This document shows, one piece after another, positions 1 to 64,000 of a stretch of DNA of 64,000 nt (positions are counted from its first letter, which is position 1; each line of letters begins with the position of its first letter). This DNA is from Calothrix anomala FACHB-343 (GTDB taxonomy: Bacteria > Cyanobacteriota > Cyanobacteriia > Cyanobacteriales > Nostocaceae): the NCBI RefSeq assembly GCF_014696435.1, contig NZ_JACJQG010000018.1, positions 58,614-122,613 of the forward strand, in the 5' to 3' direction. The notes below the pieces were generated by a model. The model made no database searches. It was given only the letters and a program-made list of their open reading frames with translations, and had not been told where the DNA came from. The translations under genes and the position numbers were made by a program.

Positions 1-101
1 AAAAAGGGGGGAAATACAATCAAAGTCCACGGCAGTTGCTTCAAGTCGGGAAACCCGCCCAACGCACTGCCTCCCCTTTTTAAGGGGGATTTAGGGGGAT
101 C
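1..101. repeat. GATCCCCC/GGGGGATC palindromic repeat, with nested element
   Basis: This is the right part of a palindromic repeat whose arms are C-rich and G-rich and which ends GGGGGATC at 101; the left end is cut by the window. Related copies lie at 12627-12706 and 13931-14006. Positions of about 26-73 hold a second element (GGCAGTTGCTTCAAG... ACGCACTGCC) that also occurs at 49720-49764, so one repeat is nested in another. The stretch from 102 to 446 holds no gene; it ends in an STRR (GACCATT/GACTATT heptamers, about 400-450). Confidence 0.6.
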
Positions 102-446
102 TAAAACTTTTTGCTACCAACGACAGGACTTTTAAAACATCCTCTAAACTCGACTTTATCCATTTTTACGAAGCCCAAAACCCGACGCTGAAACCATTAC
201 GGGATGGTAGTTTTAGTTTTTGGACTTGAGTCCACATCAGTGACATGGAAAAAGTATTTGCCAAAAAACCAGGATTTTTGCCGGATAAGGAAAGCCAAGT
301 TCTTAATTTTGGATAAAGTCGAGCTAAAGGCAGAAATATAAGCTTAACCTACTAGATATGTTACAAACATCAATTTCCTGATAATCATTACCAATGAGAA
401 ATGACCATTGACTATTGACCATTGACTATTGACCATTGACCATTGA

Positions 447-977
447 CTATAATGTCAACTCTCGCCAAGTTCTTTGACCGACAATTCCATCTACTAATAA
501 ACTCCGCCGATTTTGAAATGCTTTTACAGCTGCTTCTGTCAAAGGGCCAAATATCCCATCAATGCGCATTCCATAGCCATTAGCAATTAGTAGCTTTTGC
601 AAGACTTTTACAGAAATACCTGAACTACCAAAACGTAAAATTGGCAAGGTTTGACTATTATAATTTTTGACTCTGGCTTTGACGATTAAACTATCTGCAA
701 TAACAGAGCGAGGATACCCTATAAGATTTCTGTCAAGTTCTTTTAATAAATGTTCTTGCTGTACTTGAGAAGATAATGGCTGACTTAGAGAATTACCATC
801 TGTCTCTATAAATTCTGGTGGTGTAATTTGCGCAGTGGAAACTACCTGAAGTGACTGACTCTGGATAAAGTTCTGTATCTCGTTTTCTTCATGAAGCGTT
901 TGCTGCTCTGGTATATCCAGTAAATATACTTGTCCTGTTGTTACCAAGCCCGTCATTAGCAGGCCAATTTCACTCAT
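447..977 (-). CDS. Peptidoglycan-binding domain protein (PG_binding_1)
   Basis: This small protein ends in a PG_binding_1 domain of about 60 residues. The hallmarks are visible: LRFGSSG at the start, VLQKLL, DGIFGPLTEAAVKAFQ, and a closing VDGIVGQRTWREL. Domains of this family bind cell-wall glycan. The frame is open up to a TTG at 1103, but the first ATG with sensible downstream sequence is at 977 (176 aa); neither start has a clear ribosome binding site, so the N-terminus is uncertain. No signal peptide is convincing in the ATG form, while the TTG form adds a hydrophobic N-terminal stretch. The domain closely resembles that of the 84-aa protein encoded at 1696-1950, so the two are probably tandem paralogues. 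The stop codon TAG lies inside an STRR tract. Confidence 0.75.
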   Translation of the reverse strand: MSEIGLLMTGLVTTGQVYLLDIPEQQTLHEENEIQNFIQSQSLQVVSTAQITPPEFIETDGNSLSQPLSSQVQQEHLLKELDRNLIGYPRSVIADSLIVKARVKNYNSQTLPILRFGSSGISVKVLQKLLIANGYGMRIDGIFGPLTEAAVKAFQNRRSLLVDGIVGQRTWRELTL

Positions 978-1147
978 ATAGTTCGTTCTACTAACACCAA
1001 TATTCCTTTTGACATCAACAACTGCTATTATTCCGGAATAAAGTATAGGCAAAAATAAAAAAGATTCGGAGAATAATAGTAATTCATAATTTGTAATTAG
1101 CAATTAATAATTAATAAATATCAGATTGAATCTGGATTGACACTGGT

Positions 1148-1245
1148 TATACCAAATCAAATAATGTTGGCGACATATCAATATATTCTAGAGGGCATGG
1201 CACTGCCATAACCCTACAATCTGTCACATTATTTTTTTTAATTCG
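1148..1245 (-). mobile_element. MITE-like element, family B
   Basis: This non-coding palindromic element runs from TATACCAAAT, through a GGCGACATATCAATATATTC segment and a GGGCATGGCACTGCC core, to ACAATCTGTC. The same order in the opposite orientation is found at 23278-23386 and 33227-33306. It has no open frame and fits a miniature element mobilised in trans. Confidence 0.5.
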
Positions 1246-1695
1246 GATTAAATTTTTTATTGGCTAAAAATTGCGATCGTTTGCATACAAAATATGGTAG
1301 GTAAATAAATATATTCCCTACCTATAGAGCAATACGGTTCAGTTAGCCTCAAAAACAAGATTTGGTGTAGGTTGGGTTGAGGGACGAAACCCAACATTTC
1401 CAGGGGTTTGTTCGGTTTACACACGGTAAGCCCAACCTTGTATCTTAAGAGTATCGTTCGAGAAAACACTGTAAATCTAAATGTTTGACTTGAGAGATTT
1501 AATACTTAGGAGTCGTGTAAAAATAAATTGAACAATTTAATATTTGTAGTGCGGGCATCTTGCCCGCGCGAGCAAGATGCTCGCACTACTTATTTTTACT
1601 TGATGCCTTATTAGTTTGACGGGAGATTATATAATTTGATGTTAATTAGCATACAGTTACTTGAGGGTTAATTTCTCTGCTGAGTTCGACTGATG
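1246..1695. other. Gene-free stretch with a perfect hairpin
   Basis: No gene is supported here. Positions 1546-1563 (GTAGTGCGGGCATCTTGC) and 1572-1589 form an almost perfect inverted repeat of 18 nt with an 8-nt loop, a REP-type hairpin. It lies downstream of neither neighbour in terminator position, so it is probably an interspersed repeat. Confidence 0.4.
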
Positions 1696-1950
1696 CTAAT
1701 TAGCTAACTCGCGCCAAGTTCTTTGACCAACTATACCATCTGCCTTTAAATTTCGCTGACTTTGAAACGCTTTAACGGCAGTTTCAGTTAACGCACCAAA
1801 AACACCGTCAACTTTAATCGCATAGCGGTTATTTATTAACAGCCGTTGTAAAACTCTGACAGCATCACCCGCATCACCAAAACGTAGGTTTGGCAAACCG
1901 ACGTTAGATGTAGCCTGTGTATTTAAAGGTTGTGCTTGATTTGTTTCCAT
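1696..1950 (-). CDS. Small peptidoglycan-binding domain protein
   Basis: This 84-aa protein is almost entirely one PG_binding_1 domain: a short Gln/Thr-rich N-terminus (METNQAQPLNTQ), then LPNLRFGDAGDAVRVLQRLL, VDGVFGALTETAVKAFQ and a closing ADGIVGQRTWRELAN. It starts at an ATG without an obvious ribosome binding site. It has no signal peptide and no catalytic domain, so it can only be a wall-binding module. The protein encoded at 447-977 carries a very similar domain. It is a shorter paralogue or a domain left over from a longer gene. Confidence 0.75.
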   Translation of the reverse strand: METNQAQPLNTQATSNVGLPNLRFGDAGDAVRVLQRLLINNRYAIKVDGVFGALTETAVKAFQSQRNLKADGIVGQRTWRELAN

Positions 1951-2089
1951 AATTAGGGGCTAGGGAAGGGGACAAGGAGGACAATTGTACAGACGCGATT
2001 CATCGCGTCTCTGAGCAATGACCAATAAAAAACGATCGCTCTCGATTAAAGTGTAGGCGATCGCTCATAAAATTGAAGTTTGTTGGTAA

Positions 2090-3181
2090 CTAACCAATAC
2101 CCTCAATGATAGGATGGAAGTAGAAAGCTATACCTAAGACTGTATAAGCGGCTAATAATAGAGTTCCTTCCAGCCAATTAGATTTACCATCAGAACTGAT
2201 ACTATTGGCAATTAGCACCGATACTGCCACCGCGACTAATTCAAAAGGTTGAAAATTTAAATCCATTGGTTGACCTAGCACCCAGCCAGCTATCACTAAT
2301 ACGGGAGCAACAAATAAAGCTATTTGCATACTCGATCCCACAGCGACGGAAAGAGAAAGATCCATTTTATCTTTCATCGCTACAGTCACGGCGGTAGCAT
2401 GTTCCGCAGCATTACCTACAATCGGGACAATAATTACCCCAGTAAATAGTGCTGTTAAACCTAACTGCGATGTCGCTACTTCTAAAGAATCAACGAGCAT
2501 TTCTGACTCTAAGGCAACAAAGAGCGTACATACTAGCAATACACCACTCCATAGCCAAAGATTTGGCTTTTTATGGCTAATTTCTTCTTCTTCTACCTCT
2601 ACCATACCCACATCATATAGATAAGAGTGGGTTTTCATGGAAAATAGCAGGGTGAGAGCATAGACCAAAATTAATACTATAGCCACAGCTACCGAGAAAT
2701 TTTGGATAGTTTGTTCGCCAATACCAGTAGAGGTAATTTGCATCGCTGTGGGTAATAATATGGCAATTACCGCCAAATTCATAGCCGAAGCATTTACCCG
2801 CGCGACAATGGGCTGAAATGTCTGTTCTTTATGACGCAGTCCGCCTAAAAGCATAGAAAGACCCATCACTAGTAGTAAGTTACCAATAATCGACCCGGTA
2901 ATACTGGCTTTAACTACATTGACAAATCCAGCATTTAGCGCCACCAGAGCAATAATTAGTTCCGTAGCATTCCCAAACGTTGCATTCAACAACCCCCCTA
3001 GAGAAGGGCCGACAACTACAGCTATTTCTTCTGTGGCTGTACCCATCCAAGCTGCTAAGGGGAGAATTGCTAATCCAGCTGTGATGAATACTACCAGTTC
3101 TCCCCATTCCAAATAATGGGCAGCCAAGGAAACTGGTATAAACAATAACAGTACGAGAAAGATAAGGTTTTTAACTGACAT
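2090..3181 (-). CDS. cax: Ca2+/H+ antiporter (CAX family)
   Basis: This 363-aa polytopic membrane protein belongs to the Ca2+:cation antiporter superfamily. About ten or eleven hydrophobic segments are visible. The two inverted alpha-repeat signatures of the family are clear: GNATELIIALVALNAG in the N-terminal half and GNAAEHATAVTVAMKDKMDL in the C-terminal half. Between them lies an acidic loop (VEVEEEEI), as in plant and bacterial CAX proteins. Its role is to export Ca2+ from the cytoplasm in exchange for protons. The length matches the family and the ATG at 3181 starts right before the first membrane helix. It stands alone with no operon partner. Confidence 0.93.
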   Translation of the reverse strand: MSVKNLIFLVLLLFIPVSLAAHYLEWGELVVFITAGLAILPLAAWMGTATEEIAVVVGPSLGGLLNATFGNATELIIALVALNAGFVNVVKASITGSIIGNLLLVMGLSMLLGGLRHKEQTFQPIVARVNASAMNLAVIAILLPTAMQITSTGIGEQTIQNFSVAVAIVLILVYALTLLFSMKTHSYLYDVGMVEVEEEEISHKKPNLWLWSGVLLVCTLFVALESEMLVDSLEVATSQLGLTALFTGVIIVPIVGNAAEHATAVTVAMKDKMDLSLSVAVGSSMQIALFVAPVLVIAGWVLGQPMDLNFQPFELVAVAVSVLIANSISSDGKSNWLEGTLLLAAYTVLGIAFYFHPIIEGIG

Positions 3182-3221
3182 CGATCGCTTTGAGTTAAGG
3201 GCATTTAGTCACCGATTTAAT

Positions 3222-3452
3222 AGTCAATGGTCAATGGTCAAGGGTCAATAGTCAACAGTATGGGCAGGGGGCAGGGGGCAGGGAGCAGGGAGCAGGGGGC
3301 AGGGGGCAGGGAGCAGGGGGCAGGGAGCAGGGGGACAAGGAAGACAAGGAGGACAAGGAAGACAAGGGGGACAAGGAGGACTAATGACTAATGACTAATG
3401 ACCATTGACCATTGACCATTGACCATTGACCATTGACTATTGACTATTGACA
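3222..3452. repeat. Cluster of heptanucleotide STRR tracts
   Basis: Consecutive tracts of short tandemly repeated repeats: TCAATGG/TCAATAG heptamers (about 3222-3260), a GGGCAGG/GGAGCAGG tract (3262-3333), GGACAAG/GAAGACAAG (3333-3378) and GACCATT/GACTAAT heptamers (3379-3450). This is typical of Nostocales intergenic DNA. The rest of the gap up to the gene at 3847 shows no coding sequence. Confidence 0.85.
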
Positions 3453-3846
3453 ATTCCGCGATTTTACGGTTTCGGTTTTGATGGCAGATATGTAATATAA
3501 GATTGAGTTTTAAGTAGGTTTTGCAATGTTTTGTAGCAAAACTATAACTAGAGGTTGATATTTTATCGTAAAAATGCGGTTTAATATATTAAAAGACAAT
3601 TAAGTTTATTGGCTCGACCAAATAAACTCCCAAATAGGGGTTTTTCGATGGATAATAATTTAATTGCTTTTGGGAAAGGTCTGTGCGATAACGCAGATTT
3701 CCCGCTATACTAAAACCGCTTTCTTGGAAGGGCTGTATACCATCGTTGTTATCGGTACGGATTTTGGGTTAAAGCCTGTGAAGAAAGTTTTATAGATCCG
3801 TTTTTGTCGTAATTGCAAGTTTTTTTTGATTTTGGATAACAGATAC

Positions 3847-6576
3847 ATGACTTCTGCTGCTGAACTGCCAGCTAGCTCTGGCTCTACATTTACGTCACAA
3901 TACGATGCGAAACACACCCCGCAAAGCGATCCCCTGAGAACGGCGACGGGTGTGTATGTCACGGTACACGGTCATTTTTACCAGCCACCGCGTGAAAATC
4001 CTTATCTAGACGCGATTGAACGCCAACCTAGCGCGTCGCCTTTTCACGATTGGAATGAGCGGATTCACTGGGAATGCTATCGTCCGAATGCCTTTGCTAG
4101 GGTGTTAAATGACCGGGGCGAAGTCATTGATATTGTGAATAATTACGAGTATTTGAGCTTTAATATCGGCCCCACGTTGATGTCGTGGCTAGAACGCTAC
4201 GATGTGGAGGTTTATCAGCGAATTTTGGAGGCTGATGCTAAAAGTTCCCAGCGCTTGAATGGTCATGGTAATGCGATCGCGCAAGTATACAATCACATCA
4301 TCATGCCTCTGGCTAACGAACGCGATAAGTATACGCAAATTCGTTGGGGCAAAGAAGACTTCCGCTCCCGCTTTGGGCGCGATCCCGAAGGTATGTGGTT
4401 GGCAGAAGCGGCTGTAGATTATGCCACTTTAGAGGCTTTGGTGGCGGAAGGAATTCGCTTTATTGTCCTCGCACCATCGCAAGCACAACGCTGTCGTCCG
4501 CTACCAACAAAAGACGATCCCCAGCCAGAATGGCATGAGGTTGGCGGTAGTCAGATTGATCCCACCCGTCCCTATCGTTGTTATTTAAAGCCGACATTGA
4601 GTATTGCATCCTCACCTCTCAATGCAGTCTCTGACAAGGCTACCTTGGATGATGCAGAATCCTTAGCTGGATTACCTTATATTGATATTTTCTTCTACGA
4701 CGGCCCGATATCACGGGATATGGGTTTTAGTGATGTTGTCTATAGTTCCAATCATTTAGCAGCAAGGATCGGTTCTGCAGTCCGTGGGGATCATCGTCCA
4801 GCGCAATTAATTTCTGTCGCCACCGATGGGGAAACCTTTGGACATCATAAAAAAGGAACTGAGAAAACCTTAGCCTATGGTTTTATCAATGAGTTTCCTC
4901 AGCACGGTTGGACAGTAACTAACTATGCACATTACCTAAGTTTAAACAGTCCCGCTTGGGAAGTAGAATTAAAGCCCATCACCGCTTGGAGTTGCGCCCA
5001 CGGTGTTGATAGATGGCAAGATGATTGTGGTTGCGGTGGTGAAGGCAGTCTTTGGCATCAAAAATGGCGTCGTCCCCTGCGAAATGCCTTAAATTGGCTG
5101 CGGGATCGGTTAATTGAAGTGTATGAAGAGTATGGAAAGCAATTTTTCCGCGATCCCTGGCTAGCAAGAGATGAGTATATTCAAGTAATTCGCGATCGCT
5201 CTGCTACCAATGTTAGCCGTTTTCTCAATCACCATCAAACTCACAAACTCACCGCCGCCGAACAAGTAGATGCTTTGCGTTTATTAGAAATGCAGCGTCA
5301 TGCTTTGTTGATGTTTACTAGTTGTGGCTGGTTTTTTGAAGAACTTTCTCGCCCAGAAGGGACACAGATTCTCCGTTATGCTGCCCGTGCTTTAGAATTA
5401 GCTGGGGATGTGGCGGGGATGCAATTAGAAAAAGGCTTCCTCAAACGTTTAGGTTTAGCCCCTAGTAATATCGATCATTTCAAACATGGTGCGGAAGTTT
5501 ATCGCCAATCAGTGTTAACTGCCCAAATTAGTTTAAAGCAGGTAGCAGCCCATTATGCGATTACTTCTTTGTTTGCCAATCATCGACCGACAGAAAGCTA
5601 TAATTTCCTAACTGCACAAGATACTCATGGCAAACATCCCCATGTATCTCAAAAACATGTTTACTGCTACAGCGCTAATGAGTTAGATTACCAGCTACAA
5701 CGCATGGGATCGCTAACTTTGGCGGTTGGTCATTTGCGCTTGGTGTCAGATATTACCTGGGAAAGTGAAGATTTAGTGTTTGCAGTTCTCCATTTAGGCG
5801 GCTGGGATTTTCACTGCTGCATTCAGCCTTTTGCGGGGAGACGAGACTACAGCCAAATTAAAGAAAAGCTGTTTGTGTCTTTAGAACAAGCTAGTGCAGC
5901 CAAAACTATTTTGATGATGACGCAGTTATTTAGTGACGAAACCTTTAGCTTAGAAAATCTCTTTGCTGAGGAACGCCACAGAATTATGCGGTTGTTGAGT
6001 CAAGAAACACTGACAAGACTAGACCAGCTTTATACTCAAACTTACCGGGATAATTACGGCATTATTGCAGCCTTTCACCGAGATGAATTAGCTGTACCGC
6101 GAGAATTGCAAGTAGCGGCGGAGATTGCCTTAGGTTATCGTTCTATGACAACATTGCGATCGCTTGAGCAAGATATCACCGATGTGCAATTAAGTTTAAG
6201 TTATATCGTGGAATTAGAAGCGATCGCCAACGAAGCCAAGCACATGCGCTGTCAGCTAGATATTCCCGAAGGTAAACAGATATTAGAACAGTTGATTATG
6301 CGCCTACTTTGGCAATTGTTGCACGATCCCAACGGCAATTGGGATGCAGATATCCAAGTTCTAGAACGGTTAATTGATACCGCATATCAGCTAAACTTGG
6401 GCATTTCCTTGCATCGATCCCAAGAACTGTATTTCAGCTGCTTGCAAACTCAAATATTACCCCTGTGTATTTCAAATATTAATCATGGGCGAGGTAATTC
6501 ACAATGCGATCGCTTGTTGAAACTAGGACAAAAATTAGGCGTTGACATGAATGGCATGATCAATCAATTGCGTTAG
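3847..6576 (+). CDS. Glycoside hydrolase family 57 protein with DUF3536
   Basis: This large protein of 909 aa has the N-terminal GH57 catalytic barrel (VTVHGHFYQPPRENPYLD near residue 40, typical of the family's first motif; IDIFFYDGPISRDMGF; SVATDGETFGHHKKGTEKTL) followed by a DUF3536 region that fills the C-terminal half. GH57 enzymes act on alpha-glucans such as glycogen (alpha-amylase, branching or 4-alpha-glucanotransferase activities); which one applies here cannot be read from the sequence. The frame extends to a TTG at 3826, but the ATG at 3847 is the better start. It is a single-gene unit. The family is widespread in cyanobacteria and the length is normal. Confidence 0.9.
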   Translation: MTSAAELPASSGSTFTSQYDAKHTPQSDPLRTATGVYVTVHGHFYQPPRENPYLDAIERQPSASPFHDWNERIHWECYRPNAFARVLNDRGEVIDIVNNYEYLSFNIGPTLMSWLERYDVEVYQRILEADAKSSQRLNGHGNAIAQVYNHIIMPLANERDKYTQIRWGKEDFRSRFGRDPEGMWLAEAAVDYATLEALVAEGIRFIVLAPSQAQRCRPLPTKDDPQPEWHEVGGSQIDPTRPYRCYLKPTLSIASSPLNAVSDKATLDDAESLAGLPYIDIFFYDGPISRDMGFSDVVYSSNHLAARIGSAVRGDHRPAQLISVATDGETFGHHKKGTEKTLAYGFINEFPQHGWTVTNYAHYLSLNSPAWEVELKPITAWSCAHGVDRWQDDCGCGGEGSLWHQKWRRPLRNALNWLRDRLIEVYEEYGKQFFRDPWLARDEYIQVIRDRSATNVSRFLNHHQTHKLTAAEQVDALRLLEMQRHALLMFTSCGWFFEELSRPEGTQILRYAARALELAGDVAGMQLEKGFLKRLGLAPSNIDHFKHGAEVYRQSVLTAQISLKQVAAHYAITSLFANHRPTESYNFLTAQDTHGKHPHVSQKHVYCYSANELDYQLQRMGSLTLAVGHLRLVSDITWESEDLVFAVLHLGGWDFHCCIQPFAGRRDYSQIKEKLFVSLEQASAAKTILMMTQLFSDETFSLENLFAEERHRIMRLLSQETLTRLDQLYTQTYRDNYGIIAAFHRDELAVPRELQVAAEIALGYRSMTTLRSLEQDITDVQLSLSYIVELEAIANEAKHMRCQLDIPEGKQILEQLIMRLLWQLLHDPNGNWDADIQVLERLIDTAYQLNLGISLHRSQELYFSCLQTQILPLCISNINHGRGNSQCDRLLKLGQKLGVDMNGMINQLR

Positions 6577-6613
6577 TTAATCCCACAATCCCGCCGTCAC
6601 CCTCCAAGGGTGC

Positions 6614-6712
6614 GGCTAATTGAACAAAACCCACCTGCGTGGGCTAAAAAAATTCAGCCTGCTTGAGCAGGCTTTGTAACGATAGCCCCAGGCTTCCAGC
6701 CTGCGGGCGTTA
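6614..6712. repeat. REP-like hairpins after the GH57 gene
   Basis: A run of short inverted repeats: ACCCACCTGCGTGGGCT, then AGCCTGCTTGAGCAGGCT, then CCCCAGGCTTCCAGCCTGCGG. The same motif set occurs at 23399-23465. It could act in transcript 3'-end stability, but it is mainly an interspersed repeat. Confidence 0.55.
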
Positions 6713-6742
6713 TTTCGGTTATGCGAGAGAACTTTCTCCATA

Positions 6743-6768
6743 AATAAAACCCCGGTGACTAGCCGAGG
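6743..6768 (-). terminator. Rho-independent terminator of psb34
   Basis: Read on the minus strand, a 6-bp stem (CCTCGG/CCGGGG, one G-T pair) is followed by TTTTATTTAT. It lies about 50 bp past the psb34 stop codon and is correctly oriented for it. Confidence 0.6.
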
Positions 6769-6820
6769 CTGATGGGAGAAGTTTCAATGACGATTTGATA
6801 GCGATTAAGAAGGAAAAATT

Positions 6821-6991
6821 TTAGCTAACACCACAAGCAAACAATATCAACGCTGTAACTAATAAGGTTGCAACTGCGCCTTGGAAAGCGTAGCGACTTT
6901 GCTGTTCATCTGAAGGGTAAGCCGCGTAGTAAATTTCTGGTTCAGTTGCGTAGTTGTTGAGAATACCTTCTTCGTTAGTTGTTGTATACAT
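6821..6991 (-). CDS. psb34: Photosystem II assembly protein Psb34 (ssl1498 family)
   Basis: A 56-aa protein with an N-terminal segment rich in Tyr (EGILNNYATEPEIYYAAYPS) and a single C-terminal transmembrane helix ending FACGVS. This matches the Psb34 family, small thylakoid proteins that bind the CP47/RC47 intermediate during photosystem II assembly and take the site of high-light-inducible proteins. AGGA lies about 12 nt upstream of the ATG, an acceptable ribosome binding site. The terminator at 6743-6768 closes a monocistronic unit. It was found by translating the minus strand by eye; the start, stop and frame are unambiguous. Confidence 0.88.
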   Translation of the reverse strand: MYTTTNEEGILNNYATEPEIYYAAYPSDEQQSRYAFQGAVATLLVTALILFACGVS

Positions 6992-7312
6992 GGTTTGCTG
7001 TTCCTGGTTATTACCTTATGTAACTAAATTTAACGATTTTGTTACGAATGGTCAATAGGAGTTGACAACAAAAGCCTGATAGTATCCATAAGGGTGACTT
7101 ATTACAATTAGGACTTACGCAGTGTCAGATATTTTTCATGCTTTTTGTCAATGGTCAATAGTCCATAGTCCAAAAACCTGAATTTTGACTATTGACTTTT
7201 GACTTTTGACTACCCTTGTGAGGGTTTTTGTGTTCGGTGCGTAAGTCCTAACAATTTTCAGCTAAAAATACCACGCTCTCAGGGCACAGCATTGCTCATA
7301 CGTGTCAGCTTA

Positions 7313-7455
7313 TACCATTTTGAAAAAAGAACGCGACAGATGGGTAGTAGGGGCACGGCACCAGTAAGATAATTTGATATGCCAAAAGATTGCGGATGCC
7401 GTGCCCCTACAAAGAATTTATCTGTCTAAAAATAGCCTCTGTCTTATACCAATTT
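7313..7455. mobile_element. MITE-like element with palindromic core
   Basis: The ends TATACCATTTTGAA and TTATACCAATTTGAA bracket an internal inverted repeat GTAGGGGCACGGCA / TGCCGTGCCCCTAC, with further paired segments (GACAGAT/ATCTGTC). There is no open frame. The core is shared with the elements at 17614-17747 and 28005-28136 although the outer ends differ. The stretch 6992-7312 upstream holds only STRRs (about 7145-7210) and no gene. Confidence 0.6.
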
Positions 7456-7559
7456 GAAGAATGATCGCTACAAATGTAGGTTGGGTTGAGGAACGAAACC
7501 CAACACCCCAACGCCTTGTATATGTTGGTGAAGTACCTACAGTGACGCTTCGCGTACAC

Positions 7560-8008
7560 AGTAGGCTTCCCGTCTCATTCGCCGTTGCCTCGTTAAACTC
7601 ATGTTTAATTTGGTCTTACACAGCGTCTCTGGTCTTGCGACCTTTATCTCCTCAAGGGAGAACCCAGGCAGCCGCCCATCTTCCATAGGCAGTTTAATTT
7701 TTGTTCGTACAACATTCCTCGGATTTACTGCAATGGCATACCATCTAGAAATGTTCTTTCCCCGATCTCTGATGTTGCTGCGGCAAGTCTTACTACTTTG
7801 AAGTTAGCCTTTGTGTTCCATACAGTCGAGTGGGTCATCGACCAAGTTAATCTTATCAAAAAGGCGTGATTCAATCAATATTTTGCTCGTTTCGTCGTTG
7901 TGGTCTGAGCGGTTTTCGCACTTGCCAAATATGGTCAGACCACACTCCTCAACTCACGCGCAATTCATCTCAACACTGACCTGGGTACAGGTACAGTGTG
8001 AGCCTTCT
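7560..8008 (-). pseudogene. Possible degenerate coding remnant, unrecognised
   Basis: Reading the minus strand in one frame gives about 150 codons with only two stops and a plausible protein composition, with pieces such as FDKINLVDDPLDCMEH and IKLPMEDGRLPGFSLEEIK. No family was recognised and no start or ribosome binding site is present. It may be the remnant of a mobile-element or phage gene. The plus-strand frames over the same bases are short and look random. Confidence 0.25.
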
Positions 8009-8255
8009 TGCTGTTTAAGGTAAATGAAGTACGCGCTTCGGGGCATGGCAGTGCCAGTGCCCCTACAATCAACGATATAATCTGTACTTCACCAACTAGC
8101 AATCTGCTGTATCTAGTCATCTTGAGATGACTTTAGCTATTAGCAAGGAACTTCAGTTCCTTGCGGTAACTGGGTTATGCGTTAAGTTGACACCAATCGG
8201 CACTGCCGTGCCCCTACGATAGATGTGGTTCAAATACCTGATAAACTACTGTAAA
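8009..8255. mobile_element. MITE family C copy followed by half of a family A copy
   Basis: Positions 8009-8088 match, in reverse orientation, the elements at 22121-22200 and 27498-27580 (GCGCTTCGGGGCATGGCAGT core, ATCAACGATATAAT arm). Positions 8201-8255 match the right half of the element at 17614-17747 (TGCCGTGCCCCTAC, GATGTGGTTCAAAT, ACTGTAAA). The left half is missing, so this copy is truncated. Confidence 0.5.
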
Positions 8256-8309
8256 GTCTAATCTCCGCGTATTTGCGTCTCCCCTGAAAGCGCGTCAGCC
8301 CAAACCTGA

Positions 8310-11300
8310 CTACGCTAGAGGAATTTCATAATAAGGTAACGGATTTTGCCCCGCGCCCATTAGCCAACGCGCATCTGGTTTCCACGCACCGTTGAGTTCT
8401 TCGCGGCGGCGGGTGTTAACTGTTAACTTATCGCCTGCAAACTTCAGCAGATTGTATTGCAGGGGATAACCGGGAACCCACTCGCGGACTGGTGCGCCAA
8501 ATGTTCCGGCGCAGATGCGGTCAAGTTTGCGCCCGTTGGTGCTGAGGTCGTAACGGTATTGGCTGGTTTCGGCTTTGTGGATGTGTCCGTGGAGAAAGAA
8601 GCGGAAGCCAGAGACGGCTAACTGTTCCATAAAGCCTTGGTCTTTGATGCGGTCATCCCATGCGCTGTCTAGGGGATGATGCCAAACAGCAATTTTAATG
8701 CAGTTTCTATATTCTGGATTGCGGCGAATTTCACTGAGGGCGTTGCTGAGTGCATTCATGTTAATGCTGGCACGGGATTTGTAATGATGATCCAATTGCC
8801 AAGCGGAGTTTAGCCCTAGTATTAGCAGGTTTTGGTTGGGGAAATAATCGAGGGTGTATTGCTTGTCATATTCCAGGGGATAGGGTTTACCTTTGATGGT
8901 TTGGTAGAAGTTGCTGAAGTTTTCAAAGCGTCTTTTGTAATCTTCTGGCTTTACAACTGCAATGTAATTACCACTGTCATCAATAACGTGATTTTCATCC
9001 ATTGACCCTTGATATTTTTTACGAAGTACTGGTGTGTAACCTTCTTCTTCTGATATTTTCCAATTCAGGTCATGATTACCGGGAACGATGATAATTTGCT
9101 CAGGTTTGAGGGGGAAATCTTGGCGGAGGTGGGAGAGAAATTCTTCAGCGATTTGGTATTCTTCGGGGGTGGAGTAGTTGGCGATGTCACCGGAGAGGAT
9201 GAGGGTATCAAGGTGAGGAATGTTGAGTTCTTTTCGTAAATCGTTTGCTAGTTGGTTAGACCAAAGTTGGGCTTGATTGGGCGTGGTAAAGTGCAGGTCT
9301 GAGAGGTGGAGAATGTAATTTATTGTGCTGGGTAAGCTTGACGGAGTAATTGGAGATGGTGTTAATTTAGGCTGTAATTGATTGTCGGCAAACACACTAC
9401 GCCAATTATCGGCAGGAATAGTTTTAATATTTTTACTTAATTTATTTAATTGCTCCTTAGCCTCTATTCCTAAATAATCGCTATTCGCCAAGCTGTCAAT
9501 AAAATGTAAGAGGAAGTCGTACCCCTCCATCTCTAGCACATGGACTAAATGAACAGTGAATTGTAGGGAAGTACCTTCTAAATCTACTTTTTTAATCAAT
9601 TCATTAAAATCCAAATATGACAATAATGTTTTTCGGTCTTTGACTGTATGGAAGTAATTTTCTAGTAAATCTATTAATTGTTTCTTAAGCGACATTTTAT
9701 CTGGATAAACTCCTATATTCTGATAATTTTTTATGGTGTAGTTGTAATATTTACAGTTTTCTTGTATTGCTTCAAGTACTTGTAGTCCATAATGCAGCGT
9801 ATCTCCATTATTTGCGGCTACAAACTCTTCATTTTTTAGCAGATTCATAATCTGGAGTATCGCCTGCTCAGATTTGATTTTTACCAGGGCTTCTTTCGCA
9901 CTATAACGCACATTGGAGTCTTCATGTTCGAGCAATTTAATTAATCCCGGAATCACCTGCTCAGATTTGATTTCTCCCAGGGCATCTGCCGCACGACAAC
10001 GCACATCGGAGTCTTCATGTTCGAGCAATTTAATTAATTCCGGTATCGCCTGCTCAGATTTGATTTCTCCCAGGGCATCTGCCGCAATTCTACGCACCCA
10101 GGAGTCTTCATCTTCGAGCAATTTAATTAATCCCGGTATCGCCTGCTCAGATTTGATTTTTACCAGGGCTTCTGCCGCAGTTTTACGCACCCAGGATTGT
10201 TCATCTTCGAGCAATTTAATTAATCCCGTTATCCCCTGCTCAGATTTGATTTTTACCAGGGCATATGCCGCACTAGAACGCACATCTGAGTCTTCATCTT
10301 CGAGCAATTTAATTAATCCCGGTATCGCCTGCTCAGATTTGATTTTTCCCAGGGCTTTTGCCGCACGATAACGCACATCGGAGTCTTCATCTTCGAGCAA
10401 TTTAATTAATCCCGGTATCCCCTGCTCAGATTTGATTTCTTCCAGGGCATCTGCCGCACTATAACGCACCTCGGAGTCTTCATCTTCGAGCAATTGAATT
10501 AATCCCGGAATCGCCTGCTCAGATTTGATTTCTCCCAGGGCAGATGCCGCACGATAACGCACATCGGAGTCTTCATCTTCGAGCAATTTAATTAATCCCG
10601 GAATCGCCTGCTCAGATTTGATTTTTACCAGGGCATATGCCGCATGAGAACGCACATCGGAGTCTTCATGTTCGAGCAATTTAATTAATCCCGGTATCGC
10701 CTGCTCAGATTTGATTTCTCTCAGGGCTTGTGCCGCATGAGAACGCACATCGGAGTCTTCATGTTCGAGCAATTTAATTAATCCCGGTATCGCCTGCTCA
10801 GATTTGATTTCTCTCAGGGCTTGTGCCGCACGATCACGCACATTGGAGTCTTCATGTTCGAGCAATTTCATTAATCCCGTTATCCCCTGCTCAGATTTGA
10901 TTTTTCCCAGGGCTTCTGCCGCAATTATACGCACAGAGTAGTCTTCATCTTCGAGCAATTTAATTAATCCCGTTATCCCCTGCTCAGATTTGATTTCTCC
11001 CAGGGCATATGCCGCACTAGAACGCACATAGGAGTCTTCATCTTCGAGAAATTTAATTAATCCCGTTATCCCCTGCTCAGATTTGATTTCTCCCAGGGCT
11101 TCTGCCGCAAGAGAACGCACAGAGGAGTCTTCATCTTCGAGCAATTTAATTAATCCTGGTATCGCCTGCTCAGATTTGATTTTTTTCAGGTGATATGCCG
11201 CAGTGATACGCACAGAGGAGTCTTCATCTTCGAGCAATTTAATTAATCCTGGTATCGCCTGCTCAGATTTGATTTTTACCAGGGCTTCTGCCGCACGAGA

Positions 11301-13028
11301 ACGCACATCGGAGTCTTCATGTTCGAGCAATTTAATTAATCCCGGTATCGCCTGCTCAGATTTGATTTCTCCCAGGGCTTTTGCCGCAATTCTACGCACA
11401 TAGGAGTCTTCATCTTCGAGCAATTTAATTAATCCCGGTATCGCCTGCTCAGATTTGATTTCTCCCAGGGCTTCTGCCGCAATTATACGCACAGAGTAGT
11501 CTTCATCTTCGAGCAATTTAATTAATCCCGGTATCGCCTGCTCAGATTTTGTTAAACCTAAAAGCCGGATTTTAAATAACAGGGGAATTTCCAACTCAGC
11601 AACTAAATTAACTGTCTGCTGCTGCAAATCTGACTTTACCGCACCTGCTAACCTTGCCCCTAACTGCCAATCTACCTCTAAGGCTAACTTCACCACTCGC
11701 AAAGCCGACACTTCATTATCCAGCAATTCCAGCATCAATCTCAGGGGTTCTGTCCATTTCAAGTAATTCAAATACTCTCGCTTGAGACAATCATCGCTGA
11801 GGTTTGTTAACTGCTTGAGTAAGCATTCGGCGGTGTAATATTCCTGAATTAGTTGGTGGCGAAATTCAATTTGCTCATTGGCACCAAGTTGAATTAAATG
11901 GTATTTGAGTAAATCTCGCAGTGATTTGAATGCGTGGTCACGGGGTGGATCAAATTTCTCACCCTTCAAAAACTCCGTTAAAACTTTCTCAACTTCTGAC
12001 TTGGGTATGGCGACATTTAATTCTGTCAGCTTATCCCCTTTAGTCATGCGGAATGCCAGATGTTGTAATAATAAGAACCACCAATCCCAAGTTTCATCTT
12101 TAACTAAGATATCTTGCTTGAGGTTTTTATAAGAATTTTGGGTAAACTCGCGAAACACTAAACCCAAGTTCGGCGGTATCCCAACTTTGGGATCAAATAA
12201 TGAACAGAGCATCCACAGCAGCAGTGGCGTTTCCCCAAATTCCCGCAACCTGTCGCCTAACTTCTGCAACATTTGCTCACCCTGTTCTGGAAGATAGGCG
12301 CAGACAAATTGCTGCATCTGTTCTGCTGTCAGGGGTTGCATTTCTAGCTTCTTGGTAATGCCCAAATCGCCCCCCACGCCTAAATCCCGCGTGGTGAATA
12401 TCATCGGCGTGGTTTTTTCGTAGTCTTGGCGGAATTTATACAAGTCTTGCCGCGCTGCTTCTGAGGGTAATTCGTTGATACCATCGACTAACAGCAGTAA
12501 TTCGCCAGCAAATAGCAGTTGTTCTATGGTTGTAGTATCTAGCAGTAGGCGATGGCGTTTGCAGAAGTCTCGAATTAAATCCAGTATGGAAGTCTGGTAA
12601 TAGCGTAACTCTACCAACACGGGGATGATCCCCCCAGCCCCCCTTAAAAAGGGGGGTTCTGAAGATTTTACTTCCCCCCTTTCTAAAGGGGGATTGAGGG
12701 GGGATCTCGCCTTCTCTGCTTCCTCCAGCAACAACCGCACTAAGGCTGTGGATTTCCCAGAACCAGGACGCCCTACTAGTAATACGTGTTCTTTAGCATA
12801 CTTCCGCAAGCCTTCCAGCACATCTAATCGCTCGGTTTTCTCCTGTGCTGCGTTGGGTTCTCCCTTAGCTGGCTTGACTGTCTCCACCGTAAAATTCAGC
12901 AGTAAGGGCGACTTTTCCCGTTCAACTCGCTGCTTTCCAATTACATCTGTCAGCGTGTAAGCATCCCACCATTGTACGTATTTTTTATCATTGCAGAGAG
13001 ATTGTAGATAGTCAGACCAGTTGACCAT
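8310..13028 (-). CDS. NACHT NTPase - HEAT repeat - metallophosphoesterase fusion (NLR-like)
   Basis: This 1572-aa protein has three parts. Residues about 80-330 form a NACHT-type STAND NTPase: Walker A GRPGSGKST at 86-94, Walker B with the NACHT signature LLLLVDGINE (Asp about 182) and a TTRD sensor near 212. Then come 18 full HEAT-like repeats of exactly 31 residues plus a partial one (consensus KSEQAIPGLIKLLEDED..VR..AA.AL..I). Residues about 1236-1572 are a calcineurin-like phosphoesterase with all metal ligand motifs: SDLH (1243-1246), SGD (about 1279-1281), GNHD (1317-1320), WHH (about 1449-1451) and GHIH (1481-1484). Bacterial NACHT proteins include anti-phage sensors; here the repeats would be the sensor and the phosphoesterase the effector, which is inference. 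The frame extends to a TTG at 13061, but the ATG at 13028 is preferred; neither has a good ribosome binding site. About 26 residues after the Walker A helix are encoded by an inserted repeat. It is apparently monocistronic. Confidence 0.9.
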   Translation of the reverse strand: MVNWSDYLQSLCNDKKYVQWWDAYTLTDVIGKQRVEREKSPLLLNFTVETVKPAKGEPNAAQEKTERLDVLEGLRKYAKEHVLLVGRPGSGKSTALVRLLLEEAEKARSPLNPPLERGEVKSSEPPFLRGAGGIIPVLVELRYYQTSILDLIRDFCKRHRLLLDTTTIEQLLFAGELLLLVDGINELPSEAARQDLYKFRQDYEKTTPMIFTTRDLGVGGDLGITKKLEMQPLTAEQMQQFVCAYLPEQGEQMLQKLGDRLREFGETPLLLWMLCSLFDPKVGIPPNLGLVFREFTQNSYKNLKQDILVKDETWDWWFLLLQHLAFRMTKGDKLTELNVAIPKSEVEKVLTEFLKGEKFDPPRDHAFKSLRDLLKYHLIQLGANEQIEFRHQLIQEYYTAECLLKQLTNLSDDCLKREYLNYLKWTEPLRLMLELLDNEVSALRVVKLALEVDWQLGARLAGAVKSDLQQQTVNLVAELEIPLLFKIRLLGLTKSEQAIPGLIKLLEDEDYSVRIIAAEALGEIKSEQAIPGLIKLLEDEDSYVRRIAAKALGEIKSEQAIPGLIKLLEHEDSDVRSRAAEALVKIKSEQAIPGLIKLLEDEDSSVRITAAYHLKKIKSEQAIPGLIKLLEDEDSSVRSLAAEALGEIKSEQGITGLIKFLEDEDSYVRSSAAYALGEIKSEQGITGLIKLLEDEDYSVRIIAAEALGKIKSEQGITGLMKLLEHEDSNVRDRAAQALREIKSEQAIPGLIKLLEHEDSDVRSHAAQALREIKSEQAIPGLIKLLEHEDSDVRSHAAYALVKIKSEQAIPGLIKLLEDEDSDVRYRAASALGEIKSEQAIPGLIQLLEDEDSEVRYSAADALEEIKSEQGIPGLIKLLEDEDSDVRYRAAKALGKIKSEQAIPGLIKLLEDEDSDVRSSAAYALVKIKSEQGITGLIKLLEDEQSWVRKTAAEALVKIKSEQAIPGLIKLLEDEDSWVRRIAADALGEIKSEQAIPELIKLLEHEDSDVRCRAADALGEIKSEQVIPGLIKLLEHEDSNVRYSAKEALVKIKSEQAILQIMNLLKNEEFVAANNGDTLHYGLQVLEAIQENCKYYNYTIKNYQNIGVYPDKMSLKKQLIDLLENYFHTVKDRKTLLSYLDFNELIKKVDLEGTSLQFTVHLVHVLEMEGYDFLLHFIDSLANSDYLGIEAKEQLNKLSKNIKTIPADNWRSVFADNQLQPKLTPSPITPSSLPSTINYILHLSDLHFTTPNQAQLWSNQLANDLRKELNIPHLDTLILSGDIANYSTPEEYQIAEEFLSHLRQDFPLKPEQIIIVPGNHDLNWKISEEEGYTPVLRKKYQGSMDENHVIDDSGNYIAVVKPEDYKRRFENFSNFYQTIKGKPYPLEYDKQYTLDYFPNQNLLILGLNSAWQLDHHYKSRASINMNALSNALSEIRRNPEYRNCIKIAVWHHPLDSAWDDRIKDQGFMEQLAVSGFRFFLHGHIHKAETSQYRYDLSTNGRKLDRICAGTFGAPVREWVPGYPLQYNLLKFAGDKLTVNTRRREELNGAWKPDARWLMGAGQNPLPYYEIPLA
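9855..11548 (-). repeat. 93-bp tandem repeat array coding the HEAT repeats
   Basis: Eighteen units of 93 bp, each starting with the codons for KSEQ. The DNA is nearly identical from unit to unit except at a few codons, which indicates recent expansion or homogenisation by recombination. The varying positions are D/H at residue 15 of the unit, the residue before VR, the two after VR, and the codons around AA.AL.. Confidence 0.95.
12627..12706. repeat. GATCCCCC palindromic repeat translated inside the NACHT domain
   Basis: An 80-bp palindromic repeat (GATCCCCCC ... GGGGGGATC, both arms containing C6-G6 hairpins) lies inside the NACHT coding frame. Read on the minus strand it is open and yields a Pro/Gly-rich segment (RSPLNPPLERGE...PPFLRGAGG) between the Walker A helix and the following beta strand (IPVLVELRYY). 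Related copies in non-coding DNA are at 1-101 and 13931-14006. Confidence 0.85.
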
Positions 13029-13458
13029 AGGGCGTGAGAAAATGGGGTGCTTGGGTAGCAAGTATGCGGTGGTGATTGCTGAGTGCTAAGGAAAACGCAG
13101 CTTATTATAGTTTAGCTTCCCAGATTGTGTTGTTGAGGTTGCTTAATGGTGTTTTGCTGGACTTAGCGTAAAATTTCGTGAAGGGGATAATGAATCAATT
13201 CAAAATTCAAAATTCAAAATTCAAAATTCAAAATAAAATACAAGTTATTGTGGTTATCGGTTGAGTCCATACAATTTTAAGGGCACGGCAGTGCCGATGC
13301 CCCTACAGGCGACGATATAATTTTGGATTGTATTCAACTGAGAACGGCTATATTCGGTGAGTAGGGGGACGACGAAGAAAGATTTTTGGTGAGGCAGATA
13401 TGCGATTGATCGCAGTCTTGCCCCTAAAATGACGATATTTTTGGAATTTAATATCTCT

Positions 13459-13710
13459 AATGAGGTTATTTTGTTCGTGAGCGAGGTTATTTTGCTCGTG
13501 AATGAGGCTTTTTTGCTCGTGAATGAGGTTATTTTGCTCGTGAATGAGGCTTTTTTGCTCGTGAGCGAGGTTATTTTGCTCGTGAACGAGGTTATTTTGC
13601 TCGTGAATGAGGTTATTTTGCTTGTGAATGAGGTTATTTTGCTCGTGAATGAGGTTATTTTGCTCGTGAATGAGGCTTTTTGCTCGGTGAATGAGTTTTT
13701 GAATCTCGTG
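13459..13710. repeat. 21-bp minisatellite, about 12 units
   Basis: Twelve head-to-tail units of 21 bp beginning AATGAGG and ending CTCGTG, the last two degenerate. The unit is exactly seven codons, so a plus-strand frame (13429-13785) would read as heptads of the type VNEVILL. That frame has no ribosome binding site and no conserved flanks, so it is treated as a DNA repeat and not as a gene. Confidence 0.85.
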
Positions 13711-13930
13711 AGGGAGTATTATAGTGCTTCTCGTTTAGATGCAATACTCAATAGAGCACAGCAGTGCTCATTGGTGTCAACTTAAGGCGAAACCCATAGC
13801 CCGCCTCAGAATGAATTCTGAGTCTAATAACAAAAGTAAGCTAAAGCTAACTAAAAATTATCACTTATCCCCTGTTTACTTTAGTCTACGGTGTACACAC
13901 AAGTCTTATAACCTAGCCCGATAACGTTTT

Positions 13931-14006
13931 GATCCCCCCTAACCCCCCTTAAAAAAGGGGGGAAGAGAATCAAAGTCCCCCTTTTTAAGGGGGATTTAGG
14001 GGGATC
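13931..14006. repeat. GATCCCCC/GGGGATC palindromic repeat
   Basis: A 76-bp palindrome beginning GATCCCCCCTAACCCCCC and ending TTAGGGGGATC. It belongs to the same family as the copies at 1-101 and 12627-12706. Confidence 0.8.
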
Positions 14007-14323
14007 TAGCTACATTTTGCACTTAGCACAGAGATCTGTGTACACCGTAGGTTTACTTTAGTAGGGGCAGGTTCACAGATATGCTCGAATAATTCACGAC
14101 TATCTCGCTTAACCCGCCCCTACTTTGCCTTTGTCCCTTGGAATTCATTCCAAGGCGAGTAGGTAAGCCTTGCAATAAGCTATCTGTGGCTTAAGTTGAC
14201 ACAGGTGAGCAGTGCTGTGTCCCTACCGATGTGTGACATTCTTTTTTCAAATTGGTATAACTAGCGCAGGATTGTACTTTATATTAATCTCAATTATTAT
14301 CTGCGTGACTTTTACCTTTCGCT

Positions 14324-14827
14324 ATGTCTAACCCATTACCTGCGGAACCTCAACCAAAGCCACTCAGCGAGTTTGAATTAGGCTTGCTCAAGGAAGAATA
14401 CTTTTTTCTGCAAAATACTATTGAGGACTACAATAAGCAGATTTGGGTAATCAAAGCGCTGGGAATTACGGGGACTGGGGCTGTTTTAGGATTGATGATA
14501 CAGCAAAAAACCAATGCTACGGCGATCGCACTTATTGGTTGTGCTATCCCTGCATTTTTTTGGATACTCGAAAGTCAGTGGAAACACTTTCAGCGCGGTT
14601 TTTATCCCCGTGTCGCGGAAATCGAAACAATTCTGACTCAGCAGTGTGGTTTTCATAGCCCAAGTATTTATGGTAACTGGACTCGCACTCTCAAGCGCAT
14701 TCCCACACCCAAACGTAAAGGCTATGTTTGGGATGGGTTATTAAATAGCACTGTTTATATCAGCTATGTCCTAGAAATTGGTTTTCTCTTGCTCATGGCA
14801 GCGATCGCACCTACAATTTGGAAATAG
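14324..14827 (+). CDS. Small membrane protein of unknown function
   Basis: A 167-aa protein. After a Pro-rich N-terminus it has a charged helix (LLKEEYFFLQNTIEDYNKQI), two closely spaced hydrophobic segments (ALGITGTGAVLGLMI and ATAIALIGCAIPAFFWIL), a basic central region with an amphipathic stretch, and a C-terminal hydrophobic helix (VLEIGFLLLMAAIAPTIW). The two-helix hairpin followed by a cytosolic helix recalls the SLATT and RipA-like small membrane protein groups found near bacterial conflict genes, but the match is only by general shape. It lies 1.3 kb from the NACHT gene, on the opposite strand and separated by repeats, so a functional link is not shown. It starts at an ATG with no strong ribosome binding site. 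Confidence 0.7.
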   Translation: MSNPLPAEPQPKPLSEFELGLLKEEYFFLQNTIEDYNKQIWVIKALGITGTGAVLGLMIQQKTNATAIALIGCAIPAFFWILESQWKHFQRGFYPRVAEIETILTQQCGFHSPSIYGNWTRTLKRIPTPKRKGYVWDGLLNSTVYISYVLEIGFLLLMAAIAPTIWK

Positions 14828-14928
14828 AGCATCAAGCAGGAAGTAGATAAATGCGATCGCGCTGCAAATTACTCGCTCACAAAAAAATCTATCTCCCCAG
14901 TCAACAGTCAACAGTCAACCGTCAACAG

Positions 14929-15825
14929 TCAACAGTCAACCGTCAACAAAAACTGTTGCGTAAATTGTAAAAAATTTTCTACCAGAGGCGTTAAACAGTT
15001 TTGCTGCCAAATCAGCGCAGTTTCTATTACAGGTGCTGCTTCCAATAAAGGACGATAAGTAACACCAGGCCTTTGCAGATTTTGTAGTGAAGATGGAGTA
15101 ATCGCCAAACCCATTCCCGCCGAGACTAGTCCAATAATTGTCTGCATTTGCACTGCTTCTTGCGTAATGTGCGGTTTGATATTTCCCTGACTAAAAACAC
15201 TCATAATTAAATCGTAAAGTCCGGGTGCGAGATAGCGGGGAAATATAATTAAAGGTTCATTGAGGAGATTTTGCACAGAAATATGTTCTGTTTGCGCTAG
15301 TGAATGAGTTGGCGGTAAAGCAATAACTAAGGTTTGTCTGTGAATACACTGGTATGAGATGGTATCATCTTCTAAAGGTGGATGAGCAAAACCTACATGA
15401 ATTCCCCCATCTCTCAAGGCTTGCTCTTGTTGACTTGTGGTTAACTCCCGTAACACTAATTCTACTGCGGGAAATTGTTCGCGAAATTGTCGCAAAATCA
15501 AGGGTAATAAGTCGTAAATCACCAAACTAGTAAAGCCGATGCGCAGTTGTCCTGTTTGTCCTCTACCAATCCTTTGAGTTAAGGCAACTGCGGTATCTAA
15601 TTGCATCAGTAATTGATAAGCTTCTTGTAAAAACACCTTACCTGCTTCTGTTAGCTGTACTTGTCGCTTGGTTTGGCGATGAAAAAGTTTAACTCCGAGT
15701 TCTGCTTCTAGCTGCTGAATTTGTTGGCTGAGAGGCGGTTGTGCTATGTGCAGTCTTTCTGCAGCTTTACTGAAATGTAGTTCTTCCGCTACAGCAATAA
15801 AGTAGCGCAGGTGTCGTAGTTCCAT
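14929..15825 (-). CDS. LysR-family transcriptional regulator
   Basis: A 298-aa LysR regulator. The N-terminal winged helix-turn-helix is canonical (MELRHLRYFIAVAEELHFSK, then AAERLHIAQPPLSQQIQQLE), followed by the effector-binding domain in two subdomains (GQTGQLRIGFTS onward). It is divergent from ilvD with about 108 bp between the start codons, the usual arrangement for LysR proteins that control the neighbouring gene, so ilvD is the likely target and a branched-chain amino acid intermediate a possible ligand; this is inference. The last residues (LLTVDC) and the stop codon are encoded by the end of a CAGTCAA-type STRR at about 14897-14945, so the native C-terminus has been altered by the repeat. 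Confidence 0.92.
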   Translation of the reverse strand: MELRHLRYFIAVAEELHFSKAAERLHIAQPPLSQQIQQLEAELGVKLFHRQTKRQVQLTEAGKVFLQEAYQLLMQLDTAVALTQRIGRGQTGQLRIGFTSLVIYDLLPLILRQFREQFPAVELVLRELTTSQQEQALRDGGIHVGFAHPPLEDDTISYQCIHRQTLVIALPPTHSLAQTEHISVQNLLNEPLIIFPRYLAPGLYDLIMSVFSQGNIKPHITQEAVQMQTIIGLVSAGMGLAITPSSLQNLQRPGVTYRPLLEAAPVIETALIWQQNCLTPLVENFLQFTQQFLLTVDC

Positions 15826-15829
15826 ATTT

Positions 15830-15850
15830 TTAATACTTTAAAAGTCTTAA
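15830..15850. promoter_or_regulatory. Candidate LysR operator between the LysR gene and ilvD
   Basis: A near-perfect 21-bp palindrome, TTAATACTTT and AAAGTCTTAA around a central A, sits 5 bp upstream of the LysR start codon and about 85 bp from the ilvD start. It contains the T-N11-A spacing typical of LysR boxes. Function is inferred from position and symmetry only. Confidence 0.45.
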
Positions 15851-15933
15851 TTGCTAACTAATATATATTGGACATCTCAAAACAGCCTACATATCATACT
15901 CATATCGAGATCCCAGGAGTAGGAGAAAAAGCA

Positions 15934-17634
15934 ATGTCAGAGAATTTTCGTAGTCAAGCAATTACACAGGGAGTACAGCGATCGCCTAATCGCGCTATGC
16001 TACGAGCGGTGGGTTTTGAGAATGAAGACTTTAACAAAGCAATTGTGGGTGTAGCTAATGCCTACAGCACCATCACGCCCTGTAACATGGGAATCAATAA
16101 ATTAGCACAAAGAGCAGAAGCCGGAATTAAACTGGCGGGTGCAATGCCGCAAATTTTCGGCACAATTACCATTAGCGATGGGATTTCAATGGGAACTGAG
16201 GGAATGAAATATTCCCTAGTTTCGCGAGAAGTAATTGCAGACTCCATTGAAACAGTCTGTAATGGACAAAGTATGGATGGGGTGATTGCTATCGGTGGCT
16301 GTGATAAAAATATGCCAGGGGCGATGATTGCCATAGCGAGAATGAATATCCCGGCTATTTTTGTTTATGGTGGGACAATTAAACCAGGACATTATAACGG
16401 TAAAGATTTAACGGTTGTTAGTTCCTTTGAAGCTGTAGGCGAGTATAGCGCTGGTAAAATTAACTCTGAAGAACTATTAGCAGTTGAACGTCAAGCTTGT
16501 CCTGGTGCTGGTTCTTGCGGTGGGATGTACACGGCTAATACTATGTCTTCAGCTTTTGAAGCAATGGGTATGAGCTTACCCTATTCTTCCACAATGGCGG
16601 CGGAAGATGAGGAAAAAGCCGATAGTACGGAAGAGTCAGCCAAGGTATTAGTAGAAGCAATTCGCCATCAACTGTTACCCCGACAAATTATCACCCGTAA
16701 ATCTATTGAAAATGCCATCTCTGTAATTATGGCGGTGGGTGGTTCAACTAACGCCGTGTTACATTTTCTCGCGATCGCGCGTGCGGCTGGTGTAGAACTT
16801 AATTTAGATGATTTTGAAACTATTCGCGGTAGAGTCCCGGTTTTATGCGATTTAAAGCCCAGTGGTAGATATGTCGCCACAGATTTACATCAAGCTGGCG
16901 GTATTCCCCAAGTAATGAAAATGCTATTGGTACATGGATTACTTCACGGTGACTGTATCACTATCACAGGTAAAACCATCGCCGAAACCTTAGCCCATAT
17001 CCCCGACGAACCACCCGCCAATCAAGATGTAATTCGTCCTTGGAATCATCCGATGTATGCGCAAGGCCATTTAGCCATTCTCAAAGGAAATCTGGCGACA
17101 GAAGGAGCAGTAGCAAAAATTACCGGGGTGAAAAATCCCAGTATTACCGGCCCTGCAAGAGTATTTGATTCCGAGGAAGAATGTTTAGATGCCATCCTTG
17201 CAGGTAAAATTAAAGCTGGTGATGTAATTGTCATTCGCTACGAAGGCCCCAAAGGCGGCCCCGGAATGCGGGAAATGCTAGCACCTACCTCAGCAATAAT
17301 TGGTGCGGGTTTGGGCGATTCTGTAGGTTTAATTACTGACGGACGCTTTTCTGGCGGTACTTACGGAATGGTAGTCGGACATGTTGCACCTGAGGCTGCT
17401 GTTGGTGGCGCGATCGCTTTAGTCGAAGAAGGCGATAGTATTACTATTGATGCTCATGGGCGCTTATTACAAATCAACCTTGACGATGCCGAATTAGCTA
17501 ATCGTCGCGCTAAATGGCAACCCCGTCCACCCCGTTATACCAAAGGTATCTTAGCCAAATATGCTAAGTTAGTTGCTTCTAGCAGCGTTGGGGCTGTGAC
17601 AGATTTAGATTTATTTACAGCTATTTTCAGGTAA
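15934..17634 (+). CDS. ilvD: Dihydroxy-acid dehydratase
   Basis: This enzyme dehydrates 2,3-dihydroxy acids to 2-keto acids, the penultimate common step in valine, isoleucine and leucine synthesis, using an Fe-S cluster. Family motifs are clear: TPCNMGIN, the cluster-binding [31 protein letters not shown] and RFSGGTYG. The frame extends back to a TTG at 15868, but the ATG at 15934 follows AGGAG by about 13 nt and gives 566 aa, close to the family length. The final residues TAIFR and the stop codon lie inside the left end of a MITE (17614-17747), which replaces the normal end after VTDLDLF. It is probably controlled by the divergent LysR protein. Confidence 0.96.
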
Positions 17635-17747
17635 ATAGACCACGCTGTAGGGGCACGGCATTAGTAAAATTATTGTATGTACCAACAGATTGTCGGTGCC
17701 GTGCCCCTACGATAGATGTGGTTCAAATAGGTGAAAACTGCTGTAAA
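17614..17747. mobile_element. MITE family A, overlapping the 3' end of ilvD
   Basis: A 134-bp element with terminal inverted repeats of about 30 bp (TTTACAGCTATTTTCAGG at the left, the complement of AAAACTGCTGTAAA at the right) and an inner inverted repeat GTAGGGGCACGGCA / TGCCGTGCCCCTAC. A second full copy is at 28005-28136 and a right half at 8201-8255. The left terminal repeat encodes the last ilvD codons and its TAA. Confidence 0.75.
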
Positions 17748-17923
17748 TAAGTCATTTGTTAGAGACGCGATGAATCGCGTCTGTACAATTTCTTCCTTGT
17801 TCCCTTTGTCTCCCTTCCATGCCCAATGCCCCATGCCCCATGCCCATTTTTAACAAAAAATGGTCACTTACGGCTACGTCTTGTATCGTAAAAAGTAATG
17901 GCCTCATCACAAATATAAAAATC

Positions 17924-18130
17924 ATGGATAGCAGACAACTGGCTAGATACATGGAAGCCACGGATGGCATCGCTAAACCTTGGCTCTTAGTGCAACTGCG
18001 CCTGAAAAAACTCCAAGAACGTCAATCCCAGATTCCTCAAGAAGTTTATGTTGAGGAATTAGAAGATATCTTCCAAGATATGATGAACTTGGGCGAATGG
18101 TGGCAAGGTATCGAAGATGAGGTATTTTGA
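17924..18130 (+). CDS. Small conserved-looking protein, unknown function
   Basis: A 68-aa soluble protein beginning MDSRQLARYMEATDGIAK and rich in charged helix-forming residues (LRLKKLQERQSQIPQ, VEELEDIFQDMMNLGEWW). The open frame reaches further upstream into repeat DNA (to 17819), but the ATG at 17924 is the first start outside the STRR/MITE region. No domain was recognised. Its composition and clean C-terminus (GIEDEVF) suggest a real gene, not a chance frame. It has no operon partner. Confidence 0.65.
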   Translation: MDSRQLARYMEATDGIAKPWLLVQLRLKKLQERQSQIPQEVYVEELEDIFQDMMNLGEWWQGIEDEVF

Positions 18131-18316
18131 TTAGTTAATAGTCAAAATTACCTAGAGTTAGCAGTTGTGTGTACTCAAGAGAGATGTCGTACACGCGATC
18201 GCACTCCAATTTAACGTAATACTACAGTGCAATTAATTAAATCATCTCTCACCGATCCTCCCTGGCTTACCTTTCTGAGGCTAGCAAGGGGGGATCACTT
18301 GTTAGGATCTAGCCCT

Positions 18317-19774
18317 TTAACTGAGGCGATTCTGAAAATACTGGCGGTACAAGTCGCAACTTGGTATCACTTTATTTTCATGAGAATATACTACCAAACC
18401 CATGCTATGTAATTTAAAGGCTGATTCTGAATCTAGTTCGATTGGTAACGAACTGTTAACAACTTGGTTAAAGGCTGTGGCTAAATTGGCATGGGGTTCG
18501 AGATTGCATAAATGCGATCGCAAATGATCGCTATAAATTCCCGCTTCTGTTGGGGCTGTTTGTAACAACTGCTCTAGGGTAATATCTTGCTGTTGCAGGT
18601 GATAAAGGGCGAGTCTGACTAAATAAGGATGTCCCCCTACCATTTCCATCAGTTTTGTTACTTGGGCATCCGTCCAATTTAGCCTCTGATGGCGCTCAAC
18701 GAGAATTTTCACTTGTTCTGAGGTGAATTCTGGTAATTCCACGCTCAAGCCGACGTTAAAGGGCGATTGATTGATATTTAAGGGGATATATACTTCCTTG
18801 GAATGTACCAAAACTAAGCGGAGTTTTTGCCATAATTCGCTACTGCGATCGCCATATTTAGCATATTCATACCAAGCGCGTAACAAGCTAAAAAAGTCTT
18901 CGGCTATGTCGCGATAGGGAAAAATGCGATCGACACCATCTAAACTAATAACTAAGGGGCTGTTAATTTCTTCTAACAAACATTCTTCAAAATAAGCAGT
19001 AGCTTTATCTTTACTGCCATAAATACTCCAATAATCATCTAATTGATGCAGTTGCTTTAATTTCCGTCCTACACTTTCACAAAACCAGCGTAAAAATATA
19101 TCTAAGCTGGTAAAAACTGCTTTATCTGCTAAATGAAAACTTAAAGATACTGTTTGATAACCATGCTTTCGCGCTTCATCTAACATCCTCGCCATCAGGG
19201 AAGTTTTACCCATCTGTCCCGGTGCTTTTATCCGAATTAAAGCCCCTGGTTGCAAAATTTCTTGATAACAACGTTCTTCAATCGGCGGACGTTCAATATA
19301 AAATTTAGAAGCTAAAGGTACTTGACCTGCGGGAAATTCTAACTCTGTATTTAGTTGGGTTCCTGCATTGCTATTTACAGCAATTAATTCTGACGCATTG
19401 CTGGGATAACCTGGATAATTTGATGTTGTTGTCCCCACTGTTAACGGTGAAGATAACATGAAATCAGATTGTATAATTGTCTCTAACTGCTTTGTTAGCG
19501 CCCCATTACGTAAAAGTCTTTGTCGCTCGATAGCTGCTTGAAAATTCTTTTTACTTACCTTTTCACCAAATGCTTCTGACAACATTTGCCACAGCTTAGG
19601 GCCTACATCATGTTGGAGATACTCGGTAGTATAGCCATAAGTTTGAGCAATCTCATCATATTTCTTCCCTTGCCAAGAACTACGAAGTATTGCCACTTCA
19701 ATATCTTTCAAGTGTCTTTTAGTCTGGGCAACAACTGCTGCATCTAAGATTTTGAATGCTGTTTCAAAGTCCAT
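18317..19774 (-). CDS. AAA-like (AAA_35) ATPase with N-terminal vMAP domain
   Basis: A 485-aa protein. Residues 1-90 match the vWA-MoxR-associated protein (vMAP) helical domain common in cyanobacteria (AILRSSWQGKKYDEIAQTYG, a helix-turn-helix-like segment). After a low-complexity linker follows an AAA_35 domain that begins with the typical FYIERPPIEERCYQEI and has Walker A GQMGKTS at about 186-192 and a Walker B-like LVISLDGVD. AAA_35/vMAP proteins are STAND-like switches, thought to act in signalling or conflict systems. Here it is alone: no vWA or MoxR partner lies nearby, so its partner and output are unknown. It starts at an ATG at 19774. Confidence 0.85.
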   Translation of the reverse strand: MDFETAFKILDAAVVAQTKRHLKDIEVAILRSSWQGKKYDEIAQTYGYTTEYLQHDVGPKLWQMLSEAFGEKVSKKNFQAAIERQRLLRNGALTKQLETIIQSDFMLSSPLTVGTTTSNYPGYPSNASELIAVNSNAGTQLNTELEFPAGQVPLASKFYIERPPIEERCYQEILQPGALIRIKAPGQMGKTSLMARMLDEARKHGYQTVSLSFHLADKAVFTSLDIFLRWFCESVGRKLKQLHQLDDYWSIYGSKDKATAYFEECLLEEINSPLVISLDGVDRIFPYRDIAEDFFSLLRAWYEYAKYGDRSSELWQKLRLVLVHSKEVYIPLNINQSPFNVGLSVELPEFTSEQVKILVERHQRLNWTDAQVTKLMEMVGGHPYLVRLALYHLQQQDITLEQLLQTAPTEAGIYSDHLRSHLCNLEPHANLATAFNQVVNSSLPIELDSESAFKLHSMGLVVYSHENKVIPSCDLYRQYFQNRLS

Positions 19775-20151
19775 TGCTCAGGGATGAATTACAACTATTG
19801 GCTGATTTAGCTACAACTCGAATTTTTAACTTTCCAGATTTTTTCTTTAACAATCTGGAAATAGCGAAAATCGAGACATTGCTTATTTTTACACAGATGA
19901 GTCTCCTTAAATATTGTGACTTAATCTTACTTAAGATTTTTGCGGACTGAATTGTTGCTCATCAAACTCCTTAAATTATCCACATTTACCTTTTACAGAA
20001 TCAAAGGCAACATAGCGATCGCCAGTATATCAATAGTTAAACATTTTATCTGTTGTTAACTCAGTTCTTTGGTTCCAACCCCATCGAGCCGTTACGAATT
20101 ATTACTACATCACAAGCAAACTCACAACCTCATTCAAGGAGACACAACATT

Positions 20152-22071
20152 ATGGCTATTATTGGTAACCCTACTCCTGGTAACGACAATATCAGTGGTG
20201 ATAGCGCGAATAACTTAATTGATGCCTTGGCAGGTAATGATACTGTCAATGGTAACGGTGGCAATGACACCCTCATCGGTGGTAGTGGTAATGATAACCT
20301 GCTCGGTGCTGTCGGTGATGACGTTCTTATGGGCGGTGATGGCAATGACAATCTTTCTGGAGATATATTTAACGGCATTGGTAATGATAGCCTCAACGGT
20401 GGTGCAGGAGACGATCAACTTAATGGAGGGTTAGGGCGAGATACTCTTGTTGGCGCAACAGGTAACGATACTTACTCTATCGGCTCAGTAGATACCATTG
20501 TGATTGAGCAGGCGAATGAAGGCAACGATATCGTTAATTCTTCCATCAGTTATACTCTGGGAGCCAACCTGGAAAGATTGACACTCGTGGGAACTGCCAA
20601 TATCAATGGTACAGGTAATTCTTTGAGCAATATCATTCTTGGCAATAGCGCGAATAATGTTTTAAATGGTGTAGCCGGGGATGATACGATTAATGGTCTT
20701 GATGGCAATGACACTCTCATTGGTGGGAGTGGTAACGACATTCTCAACGGTGGTAATGGCAACGATAACCTTTCTGGTGACACCGGGAACAATCTTGTAA
20801 ATGGTGGTGCAGGTAACGATATTCTCATCGCCCAAAACGGACAATTTCCGGGTATAGGTGATGTTGGCGATACCCTAATTGGCGGTGCTGGTAATGATGA
20901 GTTACGTGTCACGGGAGCCACAAATTATGTTTTGACTAATAATCAGCTATTTGTGGGTAATTTAGTCCATCAGTTTTCTGAGATTGAGAGAGTTAGGTTA
21001 ACAGGTACTTCCGGTAACGACACGATTAACGCCTCTCAAGCTTTGTTGACAGATAGAACTTTTCTTTTTGGTAATGAAGGTAACGACACCATTATCGGTA
21101 GTCGCGGTTTAGACCAAATTTACGGTGGTAGCGGTAACGACAGTATCGTCGGTGGTGCAGGATTTAACTTCCTGCGGGGTAACGATGGTAATGACACCCT
21201 TAGAGGCGGGAATGACAATAATAATTTAGAAGGTGGCGCTGGAGATGACTTAGTTCAAGGTGGAACAGGTAGAGATACTTTTGTCGATAGTGCTTTTGAT
21301 GGCGCAGGTGATGACCGCTACATCGGCGGTGCTGGTGATGATTATTTATTCATAGATGGTGACAATAACTTTGAGCTGTTCTCATTTAGTGAACCAACTA
21401 AAGCTCAACTCAAAGGTGGTAAGTTTGGCTTGGGTGCAAACTTAGATGACTCAGCCACAGGTACTGATACCCTAGAAGGTATTGAAACCGTAGAAATTCA
21501 CGGCGGAAATGGTAGCAATCGCATTGATGCTAGTCGCGCCTTTCAAAATGTGATTCTCAATGGTCTTGATGGCCGTGATATCCTGCTGGGCGGTAGCGGT
21601 AACGATACAGTATTTGGTGGATTAGGCAATGATAATCTCAACGGTGGTGTAGGTAACGATCGCCTAGATGCCGGTCTTGGTAATGATAGTATGTTTGGTG
21701 GTGTAGGTAATGATACCCTGCTTGGTAGCGGTGGCTTTAATACCGGCGAAATAGATACCTTATCTGGCGGTTCTGCATTCAATGGTGTTCAATATGTTGA
21801 TACTTTCTCCCTCAATGATTCCTATCGCCAAGCCGGTCATGCAATTATCACAGATTTCTCTGTCATCGAGGGCGAAAAACTAATTTTACGCGGTACTGCG
21901 AGCGATTACACTTTTGTACAGCAACAGTTTAGTACTGGTACTATCACTAATAACTCATCTATTGTTGATACAGTCATTTTCTTCGGTGCGCCTGCTTTCG
22001 GTGATGTAATTGCTGTAGCTGAGGATGTGAGTTTTACAGCGACAACTCCAGGGATTACATTTATTAGTTGA
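20152..22071 (+). CDS. RTX-type calcium-binding repeat protein
   Basis: A 639-aa protein made largely of hemolysin-type nonapeptide repeats (GGxGxDxLx), for example GNGGNDTLIGGSGNDNLLG, in several blocks separated by beta-rich spacer segments. Such repeats bind Ca2+ and fold into a parallel beta roll after type I secretion; no signal peptide is present, as expected for that route. The start is the ATG at 20152, which is preceded by AAGGAG; the longer frame from 20053 lacks this. No secretion genes are adjacent. The role could be surface-layer, adhesin or exoprotein; no catalytic domain is visible. The 377-bp gap upstream (19775-20151) contains only the promoter region. Confidence 0.9.
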   Translation: MAIIGNPTPGNDNISGDSANNLIDALAGNDTVNGNGGNDTLIGGSGNDNLLGAVGDDVLMGGDGNDNLSGDIFNGIGNDSLNGGAGDDQLNGGLGRDTLVGATGNDTYSIGSVDTIVIEQANEGNDIVNSSISYTLGANLERLTLVGTANINGTGNSLSNIILGNSANNVLNGVAGDDTINGLDGNDTLIGGSGNDILNGGNGNDNLSGDTGNNLVNGGAGNDILIAQNGQFPGIGDVGDTLIGGAGNDELRVTGATNYVLTNNQLFVGNLVHQFSEIERVRLTGTSGNDTINASQALLTDRTFLFGNEGNDTIIGSRGLDQIYGGSGNDSIVGGAGFNFLRGNDGNDTLRGGNDNNNLEGGAGDDLVQGGTGRDTFVDSAFDGAGDDRYIGGAGDDYLFIDGDNNFELFSFSEPTKAQLKGGKFGLGANLDDSATGTDTLEGIETVEIHGGNGSNRIDASRAFQNVILNGLDGRDILLGGSGNDTVFGGLGNDNLNGGVGNDRLDAGLGNDSMFGGVGNDTLLGSGGFNTGEIDTLSGGSAFNGVQYVDTFSLNDSYRQAGHAIITDFSVIEGEKLILRGTASDYTFVQQQFSTGTITNNSSIVDTVIFFGAPAFGDVIAVAEDVSFTATTPGITFIS

Positions 22072-22120
22072 TGTCAACAAAGTGCGATCGCTAATGAGTG
22101 CAAATTGCAAGTTGGTGAGG

Positions 22121-22200
22121 TACAGATAATCGTTCATTGTAGGGGCATTGGCACTGCCATGCCTCGAAGCGCGTACCTCATTTACCTGAAATATGCTGTA
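22121..22200. mobile_element. MITE family C copy
   Basis: An element with the order TACAG, ATAATCGTTCATTGTAGGGG, GGCACTGCCATGCC, GAAGCGCGTACCTCATTTAC, ending TGCTGTA. Copies lie at 27498-27580 and, reversed, at 8009-8088. It abuts the stop codon of the DUF1772 gene. Confidence 0.55.
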
Positions 22201-22201
22201 T

Positions 22202-22672
22202 TTATTTAGTAAGACCGATCGTCAGCAATACCGCAGCCCCCAAGGAACTAATTGTGCGGACATGATTCCACAATGTCCAATTGGTGAGATATCTAGCCCA
22301 AAGATTTGCACCCTCTGTACTATCTGGATTAGCGATCGCTAGGGCATCATTGAGGGGTACATTGAAGGCGATTGTAACTAAAATTGTCCCAATTAAGTAA
22401 ATTAAACTACCGATGAGCAAGTAAATATTACCAGGTTGAGCCAAATTTGTGCAGGAAGCGATCGCTATCCACAGACAAGCCAAAGCCGTACCAAACAGCG
22501 CCAGCATAAACCAGGGATTGATCGCGGTAATATTAACCGATTGCATGGCGATTATGCCTTCTTTTGGTTGCAGTCGCCCCAACGCACTCATCACAAAAGT
22601 CGAGAAAGCAAAAAAGACTCCCGCCACCAACCCGCAGCCTAAAGCCGTGACAAGTTTTAATGCAAACGGCAT
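22202..22672 (-). CDS. DUF1772 (anthrone-oxygenase-like) membrane protein
   Basis: A 156-aa protein with four hydrophobic segments: an N-terminal helix with GCGLVAGVFFAFSTFVM, two central helices, and a C-terminal one (SLGAAVLLTIGL). The motifs FAFSTFVM, NxxNPWF-like (INPWFML) and FNVPLND with the later NHVRT are typical of DUF1772, related to fungal anthrone oxygenases. The biochemical role in bacteria is not established. It starts at an ATG at 22672. Monocistronic. Confidence 0.85.
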   Translation of the reverse strand: MPFALKLVTALGCGLVAGVFFAFSTFVMSALGRLQPKEGIIAMQSVNITAINPWFMLALFGTALACLWIAIASCTNLAQPGNIYLLIGSLIYLIGTILVTIAFNVPLNDALAIANPDSTEGANLWARYLTNWTLWNHVRTISSLGAAVLLTIGLTK

Positions 22673-22954
22673 AAAACCCTCCTACAAATGCATTTCCTGT
22701 AGTTTCAGAAATTATGCACCTAGCATATAAGATTACTATTTGATTTTAAAACTAACACCAATTGAAAAAAAGAATCAGACAGATTGTAATGTTACAACAG
22801 TATTTTAAATTCCCAATTAGATGATTATAACTTTGGTAGTAAATAGGAACCTAACTAGAGACAGTCAAGAACGATCGCTTTATATAAATAGGATGAGGAA
22901 TAAATCAAGCAATTGATAATGCAATGCTTAGTAGATATATTCCTCAAGAAATAG

Positions 22955-23176
22955 ATGGTGATTTCCAACTGGAGTCTTCCACTTCCTTTAGAACAATACC
23001 TAAATCACAGAGTGGTCATATATTTCTTCTCCGATGGACAATGGATACCGATTAAATACTGTCGTTTAGCAAAAGCAATCGAAATTTCTCAACAAGCCCA
23101 GCAGGAGTCAGCCAGTGAAATGTTGTTATTTCCTGTAGATTTAAATCCAAACTTTTTTAATCAACAACTTTTTTGA
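22955..23176 (+). CDS. Small hypothetical protein
   Basis: A 73-aa protein starting MVISNWSLPLPLEQYLNH, with a beta-rich centre (RVVIYFFSDGQWIPIKYCR) and a helical C-terminal half. No family was recognised with certainty. The start is an ATG with only a weak upstream purine stretch. A hairpin-like CCCGCC...GACGGGAG lies just past the stop (about 23191-23219) and may terminate transcription. It is probably a real cyanobacterial small protein. Confidence 0.5.
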   Translation: MVISNWSLPLPLEQYLNHRVVIYFFSDGQWIPIKYCRLAKAIEISQQAQQESASEMLLFPVDLNPNFFNQQLF

Positions 23177-23277
23177 ATTAATTGAAATCCTCCCGCCAAA
23201 TACAGGTTGACGGGAGAGTTTTTATGTGATACGCATCAGTAGATTTCCCTAATTTAGACGGATTATTTTTGATTTAT

Positions 23278-23494
23278 CCCAATTGGCAAAAAGAATGCGC
23301 CAGATTGTAGGGGCACTGGCACTGCCATGCCCTCTAGAATATTTTTATGTGTCGCCAAGATTATTTGAATTTGTATTATACCAATTTTCTGTGAAGTGGC
23401 ACATAAACCCCCGCAGGCTAGAAGCCTGGGGCTAAACAAACAAAGCCTGCCTACGCAGGCTAAATTATATGCATTTTTATATTAAATTGGTATT
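23278..23494. mobile_element. Two abutting MITE-like palindromic elements
   Basis: Positions 23278-23386 are a family B element (CCAATTGGCAAAAAG, AGATTGTAGGGGCACTGGCA, GTGTCGCCAAGATTATTTGA, TATACC). Positions 23377-23494 form a second element bounded by TATACCAATTT and AAATTGGTAT, containing REP-like hairpins (CCCCGCAGGCTAGAAGCCTGGGG and GCCTGCCTACGCAGGC). They share the TATACC end. Confidence 0.55.
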
Positions 23495-23609
23495 AGCTAA
23501 TCTGAATAACATAGGATTTACGCATACTCTACGAGTTCTTGGCGTCTTGGTATCTTGGCGGTTCGATAAATTAAGGTTTTTGATAATTTTTGCGTAAGTC
23601 CTATAACAA

Positions 23610-24182
23610 TTAAATGCATCGTCTGAGAACGAAAAAGAAAGGTTGATTTATATTCTTATAATCCATAATTCCTAACACAGTATTCTCATCTACTTTGCGA
23701 AAGGAATCATTAATCGGCAAATAATCATAAACCATCGTCGCAGTCACTTTTCCTCGATACTCCATCATCCGCAGTCTAGCTTGAGGTTTCTCAGTTTTCA
23801 GTAAAGAATTCATCCAGACTAATAACGGTTTTAGCGAATCATTTCGAGGAATCGGCAATTTCAATACCCAGTTGATTAAATTAGCATTAGGCGCAATCTT
23901 AAAGATTTTTCCCCGATTATCTAAAAATAACAATGGATGAACATTTTCCGCATCGACAAATTCTTTCCCATACCAATTAGAAATTTCTAATAACCCATCG
24001 ATTGGATGATCTGTATGCAATCCAGATCCTTGCCAACGACCAAACATAAACTCTAAATTAACTGGTTCAAGCACATCAAATAACTGTAAAGCTTCTTCTT
24101 TTGTAGTTTTACCCGTTTCCAGAATCAATTGAGTATTTTCTAAAGTATTCATAGTTGTGCTTGCTATTATGGGATTTTCCAA
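23610..24182 (-). CDS. DUF4334 protein with GXWXG domain
   Basis: A 190-aa protein with the N-terminal GXWXG motif (FMFGRWQGSGLHTDHPID) and a DUF4334 C-terminal domain (RLRMMEYRGKVTATMVYD, INDSFRKVDENTVLG). Such two-domain proteins occur widely in bacteria; members are small beta-barrel proteins with unknown ligand. The ATG at 24182 gives a short leader before the conserved part, and an ATG at residue 11 or 12 is also possible. It is flanked by repeats and is not in an operon. Confidence 0.85.
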   Translation of the reverse strand: MENPIIASTTMNTLENTQLILETGKTTKEEALQLFDVLEPVNLEFMFGRWQGSGLHTDHPIDGLLEISNWYGKEFVDAENVHPLLFLDNRGKIFKIAPNANLINWVLKLPIPRNDSLKPLLVWMNSLLKTEKPQARLRMMEYRGKVTATMVYDYLPINDSFRKVDENTVLGIMDYKNINQPFFFVLRRCI

Positions 24183-24430
24183 ATTACTAAATTACTGAAA
24201 TGACTTTATGGTACTTAATTTTATGTTAGCAATCTCTCTGAATTATGGGTGACTTTATGACTGTAGAAATCAGACAATCTTTTGGCTTAATTCTAATTGC
24301 GTAATTCTCAAATATAAATCCTACTCAGGGTGAATTAACTTTTTGGCGTTAGTTGGCAAATTATTGAAGAGTTGGCAGTCCAAATTCTGCAATAACATTC
24401 AAAAACCTTGGGTAGTGGAGCAGCTTAATA

Positions 24431-26863
24431 ATGGATATATTCAAGCAAATCCAATTAAAATTAAAGTTTTTTTTGGGTTCATTATTTTATCTGAGTTATG
24501 CTCCCAAAGCGCTTATATACACGAAAAGACGAGACAAATTAGAACGCCAGTTTATCGCCAGAACCACAGATGACGGTGTAAGTTTACCGGGAAAATTAAT
24601 CCGTGCTGAAGCTACTGCAACAGGTGCTAATTTTTATTTTGAGCTTGCAGAATTAGAGGTTTATTTTCTCGCTGAAGATTTAGTGCGGGTTGACTGGAAA
24701 CAAGGTATAGCACCGATTCCTTACGGAATTGCTCGTCAGGAATGGCCGGAAGTAGAAGTAAAATTAACAGAAACCGAGACTAACTGCGCTGTATTTACAG
24801 AAAGGCTGAAGGTAATTGTTGAAGTAGATGGTAAGCTAAAATTTAGCGATCGCTCTGGACAAATTATCCGCGAAGAACTACCGCCCCAGTATAAAATAGA
24901 AGGCTGGGTTCATCAAGCACAACTCCGCCCAGAAGAACGCATTTATGGCTTAGGGGAACGAGCTTCTTCGCTAAATCTGCGGGCGGCTAAAGATGAGCGG
25001 CAACAAAGTAAAACCTACCGCATGTGGAATTATGACGCCGCAGGTATGTATGCTCCCGGCTCAGATCCCATGTATCTCTGCATTCCCGTGTATTTGGGTA
25101 TGCATTCTCTAGGTAGTTATTTGATTTTTTATGAAAATTCCTTTGATGCCAATTTTACCTTTGGGGAAACTGCTACAGCTGACTTTACAGGCGGTGCCCT
25201 ACGTTATTATTTCACGGTCGGTTCTCCCAAACAATTACTAGAGCGATACACCGAATTAACTGGACATGCGCCTCTTCCCCCGCGCTGGGCGTTAGGCTAT
25301 CATCAGTCAAAATGGGGATATCGTACCGAAGCGGCGGTGAGAGAGGAAGCAAAGGCTTTTCAAGCGCATAATTTACCTTTAAGCGCAATTCATTTAGATA
25401 TTGATTGTCAAGTTGGCTACCGAGCTTTTACCATCGACCCCGAAAGATTCCCAAACTTGGCAAGCTTTACCCAGGAACTTGCGGAAATCGGTGTACAATT
25501 TATTGCTATCCTCAACCCAGGAATTAAGTACAGTCGCCACAGTAATCTATTTTTAGAAGGTCAAATTCTCGATGGTTTTTGTAAACTGCCTAATGGCAAA
25601 CTGTTAGTTGCACCTGTTTGGCCTGGTTGGTGTGTATTTCCCGATTTTACTAACCCCAAGGTGCGCAGTTGGTGGAGCCGCCAGTATGCTTATTTGCTAG
25701 ATGTGGGCGTGGCAGGTTTTTGGCATGATATGAACGAACCTGCGGCTTTTATTACCGATGGCGATCGCTCTTTACCCAAAGTTACCCAACATTATATGGA
25801 AGGCCGCGGCGGCGATCATCGAGAGGCACATAATATTTACGGACTGTTACAAGCCGAAGCAGGTTATGAAAGTTTGCGTCAATATCGCCCAGAAAAACGA
25901 CCTTTTATAGTTTCTCGTGCTGGTTGGGCAGGACTTCAGCGTTATGCTTGGACTTGGACAGGCGATGTAGAATGTACTTGGCCTGCATTGCGTCAAACAA
26001 TATCCACAGTTATTGGTTTAGGCTTATCTGGTATTCCCTACAGCGGCCCGGATATCGGTGGTTTCCAGGGTAATCCTAGTGCAGAGTTATACTTGCGCTG
26101 GTTCCAAATGGCAACATTTTTCACCTTTTACCGCACTCATTCCTCAAATAACGTTGAACATCGCACCCCCTGGACTTATGGCGAACCATATCTGAGTATT
26201 ATTCGCTCTTTCTTGGAATTGCGCTATAGCTTGTTACCCTACTTTTATACTTTATCTTGGGAAGCTACACAAAAAGGTTATCCTCCCGTGCGTCCCCTGT
26301 TTTGGGCTGCTAGCGATGATATGAGATTGTGGGATGTGGAAGATGCTTTTATGTTGGGTGATGCTTTACTAATTTGTCCGATTGTCCAAGAAAAAGAGCG
26401 ATCGCGTCAAGTAATGTTACCCCCTGGGAATTGGTATAGTTTTTGGGATGATACCGTCTTTGCAGGCGGAAAACAGGTAACACTTTCCGCACCATTAGAA
26501 AATATTCCTGTATTGGTGAAAGCTGGGAGTATTTTACCTATGGAAGAGAATCAGCAACTTACCCTACATATTTACCCATCTGGGGAAGGTGAAAGCTTAA
26601 CTCAGCTATATAGCGATGCGGGTGATGGCTATGGTTCATCCCGATTAGATACATTACATCTGGTAAGATTTGCAGATAATTTAGAACTGACACGGGAAGA
26701 ACAAGGCGATTATCCTTTCCCCTATACCAGCGTCAAACTGCATTTACACGGGCTAAAAATTCAGCAAGCTTGGGTTGATGATGTAGAAGTGACATCTCAG
26801 GGACAAGAATTAGATTATATAGAATGCGATCGCTTTTTCAAAATTCGGTTGCAAATAGATTGA
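24431..26863 (+). CDS. GH31 alpha-glucosidase
   Basis: An 810-aa glycoside hydrolase family 31 enzyme. The N-terminal beta domain is followed by the catalytic barrel: RWALGYHQSKWGY, the nucleophile motif WHDMNEPAAF near residue 431-440, and the acid/base region WTGDVEC near 510. C-terminal beta domains include the usual FMLGDALLICPI and a DUF5110-like end. It should cleave terminal alpha-linked glucose from maltose or related alpha-glucosides, or a xyloside; substrate cannot be fixed from sequence. GGAG lies about 10 nt before the ATG. No signal peptide is evident, so it is probably cytoplasmic and linked to glycogen or maltodextrin turnover. Confidence 0.92.
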   Translation: MDIFKQIQLKLKFFLGSLFYLSYAPKALIYTKRRDKLERQFIARTTDDGVSLPGKLIRAEATATGANFYFELAELEVYFLAEDLVRVDWKQGIAPIPYGIARQEWPEVEVKLTETETNCAVFTERLKVIVEVDGKLKFSDRSGQIIREELPPQYKIEGWVHQAQLRPEERIYGLGERASSLNLRAAKDERQQSKTYRMWNYDAAGMYAPGSDPMYLCIPVYLGMHSLGSYLIFYENSFDANFTFGETATADFTGGALRYYFTVGSPKQLLERYTELTGHAPLPPRWALGYHQSKWGYRTEAAVREEAKAFQAHNLPLSAIHLDIDCQVGYRAFTIDPERFPNLASFTQELAEIGVQFIAILNPGIKYSRHSNLFLEGQILDGFCKLPNGKLLVAPVWPGWCVFPDFTNPKVRSWWSRQYAYLLDVGVAGFWHDMNEPAAFITDGDRSLPKVTQHYMEGRGGDHREAHNIYGLLQAEAGYESLRQYRPEKRPFIVSRAGWAGLQRYAWTWTGDVECTWPALRQTISTVIGLGLSGIPYSGPDIGGFQGNPSAELYLRWFQMATFFTFYRTHSSNNVEHRTPWTYGEPYLSIIRSFLELRYSLLPYFYTLSWEATQKGYPPVRPLFWAASDDMRLWDVEDAFMLGDALLICPIVQEKERSRQVMLPPGNWYSFWDDTVFAGGKQVTLSAPLENIPVLVKAGSILPMEENQQLTLHIYPSGEGESLTQLYSDAGDGYGSSRLDTLHLVRFADNLELTREEQGDYPFPYTSVKLHLHGLKIQQAWVDDVEVTSQGQELDYIECDRFFKIRLQID

Positions 26864-27122
26864 AAATGGGCATGGGGCATGGGGCATGGGGCATGGGGCA
26901 TTGGGCATGGAGGAGAATTGTACAGACGCGATTAATCGCGTCTCTGACAAATGACAAATAAAGCAATAATTACGGAGTTTCTCATATTAGATATAACTTG
27001 TCAAAATAGCAAGACAATCAATAGATTTGTTGTAAATTTAACCCTTTGGCATTTTGGCAACTATCCCCAAAACTTACTTGATATATTGCAATTATTACCA
27101 AGATGTTTACACTCATATACAG

Positions 27123-27147
27123 AAGACGGGGCCGCACCCGTCTTTTT
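27123..27147 (+). terminator. Rho-independent terminator
   Basis: Perfect 8-bp stem AAGACGGG/CCCGTCTT with a GCCGCA loop, followed by a T-run. It is about 260 bp past the GH31 stop, so it could end the GH31 transcript or a small RNA starting in the gap. Confidence 0.7.
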
Positions 27148-27497
27148 GATTTTTTACATTTTTACTATTTGGCATTTTGGCAACTTACCAAAATTTAGCT
27201 ATGCTATTTTCATAAGGCTTGTCAGGAATAAACTGGGGTTTAAACAGGAAATAATGAACAACTAATGGTTATTTATGTTTGCACCCTTAATAATTCTGGC
27301 AACCTATTTAATTCGCTGTGTATTTTTTTCAGAGTCCAAGGTGTATTACCTCTTTCAAGCTATCTTGGCGGGATAATTCCCGTCTTTTATTTTGCGTAAT
27401 TTCTTGGAGATTCTTTTAATATCAATCTAGTACGACAAGGCAAAATTTATAAGTCACAATTCACAAGAAATAATCATTATATTACAAGATTTTTACC

Positions 27498-27580
27498 TAC
27501 AGCAGATTATCGTTGATTGTAGGGGCACTGGCACTGCCATGCCCCGAAGTGCGTACCTGATTTACCAGAAATATGTTGTA
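27498..27580. mobile_element. MITE family C copy
   Basis: TACAGCAGATTATCG at the left, GGGGCACTGGCACTGCCATG core, GTGCGTACCTGATTTACC and ATATGTTGTA at the right. Very similar to 22121-22200. Confidence 0.55.
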
Positions 27581-28004
27581 TTTTAAACGGTCTGTTTATT
27601 TCCGCCGACTTGTACTAGTTAAAATTTAGTTAATTGTCGAATTAGCATAGGTAATATTATTTACATATTCTTAATAAGGCGAGTTAATTTCCTTTTGTCA
27701 ATTTCTCGACAATCTCAGGATAATGATGCATGAAAATCTCTTTTTCCTAGTGTCTATTATCATTTTGATTTAGGTACTATCATCTGTTTTTGGATTTGAA
27801 CACATCCTAGAGGAAGATGTCAAACCTAAAAATAAACAGTAGATTAAATCGGGATGTTGTTATGCACTGGATTTATATAGAGGTCTGGTAACCAGCCAAA
27901 CCTTTTTTTTATTTGCACATTAAAAATAGCAGTTTGCATCGTTAAGGGATGAATTGAATTAATTGATACCCACACTTTGTACATGCAGTAGGATAGTTTA
28001 CAGA

Positions 28005-28136
28005 TTACAGCAATTTTCAGGTAAATAGACCACACTGTAGGGGCACGGCACCCAAAATCTTCTCGTATATACAATAATCTTACTGGTGCCGTGCCCCTAC
28101 TATGATTGTGGTTCAAATGCATTAAAACTGCTGTAA
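28005..28136. mobile_element. MITE family A copy
   Basis: A full copy of the element at 17614-17747: TTACAGCAATTTTCAGG at the left, core GTAGGGGCACGGCA / TGCCGTGCCCCTAC, ATTGTGGTTCAAATG and AAAACTGCTGTAA at the right. The stretch between the two core arms is unrelated in the two copies. Confidence 0.75.
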
Positions 28137-28241
28137 GAGCCAATTATTCACAAATATCTGGCTTAATCCACGCCTACAAGCTGTGAATATCTTTCCCCTT
28201 AACACTTGCACTCTGCAACCCTACCTTTACGGCTGAATGCA

Positions 28242-29306
28242 TCAGCTTTGCTTCGGTTTCCGCAACTTTTGGGAAACGATGGGGCCGAGAATTTGGTTGA
28301 GACTACGCAATTGTTCGGCTGTACCCATGCAAATGAGGGTATCACCTGGCATTAATACTGTGTCACCAGTGGGGCCGCCAATCAAGTTACCATCGGTACG
28401 GCGAATTGCTAGAACTAATGCGCCGGTTTGCGATCGCAATTTGGCTTTTTGTAGGGTTTGTCCGACAAAAGGACAGTAAGCTGGTTCTAGGAGAAATTCT
28501 TCCATGTACAATTGGCGGTCTGAACCAGAAAGTATACCATCAACAAAATCTAAAATTTGCGGTCTCAGGGCTGCAGCTGCCATCCGCTTTCCGCCTGTAA
28601 TATAAGGAGAAATTACCGCATCAGCGCCTCCGCGTTGTAATTTTTGTAACGCTTCTTCCGTACTAGCTCTGGCGATCGCTCTAATGCCCGGATTCAAAGT
28701 TTTTGCTGATAAGACTGTGTATAAATTTTCTGCATCAGAAGGCAGTGCTGCAACAATACAAATCGCTCGTTCTATGCCAACTCTTAACAGCGATTCATCT
28801 AACGTGGCATCACCTTGGTATACTATATAACCTTCGGTTTGTGCCCTTTGCACAGATTCCACTTCGGAATCAATGACGACGAAAGATACACCTTCTGCCC
28901 GAAATTCTTTGGCGATTTGGCGTCCCGTCCGACTAAATCCACAAATAATATAATGTCCCGATAAGGATTCCATTAAACGCCTCTGTTGCCTGATGCGAAT
29001 TCCTTCTTGAAAGTAGCCTTCAATTACTGCTTGTGTAAATAAATTGACAATGTAACCAATATTGATTACACCCGTCAAAATTAAAGCGATGGTAAATAAT
29101 CTGCCGCGATTGCCGAGGGGGTTAGTCTCACCATATCCGACTGTAGCCAAGGTAATCACCGTCATGTAAGCAGCATCTTCCCATGACCAACCCTCAACCA
29201 AACAGTACCATAAAGTCCCAAGCAAGAAAACACAGCAAAGCGCGATCGTTGCTAGTATCAACTCCTTTTGAATACGTTGATATTTTTGCTCAGGTATTAA
29301 GTACAC
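28242..29306 (-). CDS. Potassium channel with TrkA-N/TrkA-C (RCK) domains
   Basis: A 354-aa ion channel subunit. Two transmembrane helices flank a pore loop with the K+ selectivity filter TLATVGYGE (about residues 50-60). Then follow a Rossmann-type TrkA_N/RCK domain (YIICGFSRTGRQIAKEF, with VVIDSE binding the nucleotide ribose) and a C-terminal TrkA_C domain. It should form a tetrameric K+ channel gated by a cytosolic ligand such as nucleotide or Ca2+. The length and layout are those of MthK-like bacterial channels. The ATG at 29306 begins directly before the first helix. Monocistronic. Confidence 0.92.
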   Translation of the reverse strand: MYLIPEQKYQRIQKELILATIALCCVFLLGTLWYCLVEGWSWEDAAYMTVITLATVGYGETNPLGNRGRLFTIALILTGVINIGYIVNLFTQAVIEGYFQEGIRIRQQRRLMESLSGHYIICGFSRTGRQIAKEFRAEGVSFVVIDSEVESVQRAQTEGYIVYQGDATLDESLLRVGIERAICIVAALPSDAENLYTVLSAKTLNPGIRAIARASTEEALQKLQRGGADAVISPYITGGKRMAAAALRPQILDFVDGILSGSDRQLYMEEFLLEPAYCPFVGQTLQKAKLRSQTGALVLAIRRTDGNLIGGPTGDTVLMPGDTLICMGTAEQLRSLNQILGPIVSQKLRKPKQS

Positions 29307-29654
29307 AATTTTTTTACCTCTGCGATTGATGAGAAAATGTTAATGGTCAATGGTCAATGGTCAATAGTCATTTGTCATACCAATCCGCGTTTTGATAGGT
29401 AATTAATATTTTGGTAGGGGCGGGGTAACCCCGCCCTTCCTTGTGTGGGTTTCAAGGGCACTTAAGGTTAGGCATTGTCTAAAAAGTGTGGGAAAATCAA
29501 GATTGAATACTTAAATTCCTTAACCATATTTTAAGATTTTTGTCAATCTAAAAATTATAAAATCATGAGTTCTCAAAAATAGTCGAAATTTTTGAGAAAT
29601 TTCTACGACACTAGTAGATAACTATACGATTAAAGATTTTCTTAAGGAGCGGTA

Positions 29655-30938
29655 GTGAGCATACAAAGTTTAGTTGAAGCAGCCACCAACCCCCCAAAGT
29701 CTGATTCGTTGTCATCAAGCCCTTTTGATGCCAACAGCTTTGATGAAGCGGTGATGTCTACTTATGCTCGATTTCCCCTAGCCTTAGAACGGGGTGCAGG
29801 ATGCCGGGTTTGGGATAGCGAAGGGCGAGAATACCTCGACTTTGTTGCCGGAATTGCCACTTGTACATTGGGACATGCCCACCCAGCTATGGTAGAAGCG
29901 GTGACGCGGCAAATCCAAAAGCTGCATCACGTGTCTAATTTGTACTACATTCGCGAACAGGGTGAATTAGCACAATGGCTGATTCAACATTCCTGCGCCG
30001 ATCGCGTTTTTTTCTGTAATTCTGGGGCGGAAGCTAACGAAGCCGCAATTAAACTGGCGCGGAAATACGCCCATACTGTCTTAGAAATTGAACGACCAAT
30101 TATTTTAACCGCTAATGCTAGTTTTCACGGGCGGACTTTAGCCACAATTACGGCTACAGGACAACCCAAGTATCAAAAACACTTCGATCCCTTAGTGCCT
30201 GGGTTTCATTATGTGCCTTACAACGATATTGGCGCGATAGAAGCGGCAATTAGCGAACTCGATGAAGGCGATTACCGCGTAGCAGCAATATTATTAGAAC
30301 CATTACAAGGAGAAGGCGGCGTGCGTCCAGGCGATCGCGCTTACTTCCAAAAACTGCGGCAAATTTGCGACGAAACCGGCGTTTTGTTGATTTTTGACGA
30401 AGTGCAAGTCGGAATGGGACGCACCGGTAAATTATGGGGTTACGAAACTCTCGGCGTAGAACCGGATATTTTCACCAGCGCTAAAGGATTAGGTGGTGGT
30501 ATCCCCATCGGTGCCATGATGAGTAAAAAATTCTGCGATGTCTTCCAACCAGGAGAACACGCCAGCACCTTTGGCGGTAATCCCTTTGCTTGCGGAGTCG
30601 CCTTGAGTGTCTGCCAGACTTTAGAGAAAGAAAATATCTTAGAGAATGTGCAACAACGGGGTGAACAACTGCGCGAGGGCTTAAATGCGATCGCTGCTAA
30701 AAATCCTCATCTTATCGCCGATGTTCGCGGCTGGGGCTTAATCAACGGTATGGAATTGCAAGCAGATATTCAGCTAACAGCAGCTGAAATTGTCAAAGTT
30801 GCGATCGCTGAAGGTGTATTGCTTGTACCAGCAGGGCCGAAAGTTCTGCGGTTTGTACCACCATTAATTGTCACAGAAGCAGAAGTTAACACAGCCTTAC
30901 AAGCTGTAGAAAAAGCACTAGCAACGTTGACAGTTTAG
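29655..30938 (+). CDS. argD: Acetylornithine aminotransferase
   Basis: A 427-aa PLP-dependent class III aminotransferase that converts N-acetylglutamate semialdehyde to N-acetylornithine in arginine synthesis. Visible motifs are NSGAEANEAAIKLARKYA, SFHGRTLATITATGQ, LIFDEVQVGMGRTG and FTSAKGLGGGIPIGAMM, where the Lys of SAKG binds PLP. The start is the GTG at 29655, preceded by AAGGAG at good spacing. The first 30 or so residues (Ser/Pro-rich) are an extension common in cyanobacterial ArgD. It is followed by a GGGCATG STRR. Confidence 0.94.
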   Translation: MSIQSLVEAATNPPKSDSLSSSPFDANSFDEAVMSTYARFPLALERGAGCRVWDSEGREYLDFVAGIATCTLGHAHPAMVEAVTRQIQKLHHVSNLYYIREQGELAQWLIQHSCADRVFFCNSGAEANEAAIKLARKYAHTVLEIERPIILTANASFHGRTLATITATGQPKYQKHFDPLVPGFHYVPYNDIGAIEAAISELDEGDYRVAAILLEPLQGEGGVRPGDRAYFQKLRQICDETGVLLIFDEVQVGMGRTGKLWGYETLGVEPDIFTSAKGLGGGIPIGAMMSKKFCDVFQPGEHASTFGGNPFACGVALSVCQTLEKENILENVQQRGEQLREGLNAIAAKNPHLIADVRGWGLINGMELQADIQLTAAEIVKVAIAEGVLLVPAGPKVLRFVPPLIVTEAEVNTALQAVEKALATLTV

Positions 30939-31160
30939 GGCATGGGGCATGGGGCATTGGGCATTGGGCATTGGGCATTTGGCATTGGGCATGGGGCAAA
31001 GACGCGATGAATCGCGTCTCTACAATGGTTGTCATTCGTCTCCCTTCCCTAGCCCCTAGCCCCTAGCCCCTATTCTACTTGTGAAGACTATCAAAACTTC
31101 TGCACGTAAATCAAAAACAGGAGCGCATAATAACCAAGTAGCACAACATAGCTGGGAGAT

Positions 31161-31874
31161 ATGGCAATGGTGGAAGATAATGGCTCAATTCGCACTCTAT
31201 CAGTAGATATTGGTGGTAGTGGTGTCAAAGCTTTGGTTTTAGATGTTACAGGACAACCTGTAACCGAAAGGGGACGTTTAGAAACACCCCAACCAGCAAA
31301 ACCAGACACAGTAATTAATGCCATTGCTGTTTTAGCAGCTAATCAAGGTGAATTTCATCGCGTTTCTGTGGGTTTTCCTGGTGTGGTGCGTCATGGAGTC
31401 ACGGAAACGGCGGTAAATTTAGATCGAGATTGGATTGGTTTTGATTTTCAAACAGCCTTAGCCAATAAATTAAATAAACCTGTACGGGTAATTAATGATG
31501 CCGATATGCAAGGGTTAGGCGCGATCGCAGGTAAAGGTGTGGAATTAGTGATTACCTTGGGTACAGGATTTGGTTCCGCGTTATTTGTTGATGGTAAGCT
31601 AGTCCCGAATATGGAAATGGGGCATCATCAGTTCCGCAAAGGCGAGACTTACGAAGAACAACTAGGGCGGGCGGCGTTAGAAAAAATTGGCGATAAAAAA
31701 TGGAATCGACGCTTAGAAAAAGCGATCGCATCTCTCGAACATTTATTTAATTATGATTGCCTTTATATCGGCGGTGGTGAAGCCGTCCGCGTCAATCTCC
31801 AGCTACCTTTAAATGTCAAACTAATTCCTAATATTACCGGTTTATTAGGCGGCATAGCTTTGTGGAGAGATTAG
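31161..31874 (+). CDS. ppgK: ROK-family polyphosphate glucokinase
   Basis: A 237-aa sugar kinase of the ROK family. The N-terminal phosphate-binding motif (LSVDIGGSGVKALVLD), the second motif (TLGTGFGSALFVDG) and the catalytic Asp in INDADMQGLG are present. The length and the lack of a typical ROK zinc motif fit polyphosphate/ATP glucokinases, which phosphorylate glucose using polyphosphate. The ATG at 31161 is followed by a second ATG two codons later; either may be used. It is 222 bp after argD and separated from it by STRRs, so not co-transcribed with certainty. Confidence 0.85.
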   Translation: MAMVEDNGSIRTLSVDIGGSGVKALVLDVTGQPVTERGRLETPQPAKPDTVINAIAVLAANQGEFHRVSVGFPGVVRHGVTETAVNLDRDWIGFDFQTALANKLNKPVRVINDADMQGLGAIAGKGVELVITLGTGFGSALFVDGKLVPNMEMGHHQFRKGETYEEQLGRAALEKIGDKKWNRRLEKAIASLEHLFNYDCLYIGGGEAVRVNLQLPLNVKLIPNITGLLGGIALWRD

Positions 31875-32078
31875 TTATTAGTCAATAGTCAATAGTCAAT
31901 AGTCATTGGTTATTTGTGAGAGACGCGATTAATCGCGTCTGTACAATGATCATTTGTCCCCCTGCTCCCTGCCCCCTGCTCCGTGCCCCCTGCCCCATCC
32001 AGCCTAAGCCCAGCGAGAGATGAACTTAGCACAAATCGCGCCTATTGATTGAAGGGAAGGTGTTAAGAATGATTAACT

Positions 32079-33092
32079 ATGCAATTAAAATCAATTGGGC
32101 AGCAGGTGGTAGCTATCGTTGGGGCTTCTAGTGGGATTGGGCGGGATACAGCAGTGAAGTTTGCGGAACGGGGCGCGAAGGTGGTAGTTGCTGCTCGTAG
32201 CGAACCAGGATTACAGTCTCTGGTGGCTGAGATCCGCAATTTGGGCGGTGAAGCCACCTATGTAATTGCCGATGTCAGTGATTTTCAGCAAGTAAAAGCG
32301 ATCGCAGATAAAACTGTAGCAGAATACGGACGCCTCGATACTTGGGTGCATACGGCTGCTACAGGTGTTATCGCTCCCTTTGAAAAAATTACACCAGAGG
32401 AGTTTGCCAGAGTTGTAGATGTTACCTTGATGGGACAGGTATACGGAGCAATGGCAGCCTTACCCCATCTTAAACAAGAGGGAAGGGGAGCGTTAATTCA
32501 TATTTCCTCAATGGAAGGAAGGCGGAGTTTGCCTTTACAAAGTCCCTATTCGACAGCCAAGCATGGTTTAGAAGGATTTCTTGATGCGTTGCGGGTAGAG
32601 TTACAACACGAAAAATGGCCGATTGCTGTCACATCCATACTGCCAGCAACAATTAATACCCCTTACTACAATAAAGTTCGTACCAAATTAGGGGTGAAGC
32701 CTACAGGAGTACCGCCATATTATCAGCCGAGTTTGGTTAGCGATGCCATTCTTTACGCAGCTGAACATCCCACCCGTGATTTTGTGGTGGGGGATGCGGG
32801 GAAAATCTTAGATTTAGTGCAACGAGTTTCGCCAGCCTTAGCTGATTCTCTATTATTAGCGATCGCATTTCAAGGACAGCGTACCAATGAGCCAAAATCA
32901 GCCGATGCACCCAACAATGTTTTTGAGCCAATTGCAGGCTATGACAAAGTAGAGGGAGATTTTAGAAACTTGTCCATACCCAGTTTTTTAGATAATTTGG
33001 ATAAAAATCCGCCCTTGAAATGGGGTGCATTAGCAGTTGCAGCATTAGGTATTGCCACAGCTTTAGGCATATTTGGTAAGAATGAAATTTAA
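32079..33092 (+). CDS. SDR-family oxidoreductase
   Basis: A 337-aa short-chain dehydrogenase. The NAD(P)-binding motif (VAIVGASSGIGRDTA), the Arg after the second strand (AARSE) that suggests NADP(H), the catalytic Ser region (ISSMEGRRSLPL) and YSTAKHG (YxxxK) are all visible. An extra C-terminal region of about 90 residues ends in a hydrophobic helix (WGALAVAALGIATALGIFG), which may anchor it to membrane. The substrate is unknown. It starts at an ATG at 32079 and forms a single-gene unit. Confidence 0.9.
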   Translation: MQLKSIGQQVVAIVGASSGIGRDTAVKFAERGAKVVVAARSEPGLQSLVAEIRNLGGEATYVIADVSDFQQVKAIADKTVAEYGRLDTWVHTAATGVIAPFEKITPEEFARVVDVTLMGQVYGAMAALPHLKQEGRGALIHISSMEGRRSLPLQSPYSTAKHGLEGFLDALRVELQHEKWPIAVTSILPATINTPYYNKVRTKLGVKPTGVPPYYQPSLVSDAILYAAEHPTRDFVVGDAGKILDLVQRVSPALADSLLLAIAFQGQRTNEPKSADAPNNVFEPIAGYDKVEGDFRNLSIPSFLDNLDKNPPLKWGALAVAALGIATALGIFGKNEI

Positions 33093-33474
33093 TTCTATTT
33101 CTAATTAATGCAAAAAAGCATTAATTTTTATAAGTTCGTAATCAGGATTTTAGTTGTTTACAAAGCATAACTAAAGCCCTGACTACGAACTCATTTTTTA
33201 TAATTTTTCAACATTCCTGAAATTAATACCACTTAAAAAAAGAGTACAACAGATTGTAGGCGCAAAGCACTGCCTTGCTCTCTAAAATATATTGATGTAT
33301 CGCCAATTGTACAGACGCGATTAATCGCGTCTCTCACAAATGACAAATGACCAATGACCAATGACCAATGACCAATGACAAATGACACCCACCGCCATTT
33401 ATCTTCAAATTGCACCGCTATACGGAGAAATATTCTGATATTATCAATTTTGTCTAATTAATCCAAAATTGATT
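33093..33474. other. Spacer with MITE family B copy and STRR
   Basis: A palindrome TAGTTG...-type pair (AAGTTCGTAATCAGG with CTGACTACGAACTCA, about 33132-33192) is followed by a family B MITE (33227-33306) and a TGACCAA/TGACAAA heptamer STRR (33340-33388). No gene. Confidence 0.55.
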
Positions 33475-34371
33475 ATGCAAGCAAGCTTTTTTACTGCTGT
33501 TGCTTTACCTGTTGCCTTAGCAATTATCATGCTAGGAATGGGTTTGTCTCTGGTACCCGAAGATTTTCAACGTGTAAAGAAGTATCCAAAAGCTGTTTTA
33601 ATTGGCTTAATTAGTCAGTTAATTTTTTTACCTGTTATCGGTTTTCTCATAGCTACACTCGTACCCATGCAACCTACCATTGCTATGGGGTTAATGGTAA
33701 TCGCACTTTGTCCTGGTGGAGTATCTTCAAATGTAATTACATTTTTGGCTAAAGGCGATGTTGCTCTCTCAGTTACTTTGACAGCTTTTAGCAGCGTAAT
33801 TACAGTATTTACAATTCCCATATTAGGAAATCTTGCCTACCAACACTTTATTGGCAAAACTGCGGCGATCGCATTACCCATTGGTGCCACAATATTACAA
33901 GTTTTCTTGATGACACTTTTGCCCATTGGCTTGGGAATGACTGTGCGGCAAATATTTCCCGAAATCGCCCGTCGTCTAGAAAAAGTCACTAACCGCCTAG
34001 CAGTTGGCTTTCTGGCGCTCATTATTCTGATACTGATTATTCGTGAGTGGAGTAATCTACCCGGCTTTATTATGCAAGTTGGCGTGGGTGTAGTGTTGTT
34101 AAATACTATCGGTATGATAGTCGGATATTATATCAGCAAATTATTTAACCTCAATTCTGCCCAGCAAATCTGCATTGCCATTGAAGTGGGCATTCAAAAT
34201 GGTACACTTGCGATCGCCATTACCGCAGGCTTACTCAACAATCCCGATATGGCAATACCTGCGGCTATTTACAGTTTGTTTATGAATATCACAGGTTTAA
34301 TAGCAATTAACTATGGCAGAAAATTGGCTGTAACCAGTGTTGTGCCAGAACCTGTAGAAAGTAAAGTTTAG
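33475..34371 (+). CDS. Bile acid:sodium symporter family carrier
   Basis: A 298-aa protein with about nine to ten transmembrane helices. The family signatures are present: LGMGLSLVPEDFQRVKKYPK near the N-terminus, CPGGVSSNVITFLAKGDVALSV in the middle and EVGIQNGTLAIAI in the C-terminal half, corresponding to the crossing-over helices that bind Na+ and substrate in ASBT homologues. Transport of an organic anion with Na+ is likely; the substrate is unknown. The open frame reaches a TTG at 33469, but the ATG two codons later is used here. Monocistronic. Confidence 0.9.
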   Translation: MQASFFTAVALPVALAIIMLGMGLSLVPEDFQRVKKYPKAVLIGLISQLIFLPVIGFLIATLVPMQPTIAMGLMVIALCPGGVSSNVITFLAKGDVALSVTLTAFSSVITVFTIPILGNLAYQHFIGKTAAIALPIGATILQVFLMTLLPIGLGMTVRQIFPEIARRLEKVTNRLAVGFLALIILILIIREWSNLPGFIMQVGVGVVLLNTIGMIVGYYISKLFNLNSAQQICIAIEVGIQNGTLAIAITAGLLNNPDMAIPAAIYSLFMNITGLIAINYGRKLAVTSVVPEPVESKV

Positions 34372-34568
34372 CTAGTTTCTCTGTTTTCTTGCCAAATTAA
34401 AAACCAAGAATTAAGATTCAATGGCAAAGCAAGTACAAGGTAATGCTTGAATTTAGTAATTACAATGGGGAATTAACTCTACTGACTGCAATTACCTATT
34501 TTTAAGCATTTTGTACTTTCTTGGGTCAAAACAATGAGAATTTTAGCATTGATGAGGAGCTAACTAGC

Positions 34569-35018
34569 ATGGGTGAATCGAAGCGAAGAAAACAGCAAGA
34601 TTCCAACTACGGGAAAGTTAAAAATCCGGTAAAAAAGCTAATGAAGATTTTTTGCCCAGTTTTTGAGGATTACGAGAATTTTCAGCATCGCGATCCTGAT
34701 GATATATCATTAGCGATCGCTAAAGAAGGGTACAAAGAAACAGGCTTAAGAGGCATCATTTTAAAAGGATATCTAGCCGAACGTTTAGTCAAAGATTATC
34801 CACCAGAATCTGAATTAATCGCCGGGTTCAAACAACATGGCAACATTTATGTCACTTCTACATTAGCTTTAACTTATTTAGAGAATTCTCAGAATCGAGA
34901 GAAAAATCTCCAAAATTTTGATATATACAATCCATTAACCGAATTTATCCGCATTGACAGCGATGCTGAACAGTACCATATCAATTTGTTGACATCCTGC
35001 TCTGAAATACTTACTTAA
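34569..35018 (+). CDS. Hypothetical protein
   Basis: A 149-aa soluble protein starting MGESKRRKQQDSNYG. The N-terminus is very basic; the remainder is mixed helix (VKNPVKKLMKIFCPVFEDYE, LAIAKEGYKETGLRGIILKG). The frame reaches a TTG at 34521, but the ATG at 34569 follows GAGGAG by about 10 nt and is chosen. No family was recognised. It is upstream of the decayed tnpB and the CRISPR locus and may be passenger DNA. Confidence 0.6.
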   Translation: MGESKRRKQQDSNYGKVKNPVKKLMKIFCPVFEDYENFQHRDPDDISLAIAKEGYKETGLRGIILKGYLAERLVKDYPPESELIAGFKQHGNIYVTSTLALTYLENSQNREKNLQNFDIYNPLTEFIRIDSDAEQYHINLLTSCSEILT

Positions 35019-35109
35019 ACTTAGTCAAACTTGTTGATTAGCTTAGAGATTTCTTCCTGCTTCAACCAAGGTAGACGGCTACTACTTGTCCACAGGCGTT
35101 AAGTTCAGG

Positions 35110-35421
35110 TCAAGCCGACCTTACTTTATCAATAGGGGCATTCTCAAGATGGACGGACGCATTTTCGTCCCTGTCTTGAGAATGCCCACAGCTTTCACAA
35201 CAAAAAATCCTTTGAGATAAAATCATTGGTTGAACGTGATGGCACTTACAGCAGATTTTTTGGGATACCATCTGTCAACTAGTTCGACTTTTGTACCGTA
35301 AAAAGGTTGTTTATATGTGAGTTGACTCTGTTCTGGCGTAAAAGTCACGAGCGTTTTTAGACGCTCTAATTTTCAGTTTCTTATCCCCCAGCACCTTATT
35401 ACGATTTCGCCACTGCAATTT
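35110..35421 (-). pseudogene. tnpB: Decayed tnpB (IS200/IS605-type), C-terminal part
   Basis: The C-terminal end of a TnpB protein survives in pieces on the minus strand. KLQWRNRNKVLGDKKLKI is in one frame, KLERLKTLVTFTPEQSQLTY with KVELVDRWYPKK in another, and the zinc ribbon ICCKCHHVQPM, FCCESCGHSQDRDENASV in a third. At least two frameshifts separate them and the N-terminal two thirds is absent. Downstream DNA (35030-35110) keeps the pattern of a TnpB 3' region (GCCTGTGGACAAGTAGTAG, GTTGAAGCAGGAAG). It abuts the stop codon of the WYL gene exactly. Confidence 0.85.
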
Positions 35422-36291
35422 TTATGAAAAAATATCTAACCCATAATTATGATAAAGAGTTTTAATTTTATTTTGAATAAGCGATCGCACATTTTCTGGT
35501 GTAACAATTACACAATCTGGTGCATATTGCATTACCTCGCGAATGAACCAAAAAGTATTAGAAACACGCCTAACAACACGCTTGACTTTTGCTTTATCTG
35601 GTAGCCATTCATTAATTTTGTCTTCGAGTTTGGCTTGATAAGCAAAAGCTAAACCTGCAAACAGATGCATTTCTACATCTATTTCTGCTAACCCAGAACC
35701 CCGCCACTCACCAACAATCGGTGAAACAGCAGCATCCTGAATCCTGTCTAAACGTAAACTCCAATTGTGCTGCAAGTCTTCTACATCCAAGTTACCCTCA
35801 GTCTCTTCACACCAGCAATCAAGATATTGGCGCTTTTCGTGGGGCGTAATTTTAGCGTAACGGACAGTAAAATTCCAGATATGCTGTCTTGCGTCTTGAT
35901 AACTCAGTTGAAATGGTTGCTCGCGTAAAATGTAACGATCTATTTCTAAACGCCAAGCTGGCGGTAAGTTTCCTAAAAAATTGTCAACTTCAGTACGCAG
36001 AGGTATAGGTAGTTCGCTACGCTCAAGTAATAATTGTGCTATTAGTTGCGCTTGCTCATTTTGCCCAATATCTGCTAAGGCAAGCATTGCACGATGAACA
36101 GCACGCAGACGCGATTCTGACCAGTCATGATTTTTACCAATAATTAAATGATGACGAGCGATCGCTTCTATTAGTTTAGAGATATTTGGGCGATCGCCCC
36201 ACTTCATCCCAAACTCTAGCGCTAAGTTTTCTAACTCGGCTTTATCTCGTTCTGATACCGATAAAGTTATAGACTGACCCTTTCTACTCAT
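35422..36291 (-). CDS. WYL-domain-type regulator of the type I-D CRISPR locus
   Basis: A 289-aa protein divergent from cas3'. The N-terminal 60 residues (MSRKGQSITLSVSERDKAEL, WGDRPNISKLIEAIARHHL) look like a small DNA-binding region, and the C-terminal half carries a WYL-type segment (FAYQAKLEDKINEWLPDKAK, WFIREVMQYAPDCVIVTPE). WYL regulators are a known companion of cyanobacterial type I-D loci, where one represses cas and array transcription. The frame extends to 36363, but the ATG at 36291 gives the best N-terminus and leaves about 97 bp to the cas3' start. CGGACA repeats in that gap are candidate operators. Its 3' end touches tnpB debris. Confidence 0.85.
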   Translation of the reverse strand: MSRKGQSITLSVSERDKAELENLALEFGMKWGDRPNISKLIEAIARHHLIIGKNHDWSESRLRAVHRAMLALADIGQNEQAQLIAQLLLERSELPIPLRTEVDNFLGNLPPAWRLEIDRYILREQPFQLSYQDARQHIWNFTVRYAKITPHEKRQYLDCWCEETEGNLDVEDLQHNWSLRLDRIQDAAVSPIVGEWRGSGLAEIDVEMHLFAGLAFAYQAKLEDKINEWLPDKAKVKRVVRRVSNTFWFIREVMQYAPDCVIVTPENVRSLIQNKIKTLYHNYGLDIFS

Positions 36292-36296
36292 TTTTA

Positions 36297-36395
36297 TACG
36301 GACACTTTTATACGGATATATCTTGTCAACTTCTATTTTGCGTGCCAATATTGTTTTTAACAACCAGTTACGGACACTATTTAAGTTTATGTCCG
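36297..36395. promoter_or_regulatory. Divergent cas promoter region with CGGACA repeats
   Basis: Between the WYL gene and cas3', the motif ACGGACAC occurs at 36298-36305 and 36370-36377, with a variant CGGATA at 36313-36318. The copy CGGACA at 36371-36376 forms a perfect inverted repeat with TGTCCG at 36390-36395, and the latter overlaps the cas3' ATG. The first two copies form direct repeats (TTTTATACGGA) right upstream of the WYL start. The spacing suits a dimeric regulator, presumably the WYL protein. Confidence 0.5.
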
Positions 36396-38566
36396 AAAGT
36401 TACAAAATTAATCTCAAATCTGTTTATTCCCAAACAGTCCCCACACCCAAAGGTGTACAATTACCCCAAGATTGGTCATTATCTTGGCATCAAGCAGCCA
36501 CTTTAGAAGCCTTACGCGATCCAAATATTGATGTAATATTCAACAACGCCATGACAGGCGATGGTAAAAGTTTAGCTGCATATTTAGAAGTGCTTCAGGG
36601 TGAATCTTCGGCTATTGGACTTTACCCAACTAATGAACTAGCACGCGATCAAGAAATACAAATTCAAGGCTATATTGCAGCATTTAAACCTGCAAATCAG
36701 CCCCGTGTAGTGCGACTCAGTGGTGCTGATTTAGAAATATATGCAGAAAATGAAGGCTTAAAGAAAAGTGCTGCGATCGCAACTCTCACTAGCCAACGAG
36801 AAGCATTATTAACTAACCCTGATATTTTCCATTATTTACATCGCGGTGCTTATATTATTCGTGGCGATAGTCCAGATAAATTATGGGGCAGAATCGATAA
36901 AGATTTTGATTTATTTCTTGTAGATGAATTTCATGTATTTGCTGCTCCCCAAATTGCCAGTATTATTAATACAATGTTATTAATTCGCTGCACCAATCGC
37001 CGCAAAAAATTTTTATTCCTTTCAGCTACACCAGATAAAAATTTAATCACTAAACTAGAAATAGCAGGTTTTCGTTGTCGAGAAATTAATCCCCACGAAC
37101 AAAATAAATATCAATTTCCTGAGACTGAAGAACAAGAACAGCAATTAAAATCTCAAGGATGGCGGCAAGTAGCAAGACCAATCGCTTTAAATTTTATCCC
37201 CTTAGAACCAGCTTTTAAAGCATCAGAGACTTGGTTAAAAGAAAATATTGATTTGATTGTCAATCAATTTCAACAATATCCAGGTAGTAAAGGCGCAATT
37301 ATTCTCAATTCTATTGCGTCCGTCAAGCGTCTAACTCCATTTTTTCAAGAAATTTTACAGCCTTATGGTTTAAAAGTAGGCGAAAATACCGGACTTTCTG
37401 GGAAAAGAATCAAAGAGCAAAGCCTTGCTGCTGATTTAGTTATCGGCACGAGTACAATTGATGTAGGGGTTGATTTTAAAATTAACTTTCTAATTTTTGA
37501 ATCATCCGATGCAGGTAACTTTACCCAACGTTTAGGCAGGTTGGGCAGACATGATGGCTATGACAAAGAAGGTAAGCAAATTCAGTTTGCAAATTTCACA
37601 GCTTATGCACTTGTACCCAACTTTTTAGTCGAGCGTTTATTTCAGGTAGAATCTCCACCCTTAACAGTTAATTGTATTTGCGATCGCCCGTTTCTACAAA
37701 ACACTATTAAAGAGCAATATCGCCAAATTAATGATTTTCAGGGATATTATTGCCGTTGGGGTGCTGTACAGTCTTTTTGGTTATGTTGTCAATTAAGCGA
37801 TCGCACTATTCAACAACAGTATGCCCAAAGCCGAGATAAATTTCAAACAGTCAGCGAGCAACTATTTAATACCAGTTTGAAATCTATGGCTGGACGAATT
37901 AAAGGATGGGTTAAAGAATGGCAAGAAATCTCCGGAAAATCAGGAAATCCTATTGCTGAAGATGCTGCTAGTTTTCGCGGTTCTAGTCCATTGCAATGTG
38001 GTTTGTACGACTTAACCGAAGCCAACGAAGTAGATAGGTTTAAAACCTACGACTTACCCGGAATTTTGAGCAACTTAGAAATTGAAACGTGGACAGAGGC
38101 GGCATTTACACGGACACTGAAAGAAACTGCACAACGCACCGGACAACCAATTGCCAAAGGTAGATTTGCTCACTGTCTAGCATTTATCAAGTTGCGTTCT
38201 TACCGTGAGGAAAGGTTGAACTGGAAATTTACTTACCCTGGCGACTTGCAACCAATAGCTGATGCGTGGAAAGTCCAGGTTTTAACAGGCATAGAAGTTT
38301 GGCAACCAGAAAACCAATGGATTAGGGAGATAAACAAACGTTTAAAAACACAGGGTTTGGTATGTTATGTGCTTCGCCGTCCCGTTGCAGAAGTGCGGAT
38401 GCGGCTACGGCTACCGATGCACTTTCAAATTTACCCGATTAGCGACCAGTACAGCGTTCATGATGCTAACACACCGTATGCGATCGCGTTTGGTCACTCT
38501 GCACTACTACTAGATACGCTGGCGTACACCTTTAAAAGTAAAGGAGATGAGATATGGATTGCTTGA
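36389..38566 (+). CDS. cas3: Type I-D CRISPR-associated helicase Cas3'
   Basis: A 725-aa SF2 helicase lacking an HD nuclease domain, as is normal in type I-D where the HD domain sits in Cas10d. Helicase motifs are visible: Walker A MTGDGKSLAA near residue 58, DEFH box (LVDEFHVF) near 178, motif III FLSATP near 210, and motif VI RLGRLGRHDGY near 381. It unwinds the target DNA after Cascade binding. The longest frame starts at 36323 but the ATG at 36389 (MSESYKINLKSVYS) fits the family and lies in the CGGACA/TGTCCG repeat. Its TGA at 38564-38566 touches a relic CRISPR repeat. The next cas gene is more than 2.2 kb away, separated by two toxin-antitoxin pairs. Confidence 0.92.
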   Translation: MSESYKINLKSVYSQTVPTPKGVQLPQDWSLSWHQAATLEALRDPNIDVIFNNAMTGDGKSLAAYLEVLQGESSAIGLYPTNELARDQEIQIQGYIAAFKPANQPRVVRLSGADLEIYAENEGLKKSAAIATLTSQREALLTNPDIFHYLHRGAYIIRGDSPDKLWGRIDKDFDLFLVDEFHVFAAPQIASIINTMLLIRCTNRRKKFLFLSATPDKNLITKLEIAGFRCREINPHEQNKYQFPETEEQEQQLKSQGWRQVARPIALNFIPLEPAFKASETWLKENIDLIVNQFQQYPGSKGAIILNSIASVKRLTPFFQEILQPYGLKVGENTGLSGKRIKEQSLAADLVIGTSTIDVGVDFKINFLIFESSDAGNFTQRLGRLGRHDGYDKEGKQIQFANFTAYALVPNFLVERLFQVESPPLTVNCICDRPFLQNTIKEQYRQINDFQGYYCRWGAVQSFWLCCQLSDRTIQQQYAQSRDKFQTVSEQLFNTSLKSMAGRIKGWVKEWQEISGKSGNPIAEDAASFRGSSPLQCGLYDLTEANEVDRFKTYDLPGILSNLEIETWTEAAFTRTLKETAQRTGQPIAKGRFAHCLAFIKLRSYREERLNWKFTYPGDLQPIADAWKVQVLTGIEVWQPENQWIREINKRLKTQGLVCYVLRRPVAEVRMRLRLPMHFQIYPISDQYSVHDANTPYAIAFGHSALLLDTLAYTFKSKGDEIWIA

Positions 38567-38567
38567 G

Positions 38568-38683
38568 GTTTCAATCCCTCATAGGGATTTATGGGATTCA
38601 AAGTCTAAAGGCAGAAAAAGGAACAGTAATACGTTCACAGAGTATTGTTTCAATCCCTCATAGGGAGTTAGAGTATGTTATTG
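38568..38683 (-). CRISPR. Relic CRISPR repeat pair in reverse orientation
   Basis: Two copies of GTTTCAATCCCTCATAGGGA start at 38568 and 38647, 79 bp apart. The block resembles the reverse complement of the repeat end in the main array (GTTTCAATCCCTAATAGGGA), and the first copy continues with an AT-rich tail. One repeat plus spacer in the main array is 71-73 bp, so the spacing is near that of a CRISPR unit. The remaining parts of the repeats are degenerate. It is immediately downstream of the cas3' stop. Confidence 0.6.
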
Positions 38684-38800
38684 CCTTAGACTTTGACTTA
38701 CAGTATAAGTATAGTACAAACACTTTAGTCAAGATAAAGAAGTTTGTCTCGTTAATACGCTGTGAACTGAAAATACTGTACCTTTATCTGAAACAGGCAA

Positions 38801-39133
38801 ATGCAAAACCAAAATGCCGACCCCCACCTGTTGAAATGCGTACTTAATGCTGACATCAATCAGCTCCAACAGATTAACCAAATGCTGATTCATCGGCTTG
38901 TTGAGGAAGTCTACAAGCATGAGTGTCGCATCAGGACTTTAGAACAGCAAAATCAAGAAATATTGCTAAAACTTAACAAATTAGAAAATCTCACAAACGC
39001 AAATACTAGTCAGCTTCAAGAGAACCAAGAATTAATTAGTTTTATAGAAGCAGAAATTCCCTATTTGAGACACTTAGTTTACAAAAACGACGACTTAGAG
39101 AATCGTTTGGCTTTTCTCGAACCATCAGACTAA
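38801..39133 (+). CDS. Predicted coiled-coil protein, unknown function
   Basis: A 110-aa protein, almost wholly helical, with heptad-like Leu/Ile spacing (INQLQQINQMLIHRLVEEVY, RTLEQQNQEILLKLNKLENL). It lies between the relic CRISPR repeats and the DUF433/DUF5615 pair in the cas transcript direction. The ATG at 38801 has no clear ribosome binding site. It could be a cargo protein of the inserted block or an unrecognised antitoxin-like protein; nothing in the sequence decides. Confidence 0.5.
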   Translation: MQNQNADPHLLKCVLNADINQLQQINQMLIHRLVEEVYKHECRIRTLEQQNQEILLKLNKLENLTNANTSQLQENQELISFIEAEIPYLRHLVYKNDDLENRLAFLEPSD

Positions 39134-39190
39134 GGTGCTATTTGCAGTGTACACAGCATCAACAATCTAATTTCAAAGCACAGACTAGTT

Positions 39191-39433
39191 ATGAACGAAC
39201 AAAAACTACTAGAAAGAATCACAGTCAACCCCAAAATATTTGGCGGTAAACCTATTATTCGAGGTCGCCGTTTAGGAGTTGAACATATTTTAGGGATGCT
39301 TGCAGCAGGAGATACTATCGAAACCTTACTAGAAGCTTATCCCTGGTTAGAACGAGAAGATGTACAAGCTTGCTTAGTTTATGCAAGGAGGCTAGTTGCT
39401 CATGAACGAGTTGAACCATTATTGATAGAGTAA
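39191..39433 (+). CDS. DUF433 antitoxin
   Basis: An 80-aa DUF433 protein. The family motif is complete: ITVNPKIFGGKPIIRGRRLG followed by VEHILGMLAAGDTIETLLEA and LEREDVQACLVYA. DUF433 proteins are helix-turn-helix antitoxins that usually pair with a downstream DUF5615 PIN-like toxin, as here, with 5 nt between stop and start. It lies inside the type I-D cas operon, codirectional with it. Confidence 0.9.
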   Translation: MNEQKLLERITVNPKIFGGKPIIRGRRLGVEHILGMLAAGDTIETLLEAYPWLEREDVQACLVYARRLVAHERVEPLLIE

Positions 39434-39438
39434 CAAAT

Positions 39439-39798
39439 GTGAAAATACTGCTAGATACTTGTGTGTGGTTCGGGGTGCGTACCAATTTACTTGCTGCTGG
39501 CTATGACGTAGTTTGGAGTGGAGATTGGTCAGAAGATCCTGGCGATGAGGAGATTTTAGCAACTGCTTACCGTGAAGGTCGAATTTTAGTAACGCTGGAT
39601 AAAGACTTTGGAGAGTTGGCAATTGTAAGGGGAAATCCTCACTGTGGCATTTTACGTTTAGTTAATCTTACTACCACAGAACAATCAGTTGTTTGTCTGC
39701 GAGTACTTCAGCTTTACGGTAATGAATTAGCATCAGGTGCAATTGTCACTGCGGAATTAGGCAGAGTGAGAATTAGACCACCAGAGAATGATGCCTAA
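39439..39798 (+). CDS. DUF5615 PIN-like toxin
   Basis: A 119-aa DUF5615 protein, a PIN-like/Mut7-C relative and the usual toxin partner of DUF433. The acidic active-site residues can be seen at KILLDTCVW, EDPGDEEILATAYREG and LVTLDKDFGELA. The predicted activity is RNA cleavage. The start is the GTG at 39439, 5 nt after the DUF433 stop, so the two are translationally linked. All key acidic residues are present, so it looks functional. Confidence 0.88.
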   Translation: MKILLDTCVWFGVRTNLLAAGYDVVWSGDWSEDPGDEEILATAYREGRILVTLDKDFGELAIVRGNPHCGILRLVNLTTTEQSVVCLRVLQLYGNELASGAIVTAELGRVRIRPPENDA

Positions 39799-39936
39799 AA
39801 CTCAACAAATTAATTTCTCGCACTAATGGTGCGAGAAATTAATAAGCTGAATTTCAATGTAATTTTTACTATGTAAATAATTACTCTTCAAACCATTTAT
39901 GTAATTCAACTATTTACAATAATGGAGAATTAGCAA

Positions 39937-40389
39937 ATGCAGAACCCCATTCCAACAATTGCAGAACTGCAAGAATTAGCCTCACAACTTCCTGAAAAAA
40001 TTCCTTACTTAAAAATGTTAATCCTATTTGGTTCTAGAGCCACTGGTAATGCAAACGCAAAAAGTGACTGGGATTTTGCAGTTTTGTGTGATGAAGAACA
40101 GCGTGAAGCTTACATAAAAAATAATATTTCAGGTTTGTTTGAATTACCTATGCTGATTGGCGAAGTATTAAAAATCAATGCTGACCACATTGATATTGTA
40201 GAACTTAACCAATGCTCTTGGCTAATAGCTCATTTCGTGGCTCGTGATGGAATTCTCTTGTTTGAAAAATATCCTGAGCAATTTGAATCTTTTCGATTAA
40301 ATTCCTTAAAAACTGAATCAGAGTTAAAGAAATTTCGGCAAGAGCAACATCAAATTATTGAAAGAGAACTAAATAAGTGGGGAGCATGA
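39937..40389 (+). CDS. mntA: MntA-type nucleotidyltransferase antitoxin (type VII TA)
   Basis: A 150-aa minimal nucleotidyltransferase. The GSX10DXD motif is exact: GS at the start of GSRATGNANAKSDWDFAV with DWD ten residues later. In the HepT/MntA system MntA transfers AMP to a Tyr of the HEPN toxin and so neutralises it. It starts at an ATG with a strong GGAG 9 nt upstream and overlaps the next gene (ATGA). It is the first gene of the second toxin-antitoxin pair inside the cas operon. Confidence 0.92.
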   Translation: MQNPIPTIAELQELASQLPEKIPYLKMLILFGSRATGNANAKSDWDFAVLCDEEQREAYIKNNISGLFELPMLIGEVLKINADHIDIVELNQCSWLIAHFVARDGILLFEKYPEQFESFRLNSLKTESELKKFRQEQHQIIERELNKWGA

Positions 40390-40829
40390 GTAATATAGAT
40401 CCCGAAATAGTTTTAGTGAGACTTAGGTTCATTACCAAATATTACAACACGTTAGAAGAGTTTCGAGCTACTACTCTCGATGACTTCTTAGCTGATTTCC
40501 GTCAGCAACTTGTTGTAGAAAGACTGCTACAATTAATGGCTCAAGCTGCGATAGATATTAACGATCATATCTTGTCAAAGCTAAATCCAGGAAATTCAAA
40601 TACTAACTTTGAAGCTTTTATTGAGCTTGGTAAATATGGTGTCATTACTCCCGAACTAGCAAGACAATTGGCACCATCAGCAGGATTAAGAAATCGTCTA
40701 GTTCATGAATATGACGATATAGATCCGCAGCAAGTTTTTAGGGCAATTAGTTTTGCTTTACAGCAATATCCACTGTATGTCAGACAAGTCAACTCATATT
40801 TAATTTCCTTGAGTGAAGAGAATGGCTAA
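40386..40829 (+). CDS. hepT: HepT-type HEPN toxin (type VII TA), overlapping cas10d
   Basis: A 147-aa HEPN RNase of the DUF86/HepT family. The catalytic RX4HXY motif is RNRLVHEY, including the Tyr that MntA modifies. The ATG at 40386 overlaps the mntA stop (ATGA). Its own stop codon lies at 40827-40829, while the cas10d ATG is at 40822, so toxin and cas10d frames overlap by 8 nt. The two are almost certainly on one transcript and translationally coupled. The motif is intact, so an active ribonuclease is expected if the antitoxin is lost. Confidence 0.92.
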   Translation: MSNIDPEIVLVRLRFITKYYNTLEEFRATTLDDFLADFRQQLVVERLLQLMAQAAIDINDHILSKLNPGNSNTNFEAFIELGKYGVITPELARQLAPSAGLRNRLVHEYDDIDPQQVFRAISFALQQYPLYVRQVNSYLISLSEENG

Positions 40830-43800
40830 AAAAAGTAAAGCTGCAAAAGCTTCAGATAAATATCAGCAATTATCACTTTTAGATATAGAAAACACTGTAA
40901 ATTCTGAATCATCAGATGAAGATTGGTTATCGGGTGATTTTGGTTTTGATAGTGATAGCGATCGCACTATCGCAACTAAACAACAATTACTCACACTCAA
41001 GCTACTGCAAGAAGCGATTACAGCGCAAAATCCTGATGATATAGTCATGGCAGATTTTGCCAAATATGTTTTACCAAATCTGCTAAAAATAGCAATTGGT
41101 GTCACAGCTAAAGGTGGTAAATTCTTTGATGAAATAGACCAACAGCGAGAAGCAGCAGGTAAAACTAAAGTTAGGCGAGATAATGCAGCCGATCAATCAC
41201 TCAATACACATTTACTCAACGGTTTATTTCCTGCAAATTTAATTGAGAAACGCTTAGAAAACCTGGATACAACTATTCGGCGCGTAGTCAGAGAAAGAGA
41301 ACGGCGTTTAGTCATTGCTGGGTTCATTTTACATGACTTTGAAAAATTCCCCGATGTACCAGAAAATTGCCGCAAATTAGCGTTAGTAGAACATCGTCAA
41401 ATTATTGATGAAAAAGTCAAACAATTAGGACTCGATCAGTTTATCAATCCCGATAATCCAGAAGCTTATACAGAATATCTCGACGATTTATTATGCTTGG
41501 CTTACAATGCTCAACGCCGTTGGGATACTAACTGGAATTTTTCGGAATTTGGCTTAAATCCTGTTCTTAAAGACCGTACTCTTCGCAGTCTAGCTGATTT
41601 AACTTGTTTAGCTGATTCTCTCGCTTCTATTGTTAAACATCCCCAAGATGCAGAAAATCCGAGATTGCAAGAAATTATTCATAATCTCAGCGATGGACAA
41701 CTGAAATTTACCTATCACCGTATTGCAGAAAATCGGGGTGTTTTAACTAATGTTGTCAATAATGCCGTAATTCAAGCTTATACTAGTCTCAATACCAATG
41801 AGCAGATATATTATGAACCTTTACTATATCTGCCAACAGGTGTAATTTATCTCGCTGCGCGTAACGCTCCTTCTCTATCTACAAAAGACTTACCAGACCT
41901 TGTAGTTAATAATATTAAGTTCCTATGTGCAGGACAATTAAAACGCAGACAAACAGGATTTGGTCGTGATGGTAAAGGCATGAAATATGCCGAATATTAT
42001 AACTTATTTTTTGACTCTCCCGGCTTAATGGAAGTAGCTTTAGATGCAACATTACGCATTTTAAGTTCTACTAAACCATCTGTTGCTAAAAGTCGCAGTG
42101 ATAACTTAGTTAAGTTTCAACAACAAGGGGTTTTACCTGCTGAGTTTGATTTTAATTTTACCGATGATATCCGCATTGACCAAATAGCTGAATTTGGCGA
42201 TTTAGTTAGTCGTAAAATTTGGGATGAAGCCGTTAACCGGATTGAAGCAATTCGCAAGAAAGATAAAAAATTACCCGCTATACCTGCTTTTGATTTAACA
42301 CATAAAGTTACTGAATTCTGGAATTTAACAGAATCTATCCCTGAAATTCGCCACATTCAGCGCATCAATGAAAGCCTGAAAGAAAACAAGTTAAAAGGTA
42401 ATACTGGCGGCGTACCTTATGAATGGTATTATCTCGCTGCTAAGTATCTGGAAGCACATCCAGGCGTGGAAGATGTCAGGGAAATTTGCCAGCAAGTTAT
42501 TAAATACTTGACAGGTTTAATTTCTCCCATCCTCTCTCAATATCAATTACCTGATGGTTGGGATGATTTAAGACAATGGGTATCAAGAGTGGTGATGTTG
42601 CCAAATACAAATCAACAACAATCACCTGAAACGCAAACTAAAAACTTTCTCAATGAGTTAGGTAACTATAATGCTGCTAAAAAACCTGGAAGGGGAAGAC
42701 AATTAATTTGTTCAATTTCCCATTCTGCTTACACAGTAACAGAGCAGATGGAATCAGCAGTTTTATTTACACCGCAAGTTTATACAAATAAACAAATGTT
42801 AGGTGGTTCTAATGCCAAGCGCAATATTTCTAGTATTGCAGGTGTGGAAATGATGTTGCGACAAATTTTGATGAATCAAACTCAAGCAGTAGGTAAACGT
42901 TTTGAAGATGGTAAATATCGCTATCTTTACTTTTATCCAACTTATTACTTTACCCCAGAAACTAATAAGTTTTTACAGAAAGCTTATAGTGGCGTAGCTC
43001 AAACTCGCTTTGATACTAGCATCCGTAATCATTTTATCTCCAAAGATTTTCAAGCGCACTTAGATAAAGAAAATTATCAAAGTGTAGATAGTTTTTTAAT
43101 AGATGAAAATCTCGATAATGAAAAAGACCGGACATTTAAGCTTGCTTATCCAGAAGACCAGCCTTTAACATTTTATTTCATGGCGCTACCTCCAGGACGA
43201 GACAGCACAGATACGGAATCTTGGGTTATGCCTACTTGGTTAGCCTTTGCTTTCCCAATGATTTTGGATGTCAAAACTGTAGTTTCTGAATCGCCAATTC
43301 CACCATTTAATGATGGTGCAGAGTTTGAAGAAAGCGTTTTTCTTGACAGTGCGCCTCATGCTTTTCGCGCTTTGGTAAAAAGAGATAGGTTCCGTTTAGA
43401 TTATATTCTGGAAGGTTGGCAAGAAAACGGTATTCAATACCCTGCTCCCCTGAATGTGTTGACTGCTGCTTATGCGATTCATTTAGATGTGAATGCGCGA
43501 CAAGGTAAATCTGGTTATGACGCCAACTGGGGAAGATTTAGCGAATTAGCGAAGGATTTAGAAACTAGTCCTTTGTATGCATTTTATTATCTAAATCGTT
43601 GGGCACGTAACCAGGGAGTTGACTCAGCCAGAATTGAAAAGATTCGGCTTTACACCTATCATTTTTATCCTTGTTTTGACCCTTGTGCAAAATTTGACTA
43701 CACCAAAGAGGAATTAATTGTGGGAGAAGAATCAAGTCTCAATCATCCTAAGAAATTAACAGAACTTTATCGCCGCTTTTATAGAGCTAATAAGCGATAT

Positions 43801-44184
43801 AATCCCAAAGCTAATGCTGTATTAAAACCGATTGATATTGCATCTGAAACTATACTTAAAGCTGAGTTAAGTGTATTTCGCGGTGAAACATTAGTTACAG
43901 CTGTAGCCGCCGAAGTTTTTAAACTTATGGATCGCGTTCATTCTTCCACTGCTGAGGGACGCTGGGTAATGAGTAAACGGGAGGAAGAACGACAAGCAAT
44001 TTTAGATTTTGCACAGTATTTTGTAGTTGATGTATTTGAAAAATCTTTTGCAGGCGATCGCGCGCGTTTAGCAGGCCGTCAACTCAACTTAATTCGCGAT
44101 ACTTGCGAATTTCTTTATCGCTTAGAAGACGACAAAGAAAATTTAGAGAAAAATCAAAAGCCACCGGAATCAGATAAGGAATAA
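40822..44184 (+). CDS. cas10d: Type I-D large subunit Cas10d (Csc3) with HD domain
   Basis: An 1120-aa Cas10d/Csc3 protein, the large subunit of the type I-D effector. The HD nuclease region lies near residue 170 (AGFILHDFEKFPDVPEN). No GGDD cyclase motif is seen, as in other Cas10d. The protein provides PAM recognition and the nuclease for DNA cleavage together with Cas3'. The ATG at 40822 (MAKKSKAAKASDKYQQLSLL) is inside the end of hepT; a GTG at 40813 is a less likely start. The 3' end probably also encodes the small subunit Cas11d from an internal start at 43720. csc2 follows after 68 bp. Confidence 0.95.
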   Translation: MAKKSKAAKASDKYQQLSLLDIENTVNSESSDEDWLSGDFGFDSDSDRTIATKQQLLTLKLLQEAITAQNPDDIVMADFAKYVLPNLLKIAIGVTAKGGKFFDEIDQQREAAGKTKVRRDNAADQSLNTHLLNGLFPANLIEKRLENLDTTIRRVVRERERRLVIAGFILHDFEKFPDVPENCRKLALVEHRQIIDEKVKQLGLDQFINPDNPEAYTEYLDDLLCLAYNAQRRWDTNWNFSEFGLNPVLKDRTLRSLADLTCLADSLASIVKHPQDAENPRLQEIIHNLSDGQLKFTYHRIAENRGVLTNVVNNAVIQAYTSLNTNEQIYYEPLLYLPTGVIYLAARNAPSLSTKDLPDLVVNNIKFLCAGQLKRRQTGFGRDGKGMKYAEYYNLFFDSPGLMEVALDATLRILSSTKPSVAKSRSDNLVKFQQQGVLPAEFDFNFTDDIRIDQIAEFGDLVSRKIWDEAVNRIEAIRKKDKKLPAIPAFDLTHKVTEFWNLTESIPEIRHIQRINESLKENKLKGNTGGVPYEWYYLAAKYLEAHPGVEDVREICQQVIKYLTGLISPILSQYQLPDGWDDLRQWVSRVVMLPNTNQQQSPETQTKNFLNELGNYNAAKKPGRGRQLICSISHSAYTVTEQMESAVLFTPQVYTNKQMLGGSNAKRNISSIAGVEMMLRQILMNQTQAVGKRFEDGKYRYLYFYPTYYFTPETNKFLQKAYSGVAQTRFDTSIRNHFISKDFQAHLDKENYQSVDSFLIDENLDNEKDRTFKLAYPEDQPLTFYFMALPPGRDSTDTESWVMPTWLAFAFPMILDVKTVVSESPIPPFNDGAEFEESVFLDSAPHAFRALVKRDRFRLDYILEGWQENGIQYPAPLNVLTAAYAIHLDVNARQGKSGYDANWGRFSELAKDLETSPLYAFYYLNRWARNQGVDSARIEKIRLYTYHFYPCFDPCAKFDYTKEELIVGEESSLNHPKKLTELYRRFYRANKRYNPKANAVLKPIDIASETILKAELSVFRGETLVTAVAAEVFKLMDRVHSSTAEGRWVMSKREEERQAILDFAQYFVVDVFEKSFAGDRARLAGRQLNLIRDTCEFLYRLEDDKENLEKNQKPPESDKE
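43720..44184 (+). CDS. cas11d: Predicted internal small subunit Cas11d (within cas10d)
   Basis: In type I-D systems the small subunit Cas11d is made from an internal start near the 3' end of cas10d. Here an in-frame GTG at 43720 (codon 967 of cas10d) is preceded by AGAGG with an 8-nt gap, a good ribosome binding site. The product would be 154 aa, mostly helical (KKLTELYRRFYRANKRYNPK, VFKLMDRVHSSTAEGRWVM), of the size expected for Cas11d. It shares frame and stop with cas10d. The start is a prediction from sequence. Confidence 0.6.
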   Translation: MGEESSLNHPKKLTELYRRFYRANKRYNPKANAVLKPIDIASETILKAELSVFRGETLVTAVAAEVFKLMDRVHSSTAEGRWVMSKREEERQAILDFAQYFVVDVFEKSFAGDRARLAGRQLNLIRDTCEFLYRLEDDKENLEKNQKPPESDKE

Positions 44185-44252
44185 AAACCAGCTATTCTCA
44201 GCTAATAAATCTGCCAATCGCATCGAATAATCATATTTTTTGGAGAAATATC

Positions 44253-45263
44253 ATGGCTTTGCTCAAAACTGTTGAACCTAAATTATTTCAAACCGCAATT
44301 CCCTACAAACCGATGGGTAAATATGTCCACTTTTTAACTATTCGCATCACCGAATCCTACCCATTATTTCAAACAGATGGCGAACTCAATAAAGCCAGAG
44401 TTAGGGCTGGAGTTAAAGATAAAACTACAATTAGCCGCCTGTCAATGTTTAAACGCAAACAATCAACACCAGAACGTTTAGTTGGACGAGAATTGTTGCG
44501 TAACTATGGCTTAATGACTGCTGAAGAATGCGAATACAATGTTAACTTTGCAATGGATAATCCTGATTGCATTATTTATGGTTTTGCAATTGGCGATTCT
44601 GGCTCAGAGAAATCAAAAGTTGTGGTAGATACAGCATTTTCGATTACAGCTTTTGATGAATCACACGAAACTTTTACTCTGAATGCTCCTTATGAAAATG
44701 GGACGATGGCTTCTAAAGGTGAAGATGGTTCTAAACCTGGGGAAGTTACTAGCAGAATTAACCAGCAAGACCACATCAGACCACAAACTTTCTTTCCTAG
44801 TATTGTCACATTAAAAGACCCTACTGAAGCTAGTTTTCTTTACGTATTTAATAACATCCTCCGAACTCGCCATTATGGAGCGCAAACAACCCGCACAGGT
44901 CGTGTAAGAAATGAGTTAATCGGTGTTATTTTTGCTGATGGAGAAATTACTAGTAATTTACGCTGGACTCAAGCAATATACGACAAAATGCAGGCAAATA
45001 ACAGTATCAATTCTCCTGAACCTTTAGATGAAGATGATGTCATTAATGCTGCTAAAAGTGCGATTGAGGAATTAATGGCTGATGAATTTATTGTTCATAC
45101 TGACTTTATTGGTGAGACTTTCGTACCCTTGCTAAGTGAAGTTAAAGCGCTCACAAATAGCGAAGCAGGAATAAAATCAATTTTGCAAAAAGCTGATGCA
45201 GAAGCTAAAGAATACGCCAACAAACACATCAGCAAAAAGAAATCGGCTGCTAAAGCAGGGTAA
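44253..45263 (+). CDS. csc2: Type I-D backbone subunit Csc2 (Cas7d)
   Basis: A 336-aa Csc2/Cas7 protein that forms the crRNA-binding backbone of the type I-D effector. Recognisable family segments are KPMGKYVHFLTIRITESYPL, ERLVGRELLRNYGLM, and the Thr/Arg-rich ILRTRHYGAQTTRTGRVRNE. The C-terminus is Lys-rich. TGGAG lies about 9 nt before the ATG. It is between cas10d and csc1 in the usual order, with 5 nt to csc1. Confidence 0.94.
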   Translation: MALLKTVEPKLFQTAIPYKPMGKYVHFLTIRITESYPLFQTDGELNKARVRAGVKDKTTISRLSMFKRKQSTPERLVGRELLRNYGLMTAEECEYNVNFAMDNPDCIIYGFAIGDSGSEKSKVVVDTAFSITAFDESHETFTLNAPYENGTMASKGEDGSKPGEVTSRINQQDHIRPQTFFPSIVTLKDPTEASFLYVFNNILRTRHYGAQTTRTGRVRNELIGVIFADGEITSNLRWTQAIYDKMQANNSINSPEPLDEDDVINAAKSAIEELMADEFIVHTDFIGETFVPLLSEVKALTNSEAGIKSILQKADAEAKEYANKHISKKKSAAKAG

Positions 45264-45268
45264 TCGCT

Positions 45269-45976
45269 ATGCCAATTATTTATTGCTGTCAATTAGAATT
45301 ACACGACAGCCTTTATTATGCTACTCGTGAAATCGGCAGATTATACGAAACAGAAGCGGTAATTCATAATTACGCACTCTGCTATGCATTAGGCTTAGTT
45401 GATAGCGAAGTTTACTCTACCAATGTAGCTGAAGAACATTCCTATCGTTATTTTTGCTCTGAACAAGTACCGAAATATGAGGAACATTTAACGCCGCTAA
45501 ATCAGCAGGGAATTTATGTCACACCTGCGCGTGCAGTTAATCATACTGCGATTCTCAATACATGGAAATATGCGAATAATAACTATCATGTAGAAATGGA
45601 GAAAACGCAAAAAAATATTCCTAGTTTTGGTAGAGCTAAAGAAATTGCACCAGAAAGCCAATTTGAGTTTTTTGTAATTTCTCAAAAGCCAATGAAGCTA
45701 CCAAAATGGATTCGCTTGGGTAAATGGATGAGTAAGGCTGAGGTGATAGTGGAACAATTACCTCAACCTCAAACTACAGAAGGTGTCTTTACCTACAAAT
45801 ATCCTTTAAATCCTTTAGATGTAATGTTCACTAATCAAGTAATTAGCTACGATGTGGTGAATATGCCTCCAGTTAGTCTAATTCAAAATGTGCAAATGCG
45901 AGGGCAATACTACCAATTTAAAGAAATGAAAGAACTCAAGATTCCCATTTGCATGGAATATCGTTTTCGGAGTTAA
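45269..45976 (+). CDS. csc1: Type I-D subunit Csc1 (Cas5d)
   Basis: A 235-aa Csc1/Cas5 protein that caps the 5' handle of the crRNA. The N-terminal segment CQLELHDSLYYATREIGRLY and the following HNYALCYALGLV are typical of Csc1. It starts 5 nt after csc2 and its stop overlaps by 4 nt the stop of a minus-strand gene. The coding is intact and of normal length. Confidence 0.92.
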   Translation: MPIIYCCQLELHDSLYYATREIGRLYETEAVIHNYALCYALGLVDSEVYSTNVAEEHSYRYFCSEQVPKYEEHLTPLNQQGIYVTPARAVNHTAILNTWKYANNNYHVEMEKTQKNIPSFGRAKEIAPESQFEFFVISQKPMKLPKWIRLGKWMSKAEVIVEQLPQPQTTEGVFTYKYPLNPLDVMFTNQVISYDVVNMPPVSLIQNVQMRGQYYQFKEMKELKIPICMEYRFRS

Positions 45977-46383
45977 TTCCCGAAACCTTTAGCAGACTTT
46001 TTCTTTTTCATTGGCTCTATTGTCATTAACTCTGCTGTAAAACCTCCGGAATTTTGCAACATTAACTTGCGAATTCGCTGCCGTTGGTAAGCCTGTACTT
46101 CAGCAGCTAGGGGATGATGGGGATCAATTTTGAGGTGAGTAATAGAAGAAACATATTTTTCTTTACTTTCGGGATTATTCGGCTCTTTTAATCCGCACAT
46201 AATCCCGCCATCATCCCCTGAATAACCGACAAAATCAACTTCAAATTCTCTGTCTGGATTGGCGTCTTCTCCTTTTTGCTTTAATGTCTTGAGAAATTCT
46301 TTACCAGCCTTAACTGTAATTGGTAAGCTCTGCTTTAATTTGTCAGTCAGCGCTTTGGCTGCATTGTAATCATCAATTCTCAT
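45973..46383 (-). CDS. Unknown protein encoded against the cas operon
   Basis: A 136-aa soluble protein starting MRIDDYNAAKALTDKLKQSL, with a helical N-terminus, a central beta-rich part (EFEVDFVGYSGDDGGIMCGL), then PHHPLAAEVQAYQRQRIRKL and a basic Lys-rich tail. The ATG at 46383 follows GGAGAAAGAC, a good ribosome binding site; the frame extends to 46416 without one. It is on the opposite strand between csc1 and cas6 and ends tail-to-tail with csc1 (4 nt overlap). No family was recognised. It may be a cas accessory gene, a small regulator or unrelated. Confidence 0.7.
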   Translation of the reverse strand: MRIDDYNAAKALTDKLKQSLPITVKAGKEFLKTLKQKGEDANPDREFEVDFVGYSGDDGGIMCGLKEPNNPESKEKYVSSITHLKIDPHHPLAAEVQAYQRQRIRKLMLQNSGGFTAELMTIEPMKKKKSAKGFGN

Positions 46384-46490
46384 CTGTCTTTCTCCTGGTG
46401 TAATCACACTTACCAAAAGTAGAGTAACATTTGCATAATTTAAGTTTTACCTGCATGTAGCAGATCTCAGTCTAAAAAAAAGCTGAAAAA

Positions 46491-47309
46491 ATGCCTTATA
46501 GCCTTGTTCTTAATCTCGTTCCCCAATCTCCCATTTACCCAGAATTTCTGACTGGTAGACATTTCCATGCACTATTTCTTACTCTCATCAGTTCTGTAGA
46601 TCCCAGTTTGGGAGAATATCTACACTCATCAAATGCAGATAAAGCTTTTACTCTTTCACCATTGCAAATCCAACGACAACCTAAACCACATTACCAAACG
46701 TTGCAATTTATCCATCAAAAACCTATTCCGGCTGGTACTCCCTGTTGGTGGCGTGTGTCTTTACTTGATGATGGTTTATTTAGCAAATTAACCCCATTGT
46801 GGCTAAATCTCAACCCAGAAAAACCTTGGCATTTAGGTTCGGCAAATTTGTATATTACTCAAATTCAAGGTACAGTGCAATCAAAGCAACCTTGGGCTAA
46901 TGCTTGTAATTATGCACAACTTTACGAACAAGCATCAAATAAAGAGCGTAATGTAAGCTTTAGCTTTGCTACACCTGTATCTTTCCGTCAAGGTGGATAC
47001 GATACAGTTCTCCCTATTAAAGAATGTGTGTTTAATAGCTTACTTAGTCGGTGGAATAAGTACAGCCTGATGGAAATCTCTAGTATTCCTATTGAATCAA
47101 TTTATCCGAGTGCGTTTGATATCAATACTGAAGTTGTCAGCAACTATGAAAGTAAGTTTATCGGTTGCATTGGCACAATTAGCTATCGGATTTTAGGCGA
47201 TGTAGAACCATTAGCAATTAAGCAAATTAACGCTTTAGCTGATTTTGCATTATATGCAGGGTTGGGGAGAAAAACAACAATGGGTATGGGTATGGTACGC
47301 CGAGTTTAA
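46491..47309 (+). CDS. cas6: Type I-D crRNA endoribonuclease Cas6
   Basis: A 272-aa Cas6. The two ferredoxin-like folds and the C-terminal Gly-rich loop (YAGLGRKTTMGMGMVR) are typical, with a His near the N-terminus (GRHFHALF) as candidate catalytic residue. It cleaves the array transcript within each repeat to give crRNAs. The ATG at 46491 begins the frame. Because a minus-strand gene separates it from csc1, cas6 and the downstream genes must have their own promoter or rely on read-through. An ATTCAAA STRR follows. Confidence 0.93.
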   Translation: MPYSLVLNLVPQSPIYPEFLTGRHFHALFLTLISSVDPSLGEYLHSSNADKAFTLSPLQIQRQPKPHYQTLQFIHQKPIPAGTPCWWRVSLLDDGLFSKLTPLWLNLNPEKPWHLGSANLYITQIQGTVQSKQPWANACNYAQLYEQASNKERNVSFSFATPVSFRQGGYDTVLPIKECVFNSLLSRWNKYSLMEISSIPIESIYPSAFDINTEVVSNYESKFIGCIGTISYRILGDVEPLAIKQINALADFALYAGLGRKTTMGMGMVRRV

Positions 47310-47459
47310 AAATTCAAAATTCAAAATTCAAAATTCAAAATTGAAGACATTTATTTAGGTAATTTAAATGCCATCTAGAACTAATATTACCTGTTGATAT
47401 ATAAGTGTTACAACCTTTAATTTACGATAAAGTATTGTTTTGGATAATCTGAATGAGTT

Positions 47460-48053
47460 ATGAATGAAATTGATTACATTTTTATTGCGGCATTAAATCA
47501 ATATTCCTACTGTGCGCATCGCTGTTGGCGGATGTTTTGTGCAGGAGAATTTATCGATAATCAATACACAATTGAAGGTACAACTTTACATGAGCGGGTG
47601 CATACAATTGGTGATGGATATCGTGAAGATACTTGGCAAATCCGCGCTATTTGGTTGAAATCTGATAAGTATAAATTGATAGGCAAATCAGATTTAATTG
47701 AAGTGGAAAATGGCACATTTTACCCAATTGAATACAAGCGTGGTCGCAAGGGTGAATGGGATAATGATGAAATGCAAGTTTGTGCGCAAGCTTTATGTTT
47801 GGAAGAAATGACGGGGAAGAGTATCAGCACAGGTTATATATATTATGCACATTCACATCAACGTCAGTTAGTAGAAATTACTCCTGAATTGCGGCAAAGT
47901 GCGATCGCAATAATTGAGGCTGTTCAACAATTGCTATTTACAGGTGCAATGCCAATACCCGTGAAAACAAAACGCTGTGATGGTTGCAGTCTTTACCCTT
48001 CATGCATACCACAAGCAACCGATAAAGTCAAGCGTTATCAAGAGTCACATTAA
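47460..48053 (+). CDS. cas4: CRISPR-associated exonuclease Cas4
   Basis: A 197-aa RecB-like Cas4. The [4Fe-4S]-binding Cys are split as in the family: CAHRC near the N-terminus and CDGCSLYPSC near the C-terminus. The PD-(D/E)XK nuclease core is seen in the LIGKSDLIEVENGT and PIEYKRGRKG segments. It trims and PAM-selects new spacers with Cas1 and Cas2. The ATG at 47460 starts the frame. It is separated from cas1 by a palindromic repeat at 48068-48147. Confidence 0.94.
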   Translation: MNEIDYIFIAALNQYSYCAHRCWRMFCAGEFIDNQYTIEGTTLHERVHTIGDGYREDTWQIRAIWLKSDKYKLIGKSDLIEVENGTFYPIEYKRGRKGEWDNDEMQVCAQALCLEEMTGKSISTGYIYYAHSHQRQLVEITPELRQSAIAIIEAVQQLLFTGAMPIPVKTKRCDGCSLYPSCIPQATDKVKRYQESH

Positions 48054-48067
48054 GCAGACAGTGAGTA

Positions 48068-48147
48068 GGGTGTGTTGTCTCACGGAGTAAACGCACCGAT
48101 ATACCATCAATGATTCACGGTGCGTTAACCTACGGCATAACACACCC
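48068..48147. repeat. Palindromic element between cas4 and cas1
   Basis: An imperfect inverted repeat of 80 bp: GGGTGTGTT...ACGCACCG at the left and CGGTGCGTT...AACACACCC at the right. It resembles a small cyanobacterial MITE and lies in the adaptation gene cluster without disturbing a reading frame. Confidence 0.65.
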
Positions 48148-48190
48148 GACAAATCTTCCTATTTTTTGTAATTTACTTTGAGATTTGATT

Positions 48191-49195
48191 ATGGGCACAG
48201 TTTATATTACCCAAGAAGATGCTTTTATTGGGAAGGTAGATGAGCGTCTGAATGTTAAGTTTGAGAAAAAGACGATTTTAGATGTACCTTTGCTAAAAAT
48301 CGATGGTGTTGTAGTTTTAGGACGTGCTACTGTTTCACCTGCTATCATTTCTGAATTACTTGAGCGTCATATTCCGCTAACATTTTTGACTCATACTGGT
48401 GGTTATTTGGGACGCTTAGAACCAGAGGTTACTAAAAATATATTTGTTCGCAAGGCGCAATGGCAAGCGGCGGGAGAATCACCCCAAGCGATTCATTTGG
48501 TACAGGGTTTTGTGCGCGGTAAACTGAAAAATTATCGTCAGATATTACTGCGCCGACAGCGCGAATCACAAGGACTAGACTTATCAAAGAATATTACTCG
48601 CATTGAGCAGGCGATCGCACCAATTGACACAACTCATAACATCAATTCTCTGAGAGGCTTGGAAGGTGCTGGTAGCGCGGCTTATTTTGGCTGTTTTTCT
48701 GAGCTAATTCGGGTTCCAGAATTTGATTTTAACGGTCGTGTTCGGCGTCCGCCTACCGATCCGGTGAATTCTTTACTTAGCTTTGGCTATGCTTTGCTGC
48801 GTCATGATGTGCAAGGTGCAATTAATATTGTAGGCTTTGACCCATATTTAGGTTACTTGCATTGCGAACGTTATGGTAGACCATCTTTGGCACTAGATTT
48901 AATGGAAGAATTTCGCCCCTTAGTTGTCGATACGGTAGTGTTATCTGCTTTAAATAAATGCTTATTAACAACTGCTGATTTTGTTACTGAACCCTTAAGC
49001 GGTGCGGTTTCTCTCACTGCTTCTGGACGAAAAACATTTCTACAGTTATACGCACAGAAGAAATTATCGGAATTTAAACATCCCGTATTTGGGCGTAAAT
49101 GTACTTATCAAGAAGCCTTTGAATTACAAGCTCGATTAGTGGCGAAATACCTCATGGGCGAAATTGAAAAGTATCCACCTTTAATTTTGAAGTAA
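48191..49195 (+). CDS. cas1: CRISPR integrase Cas1
   Basis: A 334-aa Cas1. The beta-rich N-terminal domain (VYITQEDAFIGKVDERLNVK) and the helical catalytic domain are visible, with Glu in GLEGAGSAAYFGC, His in GYLHCERYGRPS and an Asp-rich LALDLMEEFRP segment, which give the metal site. It integrates spacers with Cas2 and Cas4. The frame extends to a TTG at 48185; the ATG at 48191 is used. 22 bp separate it from cas2. Confidence 0.95.
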   Translation: MGTVYITQEDAFIGKVDERLNVKFEKKTILDVPLLKIDGVVVLGRATVSPAIISELLERHIPLTFLTHTGGYLGRLEPEVTKNIFVRKAQWQAAGESPQAIHLVQGFVRGKLKNYRQILLRRQRESQGLDLSKNITRIEQAIAPIDTTHNINSLRGLEGAGSAAYFGCFSELIRVPEFDFNGRVRRPPTDPVNSLLSFGYALLRHDVQGAINIVGFDPYLGYLHCERYGRPSLALDLMEEFRPLVVDTVVLSALNKCLLTTADFVTEPLSGAVSLTASGRKTFLQLYAQKKLSEFKHPVFGRKCTYQEAFELQARLVAKYLMGEIEKYPPLILK

Positions 49196-49217
49196 ATACT
49201 ACAGAGGAAAATTACCG

Positions 49218-49505
49218 ATGAATGTTGTTATATCCTACGATATTTCCGAAGACAAGCGCCGCACAAAGATTCATAACATTCTCAAGTCTTATGGGCAATG
49301 GGTGCAGTATAGTATTTTTGAATGTCAGTTGAATGACACGCAGTACGCCAAACTGCGATCGCGATTGCATAAGTTGATCAAAACTGATACGGACAATATC
49401 CGTTTTTACTCTCTGTGTAGTTGCTGCTTTGGTAAGGTTGAACGTATTGGCGGCGAACCAGTCCCCGATGATACTATTTTCTTTGCCGAATGCGCGGATG
49501 GGTAG
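49218..49505 (+). CDS. cas2: CRISPR-associated protein Cas2
   Basis: A 95-aa Cas2 with the characteristic start NVVISYDISEDKRRTKIHN and the QYSIFECQL strand. It is the dimeric partner of Cas1. It follows cas1 closely and is the last cas gene before the array. The start is the ATG at 49218, preceded by GAGGAAAATTACCG. A hairpin with a pyrimidine tail follows the stop. Confidence 0.95.
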   Translation: MNVVISYDISEDKRRTKIHNILKSYGQWVQYSIFECQLNDTQYAKLRSRLHKLIKTDTDNIRFYSLCSCCFGKVERIGGEPVPDDTIFFAECADG

Positions 49506-49517
49506 GTGTGGAAAATA

Positions 49518-49550
49518 TAGTTTCACCAAAAATTAGGTGAAACTATTTCT
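49518..49550 (+). terminator. Hairpin terminator after cas2
   Basis: Perfect 10-bp stem TAGTTTCACC/GGTGAAACTA with an 8-nt loop, followed by TTTCT, beginning 13 bp past the cas2 stop. It would end the cas transcript before the array. Confidence 0.65.
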
Positions 49551-49719
49551 ACTTAAGGCTTTCAACCATTCACTGTTTTCCAATCACCCGCGCGCCTTAC
49601 ATAGAAAGACTTTCAGTCATTTTGGTTTTGCATTTTCACTATTGCTTATAAGGAAGGCTAGCTGAAAACCCTTGAGAAACAGCAACGCAGTTGCGCTTTT
49701 CGTACTTCAGGCAAGGGGA

Positions 49720-49764
49720 CGGCAGTTGCTTCAAGCCGGGAAACCCGTCCAACGCACTGCCTCA
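49720..49764. repeat. GGCAGTTGCTTCAAG repeat
   Basis: The same 40-45 bp element (GGCAGTTGCTTCAAGCCGGG, ACCCGTCCAACGCACTGCCT) is nested in the repeat at 1-101. It contains an inverted repeat GGCAGTTG...CACTGCC. Confidence 0.7.
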
Positions 49765-49799
49765 TGAAAGCTGCTAGAAGGTGTTTACGCCTGGGTCAG

Positions 49800-50197
49800 G
49801 TTTTGGTAAAATTAAGTCTAACAGGAACGGTAATCAACCTGTATAAAAACCTAACTGCCTAACGGCAATCTGTACCTTGACAATTGAAGATATGGGGTTC
49901 TATTCCATAGTTCTAGTTCCTGCCCAGGAATAGGTAAAATCTTCATGGGGGCTAGACGAAACAGAATTTGAACAAACAAATTCTTTGGAGTAATCCAACT
50001 ACCGAGGGGCACTCGGAAAGTTAACGCTTGAGGAGAGAACCACCTCTAGTTTAGATACCGCAAGGGGTCTAATTTAAGTGGACTCGTTGAATCAAGAATC
50101 CCTGTGGCTTTAGCCCAGGGAGTGTCAAGTTATTATGGCGCTATCCGCGCTCCAGAACCTTGAAAACTGCATATAGATTAACTTTAAAGCTTCCGCA
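49800..50197 (+). other. CRISPR leader region carrying an IS200/IS605-type right end
   Basis: No gene is seen between cas2 and the array. The DNA from about 49800 to 50128 reads like the 3' non-coding end of a tnpB element (omega-RNA-like): several short hairpins, then AATCAAGAATCCCTGTGGCT, CCCAGGGAGTGTCAAG, the hairpin plus TCAA typical of these right ends, at 50081-50128. Its tnpB is gone. Only 69 bp (with CCTTGAAAACTGCATATAG) remain between that end and the first repeat and may be the functional leader. Confidence 0.5.
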
Positions 50198-50932
50198 GTT
50201 GAAATTTCATTTACTCCCTATTAGGGATTGAAACGATTTTTAGATTTACAGCTAATAAAATGCTTACCGTTGAAATTTCATTTACTCCCTATTAGGGATT
50301 GAAACAATTGACTTGGATTCGCCAGAGTTTGAGGATGTTGTTGAAATTTCATTTACTCCCTATTAGGGATTGAAACTTCAAATTCTCGGTACTTTAGCCA
50401 GTTGGCGTATTGTTGAAATTTCATTTACTCCCTATTAGGGATTGAAACAAGCTAGCTTACGACACAGGCGTCGCCTCGGCTGAAGTTGAAATTTCATTTA
50501 CTCCCTATTAGGGATTGAAACCTTTCCCGTGATGCCCACATCGCCCTTGCTCCCAGTTGAAATTTCATTTACTCCCTATTAGGGATTGAAACTCAGTACA
50601 AGACTTATTATCGATAATTTTAGCCAGTTGAAATTTCATTTACTCCCTATTAGGGATTGAAACCCCCAATTTCCCGCGCTTTCTCTATGTCGTTTTGCGT
50701 TGAAATTTCATTTACTCCCTATTAGGGATTGAAACAAACATCAGGTTGGTATGCACCCAATCCTTGATATGTTGAAATTTCATTTACTCCCTATTAGGGA
50801 TTGAAACGATGAAGTGCAAGAGATTGGCGCATTCAAAACACGTTGAAATTTCATTTACTCCCTATTAGGGATTGAAACGAATGTTCATTTTGGTATCCGA
50901 TGGCAGGATATGGTTGAAATTTCATTTACTCC
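50198..50932 (+). CRISPR. Type I-D CRISPR array, 10 spacers
   Basis: Ten full 37-nt repeats, beginning GTTGAAATTTCATTTACTCC and ending GGGATTGAAAC, at 50198, 50269, 50340, 50412, 50485, 50556, 50627, 50699, 50771 and 50842. An eleventh, truncated to its first 20 nt, is at 50913-50932. All full copies are identical. The ten spacers are 34-36 nt and all different. The leader side is toward cas2, since the truncated repeat is at the far end. The truncated repeat runs into the 3' end of the DUF2600 gene. Confidence 0.98.
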
Positions 50933-51989
50933 ATGAGCGCAGATAAGCCATAATCCTACCGTTTAAATAAAAAAAGTATGCTGTTGCACCACCCTTATTT
51001 AAAAGATATTTTGCCATTTGATGAACTTCTTTTTGTTGTTGTACCTTGTTATCGGCTAAGTAAATACCTAATAAAGCCTGATTAATTATTCGATGAAAAT
51101 TGGTATCTGGTAACTTAGCAGCACTTTTATTAGCATTTTGGAAAAAAGTTAAAAATCTTTGAGACATTTGATAATGATTTTTGTAAAAATCACAAAAATT
51201 CAAATCCCCATTGATATGGTCTTCATCTTGGTCAATTAAATAATCAAGTAAAATATGCAATCCCTGTAACCAGGGGAAGTAACTATTTTTAACAAGCTGG
51301 CTCATATCCTCAGAAAAATTTTTATCAAAGCCATAAGAAATTAAACAAAAAATACCTAAAGTTGACCCAGTAGCAGCAGAAAACTCATACCAACTCATCT
51401 GAGGTAACTTATGCTGATACAATGCGTACCAAGCTTTAAGACGCGGGATTCTTTCTTCAATTTGTACATGCTTATGAACTTGTAAATCACAATAATAGGT
51501 AGCAAGCTCATGTAAGGTAACTGAAGTTTTTTCATAGGCTGGCATTTTCTGCAATACTGTTTGGCAAGTCTTAACTAATTTTCTTAAATAACCACCATCT
51601 TCCTGTTCTTGGCGATAACGATAATAATTGGTGCATTTTGCTCCTGGCGTTAAAGCATGAAATATAGATTCATGTAAAGCGCGAAAATCATCAGGGTTGA
51701 GAGAAGTACTGCGATCGCATAGATTATCTAAATAATCACTAATAGTTTGATAAGTGACTATAAAATCAATAGCTTCTTCACGGTAGTCTCTGGCTAACAA
51801 TCCATAAATTGCTCCGCCTTCACAATGAAATGCTTTCGTTTCTAGGCTCGTTAATGCTTGCTTACGCAGTTCTGGATCGGGAATTTGTTTGGCACGTTCT
51901 TTCCATTTAGATAAATGACCATTAACTGTTGGAATTACATCACGGTAAATTCTCAACATTAATATCCAAGGGTGACTGGGGATAGTCAT
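50922..51989 (-). CDS. DUF2600 (tetraprenyl-beta-curcumene synthase-like) protein
   Basis: A 355-aa all-helical protein of the DUF2600/YtpB family, relatives of which cyclise long-chain prenyl diphosphates to terpenes. Typical segments are VIPTVNGHLSKWKERAKQIP, then PELRKQALTSLETKAFHCEG and YLDNLCDRSTSL, where the DN/DXXD-type metal motifs lie (IDFIVTYQTISDYLDNLCDR), and LLDYLIDQDED. The start at 51989 (MTIPSHPWILMLRIYRDV) agrees with the family. The last residues and the TGA are encoded by a truncated CRISPR repeat (from 50932 down), so the native C-terminus has been cut or replaced. The loss is probably only a few residues. Confidence 0.88.
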   Translation of the reverse strand: MTIPSHPWILMLRIYRDVIPTVNGHLSKWKERAKQIPDPELRKQALTSLETKAFHCEGGAIYGLLARDYREEAIDFIVTYQTISDYLDNLCDRSTSLNPDDFRALHESIFHALTPGAKCTNYYRYRQEQEDGGYLRKLVKTCQTVLQKMPAYEKTSVTLHELATYYCDLQVHKHVQIEERIPRLKAWYALYQHKLPQMSWYEFSAATGSTLGIFCLISYGFDKNFSEDMSQLVKNSYFPWLQGLHILLDYLIDQDEDHINGDLNFCDFYKNHYQMSQRFLTFFQNANKSAAKLPDTNFHRIINQALLGIYLADNKVQQQKEVHQMAKYLLNKGGATAYFFYLNGRIMAYLRSWSK

Positions 51990-52140
51990 AATAAAATTTG
52001 TTGATAAAAATCATAATCAAAAAAAGAACTAGTGATAGAAATAAAACTGTATATGTAACAGTTGTGATTGCTAAAAAATAGAGAAGTAAAGATAACAATT
52101 TTTCTTCTACCTCCTGCCTCAAAACTAATCAATTGGTATC

Positions 52141-52356
52141 TCATGCCAATGAAATCTGCTGTAAATCTGATTCAGATAGCCAGAGCATAGTTTCATAGCC
52201 GACTCTATCTATATTTTGCTGCTTTAAAGGCATCTCTACTAAATATACCCAGCTATCCGACTCTGGTCTGTAGTTTTTAATGATGCCTTCTCCACCGATA
52301 AATACTACTTTTTGACCTTGGCTAAACTTCGGTAATGTCAAAATATTTGTAATCAT
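52141..52356 (-). CDS. Small conserved-looking hypothetical protein
   Basis: A 71-aa protein starting MITNILTLPKFSQGQKVVFI, with SH3-like beta content (GEGIIKNYRPESDSWVYLVE) and an acidic C-terminus. No function was recognised. It has the composition of a short regulatory or adaptor protein. It lies upstream of the DUF2600 gene in the same direction, separated by about 150 bp, so it may be co-transcribed with it. The ATG at 52356 is preceded by a weak purine stretch. Confidence 0.6.
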   Translation of the reverse strand: MITNILTLPKFSQGQKVVFIGGEGIIKNYRPESDSWVYLVEMPLKQQNIDRVGYETMLWLSESDLQQISLA

Positions 52357-52783
52357 GTCTTTTGCTTGTTGTGTTACTAGACTTTACTTATAGTTTTAAC
52401 TTCTAAAAAATTAACTATTATCTGTCATAAGTTTAAGTAGATTCTGTGCCAGTAGTATTATTTTTTAAATTTATTATCTATATCTATATTCACTAAATAT
52501 CTTAAGTGATTTAATTTATTTATAACAATAAATTATGATTTAATTGGTTAAAATATATGGACATTAAAGATAAGCAATGATTCAATATGAATACAATTAA
52601 ATTGCTTTTAAATAATGATATTTCCTGAAATATGACATCAGATTCTAGGCTAAAAATACTAATAATGTCTTTGAGTAATTAGCAAATTCAGATATTAAAA
52701 TTTTTAGTTACGGTAGATGATGTGAGGGTGATAAACGCTTGTCATCTACGTCATCCCCTCACCTCGTCCGATCATCGTGAGTT
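52357..52783. other. AT-rich spacer with no gene
   Basis: No coding frame or repeat was seen. It is very AT-rich and probably holds the promoter of the small gene at 52141. Confidence 0.6.
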
Positions 52784-54754
52784 TCAGTGAGCGATCGCAG
52801 GCTGTACACCTGCTAAACCCAGATAAAACAAAGCATCCTGGATCATCAGTTCTGGCAAAATGTCTGTAAACATCTGCACTGTCTGCTGAATTTGCTGGAA
52901 ATCTTCGGGATTGTCTAACAAATCGCGTACTTCTGACTCACCGATGACAACTGCAGGACTAAGCCGACTGGCAGCATTCTCTGCTCTTTGCACAATTGCT
53001 TGCTTGAGAAGTTGATATTCCGGTCGCTCGCGCCAGAGTTTGATGTCTTCCCAGGCGACAATAAAAAAGTCAGACCAATGAGCAAGAGCTTGGTAATCAG
53101 AGTTGACGATTGGAACCCCCAGAGTTTGCTTAATGTCACGATACACACTCTGCATTTTTGTAGAAATTTCTCTTGCTTCCTGCTCCCCAATTAATTGAAT
53201 TTCTGGATGACGATAGGCATGGGAACCACCCCGCATATCTGCATTACCATCCTGACCAACGACTTCACCTGCTAGGGTTTTACTTAAAGCGATTTGTTGA
53301 ATCAGCAATTGCGGATTACCAAAGCTAAACGCATTAAGTTCTCGTTGGATCTGCCTCTGGGCTGCTCGATCGACATCGATTTGATAACTTGGTTGATACC
53401 AGTCATTAACATCTTGATACACCTGTTCGTTCAAAGCGATCGCATCTTCTAAAAAAGATTCAGTTTGTGTGGCTCTTTTGAGTCGTTGCCAAAACAACTG
53501 CATTACAGTGGGAAACATCCCATAAGCCCGCCAGTTAGCAGGTTTCCAGGGAATCCCTAATGTATTTTGAATATCGTTGAAACAGGCTTGGACTTCAGGT
53601 GGTGCTTGGCTAGGATCGATTAATGGAAAGCCAGATTGCTTATCTTCTGCAAGAGTGGGTTGGGGCGATCGCTTATTATCGGTTCCTACCTGTTTAACCT
53701 CGGTGGTGCCTTTTGGTTCAGTTACCGGAAGTTCATTATTCCGTCGTGCAGCGCGATTGCTCAAATAAGTTAACCAAGAGGGTGACCAAGCTGAGTGGCT
53801 GTCCTTGCCAAATGCCCGTTCTTTGCCAATTCCACCCGGTTCTGGTAAGAACCGATTTACCAAACCGAATAGATTGGTACTCAATCCGGGGAACAGGGCA
53901 TAGAATTTGACCGAGAACCAAGTTGGCAACGGCACAATTACTTCTGTAGCACCCCGGCGTAATCCAGCGATTGTCGCACGGGCAACCTTTTCGGCACTGG
54001 CAGAAATCAACGGTAGCGAATCACCAATGCTAAACCAGGCAAATTCCTTGCGGTGCTGCCCTTTGATCACCGCATGATCGACAACTCCAGTGCGAATAAA
54101 ACCAGGGCATACGGTGGTAACGGCAATTCCATCAAGTGCTAACTCGGTTCGCATTCCTTCTGATAGCCCAACCAGGGCGAATTTACTGGCGCAATATCCC
54201 ACCATATGGGGTGATGCCAGTTTTCCGCCAATTGAGGAGATATTCACAATTCGTCCATTCTTTAGCTGCCGCATCTGGGGCAAAACGGCATACATTGTGT
54301 AGAGTGGTGCCCAGAAATGCAGTTTCATCATATCGTCGTAATCCTGCATAGTCAGGGTTTCTACCGGGCCGACGATGTCTGTTCCCGCATTATTGATGAG
54401 AATGTCGATCGCTCGAAAGCGGTCTAGTACCTGTTGTACCATTTGCTCAACTTGAGCTTGATCTGTTACGTCACAGGTTAACGCCAAAACTTCTCCACCT
54501 CGTTGCCCCAGTTCAGTTTGTGCCCGTTCCAGTTCTGCTGCATCCCGCGCACAGATTGCTAGGCGTGCGCCTGCATCAATCAATTGGCGTGCCATCACCA
54601 GTCCCAATCCGCGCGAACCACCTGTAATCAGAATGGTTTTACCTTGCAGGTTGTAAATCCGTTCGCGCCACCAGCGATCGAGTAGTACAAAAACGGGTAG
54701 TAAAGCGATCGCAAAGGCGATGAGCCGCCAGAGGCTGTCATAGTTGATCTGCAT
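52784..54754 (-). CDS. SDR oxidoreductase fused to a DehI-like dehalogenase domain
   Basis: A 656-aa protein with a short N-terminal membrane helix (LIAFAIALLPVFVLLDRWW), an SDR domain (ILITGGSRGLGLVMARQL, NNAGTDIVGPVE, ISSIGGKLAS, YCASKFA) and a C-terminal DehI-type all-helical domain from about residue 375 (LIDPSQAPPEVQACFNDIQN, then IPWKPANWRAYGMFPTVMQL). The second copy of the DehI pseudo-repeat is at VYRDIKQTLGVPIVNSDYQA. DehI enzymes hydrolyse 2-haloacids; family homologues without dehalogenase activity are common. The combination with an SDR is unusual and its reaction is unknown. It starts at an ATG at 54754. Confidence 0.85.
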   Translation of the reverse strand: MQINYDSLWRLIAFAIALLPVFVLLDRWWRERIYNLQGKTILITGGSRGLGLVMARQLIDAGARLAICARDAAELERAQTELGQRGGEVLALTCDVTDQAQVEQMVQQVLDRFRAIDILINNAGTDIVGPVETLTMQDYDDMMKLHFWAPLYTMYAVLPQMRQLKNGRIVNISSIGGKLASPHMVGYCASKFALVGLSEGMRTELALDGIAVTTVCPGFIRTGVVDHAVIKGQHRKEFAWFSIGDSLPLISASAEKVARATIAGLRRGATEVIVPLPTWFSVKFYALFPGLSTNLFGLVNRFLPEPGGIGKERAFGKDSHSAWSPSWLTYLSNRAARRNNELPVTEPKGTTEVKQVGTDNKRSPQPTLAEDKQSGFPLIDPSQAPPEVQACFNDIQNTLGIPWKPANWRAYGMFPTVMQLFWQRLKRATQTESFLEDAIALNEQVYQDVNDWYQPSYQIDVDRAAQRQIQRELNAFSFGNPQLLIQQIALSKTLAGEVVGQDGNADMRGGSHAYRHPEIQLIGEQEAREISTKMQSVYRDIKQTLGVPIVNSDYQALAHWSDFFIVAWEDIKLWRERPEYQLLKQAIVQRAENAASRLSPAVVIGESEVRDLLDNPEDFQQIQQTVQMFTDILPELMIQDALFYLGLAGVQPAIAH

Positions 54755-55294
54755 TAATCAAAAACTCCTTTGATAGATTTGCAATTTCAATTGAGTCAAT
54801 TGAGAACAACTCAGACAATAACGGTGACGCGATCGTGATTGGGCTGTTCGCAGCAACTTACCTGTAATCATGGCGATCGGTGCCACGATTAATCCTTTAA
54901 GCCCACTTTAGAAAATGTTGATGTCTAGTTTCTCTTTCATCAGGAAGAGAACCTAGACTTAAAATTTATATCAAACTTATGGATGATAAAACTTTATTTA
55001 AATTTATTAAATTAGCATAAAAAAACAATGTATTAGCACTTCGCTATAAATAATTTGTATTTCAGATTACATCTAAAGTTAACATAATTCACATCGTTTT
55101 ATAGATATTAATTATATCAAGCTATATAAATTATTTGTGTAAGCTTGCATTTAATGACGAAGGAAAATGTATGCAATCTAGTGAATAGAATTAGTGGACT
55201 CATGCAATCAAGTTATGTTTGCTTCTAAATTAACTAAAAGTGGTATAAGTAATATAATTTTTACTAAAACTATTGCTAATCGCAAGAATTAGCT
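54755..55294. other. AT-rich spacer with no gene
   Basis: No gene was seen. It contains the promoter region of the gene at 52784-54754 and is otherwise AT-rich. Confidence 0.55.
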
Positions 55295-55558
55295 TTGTTG
55301 CCTATCACACTTATTATTTTAACAATTAGCTGTTTCTATGGTGTGAGGAAGAAACAATATTGCCAAGTTAGGGTTGAGGATGTAGTTGTCAAGTACAACA
55401 GTAGAGCTAATCTAAATTTGGCTGATGTGTATGAGGCAAATCTGACGAGAGTAGATTTAAGTGAATCTAATTTAAGTTGGGCTATTTTTAGAGGCAGCAA
55501 TCTCACAGATGCTAACCTAATAAGGGCTGACTTAGATAATACAAAATTTTCTGATTAG
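55295..55558 (+). CDS. Short pentapeptide-repeat protein
   Basis: An 87-aa frame with a hydrophobic N-terminal helix (LPITLIILTISCFYGV) and a run of about eight pentapeptide repeats of the A(D/N)LXX type (ANLNLADVYEANLTRVDLSE, NLSWAIFRGSNLTDANL). The only upstream start is a TTG at 55295 with no ribosome binding site. It may be a real small membrane-anchored pentapeptide protein or the broken part of a longer one. Codirectional with 55582 (24 bp gap). Confidence 0.5.
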   Translation: MLPITLIILTISCFYGVRKKQYCQVRVEDVVVKYNSRANLNLADVYEANLTRVDLSESNLSWAIFRGSNLTDANLIRADLDNTKFSD

Positions 55559-55581
55559 TTATTATTTTTTGGTTTAAATAT

Positions 55582-55977
55582 ATGAGTGATAACGACCAAT
55601 CTTTATCAAATCCAGCCATTGACCCAGAAAAGTCTGTTGTTACATCCCAAGAAGCTCAACCTCATATACCTGCTAATGTTGCAGGGAGTGCAATGCTAGA
55701 TGCACAGGTGGTAGCTGGAAGAAACGAACCAGAAGGAGACCCTATTAACTATCCTATTGCTACCAATTTTGTGAAAGCTGACGCAACTGGCGATCCAAAA
55801 ACTGCTGGTTCTGCTAGTATGATGGGGACTTATTCTCCAGATGAGCCAGTTTCAGAAAAGGGTTCGGTCAATCTGCATAACAATCCAGAAATTCCCAGCG
55901 AACAGATGCAAGGAACTTTACCTAATACCGACCCTATAGGGATGCCAATTGATTCTGAAACCAACTTTCCAGATTAG
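55582..55977 (+). CDS. Disordered, acidic hypothetical protein
   Basis: A 131-aa low-complexity protein starting MSDNDQSLSNPAIDPEKSVV, rich in Pro, Asn, Asp, Glu and Ser and without hydrophobic core or transmembrane segment. It has no recognised domain and is probably disordered. It lies 24 bp after the pentapeptide frame and 91 bp before the oxidoreductase gene, all on the plus strand, so the three may form an operon. The start has no clear ribosome binding site. Confidence 0.6.
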   Translation: MSDNDQSLSNPAIDPEKSVVTSQEAQPHIPANVAGSAMLDAQVVAGRNEPEGDPINYPIATNFVKADATGDPKTAGSASMMGTYSPDEPVSEKGSVNLHNNPEIPSEQMQGTLPNTDPIGMPIDSETNFPD

Positions 55978-56068
55978 TCTAGTTAATGTTTATCTTTCGG
56001 GAGATAGTCCAGCATCCTTATCCTTTTTATTTTGGAGTCGTTTATTCACATCTGATTGAGGTTGGACT

Positions 56069-57196
56069 ATGTCGAAAATTGCCGTTGTTGGCGCAGGGCC
56101 AGCTGGATGTTCCGCCGCATATCACTTAGCAAGAAGTGGACATGAAGTTACTCTGCTTGACAAACATGCTTTCCCAAAAGATAAGGTATGCGGTGATGGT
56201 ATTAGCATTGAATCCATCCAAGCATTATCGATGATGGGAATTTACCCGCACGATATTAGAAAATCAGCTTCAGAGTATGCACCAATTGACCATTTTTTTC
56301 TCGGAGTCTCAAATCAAATTGCTCATAGTGAAACAACAAAACTCCAAGCCTATTGCATACCGAGATTTTTCTTCGATCAACTCTTATTTGCGAAAGCAAT
56401 TGATGCAGGATGTAGCTTTTTAACTCAGACTGTTAACAAAAATGATTGGCATCGTCAGGGGTTATATGATGCTTTTGATACCATAATTGATGCTCGTGGT
56501 GTTTATGCAGGTGAGGTGAATGCGATCGCCATTCGTGCTTATTGGCTTGTCAAGCGGCAAGATTTATCTCCAACAGCGCTGGCTGAAGCCCAAATCCACT
56601 TTGATCGCAGCTTAGGCGTGAATGGCTATGGTTGGATTTTTCCTGTTTCTACGCAAGACGATCCGATAAAACTCAATGTTGGGGTTGGAGTTTGGTTAGA
56701 TGAATATCAGAAACGAAAAACTAATATTATTCAACTGTTTAAGCAGTTTATCCAAAACAACGAAACTGCACGACAGCTACTCACTAAGGTAATCAGCCAG
56801 GAACCTCCAAAGGTGTTCCCGCTAGCGACTGCAAAGAAGGGAAACAAAGTTGCAGATGGAAAAATTCTCAGGATTGGTGATGCAGCAAATTTGACCGATC
56901 CATTAACAGGCGAGGGAATTGCAAATGCAGTTCTCAGTGGGTTTTATGTTGCACAAGCCATTAACATGAGTAGCACCCCTGATGCAGCAACAGATAATTG
57001 GCAGTATCTTTATGAATCTCAATTTGAAGCAGATTTGCGTGCGGGTTTACGTATCAAAGCACTCAGGAAATTTTCATTCATGAATTACCTGTTAATTTGG
57101 CTAATGAAACAGAACCCTCGTGTTGCTCAACAGGTTAGCCATGCAGTCGCAGGTGTCGTTCCATACAACGAAGTTTTGGCTTCTCTCAAATACTGA
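56069..57196 (+). CDS. FAD-dependent oxidoreductase, geranylgeranyl-reductase-like
   Basis: A 375-aa flavoprotein of the geranylgeranyl reductase/halogenase-like group. The FAD motif is at the N-terminus (IAVVGAGPAGCSAAYHLARS, then EVTLLDKHAFPKDKVCGDGI), and the second FAD motif is ILRIGDAANLTDPLTGEGIA near residue 272. It reduces or oxidises a lipid or isoprenoid substrate in related proteins. The ATG at 56069 is immediately before the Rossmann motif. Normal length; possible last gene of a small operon with 55295 and 55582. Confidence 0.88.
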   Translation: MSKIAVVGAGPAGCSAAYHLARSGHEVTLLDKHAFPKDKVCGDGISIESIQALSMMGIYPHDIRKSASEYAPIDHFFLGVSNQIAHSETTKLQAYCIPRFFFDQLLFAKAIDAGCSFLTQTVNKNDWHRQGLYDAFDTIIDARGVYAGEVNAIAIRAYWLVKRQDLSPTALAEAQIHFDRSLGVNGYGWIFPVSTQDDPIKLNVGVGVWLDEYQKRKTNIIQLFKQFIQNNETARQLLTKVISQEPPKVFPLATAKKGNKVADGKILRIGDAANLTDPLTGEGIANAVLSGFYVAQAINMSSTPDAATDNWQYLYESQFEADLRAGLRIKALRKFSFMNYLLIWLMKQNPRVAQQVSHAVAGVVPYNEVLASLKY

Positions 57197-57308
57197 ATGG
57201 ATATCATTCGTTAAGAGCGGAAATTCCTCACTTTTGTACATAAATGATTTAATGCACAGCAGCAGATAAAAATAGGTGCAACTGTGCTGTGCTATAAATC
57301 TTTGATTC

Positions 57309-57734
57309 TCAGGTTGCAAGACTGCTGTCGCCGCCTTCTAAAATAGTACCGTCTAAATTAGTATCTTTGAGATTAGCTCCGCTAAAATTAGCATTTTCTA
57401 ATGCGGCTTGGTGCAGATTTGCTTGTTGCAAGTCCGTGAACGCCAAATCTGCCCCACTCAAATCTGCGGCTTCTAGGTTAGCTTGACTCAGTGAAGCTTC
57501 ACGCATATCAGCCTCGCTAAGAGTCGCTTGTTCCAAGTTAGCAGCCTTGAGATCCGCTTGATTCAGAACGGCTTCATCAAGAAGCGCACCTTCTAAGATT
57601 GCACGATCAAGAATTGCATCGCTCAAGTTGGCTCCGCTTAAATTAGCCTCTGTTAAATCTGCACCAATGAGCGTGGCTCCGCTCAAGTCAGCCCGATTGA
57701 GGTTAGCCCTTTGCAAATTTGCTCGATCTAGCAT
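57309..57734 (-). CDS. Pentapeptide-repeat protein, probably 5'-truncated
   Basis: A 141-aa protein made almost entirely of pentapeptide repeats (for example RANLQRANLNRADLSGATLI), which fold as a right-handed beta helix. It has no other domain. The ATG at 57734 lies right next to an IS200/IS605-type right end (57741-57775); the AAGGAG sequence supplied by that junction is only 2 nt from the ATG, too close to work well. The first repeat begins straight after the start, so the native N-terminus was probably lost. Confidence 0.65.
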   Translation of the reverse strand: MLDRANLQRANLNRADLSGATLIGADLTEANLSGANLSDAILDRAILEGALLDEAVLNQADLKAANLEQATLSEADMREASLSQANLEAADLSGADLAFTDLQQANLHQAALENANFSGANLKDTNLDGTILEGGDSSLAT

Positions 57735-57740
57735 CGCTCC

Positions 57741-57775
57741 TTGACATCCTCACCGACCTAAAGGAACGGTGATTC
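57741..57775 (-). mobile_element. IS200/IS605-type right-end remnant
   Basis: Read on the minus strand: AATCACCGTTCCTTTAGGTC, then GGTGAGGATGTCAA, a hairpin ending in GATGTCAA that is the usual right end of cyanobacterial tnpB elements. No tnpA or tnpB lies next to it, so it is a scar. Confidence 0.6.
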
Positions 57776-57970
57776 CCAAACCTCACGATTTGAGTTTCTG
57801 CTTCTGAGAGATGTTATTGATAAGTATAATTTTTATATCCGTGACTAATTTAAATATAATTTAATTCTATCCAGGAAGTAGATGAATTTGCTTAAGCGAA
57901 CACTAATGATAAAATATTATGGTTGAGAGTTGTTAAACTCTTGTAAGTTATCTTTTCATTCATGAAACAG

Positions 57971-58507
57971 TTAGCTTGTACTTTCTTGTGCTTTCTGCAA
58001 GTATTGACAAACTCCTTCACTCATTTGTTGAAAGTTAGGTGTAATCTGCTTACCTAAAGAATTTTCAACGATGCTGGCTATCTTTACTGTTAAAGCCTGT
58101 GGTGTATTCTTTATCTGCTTTGGGTCAATGATTATTTCTCCCCGGCTCTCAATTAATGTTCCGCTACCATCTTCCAGAAAGTGATTTTTACCTGTGCAGT
58201 AAACTGCTTCAGTAAAAACATGAGTTTTAATTTGCCAAGTAGCTGTATATTCAGAATCATCCCAGGTAGAATATTCTGTCCAATTTAATAAATTTTCGTT
58301 GATGAAAGCACGCGCCAATGAGGGGATATCAGCACCGCCATACCACTCATGTTCTAGGAATATCAGCCCGTCTTGCTCTTGTCTTGACTTGAAATTAATT
58401 TGTCTAATTTTTGGCATATAAGCGACAAATCCTGTTAGTTTATCTCGATATGTGGCATATACCAATGGTCGAGGAAAGGGAATACGGGCATTGAGACTAA
58501 TTAGCAT
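57971..58507 (-). CDS. SRPBCC/START-like protein
   Basis: A 178-aa protein with the form of a START-like (SRPBCC) lipid/ligand-binding domain: an N-terminal strand and helix (LNARIPFPRPLVYATYRDKL, GFVAYMPKIRQINF), then antiparallel strands (EYTATWQIKTHVF, TLIESRGEIIID) and a long C-terminal helix (IKNTPQALTVKIASIVENSL). Its ligand is unknown. It starts at an ATG at 58507. Standalone gene. Confidence 0.65.
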   Translation of the reverse strand: MLISLNARIPFPRPLVYATYRDKLTGFVAYMPKIRQINFKSRQEQDGLIFLEHEWYGGADIPSLARAFINENLLNWTEYSTWDDSEYTATWQIKTHVFTEAVYCTGKNHFLEDGSGTLIESRGEIIIDPKQIKNTPQALTVKIASIVENSLGKQITPNFQQMSEGVCQYLQKAQESTS

Positions 58508-58727
58508 AGAAAATCTTACAGTAACTGAATTAGTAGCACCGACTATTATTTAAGTTGTAAAGAAAAAATTTTTCATGTTACTTCTATCTTAGTACATAAT
58601 TATTTGGGCTAATAACTTAATATCCATACCTCTCATTTCATGAGGTCTATAAAATAATTATTCCCAGTCAATGTGTTATGGGTATGTAGAAGAATCATCT
58701 TTACATGGCGGCTTTCCGTAAGGAGTG

Positions 58728-59984
58728 TTAAACAGATGAAGGAAAAGTCTCTGGTGGTTCAGTTGGATCTAGATGAGAAATGCGATCGAGTGGTTGCACT
58801 CCGATAGAATCATCAATGTGAATTACAGCGTCAAACTGATCGGGTAGCCGAGCGTAAAAGTAATGGTTTTGGCGTTCGGTTTGGGGTTGATAAATTACGC
58901 CGATCGCTCTTTCTAATCGCGGTTTTTCCAACTCTGTAATTGCTTCGTTTTCTTGCCGTAGATTCAACAAAAACTGCGGTATTCCTATCTGATGAAATAA
59001 AGCTTCGTAACTGTCAGATAATGCGGGAATAACTTGTTTTAGTTCCGACACACCACCCCAACTAGAAGCAGCTGTAACTGTACCCGTGTAAGTTGTAAAG
59101 CCTATAAGCACAGTATCATCACTATATTTATCTCGTACCAATTGCCCAAGGTTCAGTTCGCCAGCAATTCCCATATCGGTTGCTCGCACATACCCCAAGC
59201 GAGAATTATGCGCCCAGACTAAAATCTTTGCAGGATTGTGTTGTTTATCCAAATGGGCGGCAAGATAATCTAAGGTTTCTGCCATATGGCGATCGCGTAT
59301 GTTCCAAGATAATATCTGTCCCAGAAACATTGAGCGATAGTATTCTTCCGCATTCTTCACCAGTCGCGCATTCTGTTCGGCATAGAAAAACTCATCTTCT
59401 GCAAGTTGACTATCACGCCCTGCATACTCAGCAGTCCGGTGTTGCAACTCGATGAGTTGATTCACAACTTCTTGCTCACAAGTTTCGCTTAAACCATAAC
59501 TAGCAGCATACCCATAAGCGTGGGTATCTTCTTCAAAGTTTTCCAAGCAAGAATATCGCTGGCGCGCCTGTTGTGCCGCTTGGGGGTCAACTTTATCGAG
59601 GTAAGCCAAAACCTCATCTATGGAAGTATACAAGCTGTAAAGGTCAAGCCCGTAAAAGCCAACTTTTGTTTCTGGTTGCGCTAAACCATCATTATACTGA
59701 CGTAACCAGCCAACAAAATTGACGACATCAGTGTTACGCCACATCCAACTGGGAAAGCGCTCAAAACCTCTGAGTGCGTCAACAGGGCTAGAGTCATCAT
59801 TGATTCCGCGTACATATCGATTGACAAGGTAAGCATCTGGCCAGTCTGCTTCCACTGCTACAGATGTAAAGCCTTTTTCTTGAATCAGGCGCTTGGTAAT
59901 TTCCGCCCGTTGTTCATAAAATTCATGGGTACCATGAGATGCTTCACCAATTAATACAAAGCGGGCATTACCAATTAAATATTT
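58728..59984 (-). pseudogene. 5'-truncated erythromycin esterase family gene
   Basis: The frame encodes a near-complete erythromycin esterase-like domain, from FVLIGEASHGTHEFYEQRAE (about 59845-59965) through VEADWPDAYLVNRYVRG, GFYGLDLYSLYTSID and KILVWAHNSRLGYVRATDMG, to a complete C-terminus (TEPPETFPSSV). A stop at 59985-59987 lies just before the conserved N-terminal part, and no ATG occurs in the 43 open codons before the GTG at 59855. Starting at that GTG would remove the EASHG catalytic motif. The gene is therefore most likely dead or makes an inactive product. Members of the family hydrolyse the lactone of macrolides or act on unknown esters. Confidence 0.75.
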
Positions 59985-60147
59985 TTATTTTCGTTACTAC
60001 TAGTGTTTTTTATATAGCCTGTTGATGGAAATAACTATTAAGTTTTTGTGTGTATATAATTACTTTTTATTGTTCCAAAAATGCCTTAATTAAACTTTGA
60101 TATTTCTGTATAAAAAATGCAGTAATTCAGAACAGCTTCTGTGTAAA

Positions 60148-60417
60148 ATGAATCAAATGCAGGATTATAAAAGACTTTCTGCGATTTATCCAGCTAAACA
60201 AGCCATAATGTCTACAGTTCTTATTTTTGAAAATAGCTTTACTGATATAGAGATTCTTAGCCAATATATAATTCAAGCAAGACATGATTTAATTCAAGCT
60301 CAAAAAAGCCTGTTTGATAACTGTTTCGCTGTGATTGTCGGCACTTTTATATCCTCTCTAACACTCCTTTTTAAAGGTGAACCGGAATCAAAATCCTTTT
60401 TAATAAGAGGTATTTAG
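60148..60417 (+). CDS. Small protein with C-terminal membrane segment, possibly truncated
   Basis: An 89-aa product from the ATG at 60148 (MNQMQDYKRLSAIYPAKQAI), ending with LIQAQKSLFDNCFAVIVGTF and a short hydrophobic end. The segment resembles the membrane-associated part of TRADD-N-associated cyanobacterial proteins, which are part of conflict and signalling systems, but the resemblance is weak and the frame stops early. It may be the N-terminal remnant of a larger gene. Confidence 0.35.
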   Translation: MNQMQDYKRLSAIYPAKQAIMSTVLIFENSFTDIEILSQYIIQARHDLIQAQKSLFDNCFAVIVGTFISSLTLLFKGEPESKSFLIRGI

Positions 60418-60505
60418 GGCGATGTGGAAAGTTTTAATATTCAAAGAAAGACTTTTAAAATATCCTCTAACTCTTTAGATATTGGATGATAGTAAAAAAT
60501 AAAAT

Positions 60506-60691
60506 ATGGAACCCGTAGCAGCCAGTGAACTGAAGTTGAATAAACTATATAAAGTTGAGTTTCTTAATGGCTCCAAATTAATAGTTAGCTTTGCAGGTTT
60601 CAAAGGTGGGCGTTATTATTTTTTTAATGAAACTGGTCAGCAGTTTTCAATTGCTGACAACACTATTAAACATCTACGCTTTTATAAATAG
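60506..60691 (+). CDS. Small hypothetical protein
   Basis: A 61-aa protein starting MEPVAASELKLNKLYKVEFL, with a beta-strand pattern (LNKLYKVEFLNGSKLIVSFA, RYYFFNETGQQFSIAD) suggestive of a small barrel. No function is recognised. It lies among gene remnants, but its frame is intact and it begins with an ATG. It overlaps no other call. Confidence 0.5.
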   Translation: MEPVAASELKLNKLYKVEFLNGSKLIVSFAGFKGGRYYFFNETGQQFSIADNTIKHLRFYK

Positions 60692-60746
60692 AGCGATTAG
60701 CAAAGCTGGGGTTCGACTATATTGCCCTATATCAACAATATCATCC

Positions 60747-60863
60747 CGATGCTGCCTGGCGATCGCCCGTCAAATTGTACTAGAAAAACATGGCGGTAGC
60801 TTAGAAGTACAATCTCAATTAGGTAAAGGCAGCGAGTTTTGCATTAAACTGCCACTCTTGTAA
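60747..60863 (+). pseudogene. Histidine kinase C-terminal remnant
   Basis: The reading LAIARQIVLEKHGGSLEVQS, then QLGKGSEFCIKLPLL, is the last part of an HATPase_c domain (G2 box region) of a sensor histidine kinase. The preceding N and G1 boxes are absent or scrambled, so only about 38 codons remain. Confidence 0.8.
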
Positions 60864-61118
60864 ACCATCTTCCGCACCCTTAACTGTCACAAAGGAAAAT
60901 TAGTGAGATCAAAAAGCCATATCGAAAAGCACGACAGTAAGCATTAAGATCAACATTATTTTCTCGTTCTACTAACTAACTGCATTTACAGGGATACTGT
61001 CGCATCATCTGTTGCAAATCCACAGGCTCACCCGAAGGTGTGTAAACAATTTTGCCAGACATTGCTGCGACTATCCTTTGGCGTTTTGCCCATTCATCCC
61101 AAGCAATTACGTCTGCTG

Positions 61119-61410
61119 TCGCCAAGCACATATTTTAGGTTGGGAATATCTGCTCCAAGGTGGAGAAAGCGAAGTATCTAATCTTGGTAATGGTAGTGGT
61201 TTTTCAGTTAGAGAAGTAATAGGAACTTCCAAGAAAGTAACAGGGAAAGAAATCAAAATTGAAGAACGCGATCGCAGAGCAGGCGACCCTCCTATTTTAG
61301 TTGGCAGTAGCGATAAAGCCAGACAAAAATTAGGTTGAAAACCTCAGTACCCAAACTTAGATGAAATTCTCAGCCACGCTTGGCAATGGCATCAGAAACG
61401 CCATATTTAA
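61119..61410 (+). pseudogene. galE: UDP-glucose 4-epimerase (galE) C-terminal remnant
   Basis: The sequence AHILGWEYLLQGGESEVSNL, then GNGSGFSVREVIGTSKKVTG, DRRAGDPPILVGSSDKARQKLG and, after a stop, KPQYPNLDEILSHAWQWHQK, is the C-terminal part of GalE. The codon expected to be Trp (LGW) is TGA at 61336-61338, a nonsense change. The N-terminal two thirds is missing. Confidence 0.85.
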
Positions 61411-61540
61411 GTTGAATTTTTCCATCATTTGTAGCCTGGATTACATAGAGGAATAGCATTTGATTTTTTCTATATCTTTAGAGCGGGCATTGCCCAAAGC
61501 CACTGAAGGAGCCAGGGAACCCTTTCGGCAGTTCCTCCTG

Positions 61541-61660
61541 GGGAGCCACTGCGTTGCGGGGGTTCCCCCCGTTGTAGCAAGTGGCGTGGAAACCCCCAAG
61601 ATCGGACTGCCGACGCTCCTACGTCGCTACCACTACGCTAACACCAACGCAGTGGCTCCC
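61541..61660. repeat. Palindromic element with 16-bp perfect inverted ends
   Basis: GGGAGCCACTGCGTTG at 61541-61556 is the exact reverse complement of 61645-61660. The inner part is GC-rich and contains further small hairpins. Similar GCAGTTCC and GTTGC fragments lie just outside. This is a MITE or REP element and no gene is supported. The 61411-62037 gap otherwise holds only a small remnant. Confidence 0.65.
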
Positions 61661-61902
61661 CTACATTTAATTTCTACTACTATATTTATCTTTAGGTTAT
61701 AAAGAGTGTAGATTACTTTTGCCTCTAAAGATAGAAACTAACCAAAATTTACATCGATAAAATAAGAACATCAAATTAGATATTAATTTCAGTGTTATTT
61801 GGGAAATATAAAGTTAGTAAATAACCTTTATTTAATTTTCTGATTTAAGTCCTAAATAAGAAAGGGGTATCGGTTTGGATATTTGCGAGCGACCTAATTC
61901 TC

Positions 61903-62019
61903 TGCAATAACCAAGGCGACGGATATGGAGACATTTGCCCCCAATGTACAGCTAGAGGTAGTAATTGGGTTCATCATCAACTCCAAGAAGTTAGCAATCA
62001 TTTACTAGCCTTAAAATAA
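61903..62019 (+). pseudogene. C-terminal remnant of a small Cys-rich protein
   Basis: One frame of 39 codons reads CNNQGDGYGDICPQCTARGS, then NWVHHQLQEVSNHLLALK and a stop. It looks like the end of a short zinc-ribbon-type protein. It has no start in this frame. Family unknown. Confidence 0.35.
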
Positions 62020-62037
62020 GCCAGAGGAATTAAAAAA

Positions 62038-63069
62038 ATGGTGACAACTCTAGATGATAGTAAGCGCCAGGCAATTGCTACACAATTAGCAGATATCAAA
62101 GCACTGCAAAATCTGCTGATTCACAATGAGCAGCAATTTATCAAAGATTGCACTGATGATGATATTTGCCAGCGCCTACAGGATATGCTCAAAGAAGATC
62201 ATAAAAATTTGGGCGTTATCGATACTGTAATTGTTCAGTACGGTGTTCAGGAAGAGCCTAATAAAACAACTCAAAAACTAATTGAGCAAGTTCAAGAACT
62301 GATGGAAGGTTCTGAACTAACGTTGTTTGAGAAAGTACGAGAACAGGAATTGCTCAAGCATAAACAAACAATGGCTGGACTACTAATCCACAAAGCTGCT
62401 CAAGTTGTTGGTGCTGATATTGAAGCTGCTATTACACCTTTAAATACAGTCAACTTTGAAAACCGCGCTCATCAAGAACAGCTTAAAGGAATTATCGAGA
62501 TTTTGGGTGTTCGGGAACTAACCGGAAAACAACCAAAGCAAGGACTATGGGCGAGGGTTGAAGATGGTATTGCTGCTTTAACTGGTGTGGTAGGTACTGT
62601 AGTAACACGCAGCGATGACGAGATGAGCATCCGTGACTTGCTTTTGATGGATCATACTAAGGCTGATATTTTGTTTGTAGAAATTTTTAGTACTGACGAT
62701 CCTCAAAAAATTCAAGAGTATTTTGGGCAACTCTACAAAGATTTAAAAGTTCATGGAATGGCCGAAGAAGAAGTAATCTACCCAGCTATTCGTCAATATT
62801 ACGATCTGACAGATGAGATATACGCTCAGACAGACACCGTAATGGATATGTTAGATGAAATTAAAGCTCTTGACCCTGCTTCATCTGAATTTAAAGTCAA
62901 AGTTGAGCAGTTAAGAACTGCGGTACGAATTCATATTAATCAAGAAGAGCAAGATATCTTTCCCCAACTCCGTCACAACTTTAGCCATGAACAGCAAAAG
63001 CAAATGGCTAGCAATTTTAAAACAGTTAAAAGCCAGCTACAACAGCAGATGAATATTCAATTAACTTAG
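62038..63069 (+). CDS. Hemerythrin HHE domain protein
   Basis: A 343-aa protein. The N-terminal half (LADIKALQNLLIHNEQQFIK, DMLKEDHKNLGVIDTVIVQY) looks like a ferritin-like helical region, and the C-terminal half is a hemerythrin HHE domain with the ligands in RDLLLMDHTKADILF, HGMAEEEVIYPAI and HINQEEQDIFPQL. Such domains bind a di-iron centre for oxygen or NO/redox sensing or iron handling. Start ATG at 62038, preceded by AGAGGAATTAAAAA. DUF72 follows after 87 bp. Confidence 0.85.
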   Translation: MVTTLDDSKRQAIATQLADIKALQNLLIHNEQQFIKDCTDDDICQRLQDMLKEDHKNLGVIDTVIVQYGVQEEPNKTTQKLIEQVQELMEGSELTLFEKVREQELLKHKQTMAGLLIHKAAQVVGADIEAAITPLNTVNFENRAHQEQLKGIIEILGVRELTGKQPKQGLWARVEDGIAALTGVVGTVVTRSDDEMSIRDLLLMDHTKADILFVEIFSTDDPQKIQEYFGQLYKDLKVHGMAEEEVIYPAIRQYYDLTDEIYAQTDTVMDMLDEIKALDPASSEFKVKVEQLRTAVRIHINQEEQDIFPQLRHNFSHEQQKQMASNFKTVKSQLQQQMNIQLT

Positions 63070-63156
63070 CTGAAACTAGCTGTGAGGTAAGCATTTAGGA
63101 TATGAAAAGGTACAAACTAGTCTTCCAAATCATACTTGCTGTATTGAGACAACTAA

Positions 63157-63879
63157 ATGAGTACGCTGCAAATCGGTACTAGTGGTTGGGTTTATAAACA
63201 TTGGATGGAAATTTTCTATCCGCCACATTTCCCTAGTGAACAGCAACTATCATTTTACGCTCAACACTTTTCTACTGTAGAAATTAACTTTTCTTTTTAT
63301 CGATTACCAGAGCGGTATATCTTTGAAACTTGGCATGAGCAAACACCATCTAACTTTATGTTTGCTGTCAAGGGTAGTCGCTATCTCACCCACATGAAAA
63401 AGTTAAAAGACCCGATAGAGCCGCTATCCCGCTTAATAGAACGCGCATCTGGTTTACAAGAAAAACTAGGGCCAATTTTATTTCAGTTTCCTCATACTTG
63501 GCATATTAATATTGAGCGTCTTCAGCCTTTTGTAGAATTATTACAAACCTATCCCCAGCAAAGATTTACAGTTGAATTCCGTCATTCCAGTTGGCTAATT
63601 CCTGAAGTTTATAAATTATTAGAAAGTGCAGGTGTAGCCCTTTGTCTACCTGTTAGCCCAACAGTTCCCCTTGATATTTCTTTGACTACCTCTTGGACTT
63701 ATATTCGGATGCACAGTGGGCAATGGAATGTTGGTTATAGCGATGACGAGTTATTTATATGGGCTGAACATATCCGTTCATTTCTGAAGCAAGAAATTGA
63801 CGTTTATGTGTACTTCAACAATGACCCCGATGGTCATGCTATTCGTGATGCTCAGAGATTATCTATATTGTTGCAATAA
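63157..63879 (+). CDS. DUF72 protein
   Basis: A 240-aa TIM-barrel-like DUF72 protein. The family start (LQIGTSGWVYKHWMEIFYPP) and inner motifs (FSTVEINFSFYRLPE, FAVKGSRYLTH, RFTVEFRHSSW, WTYIRMHSG, VYVYFNNDPDGHA) are all present. The family function is unknown. The start is an ATG at 63157. It lies after the hemerythrin gene on the same strand. Complete. Confidence 0.9.
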   Translation: MSTLQIGTSGWVYKHWMEIFYPPHFPSEQQLSFYAQHFSTVEINFSFYRLPERYIFETWHEQTPSNFMFAVKGSRYLTHMKKLKDPIEPLSRLIERASGLQEKLGPILFQFPHTWHINIERLQPFVELLQTYPQQRFTVEFRHSSWLIPEVYKLLESAGVALCLPVSPTVPLDISLTTSWTYIRMHSGQWNVGYSDDELFIWAEHIRSFLKQEIDVYVYFNNDPDGHAIRDAQRLSILLQ

Positions 63880-64000
63880 AGCAAGGGAAAAGGCAGAAAT
63901 GTTGAATGTTAAGAAAAGTCTGATAAAAATAGCCCAAAATATGTTATTTTTGGGCGAAGGATTAAAATATATTAGTTTGATTGTGATTATAAATTCATTT

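Follow-up and report, generated by a model that had tools for sequence, protein, structure and literature searches.

A NACHT-HEAT-metallophosphoesterase protein with hypervariable repeats and a linked membrane gene in Calothrix anomala: a candidate NLR-type anti-phage system

We analyzed a 64,000-nucleotide stretch of the genome of Calothrix anomala FACHB-343 (hereafter, the window; the whole assembly comprises 9.24 Mb in 144 contigs) that encodes, on its minus strand (8310..13028), a protein of 1572 amino acids joining a NACHT NTPase, a long HEAT array, an EAD8 adaptor, and a C-terminal calcineurin-like metallophosphoesterase (MPE). Judged from its sequence, this protein is most likely an NLR-type anti-phage system. 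We consider it probable that it acts as an intracellular sensor of the NLR type with a built-in effector, working with a small membrane protein encoded by the divergent neighboring gene.

The long open reading frame starts at a TTG codon and spans 8310–13061 (minus strand, 1583 amino acids), with an in-frame ATG at 13028 that yields the 1572-residue product. In an alignment, this ATG lines up with the start sites of relatives and is the likely start codon; residue numbers below follow the 1583-residue version. The original prediction of a NACHT NTPase, 18 HEAT repeats, and an MPE in one chain was confirmed by Pfam matches, sequence motifs, and Tandem Repeats Finder (TRF), but it had overlooked the EAD8 domain, the hypervariable repeat positions, and the companion membrane gene. 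The NACHT domain (12285..12785, minus strand) was assigned from PF05729, motifs, and alignment. The Pfam match covers residues 93–259 at 25.6 bits, slightly below the cut-off of 26.7, which is reached or exceeded in seven relatives (L076, L078, L081, L082, L083, L085, and L091; 26.7–49.2 bits) and missed in L054/L090 (22.1 bits). A Walker A motif (GRPGSGKS, residue 97; ~12747–12773) and a Walker B motif (LLLVDGINE, residue 189) are present, as they are in nine family proteins spanning the NACHT region. The ~85 residues N-terminal to Walker A are matched by none of the 25 Pfam families listed (of 29), and the predicted NACHT structure, built on a shallow alignment of 11 sequences, is of low quality (pLDDT 44). 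Between Walker A and the remaining domain lies an in-frame copy of an interspersed repeat (12630..12707, minus strand) with 62 genome matches, itself included, many of which are one place read on both strands. Relatives carry other inserts at the same place in the alignment, and L082 and L084 bear one more further on.

The central part of the protein consists of 18 HEAT units of exactly 31 residues each (residues 506–1063), encoded head-to-tail by 93-bp repeats at 9873..11546 (minus strand; TRF period 93, 18.2 copies, score 2484). A degenerate 19th unit and a HEAT cap ending in the motif IQENxxYYN follow at 9741..9872 (minus strand). The DNA of the units is near-identical apart from a few codons on one helix, and 13 of the 31 codons are invariant across all 18 units. 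Variation peaks at unit positions 18, 21, 22, and 25 (2.3–2.5 bits each) and 28 (1.8 bits). Designed alphaRep libraries randomize positions 18, 19, 22, 23, 26, and 30 (PMC3754942). With a one-residue offset, taken from gapless alignments, the same spacing corresponds to positions 17, 18, 21, 22, 25, and 29 of the window unit; position 17 barely varies, and position 28 varies yet is not among the six. At these six alphaRep-equivalent positions, which were chosen after the entropies had been seen, mean entropy is 1.84, compared with 0.25 elsewhere, a contrast reached by none of 20,000 position permutations. Nonsynonymous divergence (pN) at the six positions is 0.443, which is about ten times the synonymous divergence (pS) of the whole unit (0.043); as pS at the same six positions is 0.129, the local pN/pS ratio is 3.4 rather than 10. 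A minimal-change count gave 43 nonsynonymous to 4 synonymous changes, against 199:65 at random (binomial p = 0.005), to be read with the reservation that repeat units exchange sequence and so are not independent. The divergence values and the entropy permutation use the 17 of 18 units recovered by pattern matching, and the codon table and change count use all 18. Together, these values suggest that the array carries a signature of diversifying selection. When a 186-bp stretch was searched against the bacterium's own genome for the template of a diversity-generating retroelement (DGR), nine of 11 matches lay within the array and the other two were short (75–77%, contig C141). The lack of a template copy argues against a DGR, although a gap between the 144 contigs could hide one.

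Ten other family proteins were examined for the same pattern, eight of which have enough units. All eight have higher entropy at the six positions, and in seven of them fewer than 1% of permutations reach the observed contrast; in L090, the contrast is not significant (1824 of 20,000 permutations). The pN at these positions exceeds overall pS at least two-fold in L076 (0.256/0.050), L081 (0.371/0.126), L091 (0.254/0.112), and L090 (0.137/0.052, from five units), and 1.3–1.6-fold in L075, L082, and L085; it falls below pS in L083 (0.359/0.395). We also scanned 41 NACHT-relative proteins, 12 of which, including L146, which is the same gene as L083, have at least five in-register units. In each of the 12, the six positions have the higher entropy; pN there is above overall pS in eight and below it in L128, L141, L145, and L146. 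The pN/pS signal across relatives is mixed, and the window array has the strongest contrast of all arrays measured.

An EAD8 adaptor domain (9429..9689, minus strand; PF19961, residues 1125–1211, 34.0 bits, cut-off 27) occupies the exact junction of the HEAT cap with the MPE linker and was also recovered by a genome scan for EAD8, a domain found in 12 of 291 sampled genomes. Just two of the ten relatives with NACHT, HEAT, and MPE in a single frame have it (L078 and L090). There is no second EAD8 protein at the window locus: contig C55 carries a single EAD8, and the other four of this genome are on contig C73. The C73 region (L053, 66000–85500) is a cluster encoding an EAD8-NACHT-NCH2 protein, an EAD8-trypsin, an EAD8-iSTAND, a further EAD8 protein, and an AAA ATPase.

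The MPE effector domain (8313..9314, minus strand) was assigned from PF00149 (residues 1250–1496, 42 bits), its motifs, and its predicted fold. As originally predicted, all phosphoesterase motifs (SDLH, GD, GNHD, HHP, and GHIH) are conserved, in all of 17 aligned sequences, one from the window and 16 from the 22 loci found with the MPE query (L074, L090, and L092–L095 were set aside as partial, broken, or interrupted). The metal-binding motifs and the predicted fold fit the Class III (Rv0805/GpdQ-like) metallophosphoesterases. In NCBIfam, the domain matches best to two anti-phage models, DS9_1 at 90 bits and DS8 at 84 bits, far short of the full-length cut-off in either case. In L090, a coiled-coil-like insert of ~95 residues lies inside the MPE domain (~residues 1160–1260).

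All 22 loci found by scanning named genomes with the MPE query are cyanobacterial. NACHT, HEAT, and MPE share a single frame at ten of them (L075, truncated at its 5' end, L076, L078, L081–L085, L090, and L091). The remainder comprise three coiled-coil-MPE genes (L080, L086, and L089; coiled coil judged by eye), one P-loop NTPase-TPR-MPE (L087), one with an unassigned N-terminus (L088), three split genes (L079, L094, and L095), and four fragments or contig ends (L074, L077, L092, and L093). Each of the three coiled-coil-MPE genes is preceded by a gene with an almost identical start sequence, which in L080, the one run through Pfam, is a DUF2887 protein. Among 388 sampled genomes of the class, eight have an MPE relative at E ≤ 1e-10; the NACHT part has relatives in 107 (E ≤ 1e-30). 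MPE relatives are borne by P-loop NTPase-TPR, WD40-Roc, CHAT, and SIR2_2 proteins too. In one region (L177, 5577–13704), MPE-CHAT and MPE-SIR2_2 genes adjoin, followed by an nSTAND1-WD40 gene; in another (L198, 3391–7722), a WD40-Roc-MPE protein adjoins a NACHT gene on a conjugative Nostoc plasmid.

The NACHT-HEAT scaffold, in turn, occurs with other domains. We fetched 40 regions of NACHT relatives and ran ten protein ends through Pfam, finding three C-terminal TIR domains, one C-terminal PNP, one N-terminal caspase, and two N-terminal trypsins; one more end had a weak trypsin piece below cut-off, and L126 and L157 had nothing beyond HEAT. As seven of ten ends bear a TIR, PNP, caspase, or trypsin domain, the scaffold accepts exchangeable outputs. 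Eight NACHT-HEAT relatives (L127, L128, L130, L140, L142, L154, L155, and L158) have short Asn/Gly-rich C-terminal tails, which may resemble bacterial amyloid signaling motifs.

The companion gene (14324..14827, plus strand) encodes a membrane protein of 167 amino acids with three hydrophobic stretches and lies head-to-head with the NACHT gene, 1262 bp away. At eight of the 22 MPE loci (L076, L081, L083, L085, L089, L091, L094, and L095) and in G129, a relative of it is encoded upstream of the gene with the MPE and on the other strand; in L089, the companion is 3.5 kb off with other ORFs intervening, and in L094 it consists of two overlapping pieces. It is absent from L078, L084, L086, L090, and L092, where at least 3 kb of 5' flank was searched in each case; the other nine negative loci have just 0–2.8 kb of 5' flank before a contig end. 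No companion was found at the MPE-CHAT/MPE-SIR2_2 locus L177 or in any of 38 NACHT-HEAT regions lacking an MPE, searched to at most ~4 kb beside the NACHT match and less at contig ends.

A search with the companion only, independent of the MPE query, recovered nine loci in eight of 388 cyanobacterial genomes. Three carry a NACHT-HEAT-MPE gene (the window, G107, and G129) and two an MPE-NACHT-LRR gene (L194, where the called frame is missing the first MPE motif, and L197, whose companion is in two pieces). The remaining four are diverse: L193 has an MPE of 485 amino acids; L179 has a WD40-Roc-MPE gene with the companion in pieces on the same strand, 21 bp downstream; L196 has a NACHT-HEAT gene that is spread over two frames and truncated at the contig end; and L195 has no MPE within the 12 kb examined. 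In L193 (3096–5471), the ORF that follows the MPE gene starts with what looks by eye like a NACHT Walker B stretch, so this locus may hold an MPE-NACHT-LRR gene in two frames. An MPE gene adjoins the companion at seven of the nine loci, in four of which the MPE is only distantly related to that of the window, and these MPE partners sit on NACHT-HEAT, NACHT-LRR, or WD40-Roc receptors. Since the companion is missing at five loci and L177 and broken at L094, L179, and L197, not every MPE protein needs it. For nine members of the companion family, Pfam, a library that should include SLATT models, lists four families at E values up to 10, none of them SLATT; weak matches are to 8xMP (two of nine members) and to the PADLOC model PDC-M50A (eight of nine, best 7.7e-5). 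For GTPase-centered systems, Kaur et al. observed that effectors related to nucleotides, most often calcineurin, are several times accompanied by a two-TM SLATT gene (PMC7159879).

The intergenic region of the divergent pair (13062..14323, no strand assigned) contains a 21-bp tandem array (13459–13695, 11.3 copies) and, at 13931–14006, another copy of the interspersed repeat. The other nearest neighbors look like housekeeping genes (i.e., an exchanger, a glycosyl hydrolase of family 57, a LysR regulator, and a dihydroxy-acid dehydratase), so there is no tight defense island. CRISPR-Cas genes lie ~23 kb away (36323–47306) and include a Cas3-like helicase, Csc2, and Cas6; Csc2 points to type I-D.

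Among known systems, the closest is DS-8 (DefensePredictor; NF053861), a phage-validated single-protein system of a metallophosphatase and a NACHT domain in which mutation of either domain abolishes defense; catalytic mutants of the MPE domain lose defense in both DS-8 and DS-9 (Science 2026; PMC13092281). The window protein shares with DS-8 the combination of MPE and NACHT in one chain and a homologous MPE domain (84 bits). The whole window protein scores 83.9 bits against NF053861, through its MPE part only and below the cut-off of 790. Its MPE aligns to positions 1–235 of the 994-position profile, which places the MPE N-terminally in DS-8, whereas in the window it is C-terminal, after HEAT and EAD8, and has a linked membrane gene. 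An N-terminal MPE as in DS-8 is seen in the MPE-NACHT-LRR proteins of L194 and L197. The original prediction could name no described NACHT system with a C-terminal calcineurin-like effector, a statement now outdated, as the pairing of MPE and NACHT in one protein has been described. Similarly, the antiviral STAND proteins bNACHT and Avs combine a STAND NTPase, a repeat sensor, and an effector in one chain, but in the order N-terminal effector, central NACHT, and C-terminal sensor (PMC12169576), in contrast to the C-terminal effector found here. C-terminal effectors have a precedent in the GT4 domains of STAND proteins, those with NACHT among them (PMC8195603), and the C-terminal TIR and PNP domains on NACHT-HEAT relatives are further cases. 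N-terminal calcineurin domains were listed in 2021 for STAND-FGS proteins, including members of the NACHT clade (PMC8195603), and one described DGR target combines a NACHT domain with a cAMP-phosphodiesterase (PMC10907252).

The other likenesses concern the adaptor and the sensor. EAD8 conflict systems (Kaur et al. 2020, 2021; PMC7159879, PMC8195603) share the EAD8 adaptor and the STAND NTPase, and calcineurin domains are among the listed effectors, on STAND-FGS proteins as well; EAD8 is N-terminal in the proteins of other loci run through Pfam, whereas that of the window is mid-chain, before the effector. The repeats of fungal NLRs show concerted evolution with diversifying selection at ligand positions (PMC4986451). 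By analogy, the pattern of the window array resembles these repeats: the fungal HET-D/HET-E type likewise has near-identical tandem repeats with diversity at presumed ligand positions, but the window array is bacterial, consists of HEAT units, and is joined to an unrelated effector. In multicellular bacteria, NACHT conflict proteins with DGR-diversified antigen sensors also have a variable sensor (PMC10907252); here, by contrast, no template copy was found in the genome, and variation spreads across 18 tandem units. In the passages of the open-access PubMed Central literature consulted here, we found no C-terminal MPE on a NACHT-HEAT protein, no hypervariable bacterial HEAT units, and no MPE-linked membrane gene of the companion type.

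The NLR-like plan first proposed for this protein is well supported by its STAND NTPase, diversifying repeat sensor, conserved enzyme, and interchangeable partners. The analysis itself establishes the domain layout, the conservation of the catalytic residues, the diversification of the repeats, the swapping of receptors and effectors, and the linkage to the membrane gene. As the most economical reading, we infer from these features a probable course of action, from ligand and oligomerization to substrate, membrane partner, and defense. The hypervariable face of the HEAT solenoid would bind a foreign protein, probably from a phage, freeing the NACHT module for nucleotide exchange and oligomerization. 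Oligomerization would cluster and activate the C-terminal MPE, which may then cleave a nucleotide or another phosphodiester. The companion membrane protein could be an executioner that responds to MPE action, gated by a signal that the MPE would produce or take away, or it could anchor the complex, and with it the MPE, at the membrane. EAD8 may add an optional contact for homotypic assembly. The end result would be the shutdown of the infected cell.

Other readings bear on the same data. The NACHT-HEAT part could sense a cellular partner, with the MPE as a class III cyclic-nucleotide phosphodiesterase tuning cAMP or another messenger in filament differentiation or stress. We regard such a signaling role as unlikely, given the patchy distribution of the MPE (eight of 388 class genomes) and the split copies at three loci, and a housekeeping regulator would not be expected to show diversifying repeats and effector swapping. 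Somewhat less probable is a role in allorecognition or kin discrimination among filaments, in the manner of the fungal HET-D/HET-E, with the repeats recognizing non-self alleles of a host protein; against it, we know of no filament fusion in these bacteria comparable to hyphal fusion. The evolutionary pattern is indeed the same as that of fungal NLR repeats (PMC4986451), but DS-8 and DS-9, whose MPE is related, are directed against phage (PMC13092281).

We give slightly less credence again to the protein being a node of an EAD8 network that recruits the EAD8-trypsin or EAD8-iSTAND proteins of contig C73. Its own genome does cluster EAD8-NACHT, EAD8-trypsin, EAD8-iSTAND, and one more EAD8 protein, and EAD8 has been proposed to recruit a trypsin-like effector by homotypic contact (PMC10907252); however, the window EAD8 is 16–25% identical to the four C73 EAD8s, compared with 58% to those of L078 and L090, and the domain is rare among the single-frame relatives (two of ten). 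Very improbable, in our estimate, is a decaying or chance assembly without selected function. The split relatives (L079, L094, and L095) and the repeat elements inserted into the gene would fit decay, but the frame is open over its full length, the MPE motifs are kept in all aligned sequences, NACHT-HEAT-MPE is retained in one frame at ten of 22 loci, and the conservation of both active sites disfavors it.

Building on the reading as an NLR-type sensor, we tentatively propose, with less confidence than in the sensor itself, that an MPE and a dedicated membrane protein form an output cassette carried by at least three receptor chassis (NACHT-HEAT, NACHT-LRR, and WD40-Roc GTPase), making up a modular two-gene immune system of cyanobacteria. 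Recognition by the NACHT-HEAT receptors would evolve as near-identical 31-residue units turn over while selection diversifies their binding face. If so, the NACHT-HEAT units would parallel, in nature, both the alphaRep libraries and the HET receptors of fungi. The cassette would also link the phage-validated but mechanistically unsolved DS-8 and DS-9 metallophosphatases to a membrane protein that could explain infection arrest. Moreover, candidate recognition residues of a bacterial receptor would be readable directly from sequence, which would make swaps of repeat units for specificity feasible.
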